Shown here piece by piece: positions 1 through 20,519 of a DNA stretch of 20,519 nucleotides. The position numbers and the translations under genes were made by a program. The notes beneath the pieces are model-generated. The model was given only the letters and a program-made list of their open reading frames with translations. It was not told the origin of the DNA and did not search any database. Positions within the stretch are counted from its first letter, which is position 1. Every line of letters begins with the position of its first letter. Source of the DNA: a bacterium (lineage in GTDB: Bacteria; UBP15; UBA6099); contig JAKQPS010000086.1 of assembly GCA_029564595.1 (NCBI GenBank), forward strand, positions 1 to 20,519, written 5' to 3'.

Positions 1-1173
1 CTCGATGCGGAGCGCGCGCAGTTTCCCGCCGCCTGCGGCGAACGACTGGCTGAGGGGGATGCCGCCGTACATGTACGCGAGGGCGGCGTCCTCGACGCGG
101 TCGAACCCGCCCGCCCAGTTGCGCGCCTGTTCGGGGGTCAGCTCCACCGTTCCGACCACATACCTCGCCGGTATCCCGCAATGCCTGTACATCGCTATCA
201 AAAGCGACGCCTGATCCATGTCGTTGCCCTCTCGCTGCCAAAGGGTCTCATTCGCGCCCTTGAGCGAACCGAAATAAGGGACAAAATCAATATTGTTGTA
301 CACCCAGTTATACATTCGCGCCGGGTCACAGGCAAGTTCTTGAGTAAGGGCAATTATGTCTTCTGTGGCGGCGGTTTCTTGGGTGGACGTCAGGTCGGCT
401 GAGTCCGGAGTATCATATATGCGAGAGGAAGCGACCATGAACTCGCCGTTGCCCGCGTCGAGCAGGCCGGCAGTGTCTCCCGCGCTGGCAAGGAGCAGAG
501 GTTCGTTTTGTATAAGCGACCCAAGTTTCGAGCCGCCGGAGCGAGGCGATTTTTGGGTGATGTCTTTTTCTGTGACCCTGCGGCTGGGCATTTCTTCAGG
601 ATTGAGAGGCGCAAGCCGTTTAGGTTTTGAGGCATCCAGAAGCCTCTTGATTCTGAGCTTGCCGGCTCCGCGCCGAGCGCCGTCTCTGCTTTTCAGGTCA
701 ACAACGCCCAATTTTGCTTCGGAGTACTTTTCTTTAACGCGTTTTTCAAATTCATCCTGCCTGTCCAGAAACTCTTTCGGGGCGCGCATGTCAATAAGGG
801 ACTTGCGGGTGTCCGCAAGCTCTTTCTCAAGAGACTCATACTCATCCCTCATGTCCCGCATCAGAGAGTCAATCTTTAGCTTGGCCGTAAAAGACATTCC
901 GCGTTTCTCGTCGAATGGTTCGGCAGCCTCTTCAAGGCGTCCCATCAGTTCCGGCCAGCGGTCGGGCCGTTCGTGTCCGGCAGAGGGACGGCCATTATTA
1001 TCGGGGCCGGAATTCGGTTTAGGCTTGTGCAGCCCGCGCATCTCAGCGTCGGCGTAAAGAGCGTCTTGATGCTCCTGACTGTATGTCCATGGTTCGAGCG
1101 TCATCCATACGAAGAAAAACAGAGCTACCATCGCCGGAATCCGCAATTGTTTGCTGATGCGAGTGAAAACCAT
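1..1173 (-). CDS. Exported coiled-coil / transglutaminase-like protein (C-terminus outside window)
   Basis: The frame is open from the ATG at 1173 to the window edge (391 residues seen). An AGGAGG at 1181-1186, seven bases upstream, fixes the start. Residues 1-32 have a basic N-terminus and a hydrophobic core (about 12-27), with a plausible signal-peptidase site near TYS-QE. Residues about 95-155 are rich in K, E, D and R with heptad-like leucines, probably a coiled coil. Residues about 270-345 resemble the transglutaminase-like fold, with the motif GNDMDQASLLIAMYR followed by GIPARYVVG (residues 316-341). In classical members a Cys stands four residues before the conserved Ala. Here it is Asp318, so thiol catalysis is doubtful and a binding or structural role is likelier. 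From general knowledge, this 'D-Q-A ... GIPARYV' variant occurs in large secreted proteins, some with Rhs repeats; whether Rhs repeats follow cannot be seen here. The gene is probably co-transcribed with the giant gene upstream (25-base gap). Confidence 0.85.
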   Translation of the reverse strand, partial: MVFTRISKQLRIPAMVALFFFVWMTLEPWTYSQEHQDALYADAEMRGLHKPKPNSGPDNNGRPSAGHERPDRWPELMGRLEEAAEPFDEKRGMSFTAKLKIDSLMRDMRDEYESLEKELADTRKSLIDMRAPKEFLDRQDEFEKRVKEKYSEAKLGVVDLKSRDGARRGAGKLRIKRLLDASKPKRLAPLNPEEMPSRRVTEKDITQKSPRSGGSKLGSLIQNEPLLLASAGDTAGLLDAGNGEFMVASSRIYDTPDSADLTSTQETAATEDIIALTQELACDPARMYNWVYNNIDFVPYFGSLKGANETLWQREGNDMDQASLLIAMYRHCGIPARYVVGTVELTPEQARNWAGGFDRVEDAALAYMYGGIPLSQSFAAGGGKLRALRIE

Positions 1174-1180
1174 TACACCG

Positions 1181-1186
1181 CCTCCT
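1181..1186 (-). promoter_or_regulatory. Ribosome binding site AGGAGG of the transglutaminase-like gene
   Basis: A consensus AGGAGG on the minus strand lies in the 25-base gap between the stop of the giant gene (1199-1201) and the ATG at 1173, with seven bases of spacing. It decides the start codon and suggests translation of a downstream gene in the same transcript, since there is no room for a separate promoter and no hairpin is visible. Confidence 0.8.
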
Positions 1187-1198
1187 GAAATATGCGCT

Positions 1199-4100
1199 TC
1201 AATCTGTTATTCGCACAAAATTTGAGAATACGCTCTCATTACCCGCTGAATCAACGGCTGTGGCCGCGATCATTGACTCCGAAGGCAAAGACAGCGAGGA
1301 GTCATATAAGAACTCAGGCTCCGGAACCGGCGAAATCAGGCCTGTGTTGACTTTCTCGCGCACAAAGAACGGAACGGAAAGCAACGGAAGGGGCGACGCT
1401 GACAGCGAACCGGAAAAACCGGCGTTGACGCATGCGGGGGCAAGCGCGACAACTTTGCTGTCTTCGCCCAATGCGCCGAATCTGATTTGGTCGTAAAGCC
1501 ATGACTCCACATCCGTGAGATGAGCTTGCGAGTATGCTGTGATGAAATAAACGCCGGCGGGCAAGCCGTCGTTGCCTGTCAGATGAGCTTGCAGAAGGTA
1601 AACATAAACAGGCGCGCTTGGATTCACGCTGGAGACATCCGAAAAAGGAAGCGCGGCAAATGTGTTCTGGGGAGAAGAAGCGTCGAGCCAGACAGGGGAA
1701 TTGCCCGCAGGCGTTGAGTTGAAGTCGATTCCATTGTAATTGAACGAGGGGCCGTTGATTTCGAACGCGTCGGGGATGTCTCCATTGCCGCAGGACACAG
1801 GGACGGCGTCTCCTGACACAGGGGAAACAGGTTCACAACCACCGGTTTGAGTAATCAGGTAGATGTTATAACCCGCAAGGTCGCTCAACGGGGAGCCGTC
1901 AGTGTTGGTCGTCGGCGGAATCCATGAAAGAGATATCGCGCCGGTTGGGTTTTCGTTAGTTCTAAGGTTAATCGGCGGTTTGGGAGCGACAGTGTCAATG
2001 ATAATATTTATGTCCGATGCCGCGTTCGGGTTGTCCGCCGAAGCATACGAAAATGGGCTGAAGAATCCTTGGCCGAGAGTAATCGGATAAAGAGTCGATG
2101 AAGGGTTGCCGGCAGGGTCAGTCGCAATAACGCTAAGGACGTGCGGGCCGTCTCCGTGAAGATGAGGATAAAGGGTCGTTCGCCATGTTTCGGTGGCAGT
2201 TTGAACGGCTTGCGAATCCAGTTCTCCATCGACATATAGAGCGACTGAGGCGACATCAAAATTGTCAGCCGCCTCAACAGTTATCGCAAACGTTATGCCG
2301 CCGACGATTCGGCCTTCCTCAGGCGACGTTATCAGCGCCGAGGGCGGGGTGTTGTCGATTGTGATGGGGCTGGTGGCTGAGGCGACGTTTCCGGCGGCGT
2401 CATAAGCGCTTATGATATATGTGTACACGCCGTCGGGAAGATTGCCGGTTTCGTCGGAGCCGGTTCCATCCCATGTATATGAGAAGTCGATGGGCGTGTC
2501 CGGCTGAGACGATATAAACGCCTCTTCATATCCGAACACTTCGACGGCGGCGGCGTCTTCTATTCTTAGCGTCCAATGTGACGGATTTTTGTCAGCTGCG
2601 GTTGCGCTAAATGTTACGGTGTCTTTGACGCCGGGGCTGAAGGCGGGGGATATGTATTGCTCGCTTGCGGAGGCATTTGTGAGAGTCGGCGGGTCTGTGT
2701 CAATTGCATATACGACGTCGATATGAATAACGGTGGCGACGGATTGGTTTCCGGCGGTGTCGACGGCGACGACGGAGATGGAGCGCACGCCGGGGCCGAT
2801 CTGGGCTGACAGGAAGGTGTATTCGTATCGGCCGGGAACGACGGGTTCAGCGATTGTGGCGATTTCTTGTCCGTCGACGTATAGAACAATGTGGTCGATG
2901 GCGATGTTGTCTGCGGCGTTGATGACGATTGTAAATTCGGCGTCCACGATGGCGGCTCCGTTTGGAGGCGACGCGATGGCGACAGTCGGGGGCGTTTTGT
3001 CGATTCTGACGGTTCCGGTGATCCATGCGGTTTGGTTGTTGAATTCGTCGCGGGCGCGGACGCGGTATGTGTAAACTCCTTCGGGGACGGCGACGATGTT
3101 GCCGTTGTTCATGTGGCGGCGTCCGTCCCATGTGAATGAAACCGGGTTGGGGCCTTGCGGCGACGGATCAACTATGTATTCCTCGTATTCAATCATGCGG
3201 GTGTTGGACGAGTTGCGCACTTCAATCTGCCAGCGCGACAGTGTTTCGTCGTATATGTTCGCGGTTATGGTTGTGGCGTCTTTCGAGCCGATGCTGATGT
3301 CCGGGCTGAAGGGGTTGGGCGCGGCGGCGAGGTCTTCGATGACAGGAATGCTCCTGTCTCTGATTCTGAACACGCGCGGGTCTGAAGGCTCGCTGAGGGC
3401 TCCGGTCGTGATTTTTTCGGCGACCGCGTATATCGTTTTCTCTCCCGCGAGTTCGAATGTGATGTTGACTTGGTAATTGCCGTTGGCGGCTGTGACGGCC
3501 GTCGGAGAGAGAGGTTCTCCCGCGCCGGGCGCGCCGATGTAAATGGTCACTATCGTTCCGGGATCGGATTTGCCTCTTATATCGACTGTTTTGTCGCCCA
3601 CAGTCTGGTTGTTTCTGGGCCGTGTAATGGTGGGTTTTGCGGGCGGAATTTGTCCTGTGTCAAGGATGAGAGCGTTTGAAAGGACGACGGTTGTGAATCC
3701 GTTTGTGGAAGCGGCGGCGCGAAGTTCGACAAAAGAATTTCCTCCGTCGTCCGAGGCAGACAGGAGAGTTCCTTCTAAATTCCAGTTATTGCCTGTTCGG
3801 GATGATGCGGTGATTGTGAAAGCAATGTCAGAGTCGGGCGCGGGCCAGCGGTTGGCGTTGACTATACGGAATTGTGGAGTTGTGTGCGAATTGCTGGTTC
3901 TGATAGTTAGTTTAAATTTTTCTCCGACGCTGATTGAAGTCGCCGAAGGATTAGTCAGGTTAGTAAGCGTCGCCGATACAACCTGCGAGGCGTTGTTTTT
4001 CACTGTGAATGTGACGGTTCCTTCGGACGAATTGCCGGGTATATCGGTCGCGACGACGCCAATTGTCGGGTTTTGGTTGTGCATGCCGGAGAAGTTGTAT

Positions 4101-7100
4101 TCGTATTCGCAGATGTATTCGCCGGGAGTCGCGGCTGATTCAACGCAGTCGGCGTCGCCTTTGTAAGTTGTGTTGAGGCGCATTTGGACGCGGTCGATTC
4201 CGTTGGCTTCCACGACGCGGACGCGGGCGGTGTACAGGCCGGGAGCGACCCAGTTGCCGGATTGCGGGTTCAGTATTGTGATGGCAGGCGGGGTGGTGTC
4301 GATTATGAGTGAGATTGGTTCGGAAGCGGTGTTGGCGGGATTCGCGAGATCGGATGCGATGGCATGGATTGTGTTGGCTCCTTCGGGAAGCGGCGCGGCG
4401 AGGGTTATTTGAGCCGTGTCCGTGCCGGTTACGCGGGCGATGGCGCAGGCGACTGGCGCGACGCATTCCAGCGTGGCCCAGTCGACGCCTGTTTCGGCGT
4501 CTGTGATCGAGACTACGATGGTCGGTTGCGGGTTGTTTGTCAGGTCTCCGTTTGTGTGGGATGTGAACACGATGACGGGCGGTGTTGTGTCGGCGGGAAT
4601 TATGTCAGTATGAGAGCATGTCGATTGTATTGTTCCGGGATCGACGCAGGCATCGAGAGTCAGCGCGTTGTTGTCGTCGCAGTCGGCGTCGATGTTGCAG
4701 GCGATTGCGGTGTTCTCGCAAGCCGATTGCGCTGTGCCAGCGCTGAGACATATGTCTATCGTCAGCGGATTGTCATCGTCGCAATCGGAGTTATTCAAAC
4801 ATGCAATCGGAGTATGCGAGCATGCGGCTTCGGCAGTTCCGGGGAAGACACAAGAATCGATCGTGTATGCGTTTTCATCATTGCAGTCTGAATCAGATAA
4901 GCACGCTATCGACGCGACGGCACATTCGGCGTTCAGCGCGCCGCCATTTACACATGTGTTGATTGTGTATGCGTTTCCGTCATCGCAGTCCGCGTCGATG
5001 TTGCAGGCGATTGCGGTGTTCTCGCACGCCGATTGCGCTGTGCCAGCGCTGAGACATGTGTCTATCGTCAGCGGATTGCCATCGTCGCAATCGGAGTTAT
5101 TCAAACATGCAATCGGAGAATGCGAGCATGCAGCATCAGCCATTCCGGGGGAGACACAAGAATCGATCGTGTATGCGTCATCGTCATTGCAATCGCTGTC
5201 CGTCAGACACGCTATTGTCGCGTGCGAGCATGCGGCATCGGCAGTTCCAGCATCAATACATGCGTCAAGCGTGTATGCGTTTTCATCATTGCAGTCTGAA
5301 TCAGATAAGCACGCTATCGTCGCGACAACGCATTCAGAATTCAGTGTGCCGCCGTTCACGCATGTGTTGATTGTGTATGCATTTCCGTCATCGCAGTCGG
5401 CGTCGGTATTGCAGGCGATCTGAGTGTGCAGACACGTTGATTGTATTGTTCCGGGATCAACGCAGGCATCCAACGTCAGCGCGATGCCGTCGTCGCAGTC
5501 CGCGTCGGTGTCGCAAACGATATCGCCGGATTCGTTGATATGATAGGTGACAGTGGGCGATTGGGAGATAAGCGCGCCGGTTTGCGGGTTGAAACTTCGG
5601 GCGAGGATAATGTGGTCGCCGGGGGCGGTGAAAGGAACGGTCACTAGGGCTGAGAAAGCGCCTTCGGGATCGGATGTTGTCGTGCCGATGAGTTCAAATA
5701 GGCCGCCGACACAGTTTGTCGAGGGCGCAAGGCCGATTCCGGCCGCGTCGAGCGCGGCGGGGTTCCATGTGTAGTGGTCATCTTCCGGATTGTCAGGAGT
5801 GTTGACTCCCTTAGGGTCATTTGGAGCAATCAGGATGTCGTGCGCGACGGCGTGGACTGTCACTCCCATATTCGGCAAGTCGTTTATGAAAGATGCGACG
5901 CTAAAGACTGTGGCGTTTACGTTTCTGTTTCCGTCAAAGAATTCTATCGTCGCGGCGGAGATGTTCTCTTCTCCATCAGCCCACCATACGGGCGTGTCGT
6001 CTTGATTGATAATGAAGCCGCTTTCTCCGGTCTCGGTCAAACCCCATATCACGTAGTCTGAGAATTGTATTCCGTTGTATTCAAAGGGCGTGCGCGAGGC
6101 GAGATATTGTTGGCTTGCGGAGTTCCAGCGAAGCCAACCGGGGGCGCCGGGTTTCATCAAGCATATTGGCTCTTGCGCTTGCACAGGTATGGCAGGGAGG
6201 TATGGGTTTCCGACACCTTGCGCAATAAGCGCAGGGCCGAAGGCGTCCACTTTATATCCTCCGATATGCTGCGCCGCCACCATAGCTTCCATATACGCTA
6301 TTGCGTCCGATACGCCGCCAATGGTGTACATTGTCGCTTTCACATCAGCCGTAACCCCGCCGTCCGGCAATCCCATGTTGTAGATAGTAGCCAGCGCTAC
6401 ATTTATGTCGGCAGAGCCGTCCACGCACGAATCCAACTGAGGCAACGGTTGCGGACCATATGGCGAAACGCCACATACGCTCAGATACAATCCGCTGTCG
6501 CCGAACATGTCGTATGCGACCTGATCGATAGAGAAAGCCGGACCTGATATTCTGTAACCGGCGGGGGTGTTGAAGGACGCCTGAAAGTTGTCAATGTCTA
6601 TAGTATAAGCTTCTGACTCTAAGGAAGCGGTAGCGTCGATTCTAGGGGTCGTGACCCTTCCTTCCATGTGAACCTGCGCATCGCACGTCATCGCGAGAGA
6701 TTCGTCGATGTATACTCCGAACGTCGATTGTTCAGAGCCTTGAATGTATTCAATCGCAAAAGTCTTCCATTCATCCAAGGCGACGCTCATGGTTGTTGTC
6801 GCGCAAACGACTGATTCGTTTATTCTAACTTCAAGGGATGTCTGCGCAGGCGAAGCGTTTTGTATATCGATTCCCCATATCGCGGATATCATATCTCTTT
6901 GGCTCTCCCCGTCAACGAGGAAGCTGAGCCTGTACAAACCTTCAATGGTTGCGTTTGTCGGAGCGCTCGCGGATGGGATGAATATGTCCGTTTTTAGTTT
7001 AAAATAGTCGGGACTGACATTTGCCCAATCTGTTATATAGGAGTCGTATGGGGAACATCCGCCTCCGGGCAGGGGGCGCAAGCGAAGAACTCCATCGGTT

Positions 7101-10100
7101 TCGATTACGCTTTCACATGAGCCGGGCCAATCTGAACCGCCGTAGCCCCAGTATTGTCTGATCCCGTCATCATAGTTGTCCGTGTAATAACCTATGGATT
7201 CCTGTTGATATACGGCATATAGGCTTGGTCCGTCTGGCACAGGCGAGATCTCGAATGAGCCGTCTTCATCATACCTGTACACGTTTACTGTCGAGTCATG
7301 CTCGGCTGTTCCGGCTACGACAGGCTCGAAGTTGTCTGACGCCACATATCCCTCTTGAACCTCAACGCCATCAATGTGAGTAATCAATGTCGGCGCGGCG
7401 GGCGCAAAGGGAATAACAGTAAGAAATTCCGTTGAAAGAGCGGGTTTAACGCTCATGTCTGGATGTCCTACGGCGGCGCGGATCGCGGTCACTCCTTCGG
7501 GAACGACATCAAGCGTTGCTTCGATTCGGTATTCACCTGAGCCGGGAGAGACCTCAACCAGAGGAGACGCAAACTGGAACGGACCGTCAATATTGGACGA
7601 AAACACTGCCATGTCTAGGATCAACGCAGGCAATTCCGTCATTCCGGAAACACCGGCGGCAGTTATTTCGAACATTTCTCCGGGCGCTATGTCCGACGCG
7701 CCTGTTCGGCTGATATTTCTTAAATGAACTTCATTTATGTTTTCTCTATAAGTAATGAAATCATCTATAATCGACAGCATCACTCCATGTGATTGAATTA
7801 CAGCCAGCACGAAATGGGCGGATTCGCCTTCTACGTCGGGACGGGAGTCTATGACCGCCTCGCAAACGTATACGCCCTGCTGCGTTTCTATCATCTGCGA
7901 TGTCGTCAGAATGCTAGGTTCGCCGTCGCTCGTGAAAAGCCCCGCGGCTATCACGCATTCGAGAGCGGCGCCGGGCGTCGCTTCAACTTCGATGCGCGCG
8001 GATTCGCCGACGGCAACGGTTTTCCATTCCGGATGGTTGACGTTGGTTATACTGCCGCTTGAAATCTGCGGCGCGCCCTCTCCGACGACCTCCATAGAGA
8101 TGGACGAATAAAGACACTCTCCCACGCCTTGCTCATAGTTATAAGCGGACATCAGCGTCACTGCGATCACATGGCTCGCTTCGTTTCCATCCAAGTCGAG
8201 GGTGGTGTACAAAGGCCCTTGCGCCTCATAGCTGTATTCGGTTCCTTCTATATGCTGCAAATTGAAGCCTGAGGTCACGAAGTGAGAACCGTAACAAGGG
8301 CCGACGCCGCCGGGATAAACGGTCGTGTTGTCGGTGTTATAAAGCGTGGCCCACGGGGTGTACAACTCATCATGACTTGAATCAAGTCGTATCCTGAACG
8401 TGTCGCCGAAGCTTATTTGGTCGCCGGGCGAAGTCACGTTCTCTAACATCAACGCGTCCACGCTATACGTTAAGTTGAACGTCTCCATTGTCATTGTTTC
8501 GTTGCCGTCGATGTCGGACGCCGTGAATGTCGCTTCATATTCTCCCGGCGCGAAACCATCAAGAGAGGCAGTCAGTGTTTTCGTTTGCGCGTCGTACTCG
8601 CTCTCTACGGGCCTGCCGTCCACTATTGCTTCTATGGATTCGATATCCAGCGGCGCGTCCGTTTCTTCGACAAGCGCCTCCATAGTCCCCTTCAAAGCTG
8701 GCGCGTCGGGTAGTTCGTCCGGCAAGGTTCCTCTTTGTTCATATTCGGCCGCAATCGCGTCGGCGACTTCAGGGAACTTCCACGGCATCCCGCCCTCCTG
8801 CTTTCTTGCTTTCAGAAGAGCGAGCATCGTTTCGATGTTTACGCTGGAAGAAGAAGCAATGGCGGAGAACGGCGAAGATGGAGAAGCAAGACTTTGCATC
8901 ATCGCCAACGCTTCGACAGGCTCCTGCTGTTCGTCGGAAGGAACGGACTCATCGTCGGAATATTGGACAGGCGCGACGGCGTAGCCTCTTGCTCCGTCAA
9001 CCCAGCCGGGAAGTTTTTTAATTGTGATCTTCGGGCCTCTGCCCGCCACCACAAATGAACCTGCCCACTCAATCGAGTTGCCCGCAAGGTCGAACGCTGT
9101 CATTGTGACTATCCGTCTGCCTGAAGGCATAGCTCCCGGCGACGCTTCGTACGCGCCGGAGGTCGCGACGTATTGCGAGATCAGTTCTTCGCCGTCTAGG
9201 AACAGCCGCACAGACGCGGAATCGAGGCCGACCCCGCCGGGGTTGTCTTCAACTCTAACGGCTATGCGGTCGGGAGATATCTCGAACAATGCGCCGTCGT
9301 CGGGGGCTACGCTGATGACGGATGGGGACGTCGTGTCCGCCGTTATTTCAACTTCTTTCGTTATTGTATCATCCGCGAGAGTCGCGGACGCGATGATTGT
9401 GTTCGCGCCCTCTTCTAGGTTTAAGACCGCGCTGAACGCGCCATCTTCTCCAACCGCAGCCGACATTCCGTTCACGCTAACTGTCGCTCCGATTGTCGCC
9501 TCGCCATTTACCGTAAGCGCGAGTGAATTCGTGATATGTCCATTTACAGGCGCGACTATTTTCAACGTCAATTGCGCCGGCTCTTCCGGCTCTGGAACGA
9601 CTTCGGTTTGAGCGCACGAGGCGTCGCATGTTCCGGCGTTTTCGCAGGCGCCCGCCGTTAGCGGGTCTCCATCGTCGCAATCCGCGTCCGTTTCACACGC
9701 GACTTCACACGCGACATTCGAGCAAACCGATTCGGCAATCCTCGCGTTAACGCATGCGTCGAGCGTCAGCGGATTGCTGTCATCGCAATCCGTATCTGTG
9801 ATACATGCGACTGCGGCATGCGAGCAAGAGGCGTCAGCAGTTCCCGCCGCCGCGCACGTATCAATCGTGTATGGGTTGTCATCGTCGCAGTCAGCGTCAT
9901 TTGAACACGCAATCGGGGTGTGAGAGCATTCTGCGCCAGACGTTCCGGCAAAGACGCAATAATCAAGCGTGCGCTCATCATCGTCATTACAGTCAGCATC
10001 GGACAAGCAAGCTATCGTCGCGACGATACATTCGGCGTTCAGAGCGCCCCCGTTTACGCATGTGTTGATTGTGTATTCGTTTTGGTCGTCACAATCAGCA

Positions 10101-12544
10101 TCGGTGTTGCAAGCAATTGGAGTATGTGCGCATGATGCTTGCGCCGAGCCGGGATTTAGGCACTCGCTGATTGTCAGAGGATTGCCGTCGTCGCAGTCCG
10201 CAGCCGACGCGCACTCTAGCGAATTGTTTACACATGACGACTGCGCGGTCCCGGGGCTAAGGCATGCGTCGAGCGTCATTGGATTGCTGTCATCACAATC
10301 CGTATTTCCAAGACATGCGACTGCGGCATGCGAGCAAGCGGCGTCAGCAGTTCCTGCCGCAACGCAAGTATCAAGGGTATGTGCGTCAGCATCGTCGCAA
10401 TCAGCGTCATTTAAACACGCAATCGGGGTATGCGCGCATTCTGCATCCGTAGTTCCGGCAGCCACACATGAATCTAGCGTGTGAGCATCATCGTCGTCGC
10501 AGTCCGCGTCATTTAGACATTCAATCCCATTATGGACGCAGACTGCCCCCGCCGTTCCGGGGTTCAGGCAAACATCCTCTGTGCGAGCGTCCGAGTCGTC
10601 GCAATCAGCAGAACTTAAACACTCAATTGCAACGCTTGAGCACAAGGACTGAATCGTTCCCGGATTCAAACACGAGTCCAGAGTGTAATTGTCAGCATCG
10701 TCGCAATCTGCGTCCGTGTTGCAAGCGATTGCGGTGTTTACGCATAAGGACGAAGCGCTTAACGGGTTCTCGCACACGTCAATCGTCAGCGCGTCCGCGT
10801 CGTCGCAATCTGCGTCTGTCGCGCAATCAATCGGTGCGTTCACGCATGACGACTGCGCGGTTCCGGGACTTGCGCATGTGTCGAGCGTCAAAACATCATC
10901 GTCGCCGCAGTCCGCGTCAGTGATACATTCAATTCCGTTATGGACGCAGACAGCCCCCGCCGTTCCGGGGTTCAGACAAACATCATCCGTGCGGACATCC
11001 GCGTCGTCGCAATCAGCGTCGCTCGAACAATCAGGAATCACATAGTTTATAGTCAAAGAAGTTACGGCGGAGTGTCCGGCAACATCCTGCGCGGACACCA
11101 CAAACGCGTTCAATCCTTCGTCCAGAGCCGCGTCAAAAAACGTCCATGTCCCTCCTGAAAGCGTCGCCGCCTCTCCGTTAACCTCAACGGAGGAAACCCC
11201 GCTCACGGCGTCAGACGCGGAACCTGATAGAGTTATCACAGGCGCGACCACCACTTGCCCGTCCGCGTGACTTGTCACGCTCACAACAGGCGGCGCGGTG
11301 TCCAGCGTAAACGAAACGCTCTTTTTCACAGCCGCATTATTACTTGTGTCCTTGCAATCTACTGTCGCTGAATGTGTTCCGTCGGCGGGCGACAGCGGAC
11401 AGATCACAGAGAACGGAGTTACTGCGCATCCTGCAGTCACATCCGCCCCGTCCAGTTTTACGACCACTGTCGCTGTGGCGACCGCCTCGTTGTCTTCAAG
11501 CTCGGCGCTCAACACCACAGGCGCCGCGTCGAGTAGCGCGCCAGCCGTCGGCTCCTCAATCGTTATCACCGGCTTGCTTGTGTCCGGAGCGTCGTAATTA
11601 ATGATTAGTATATAGTTGGCAACATGACCCGCCGCGTCTTCAGCCGTCACCGCTATGGCGTTCGCTCCCTCGTCCAGAGACACGCCCGGCATCGTCCACA
11701 CTCCGCCAAAAATCGCAACCGCCTCTCCGTTCACTTCGACTGACGCCACGCCGCTCGTCGCGTCGCTCGCAGTTCCTGAAACAGTTATCGTGGGAGTTGT
11801 CACAACCTGACCATTTTCATGGCTAGTGACAGCCAGCGCGGGCGGCGTCGTGTCAACAACTAAGCTAACGCTCGCTCGCGGCGCGGCGTTTCCGCTTGTG
11901 TCCGCGCAATCAATCGTCGCCGTATGCGACCCGTCCGCTGGTGAAAGCGAGCAGAATACCGACAAAGCGGACACATCGCACTGAGCGGTTATATTCGCGT
12001 CATCCAGCTTCACCACAACCGTTTCGGGATCAACCGCAACATCGTCCATCAAACTTGCCGACAACACAACTGAGGAAGCGGGAAACAACTCGCCGTTATC
12101 AGGCGACAGGATATCGATTTCAGGCGGTTCTTCGTCTCCCGCCGCATTTTCGATAATCACGTTTACTGACGCTGTCGAATAGTGACTGGATGGCGGAGCG
12201 GCTGAATATGCGCGAATGGAAATCTGTATAGGCCCGTCAGAATAATCAGAAGTGTCTAAAAAGAAAGTGTGGCTACCTAAACGACCGCCAACACGAATCC
12301 TGTCCGCCTCGGCTCCGCCGGCATACAGTATCAGCGTGTGCATCGAGCCGCCGTTAATGCCGTATTCGCACGACACCGGAATAATTCCGAATACGACTTC
12401 GCCCGATTCCGGCGATTCTATCGATATCCATGGGATATGCGCCGCCAGAAGCCGCCCCGCAGCCATAAAAACTCCTGCGAGAACGAACGCTCCGATGACG
12501 ACCGCCAGCAATCTCAGAGCCACACGTCCTTTTTGTCTATTCAT
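1199..12544 (-). CDS. Giant exported multi-domain surface protein: Ig-like, cysteine-repeat, FlgD-like and FN3-like domains
   Basis: One unbroken frame encodes 3781 residues from the ATG at 12544, preceded by GGAG at 12551-12554. A TTG four codons upstream (12556) overlaps that site and is less likely to be the start. Residues 1-35 are a basic N-terminus plus a long hydrophobic segment (signal peptide or anchor). Order, in approximate residues: Ig-like domains 37-503, where two consecutive modules of about 184 residues are similar to each other; 14 six-cysteine repeats of 34 residues, 506-982; Ig-like domains to about 1185; a helical, Pro/Ser/Glu-rich linker 1185-1300; further beta-rich segments; a concanavalin/LamG-like region 1785-1991; an unassigned stretch to 2343; nine more cysteine repeats 2344-2648; Ig-like domains ending in D-T-T-P-P or D-x-TPP linkers; two FlgD-like Ig domains with PNPFSPD and GVYTYRVRARD motifs at about 3065-3182 and 3279-3399; and a C-terminal FN3-like fold from about 3517. 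I see no sorting signal at the C-terminus. By family knowledge such proteins act outside the cell as adhesins or scaffolds; the ligand is unknown. Confidence 0.93.
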   Translation of the reverse strand: MNRQKGRVALRLLAVVIGAFVLAGVFMAAGRLLAAHIPWISIESPESGEVVFGIIPVSCEYGINGGSMHTLILYAGGAEADRIRVGGRLGSHTFFLDTSDYSDGPIQISIRAYSAAPPSSHYSTASVNVIIENAAGDEEPPEIDILSPDNGELFPASSVVLSASLMDDVAVDPETVVVKLDDANITAQCDVSALSVFCSLSPADGSHTATIDCADTSGNAAPRASVSLVVDTTPPALAVTSHENGQVVTTPTITVSGTASDATSGVASVEVNGEAVAIFGGVWTMPGVSLDEGANAIAVTAEDAAGHVANYILIINYDAPDTSKPVITIEEPTAGALLDAAPVVLSAELEDNEAVATATVVVKLDGADVTAGCAVTPFSVICPLSPADGTHSATVDCKDTSNNAAVKKSVSFTLDTAPPVVSVTSHADGQVVVAPVITLSGSASDAVSGVSSVEVNGEAATLSGGTWTFFDAALDEGLNAFVVSAQDVAGHSAVTSLTINYVIPDCSSDADCDDADVRTDDVCLNPGTAGAVCVHNGIECITDADCGDDDVLTLDTCASPGTAQSSCVNAPIDCATDADCDDADALTIDVCENPLSASSLCVNTAIACNTDADCDDADNYTLDSCLNPGTIQSLCSSVAIECLSSADCDDSDARTEDVCLNPGTAGAVCVHNGIECLNDADCDDDDAHTLDSCVAAGTTDAECAHTPIACLNDADCDDADAHTLDTCVAAGTADAACSHAAVACLGNTDCDDSNPMTLDACLSPGTAQSSCVNNSLECASAADCDDGNPLTISECLNPGSAQASCAHTPIACNTDADCDDQNEYTINTCVNGGALNAECIVATIACLSDADCNDDDERTLDYCVFAGTSGAECSHTPIACSNDADCDDDNPYTIDTCAAAGTADASCSHAAVACITDTDCDDSNPLTLDACVNARIAESVCSNVACEVACETDADCDDGDPLTAGACENAGTCDASCAQTEVVPEPEEPAQLTLKIVAPVNGHITNSLALTVNGEATIGATVSVNGMSAAVGEDGAFSAVLNLEEGANTIIASATLADDTITKEVEITADTTSPSVISVAPDDGALFEISPDRIAVRVEDNPGGVGLDSASVRLFLDGEELISQYVATSGAYEASPGAMPSGRRIVTMTAFDLAGNSIEWAGSFVVAGRGPKITIKKLPGWVDGARGYAVAPVQYSDDESVPSDEQQEPVEALAMMQSLASPSSPFSAIASSSSVNIETMLALLKARKQEGGMPWKFPEVADAIAAEYEQRGTLPDELPDAPALKGTMEALVEETDAPLDIESIEAIVDGRPVESEYDAQTKTLTASLDGFAPGEYEATFTASDIDGNETMTMETFNLTYSVDALMLENVTSPGDQISFGDTFRIRLDSSHDELYTPWATLYNTDNTTVYPGGVGPCYGSHFVTSGFNLQHIEGTEYSYEAQGPLYTTLDLDGNEASHVIAVTLMSAYNYEQGVGECLYSSISMEVVGEGAPQISSGSITNVNHPEWKTVAVGESARIEVEATPGAALECVIAAGLFTSDGEPSILTTSQMIETQQGVYVCEAVIDSRPDVEGESAHFVLAVIQSHGVMLSIIDDFITYRENINEVHLRNISRTGASDIAPGEMFEITAAGVSGMTELPALILDMAVFSSNIDGPFQFASPLVEVSPGSGEYRIEATLDVVPEGVTAIRAAVGHPDMSVKPALSTEFLTVIPFAPAAPTLITHIDGVEVQEGYVASDNFEPVVAGTAEHDSTVNVYRYDEDGSFEISPVPDGPSLYAVYQQESIGYYTDNYDDGIRQYWGYGGSDWPGSCESVIETDGVLRLRPLPGGGCSPYDSYITDWANVSPDYFKLKTDIFIPSASAPTNATIEGLYRLSFLVDGESQRDMISAIWGIDIQNASPAQTSLEVRINESVVCATTTMSVALDEWKTFAIEYIQGSEQSTFGVYIDESLAMTCDAQVHMEGRVTTPRIDATASLESEAYTIDIDNFQASFNTPAGYRISGPAFSIDQVAYDMFGDSGLYLSVCGVSPYGPQPLPQLDSCVDGSADINVALATIYNMGLPDGGVTADVKATMYTIGGVSDAIAYMEAMVAAQHIGGYKVDAFGPALIAQGVGNPYLPAIPVQAQEPICLMKPGAPGWLRWNSASQQYLASRTPFEYNGIQFSDYVIWGLTETGESGFIINQDDTPVWWADGEENISAATIEFFDGNRNVNATVFSVASFINDLPNMGVTVHAVAHDILIAPNDPKGVNTPDNPEDDHYTWNPAALDAAGIGLAPSTNCVGGLFELIGTTTSDPEGAFSALVTVPFTAPGDHIILARSFNPQTGALISQSPTVTYHINESGDIVCDTDADCDDGIALTLDACVDPGTIQSTCLHTQIACNTDADCDDGNAYTINTCVNGGTLNSECVVATIACLSDSDCNDENAYTLDACIDAGTADAACSHATIACLTDSDCNDDDAYTIDSCVSPGMADAACSHSPIACLNNSDCDDGNPLTIDTCLSAGTAQSACENTAIACNIDADCDDGNAYTINTCVNGGALNAECAVASIACLSDSDCNDENAYTIDSCVFPGTAEAACSHTPIACLNNSDCDDDNPLTIDICLSAGTAQSACENTAIACNIDADCDDNNALTLDACVDPGTIQSTCSHTDIIPADTTPPVIVFTSHTNGDLTNNPQPTIVVSITDAETGVDWATLECVAPVACAIARVTGTDTAQITLAAPLPEGANTIHAIASDLANPANTASEPISLIIDTTPPAITILNPQSGNWVAPGLYTARVRVVEANGIDRVQMRLNTTYKGDADCVESAATPGEYICEYEYNFSGMHNQNPTIGVVATDIPGNSSEGTVTFTVKNNASQVVSATLTNLTNPSATSISVGEKFKLTIRTSNSHTTPQFRIVNANRWPAPDSDIAFTITASSRTGNNWNLEGTLLSASDDGGNSFVELRAAASTNGFTTVVLSNALILDTGQIPPAKPTITRPRNNQTVGDKTVDIRGKSDPGTIVTIYIGAPGAGEPLSPTAVTAANGNYQVNITFELAGEKTIYAVAEKITTGALSEPSDPRVFRIRDRSIPVIEDLAAAPNPFSPDISIGSKDATTITANIYDETLSRWQIEVRNSSNTRMIEYEEYIVDPSPQGPNPVSFTWDGRRHMNNGNIVAVPEGVYTYRVRARDEFNNQTAWITGTVRIDKTPPTVAIASPPNGAAIVDAEFTIVINAADNIAIDHIVLYVDGQEIATIAEPVVPGRYEYTFLSAQIGPGVRSISVVAVDTAGNQSVATVIHIDVVYAIDTDPPTLTNASASEQYISPAFSPGVKDTVTFSATAADKNPSHWTLRIEDAAAVEVFGYEEAFISSQPDTPIDFSYTWDGTGSDETGNLPDGVYTYIISAYDAAGNVASATSPITIDNTPPSALITSPEEGRIVGGITFAITVEAADNFDVASVALYVDGELDSQAVQTATETWRTTLYPHLHGDGPHVLSVIATDPAGNPSSTLYPITLGQGFFSPFSYASADNPNAASDINIIIDTVAPKPPINLRTNENPTGAISLSWIPPTTNTDGSPLSDLAGYNIYLITQTGGCEPVSPVSGDAVPVSCGNGDIPDAFEINGPSFNYNGIDFNSTPAGNSPVWLDASSPQNTFAALPFSDVSSVNPSAPVYVYLLQAHLTGNDGLPAGVYFITAYSQAHLTDVESWLYDQIRFGALGEDSKVVALAPACVNAGFSGSLSASPLPLLSVPFFVREKVNTGLISPVPEPEFLYDSSLSLPSESMIAATAVDSAGNESVFSNFVRITD
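4601..5515 (-). repeat. Second in-gene array: nine 102-base cysteine-repeat units
   Basis: Within the giant gene, nine tandem units of 34 codons encode residues about 2344-2648. The protein pattern per unit is C-x2-D-x-DC-[DN]D, then T-[IL]-[DN]-x-C, then a Gly-containing turn, then x-C and a variable tail ending in I-A, about six cysteines per two-turn unit counting the next start. The pattern resembles the CDDGN-x-T-x-D-x-C style repeats known from Dictyostelium and myxobacterial surface proteins; that family assignment is by eye. The acidic D-x-D-x-x-D cluster could bind calcium. Units 2, 6 and 10-like types recur with a three-unit period. Confidence 0.9.
4675..5176 (-). repeat. Recent segmental duplication inside the second cysteine array (306-base offset)
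   Basis: The stretch at about 4675-4870 reappears at 4981-5176, exactly 306 bases (three 102-base units) away, with only scattered substitutions; for example the run around GATGTTGCAGGCGATTGCGG is shared at 4691 and 4997. A second relation exists at a 408-base offset: the stretch starting at 4872 matches that starting at 5280 for more than 100 bases. Nucleotide-level identity, including third codon positions, points to recent unequal recombination rather than selection on protein alone. Confidence 0.85.
9599..11029 (-). repeat. First in-gene array: fourteen 102-base cysteine-repeat units
   Basis: Fourteen tandem 34-codon units encode residues about 506-982 of the giant protein. The same C-x2-DADCDD and T-x-D-x-C pattern as in the other array is seen. 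Units are more diverged than in the second array, but higher-order copies are visible: unit 1 and unit 5 share the segment around CLNPGTAGAVC at a 408-base offset (10531 versus 10939), and units 8 and 13 match at a 510-base offset (9771 versus 10281). The last two units deviate, with an extra CEVA insertion and a shifted cysteine, as expected at an array edge. Confidence 0.9.
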
Positions 12545-12711
12545 AGAAATCTCCAATTATTTTAGACAACGCAAACACCTCCATAACACGCCTACGAATG
12601 CCCCACCTACATTCGAGACATATCGCAACGACGCGTCATGCGAGTAACATGCTATGTTTACCGGCCTAATGTTGTTGCTTATTCGCCTACATTACTTGAT
12701 TGCGCGACGAT

Positions 12712-12739
12712 ATTATCATATCCAGTTGTCTCATGTCAA
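12712..12739 (-). promoter_or_regulatory. Sigma70-like promoter for the giant surface gene
   Basis: On the minus strand TTGACA (12734-12739, six of six matches to the -35 consensus) is followed after 16 bases by GATAAT (12712-12717, five of six to the -10 consensus). Transcription would start near 12705, giving an untranslated leader of about 160 bases before the ATG at 12544. It is correctly oriented for the giant gene and its downstream partner. The match is good, but no start site has been mapped. Confidence 0.6.
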
Positions 12740-12740
12740 C
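12725..12740. promoter_or_regulatory. Operator-like inverted repeat between divergent promoters
   Basis: GTTGTCTCATGTCAAC is an imperfect palindrome (arms GTTGTC and GTCAAC around TCAT, five of six pairs). It overlaps the -35 box of the leftward promoter and the -35 box of a candidate rightward promoter, a position where one regulator could control both. The arms are short, so chance occurrence cannot be excluded. Confidence 0.3.
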
Positions 12741-12753
12741 CATGTTTTATTAT
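12726..12753 (+). promoter_or_regulatory. Candidate distal rightward promoter toward the cas operon
   Basis: TTGTCT (12726-12731, four of six) and TATTAT (12748-12753, five of six) are separated by 16 bases on the plus strand. Transcription would start near 12760, leaving a leader of roughly 415 bases that includes the 60-codon ORF at 12970. It overlaps the leftward promoter back to back. A further weak pair, TTGCGC at 12793-12798 and TATTAT at 12817-12822 with 18-base spacing, lies just downstream. Confidence 0.3.
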
Positions 12754-12969
12754 CGCTATTATGTTATTGTCGCGCGGCAACTATTGGCATCATTGCGCTC
12801 GTGGATCGCAATTATTTATTATTTTGAGAATAAGCCCACCTACTGCCATTGATATTAGTTATCTTGTCACAGCCCATGTGTAAACTATTCAACAAGAGTT
12901 GGAAAACAAATTGTTCTAGCCGAATAACGACATTGTCGAGGCTGAACTTTTTAACACTGCGGAGGTTTC

Positions 12970-13152
12970 ATGAATATTAAGAATGCGCGATTTCTTCTAC
13001 AGAAATCAGCAACAACTTTTGTATGCTTGCGACAACCGATCATCGTCTTAAAAGCCGCTCACGTATTTCCATGCGCATATTGCGCAAACACTTTAACGTT
13101 AAATATAATTGAGCGGACACAAATAGCAAAAAGAATAGATATTCAACAATAA
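12970..13152 (+). CDS. Possible small protein upstream of cas6 (60 residues)
   Basis: An ATG at 12970 follows GGAGG at 12961-12965 (four bases of spacing, slightly short) and opens a 60-codon frame ending at 13152, 22 bases before cas6. The product is basic, with a hydrophobic middle (around VCLRQPIIVLKAAHVF) and a C-x2-C pair (CAYC); I recognise no family. In Myxococcus xanthus a short ORF, devI, precedes the related dev cas genes and encodes a small developmental inhibitor. The position here is comparable, but I see no sequence similarity that I can vouch for. The strongest cas6-proximal promoter lies inside this frame, which argues against it or implies dual use. Confidence 0.35.
   Translation: MNIKNARFLLQKSATTFVCLRQPIIVLKAAHVFPCAYCANTLTLNIIERTQIAKRIDIQQ
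13080..13109 (+). promoter_or_regulatory. Proximal cas operon promoter with embedded palindrome
   Basis: TTGCGC (13080-13085, four of six) and a perfect TATAAT (13104-13109) are separated by 18 bases. The perfect 12-base palindrome TTTAACGTTAAA (13092-13103) fills the spacer and abuts the -10 box, a classic operator position for a repressor. Just upstream, TGCGCATATTGCGCA (13073-13087) carries two self-complementary TGCGCA copies. Transcription would start near 13116, about 60 bases before the cas6 ATG. Confidence 0.5.
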
Positions 13153-13174
13153 GCGAATTAAATGGAGGTGGCGC

Positions 13175-13807
13175 ATGCCCGCAATTGATGTTTCTTTCAA
13201 AATCAACGGCGAAAAACTACCCGCCGACCACGGTTATCCGATGCTTTCCGCCGTATCACGAATGGTTCCAAGCATTCACAGCGATTCAACGTGTGGTATT
13301 TTCCCTGTCAACGGCGTCAACACAGGCGACAGATTCATAGCGCTGACTGATAGGAGCCGCCTTGTTTTCAGGCTCAGCCACGAAAAGCTTCCGGATCTGC
13401 TAAAGCTCGCCGGAAAAAAGATTCTTATAAGTGAATGCCAGCTTCGTCTCGGCATTCCTGAAGTGTTCTCATTGAAGCCGTCTTCTCATTTAAAAAGCAG
13501 ACTTGTCACAATAAAAGGATTCATGGAGCCGGAGCCTTTTCTTGAAGCTGCCGTCCGTCAGTTGTCTGAGATGGGAATAAACGGAAAGCCGTCTCTCGCG
13601 ATTAGAGCTTCCCAAAGAAGCGCCGCTATGGCAGAAGCTGCCTGCCATTATGTAAGGCGCACCCTGCGCGTTAAAGACAAAGAGATAGTCGGATATGCCA
13701 TGATCGTCGAAAGCCTCACCGCCGAAGAATCCATCCTGCTCCAAGAAAAAGGAATCGGTGGCCGCCGCCGCATGGGCTGCGGACTTTTTCTGCCGTATAA
13801 AGGGTAG
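13175..13807 (+). CDS. cas6: Cas6 crRNA-processing endoribonuclease, MYXAN-type (Cmx6)
   Basis: The product (210 residues, usual size for the family) should cleave pre-crRNA within each repeat and hold the 3' handle in the Cascade complex. The C-terminus carries the Cas6 glycine-rich loop, residues 193-203 (GIGGRRRMGCG), followed by a short strand. The N-terminal pattern Y21 ... P32-x2-H35 matches the region that carries the catalytic histidine in many Cas6 proteins, so H35 is the candidate. A strong GGAGGTG at 13164-13170 sets the start. It is the first gene of the cas operon, and its stop is six bases before the cas3 ATG, implying coupled translation. The MYXAN assignment rests on sequence feel plus gene order. 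Confidence 0.9.
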   Translation: MPAIDVSFKINGEKLPADHGYPMLSAVSRMVPSIHSDSTCGIFPVNGVNTGDRFIALTDRSRLVFRLSHEKLPDLLKLAGKKILISECQLRLGIPEVFSLKPSSHLKSRLVTIKGFMEPEPFLEAAVRQLSEMGINGKPSLAIRASQRSAAMAEAACHYVRRTLRVKDKEIVGYAMIVESLTAEESILLQEKGIGGRRRMGCGLFLPYKG

Positions 13808-13813
13808 TGAAAT

Positions 13814-16135
13814 ATGAAAACAAATGAAGCCGTTAAAAACATACTTGCAAAAAATCAAAAAGGCGCCTCGGTTTCATATGAAGAAAGCCTTATTGGTCAC
13901 AGTGTGGTGGTATCGAACTCCTTCACGAGGATTTTCGGAGTGCCTGAAAACCCTTCAAGACAGGCCGATAAATGGTTTGGTTTCTTCAGGTTTCTTGATT
14001 TCAACATTGATCCAATTGAGTTTTACGAGAACAGTATTGTAGCCTGTCTGTTACATGATATTGGGAAGGCAAACAGTGGTTTTCAAGATGCGGTCAATGG
14101 GAAAAGAGATTCTCAGATCATTCGTCATGACCACCTTGGAGGATTGTTGCTCAATCTAGACCATGTCAAAAACATACTCAAGGAAATTCTAAAACTCGAT
14201 CACGAAATAGTAGTCTCTTCAATAATAGGACATCATCTAAGGGCAAACAAAACTGGAAATAGTCAACCGTGCTTTGGAAGAATCAGCATTGATAGGGCAA
14301 CATTCAGCCTATTTCCCAATGAAATAGCATCTCTTCTAAACATCGTTTCTAAAAAGTTCGGGCTGCCTCAAATAACTGATACCGATATTCCAGAACAATG
14401 GTCTTTCAATTCTCCCGCCGCATTTAATATCACTCTACACATTGAAAAGACTACAAGCATGCTTAAGACATTTCACAAGGAATTGCGACAAAACCACACG
14501 CGTAATAGACTCCTAATGGCCGTGAGGACGGCTCTTATTATTGCAGATAGCGTCGGTTCCGGTCTGGCCAGAGAGGGAGAGGATATCACCCAATGGATAA
14601 ACTCGGCTTTTGACGAAAGCTTTCTGTTAGACGGCTCAGCGGTTGAGAACAAAGTGATAATACCGCGATGTGAACAGATTTCAAGCCAAAAAGGCGGTTT
14701 TTCATGGAGCGGATTCCAGAATGCGGCAAATGACTTTCCAGCAAGATCATTGCTTCTGTCCCCATGCGGCAGTGGAAAAACTCTTGCCTCTTGGCGCTGG
14801 ATCGCCTCTCAGGCGCAAAAAAAGCCAGTCGCGAGAATTATCTTTCTCTATCCCACAAGAGCGACGGCGCAGGAGGGGTTTCTGGACTACGTATCGTGGG
14901 CTCCTGAAGCTGACGCTTCTCTTATCCACGGAACTTCGGAGTATGCGCTCTCCAATATGTTCGAAAGTCCTGATGATTCACGACATGGCAAGGATTTCAC
15001 CACTCAGGAACGCCTCTTTGCTCTCGGATACTGGCAGCGTCGTATCTTCAGCACAACCGTTGATCAATTCCTTGGTTTTATGCAGAATTCTTACCGTTCC
15101 GTGTGTCTTCTTCCCCTTCTTTCCGACAGCATTATTGTAATAGACGAGATACATAGTTTCGATAAATCCCTGTTCTCCTCGCTAAAATTATTTCTGAAGA
15201 GTTTCAACGCCACCGTTCTCTGCATGACCGCCAGTTTGACGAAGCAGAGGATCTCTGAAATTGAGCAGTGCGAAGTGTCAATATTGGACACTTCAAAGAT
15301 GAATTATTCCGACCTCAACGATATATCACATGTCAACAGATACCATGTTCAACAGATAGAAGACGTTGCAGATGCCTTCCAAGTAGTCGAGCGTTTGAAG
15401 GATTCAAATAAAATATTGTGGGTAGTGAACACTGTGGACAGATGTCAGGATATTGCGCGGAGACTCGGTATCCCATGCTACCATAGCAGATTCAAACTTA
15501 AGGATAGGGAAAAGAGACACAAAGAAGTCATTTCATCGTTCAGGAGCAGTGGCGAACCAGCCCTTTCAATAACCACCCAAGTCTGCGAGATGAGCCTTGA
15601 TCTGGATGCCGACGTGTTGATTTCCGAGATTGCTCCAATAACCAGCCTGATTCAGAGAATGGGGCGCTGCAACCGCAAATCCGTACCAGAAAACAACAGA
15701 ATTGGACATGTCTTCTTCTACAAGCCGTTAAATGAAACACCCTATTCGAGAGATGATTTGGCTGGAACAGACAGTTTTATCGATAAGATCAATAACCATA
15801 CAGTCAGCCAAGCGCTTCTCCTGCAACTTCTTGAAGAATACGGGCCTAACGCACCTGAATTTGAACGCTATGCAGCTTTTCTCGAATGCGGGCCATGGGC
15901 GCATTCTAGGGAAGAAACACTTCGAGATTCAAACGATTTCACCGTTCATGCCATACTCGACTCGGATGTGGAGCAATATTTATTGTTCCGCAGACAGAAA
16001 AAACCGGTTCATGGCCTTTTACTGCCAGTCCCATCCCGAAATGCGAAACGTGACTCACGGATAGGTTCCAGTCCTCTGGTTGCATGCGCATCCCATTATT
16101 CCGCCGATCTTGGTTTCTCGAAGATTTCATACTAA
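13814..16135 (+). CDS. cas3: Cas3 HD nuclease-helicase
   Basis: This 773-residue protein has the N-terminal HD nuclease followed by an SF2 helicase, the normal order and size for Cas3. It is recruited by Cascade to nick, unwind and degrade target DNA. HD residues seen: H29, H81-D82 (in LLHDIGKANSGFQ), H105/H107 and H140-H141. Helicase motifs seen: Walker A CGSGKT (318-323), motif Ia YPTRATAQ (about 346-353), Walker B DEIH (444-447), motif III MTAS (471-474), motif V around TTQVCEMSLDLDAD (587-600) and motif VI QRMGRCNR (614-621). All are intact, so the enzyme looks active. The start follows cas6 by six bases with only a weak ribosome binding site, consistent with translational coupling. Confidence 0.97.
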   Translation: MKTNEAVKNILAKNQKGASVSYEESLIGHSVVVSNSFTRIFGVPENPSRQADKWFGFFRFLDFNIDPIEFYENSIVACLLHDIGKANSGFQDAVNGKRDSQIIRHDHLGGLLLNLDHVKNILKEILKLDHEIVVSSIIGHHLRANKTGNSQPCFGRISIDRATFSLFPNEIASLLNIVSKKFGLPQITDTDIPEQWSFNSPAAFNITLHIEKTTSMLKTFHKELRQNHTRNRLLMAVRTALIIADSVGSGLAREGEDITQWINSAFDESFLLDGSAVENKVIIPRCEQISSQKGGFSWSGFQNAANDFPARSLLLSPCGSGKTLASWRWIASQAQKKPVARIIFLYPTRATAQEGFLDYVSWAPEADASLIHGTSEYALSNMFESPDDSRHGKDFTTQERLFALGYWQRRIFSTTVDQFLGFMQNSYRSVCLLPLLSDSIIVIDEIHSFDKSLFSSLKLFLKSFNATVLCMTASLTKQRISEIEQCEVSILDTSKMNYSDLNDISHVNRYHVQQIEDVADAFQVVERLKDSNKILWVVNTVDRCQDIARRLGIPCYHSRFKLKDREKRHKEVISSFRSSGEPALSITTQVCEMSLDLDADVLISEIAPITSLIQRMGRCNRKSVPENNRIGHVFFYKPLNETPYSRDDLAGTDSFIDKINNHTVSQALLLQLLEEYGPNAPEFERYAAFLECGPWAHSREETLRDSNDFTVHAILDSDVEQYLLFRRQKKPVHGLLLPVPSRNAKRDSRIGSSPLVACASHYSADLGFSKISY

Positions 16136-16146
16136 GGAGATATGCA

Positions 16147-17871
16147 ATGAATAAGATACTTGTGAAATCTGACGATATTATTCTCAACTACGACCTTCAT
16201 TCACTTCCAACCGCACAACACAAGTCTGGACTCGCGGGTCTGTTGCTTATGATCGAGTCAATGAAAATGCGGGGCTTCAGCAACATTCCCGAAGTTCTCG
16301 AAATATCGGCATTCAAGGCAAGCATCCGTTTCAACCGGGCCGCCTTCAGAGATATGTTTAACGATCTGTATTCTTCAGAAGTCATTGAGTCAAAACCTAG
16401 TAAGAAAAAAAGAGAAAAAGGAGAAGATGATAAAAAAACTGTTATTGAACCCAAGAGAACGGAACGGAGAGAAACAACCAACAAAAAAGGGGAAGTAAAA
16501 ACAGAAGTATACTATATATACGATGACTACATCCCCAAGGGTGGCTTTCTTAAATGCTTTTATCCGGATGGGGACGGCCTGTGGTTGAAACTATGGAGGG
16601 ATATGCTTTGGAACACACTACGAGGCATTCCCACTACAAGGTTAATTTATACAAAAGAAGCGGACAAAAAAGAAACAGCCCAAACTTGGAATAAACTTGC
16701 AGAGTCATTAAGAGAGCGCGAAAACAACAAAATAATCTCTGAGAGTATATCAAGCTCCATTTTTATAGGCGCGCAAGACGAGAATGCTGAAAAAGTGCCT
16801 TTCAAAGGGAATATCGAGAACAATTTTCTCCTGCATTTTTCACTGATTGCAAGTCTAATATTTGTCCCCCGATCCGTATCTCTCAAGAAAACAGACAGAG
16901 GCAAATCGTTCGATAACGGCTATGCTCTTGCTGTTCCAGAGCCGTCAGACCTCAAAGAATTTGTGCAAGATGCGAAACTAATGCTGAAGGAACTTGAAAC
17001 CGATGTCTCCGGCTACAGGCCAAGGGCTTCTATTATTTGCATGCCTGAGGAAGGTGGTCTTGAATATCTGACACTGCTCAATGCGCTCGCTCGTAAAAAG
17101 GTTTCTAATTCTCAGATCAGCGATAGCATAGATGCGGTGGAGATTTATCATCTGCAAAAAAAAGGCAACAGCATAAAGCTCCTCAATTTAGGAAGAATTC
17201 TACCGGATAGAAGACTTCTCAGCGATTATGAACTCATGTATAACACTTGTCTCAATCCATTTTTTAAATCCCAACGTATAAAAAACCTTCTCGCCGGGTT
17301 GCCGTGGTATGAGGACATGCATGTCATGTTCTCTGTTTTGCCTTGGGAGACATTTGCGTTTTCACCCGGCGAAACGCCCAACCTTATTTCTTTTTTCGGC
17401 GCTGACGTTGAGAAAAAGTTAAATGCGATAAAAGAAGAACTCAAATCGAAAGGAGGTGACAATATGACAGATGAAGTCAGGGATGACCAACTGGCTATTA
17501 TTGTCCGAAATGTCGTGAAGTCTTATGTTAGAGTGAAAACCGAGAAAAAAACCGGCTTTTCTTGGGCGACCCAAAAAGAGCAAAGCCGCTTCAAAGAAAC
17601 GGCTCTCAAGGTTTGCAGCCAAGCTTTTCTCGATATGCGCGGACGAAGGGATCGGGTATTTGTGGAATACTTCACTGGCGTCTTATGCTCTGTGCCCCAG
17701 TATATGCCTGAAGAGGATTACATCACAGTTGTTAATACACTTCTCTCTGATCCCGACAAAGTGAAATGCCTTGCCATGCTCGCGATGTCGGCGACCAGTA
17801 GTCTCTACAGGTCAGGAAATGACAATCAATCTGATAAAAAGAAGGAGGAGGCTAACGATGACGAGCAATGA
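16147..17871 (+). CDS. cas8a1: Cas8 large subunit of Cascade, DevT/Cas8a1 (MYXAN) type
   Basis: The product (574 residues) is the large subunit expected to recognise the PAM and help open target DNA. The N-terminal motif LPTAQHKSGLAGL (residues 20-32) is characteristic of the MYXAN-type Cas8/DevT group as I know it. The start is the ATG at 16147, preceded by AGGAG at 16135-16139 immediately after the cas3 stop. A longer open frame begins at 16084 but lies inside cas3 and lacks a site. Residues 82-118 form a very charged, Lys/Glu-rich insertion, probably a flexible loop. The C-terminal 135 residues are helical in character and start at M440 behind a perfect internal ribosome binding site; see the Cas11 entry. 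The 3' end overlaps cas7 by 14 bases. Cas8 sequences diverge fast, so the exact subtype name is less certain than the role. Confidence 0.9.
   Translation: MNKILVKSDDIILNYDLHSLPTAQHKSGLAGLLLMIESMKMRGFSNIPEVLEISAFKASIRFNRAAFRDMFNDLYSSEVIESKPSKKKREKGEDDKKTVIEPKRTERRETTNKKGEVKTEVYYIYDDYIPKGGFLKCFYPDGDGLWLKLWRDMLWNTLRGIPTTRLIYTKEADKKETAQTWNKLAESLRERENNKIISESISSSIFIGAQDENAEKVPFKGNIENNFLLHFSLIASLIFVPRSVSLKKTDRGKSFDNGYALAVPEPSDLKEFVQDAKLMLKELETDVSGYRPRASIICMPEEGGLEYLTLLNALARKKVSNSQISDSIDAVEIYHLQKKGNSIKLLNLGRILPDRRLLSDYELMYNTCLNPFFKSQRIKNLLAGLPWYEDMHVMFSVLPWETFAFSPGETPNLISFFGADVEKKLNAIKEELKSKGGDNMTDEVRDDQLAIIVRNVVKSYVRVKTEKKTGFSWATQKEQSRFKETALKVCSQAFLDMRGRRDRVFVEYFTGVLCSVPQYMPEEDYITVVNTLLSDPDKVKCLAMLAMSATSSLYRSGNDNQSDKKKEEANDDEQ
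17450..17459 (+). promoter_or_regulatory. Internal ribosome binding site AAGGAGGTGA within cas8
   Basis: AAGGAGGTGA is complementary to the 3' end of 16S rRNA over its whole length and lies five to seven bases before an in-frame ATG (17464). It codes for K-G-G-D in the Cas8 frame. It is as strong as, or stronger than, the sites in front of the annotated cas genes here, which makes internal initiation likely. Confidence 0.65.
17464..17871 (+). CDS. cas11: Predicted Cas11 small subunit, internal in-frame translation product of cas8
   Basis: An ATG in the cas8 frame, behind the internal site at 17450-17459, would yield a 135-residue protein identical to Cas8 residues 440-574. The size and alanine/lysine-rich helical look fit Cas11, the small subunit that lines the Cascade belly and contacts the non-target strand. 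It is established for type I-B, I-C and I-D systems that Cas11 is made this way from the cas8 or cas10d gene. No separate small-subunit gene is seen in this operon, which fits. The sequence shows the site and the frame; production of the protein is inferred. The Lys/Glu/Asp-rich tail (about the last 20 residues) probably is disordered. Confidence 0.65.
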   Translation: MTDEVRDDQLAIIVRNVVKSYVRVKTEKKTGFSWATQKEQSRFKETALKVCSQAFLDMRGRRDRVFVEYFTGVLCSVPQYMPEEDYITVVNTLLSDPDKVKCLAMLAMSATSSLYRSGNDNQSDKKKEEANDDEQ

Positions 17872-18844
17872 AAATTCACAAAAACTGAAAAATCTTTTCT
17901 GCACAGTTCTCACCCATACGGCCCCCGGCGCAAATTACAGAGGCGAAAACGAGGAGAACCGGGCGGTATTGCAGAAAATCACCGATGGGCGGCATGATTA
18001 TGCTTTCATATCCTCGGAATCCATCCGCAACGCAATCAGGGAGACCCTGAATAAACTTGGTCTCCCATGCAACAGAGATCGTTTATTCGATGAAGAGCAA
18101 CCCGCTGTGAAATTCAAAGATTATCCTGATCCAGATAATTACGCCGACGATTTTTTTATGGGCTGGCTGATCGCCGCATCAGACAAAGACAGAAAGAAGA
18201 TAAGAAAGGAACTTGAGGAGAAAGACAGAGACCCGGAAGCTTTCAGCTTCAAACGCGACTCCATACTGCGAATGAACATAGCTGTTGCGCTCGAACCTTA
18301 CCGGTACAACACCATTTTTACACAGTCTCCCCAGGACTTGACACCCAAAGACCTGAAGTCTCACAGAAATACCGATAACGCTCAACTGCTCCACCGTGAG
18401 ACTGCTCTTACCGCCTTCCAGTTCCCTTTCGCTCTGAACCTGAACGACTGCAACGCGAAAAAAGAGTGGACGCAAACCCTGCTGAAGGCCATCGGTGAAC
18501 TGAACGGCGTCGCGGGGAATCACGCAAGAAATTATTTCGAGATGGCTCCGTCAAGCATAGTGGCTCGCCTCACCCACCAGCTTGTGGCCGGATACGACAC
18601 GTATGGTTTTCGCATATCCGAAAACCGGGAACACTCTCTTCCTGAGATCGTGGACGGTGTTCTAAATGATGATTACCCCGGCTCTGAATTCTACATAGGC
18701 GGTCGCATCGTGAAGAACATGGACGAATCCGCAAGGAAAAACCTCGAAGACAAAGGTGTTCATCTCTATCGAACCCCCCAGTCTCTTCTGGGAAAAGTCG
18801 GCGAGGACTCCTTCATGCTTGAGACATCCATGAAGTCCAGTTAA
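17858..18844 (+). CDS. cas7: Cas7 backbone subunit of Cascade, DevR type
   Basis: The product (328 residues) should polymerise along the crRNA spacer to form the Cascade backbone. Residues 26-62 carry the family signature, with NYRGENEENR and YAFISSESIRNAIRETL. The latter 'ISSE-x-IRNA-x-R' is typical of the DevR/Cst2 branch of Cas7. The ATG at 17858 follows a purine-rich AAGGAGGAGG and overlaps the cas8 end by 14 bases, so I reject an upstream open start at 17771. A charged segment at residues 108-128 (KDRKKIRKELEEKDRD) is probably the thumb or a surface helix. The cas5 gene follows after 20 bases. Confidence 0.93.
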   Translation: MTSNENSQKLKNLFCTVLTHTAPGANYRGENEENRAVLQKITDGRHDYAFISSESIRNAIRETLNKLGLPCNRDRLFDEEQPAVKFKDYPDPDNYADDFFMGWLIAASDKDRKKIRKELEEKDRDPEAFSFKRDSILRMNIAVALEPYRYNTIFTQSPQDLTPKDLKSHRNTDNAQLLHRETALTAFQFPFALNLNDCNAKKEWTQTLLKAIGELNGVAGNHARNYFEMAPSSIVARLTHQLVAGYDTYGFRISENREHSLPEIVDGVLNDDYPGSEFYIGGRIVKNMDESARKNLEDKGVHLYRTPQSLLGKVGEDSFMLETSMKSS

Positions 18845-18864
18845 CAACGGGGAGGGATGAACCC

Positions 18865-19569
18865 ATGCTCTGCCTTTATCTTCAAGCTCCGTTCGGGGCG
18901 TTCCGAAACTTCACTGCGGGCAGTTTCAGGCCCACTGCGGACTTTATTACTTATTCGGCGGCTTATGGTCTTTTGCTTAATGTGGCGGGTATCGAGATGC
19001 GGTATGACGACAATCAGCAGCCCATGACACTGATTGGCACGGACCTTCCACGTTTTCGAATCGCCATCGCCGCTCTATCGTTTCCTATACATCAGTCTGT
19101 CCTTCAGCTTCTTCACAACTATCCAGTTGGAACACTAAACCTTAAAGGCGAGGCGCTGGAAGCCAAGAAGAACAGCGTAAAGGGCGGCAAGTACAACATA
19201 GCTCCGGTAAGGCGCTCGTTCCTGTCCGGCATCAATGGTTATATCTGTGTCGACGCCTATGATGAAATCGAGTCGCGTATTCTGAACGGACTCAGAGGAG
19301 AGGTTCAACGCGATTACGGGCTGCCGTTTCTGGGCGACAATAGTTTTCTAATTGATCGACTGCAACCTGTTCACAAGCCTAACGCGGCTCACTGGTTTGT
19401 TTCCGTCACACCGGAGAATCCAACGGGTTACAGGAAAGACCTTGTGATGCGACTGACGATTTCAATAAACCGCGCTGATATGTCGCGGACAACTTCCGGA
19501 CTCTTCGCGCCTGTTTCGCAGCTTTGTGAAGCGCCACCCGACTCAGCATGGGTGGAGGTGGGTTATTGA
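18865..19569 (+). CDS. cas5: Cas5 subunit of Cascade, DevS type
   Basis: The product (234 residues) should cap the 5' end of the crRNA. The N-terminal strand-loop with LQAPFGAFRNFTAGSFRPTA (residues 6-25) and the following TYSAAYGLLLN match the Cas5 RAMP signature, in which an aromatic-rich loop is followed by 'P-x-P-T/A' and a helix. GGGGAGGG at 18849-18856 precedes the ATG by eight bases; another ATG at 18857 is out of frame. In Myxococcus xanthus the homologue DevS, with DevT and DevR, affects sporulation; a developmental role here is not shown. Its TGA stop shares four bases with the start of the next gene. Confidence 0.92.
   Translation: MLCLYLQAPFGAFRNFTAGSFRPTADFITYSAAYGLLLNVAGIEMRYDDNQQPMTLIGTDLPRFRIAIAALSFPIHQSVLQLLHNYPVGTLNLKGEALEAKKNSVKGGKYNIAPVRRSFLSGINGYICVDAYDEIESRILNGLRGEVQRDYGLPFLGDNSFLIDRLQPVHKPNAAHWFVSVTPENPTGYRKDLVMRLTISINRADMSRTTSGLFAPVSQLCEAPPDSAWVEVGY
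19553..19559 (+). promoter_or_regulatory. Ribosome binding site GGAGGTG supporting a TTG start for cas4-cas1
   Basis: GGAGGTG sits at the very end of cas5, six bases before the TTG at 19566. The first ATG of the next frame is at 19602 with no site in front of it. The site therefore favours the TTG, which overlaps the cas5 stop as TTGA, a stop-start arrangement that couples translation of the two genes. Confidence 0.6.
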
Positions 19570-20519
19570 CAAACGCCTCACACGACCCTCAAATACGCGT
19601 CATGGCGCTTCACGCGCTCGAATATTGCGAGCGTCTGTTCTATCTCGAAGAAGTCGAGGAAATCCGGCTCGCGGACGCCGATGTGTTCGCGGGCCGTTCC
19701 CTCCACCTTGATCTTGCGCTGGAGAACGCTCTCGAAAAATCCGAAGTCGATCTTTCTTGTGAAACCCTCGGCTTGGTCGGCCGCGCAGACATCATTAAAA
19801 AATCCAACGGCGAATGGATTCCCTTCGAGCATAAAAAAGGCTCTTCCCGCGCGGTCGACAACGCTCATCAAGCTTGGCCGCCGGACTCCCTTCAGGTTGT
19901 CGCATACGCCATGCTCCTCGAAACAAAATTAGGACTCCCGGTTTCGGAGGGCAGAATCAGGTATCACAGAGACAACATCACGGTCAGGGTCGCTGTCGAT
20001 TTTGATGCGCGTCAAAGAGTTCTAGCCGCCGCCGCCCGCGCGCGCCTCCTTCGCTCTTCTCCGAACCGCCCCCCCGTCGCGGACAACGACCGTCTTTGCC
20101 TTCATTGCTCTCTTTCTCCCGTGTGCCTCCCTGAGGAAGATAGAATTGCCCGAAATAAGAACTGGTCGCCCATTCGTCTGTTCCCTCCAGACAGGGAGGG
20201 TCGCGCCATTCACGTCACGTCCCATTCCGCTGTTATTCGCCGCTCCAACGACCAGCTAACCGTTCAAGTCAAGGATGCGGACGACCTTCATTTCTCTTCG
20301 AACGAAATCGACTCGCTCATTCTCCACGGGTATCCGCAGATAACCACTCAGGCCCTCCACCACTGCGCATACAACGGAATTCCCGTTCATTGGATATCCG
20401 CCGGCGGACGCTACGTCGCCGGACTTCTCGCCGGAGCAGGCTCGGTTCAACGGCGACTCAGACAATTCAAAGCCTTATCGTCTCCGGCCATTTGTATTGA
20501 TCTTTCCAGAAGAACCGCC
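19566..20519 (+). CDS. cas4-cas1: Cas4-Cas1 fusion, spacer acquisition (C-terminus outside window)
   Basis: 318 residues are visible and the frame is open at the edge. The Cas4 part (about 1-195) is a RecB-like, iron-sulfur exonuclease that trims pre-spacers and helps define the PAM. Seen are the first cysteine C21 (in ALEYCERLFYLEEVEEI), D75 (GRAD), E88-x-K90 (FEHKKG), Q110-x3-Y114, and the cysteine trio C178, C181, C187, so the nuclease motifs and cluster ligands are complete. The Cas1 part begins about residue 203 with its N-terminal beta domain (IHVTSHSAVI, EIDSLILHG and GIPVHWIS segments). Its integrase active site lies beyond the window. Fused Cas4-Cas1 is typical of MYXAN-type and some type I-G (I-U) loci; DevT/R/S-type neighbours favour MYXAN. 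cas2 and the CRISPR array are expected next. An alternative start is the ATG at 19602. Confidence 0.95.
   Translation, partial: MTNASHDPQIRVMALHALEYCERLFYLEEVEEIRLADADVFAGRSLHLDLALENALEKSEVDLSCETLGLVGRADIIKKSNGEWIPFEHKKGSSRAVDNAHQAWPPDSLQVVAYAMLLETKLGLPVSEGRIRYHRDNITVRVAVDFDARQRVLAAAARARLLRSSPNRPPVADNDRLCLHCSLSPVCLPEEDRIARNKNWSPIRLFPPDREGRAIHVTSHSAVIRRSNDQLTVQVKDADDLHFSSNEIDSLILHGYPQITTQALHHCAYNGIPVHWISAGGRYVAGLLAGAGSVQRRLRQFKALSSPAICIDLSRRTA

Follow-up and report, generated by a model that had tools for sequence, protein, structure and literature searches.

A putative Cas11 small subunit nested in the Cmx8-type cas8 gene of an uncultured bacterium of the UBA6099 lineage

The DNA analysed here, referred to below as the window, is a stretch of 20,519 nt (positions 1 to 20,519 of the forward strand of contig JAKQPS010000086.1, assembly GCA_029564595.1) from a bacterium of the GTDB lineage UBP15; UBA6099. 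It carries a contiguous CRISPR operon, all on the forward strand, in the order cas6, cas3, cas8, cas7, cas5 and a cas4-cas1 fusion. The cas6 gene (13175..13807) encodes a Cmx6-type protein (TIGR02807), and is followed by cas3 (13814..16135), encoding an HD nuclease and helicase (TIGR01587 and TIGR01596), and by the large-subunit gene cas8 (16147..17871), the end of which is overlapped by the start of cas7 (17858..18844) by 14 nt. The DevR/Cst2-like Cas7 matches TIGR02585 at 53 bits, below the cut-off of 72.75, and is called Cas7b by PADLOC; the Cmx5/DevS product of cas5 (18865..19569) matches TIGR02586 at 94.9 bits, likewise below its cut-off of 111.5. The best matches of Cas7 and Cas5 are thus of the MYXAN Cmx8 kind, though under the NCBIfam cut-offs, and together with the Cmx6-type Cas6, Cas3 and the Cas4-Cas1 fusion (19569..20519) they give the make-up of a type I-B MYXAN Cmx8 operon. 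No CRISPR array was detected within 12500-20519; the contig stops inside cas4-cas1, and cas2 and the array would lie beyond it. Adjoining the operon on the opposite strand is an ORF of 3785 residues (1199-12556, minus strand) with many bacterial Ig-like domains (Big_7, Big_13 and Glucodextran_B), which is likely to be a giant protein, either exposed on the cell surface or secreted.

The 574-residue product of cas8 is assigned to the NCBIfam family TIGR04413 (Cmx8) with a score of 485.6 bits against a cut-off of 150 (E 1.9e-145), the full profile being covered, and its predicted structure aligns to the Cas8 of PDB entry 8h67 with a VIA Z of 32.4. No match to TIGR03485 (Cas8a1/Cmx1) was found at E 0.1. 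The initial annotation had described the locus as a MYXAN-type system with a DevT-type Cas8. The MYXAN assignment holds; because the Myxococcus Cas8a1 has been equated with DevT (PMC12567085) and the cas8 product belongs to TIGR04413 rather than TIGR03485, the DevT-type label was a misassignment. A Pfam MIS13 match to the Cas8 C-terminus (E 1.8e-4, under the cut-off) was treated as a chance helical match.

Within cas8, an in-frame ATG at codon 440 (17464) opens a reading frame of 135 residues which runs to the stop codon shared with cas8 (17464..17871, forward strand) and which we designate cas11. It is preceded by the Shine-Dalgarno (SD) sequence AAGGAGGTGA at 17450..17459, and the coordinates and counts given in the initial annotation for these features proved correct. 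This is the sole match to AAGGAGGTGA in the window, even when one mismatch is allowed. The preceding base (17449) is also A, extending the pairing to the 11-nt AAAGGAGGTGA, which is complementary to the 3' tail of the genome's own 16S rRNA, GGATCACCTCCTTT, located on a real SSU rRNA gene. No other site of the operon has a predicted anti-SD pairing as strong as that of the internal site (-17.6 kcal/mol, versus -8.2 for the cas8 start at 16147, which is preceded by TAAGGAGAT). Across the 4.4-Mb genome the exact 10-mer followed by an ATG 2-8 nt later occurs four times, versus none for a reversed-pattern control, and when the codons of cas8 were synonymously reshuffled with the protein fixed (n=300), 1.7% of the shuffles paired as well as the internal site. 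As had been noted at the outset, the contiguous operon contains no standalone small-subunit gene. A search of the 135 residues against the rest of the 97%-complete genome returned as its best other match a marginal hit at E 0.14 with a stop inside, which is unconvincing.

Scanning genomes with an alignment of four sequences identified 70 related loci in many phyla. The family test set comprised 68 intact single-ORF genes, including the cas8 described here and three from plasmid records, and excluded one contig-end fragment (L071); all of its members match TIGR04413, and one also touches TIGR03485, at E 6e-4. All 68 genes have an in-frame start codon in the linker that joins the Cas8 body to the C-terminal helical bundle (61 ATG, 4 GTG and 3 TTG), and in 61 of them (90%) this start has a strong SD, defined as an upstream pairing of -6 kcal/mol or better. 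Median pairing at the linker start is -8.7 over all 68 genes, versus -2.2 at 1,630 other in-frame starts of the same genes, where strong pairing is found in 7.6%. When the best start was taken from each 40-codon window, the linker passed in 90% and the control windows in 7.8%. Both the start and the ribosome site at which the initial annotation directed an alignment of homologues are therefore widely conserved. No Cmx8 relatives were found in a search of viral contigs, and no second Cmx8 was found among 98 relatives and the seven-genome phylum of the window.

The SD-like sequence might be incidental, a by-product of Lys-Gly-Gly coding in the linker in genes from which full-length Cas8 alone is made, and the local amino acids do favor SD-like DNA, as 34 +/- 3 of the 68 genes still had strong sites when their codons were synonymously shuffled. 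The maximum reached in these shuffles was 42, however, against the 61 observed, and the linker start codon always follows. Moreover, the GGAG core occupies codon position 1 in 26 of the strongly paired genes, position 2 in 3 and position 3 in 32, and the register must have changed at least 11 times along the protein tree. The same RNA signal is encoded by different amino acids, and these register shifts point to selection acting on the translation initiation signal; we consider an incidental origin of the SD very improbable. The comparison serves as a family-wide quantitative test, in which the ribosome signal is conserved independently of the encoding amino acids. The SD lies exactly at the domain boundary, where it could instead slow elongating ribosomes and aid Cas8 folding with no initiation taking place, but such pausing would not require a start codon in frame and at a distance suited to initiation (a median of 7 nt from SD to start in the homologues), and we give this explanation almost no credence.

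Seven of the 68 genes are weakly paired at the linker start, five of them from related Nostocales cyanobacteria. The least convincing homologue is L062, with a low-ranking GTG and no convincing site. In the Nostocales Cmx8 genes L053, L058, L060, L063, L066 and L074 the internal ATG is kept and its SD pairing is weak or weaker (-2.9 to -6.8), and these genes may use SD-independent starts.

Structure predictions, which were run without the three sequences from plasmid records, indicate that the 135 residues alone form a helical bundle (mean pLDDT 91.1). In the model of full Cas8 (pLDDT 91.8) one helix ends at residue 435 and the bundle starts at residue 442, placing Met440 in the connecting loop. 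The segment is thus predicted to fold on its own and to be separable from the Cas8 core, and the comparison with Cas11 proposed in the initial annotation gave a clear match. The six best Foldseek matches of the small part all came from Synechocystis PCC 6714, being chains of either Cas11b or Cas8, and VIA-align gave a Z of 13.0 to the Cas11b chain 8h7q_J, 12.2 to the C-terminus of the 8h67 Cas8 and 8.9 to the Cas8 of a type I-B CAST. Unrelated bundles score a Z of about 5 by this method; matches at that level (14-3-3, BAG and designed bundles) represent common helical arrangements and were ignored. Homology of the 135 residues to Cas11b (8h67_M) is also detectable by sequence, at E 4.2e-08.

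In four further homologues the reading frame of the large subunit stops where Cas11 begins, and Cas11 forms an ORF of its own, with both the SD and the ATG kept. These splits comprise a short gap between the ORFs in L030 (2900-3000), an ATGA overlap in L047 (4200-4330) and in L059 (4200-4320), and an 8-nt overlap in L052 (4280-4400). Three of them fall in one weakly supported clade and L052 lies apart, indicating at least two independent changes. Judged from the assemblies rather than from reads, four sequencing errors located exactly at the Cas8/Cas11 junction are unlikely. A fifth candidate, L029, was rejected because the gene is interrupted in its N-terminal third, suggesting a frameshift or assembly error. 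The retention of the SD and ATG in the split genes is a further argument against an incidental SD, and the separate Cas11 ORFs would be left unexplained by ribosome pausing. It is quite possible, if somewhat doubtful, that across Cmx8 the large and small subunits are encoded either in nested form by a single gene or by a pair of neighboring genes, and that in the split Cascades a Cas8 without the attached Cas11-like domain has its place there taken by a free Cas11. If so, the fused Cas11-like copy would be dispensable, and the split homologues offer a simple route to asking whether Cas8 needs a covalent Cas11 domain.

Taken together, the initiation signal, its conservation, the natural splits and the predicted fold support the proposal of the initial annotation that the internal start makes Cas11, and cas8 very probably encodes two proteins, Cas8 and an internally initiated Cas11; for the UBA6099 organism itself we infer this production from sequence, structural models and analogy. 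Ribosomes starting at 16147 would make the 574-residue Cas8, and those binding the internal SD at 17450 would start at the ATG at 17464 and release a separate 135-residue Cas11. With two starts on one message, the stronger internal site could supply several Cas11 copies per Cas8. In the type I-B Cascade of Synechocystis, one Cas8b is assembled with seven Cas7b, one Cas5b, one Cas6b and three Cas11b (PMC11096372), and the non-target strand has support from both Cas11b and the C-terminal end of Cas8 (PMC11096372). By analogy with this one-to-three arrangement, several free copies of Cas11 would be arrayed alongside the C-terminal domain of Cas8, which has the same sequence, and together they would form the belly of Cascade, holding the displaced DNA strand. 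For this organism, we infer that the start is used, how many copies of Cas11 are present and that they help to stabilize the R-loop. Anyone rebuilding this Cascade would have to supply Cas11 or retain the internal start.

The C-terminal bundle might work solely within Cas8, like the fused small subunit of types I-F and I-G, with free Cas11 being minor or non-functional. In keeping with this, Cas11b and the C-terminal domain of Cas8 have the same sequence in the Synechocystis Cascade (PMC11096372), and in some I-B systems Cascade can form without Cas11b (PMC11899642). The closest solved relative nevertheless holds its three Cas11b copies as free subunits, the internal SD here outpairs that of cas8, and effective interference in Haloferax requires Cas11b (PMC11899642), making a bundle that acts only in fused form highly unlikely.

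The true DevT-type family was surveyed with 26 full-length TIGR03485 genes obtained from searches of Myxococcota and Cyanobacteria (loci L083, L085-L099 and L101-L110). In all 26 an aligned start codon (24 ATG and 2 GTG) lies 126-147 codons before the end, at a conserved E-R-x-G-L-x-x-M motif, and 25 of them show SD-like pairing of -5.2 to -12.0; the exception, L093, has an ATG without an SD. This test is weaker than that of Cmx8 because several of the genes are near-identical and the surrounding residues are conserved. A PDB search with one member identified 8fcj chain I (Cas8a1/Cmx1), and the C-terminal part was matched by chain J, which is Cas11, so that the DevT-type extension is already represented.

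The initial annotation had suggested that internal Cas11 production might here be extended to a new type of Cas8. This suggestion does not stand: an internal Cas11b has already been published for the Cmx8 family (PMC11096372), DevT-type Cas8 has its own Cascade with Cas11 in the 8FCJ series, and the cas11 nested in cas8 described here exemplifies a rule already known, which gains an uncultured lineage. Internal Cas11 in types I-C and I-D and in other I-B systems is attributed to McBride et al. 2020 in PMC7684278, PMC11899642 and PMC13199841, and the Cas11b of Haloferax (PMC11899642) is a further example. As proposed for the present system, the small subunit of these systems comes from translation that starts in frame inside the gene of the large subunit, but their large subunits are Cas8c, Cas10d and haloarchaeal Cas8b. 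In Thermotoga maritima Cas8b, another Cas8b, the internal start was silent in E. coli (PMC13199841). The type I-B CAST Cascade (Cas8a1/Cmx1, DevT-type, PDB 8FCJ series) is similar in that its Cas11 matches the C-terminus of its Cas8, with a similar bundle (VIA Z 8.9) and a similar fold of the full Cas8 (Z 22.9), but it is described by a different family model, TIGR03485, and belongs to a transposon system. The nearest known counterpart is the Cas11b of Synechocystis PCC 6714 (PDB 8H67, 8H7Q and 8IP0), a MYXAN system in which Cas11 is encoded from an internal ribosome-binding site in cas8b (PMC11096372); for the structural work, Cas11b came from its own plasmid gene (PMC11096372). It agrees with the protein predicted here in the Cas8 family (TIGR04413), in position and in fold. 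Its start Met aligns with Met440, and counting from that Met in the Synechocystis sequence yields 124 residues, as many as the Cas11b chain deposited in the PDB contains, versus 135 residues here. The Synechocystis DNA has an SD of its own, AAGGAGAT, that of the present gene being the stronger, and the two systems come from different phyla, with Cas8 proteins that are about 28% identical.
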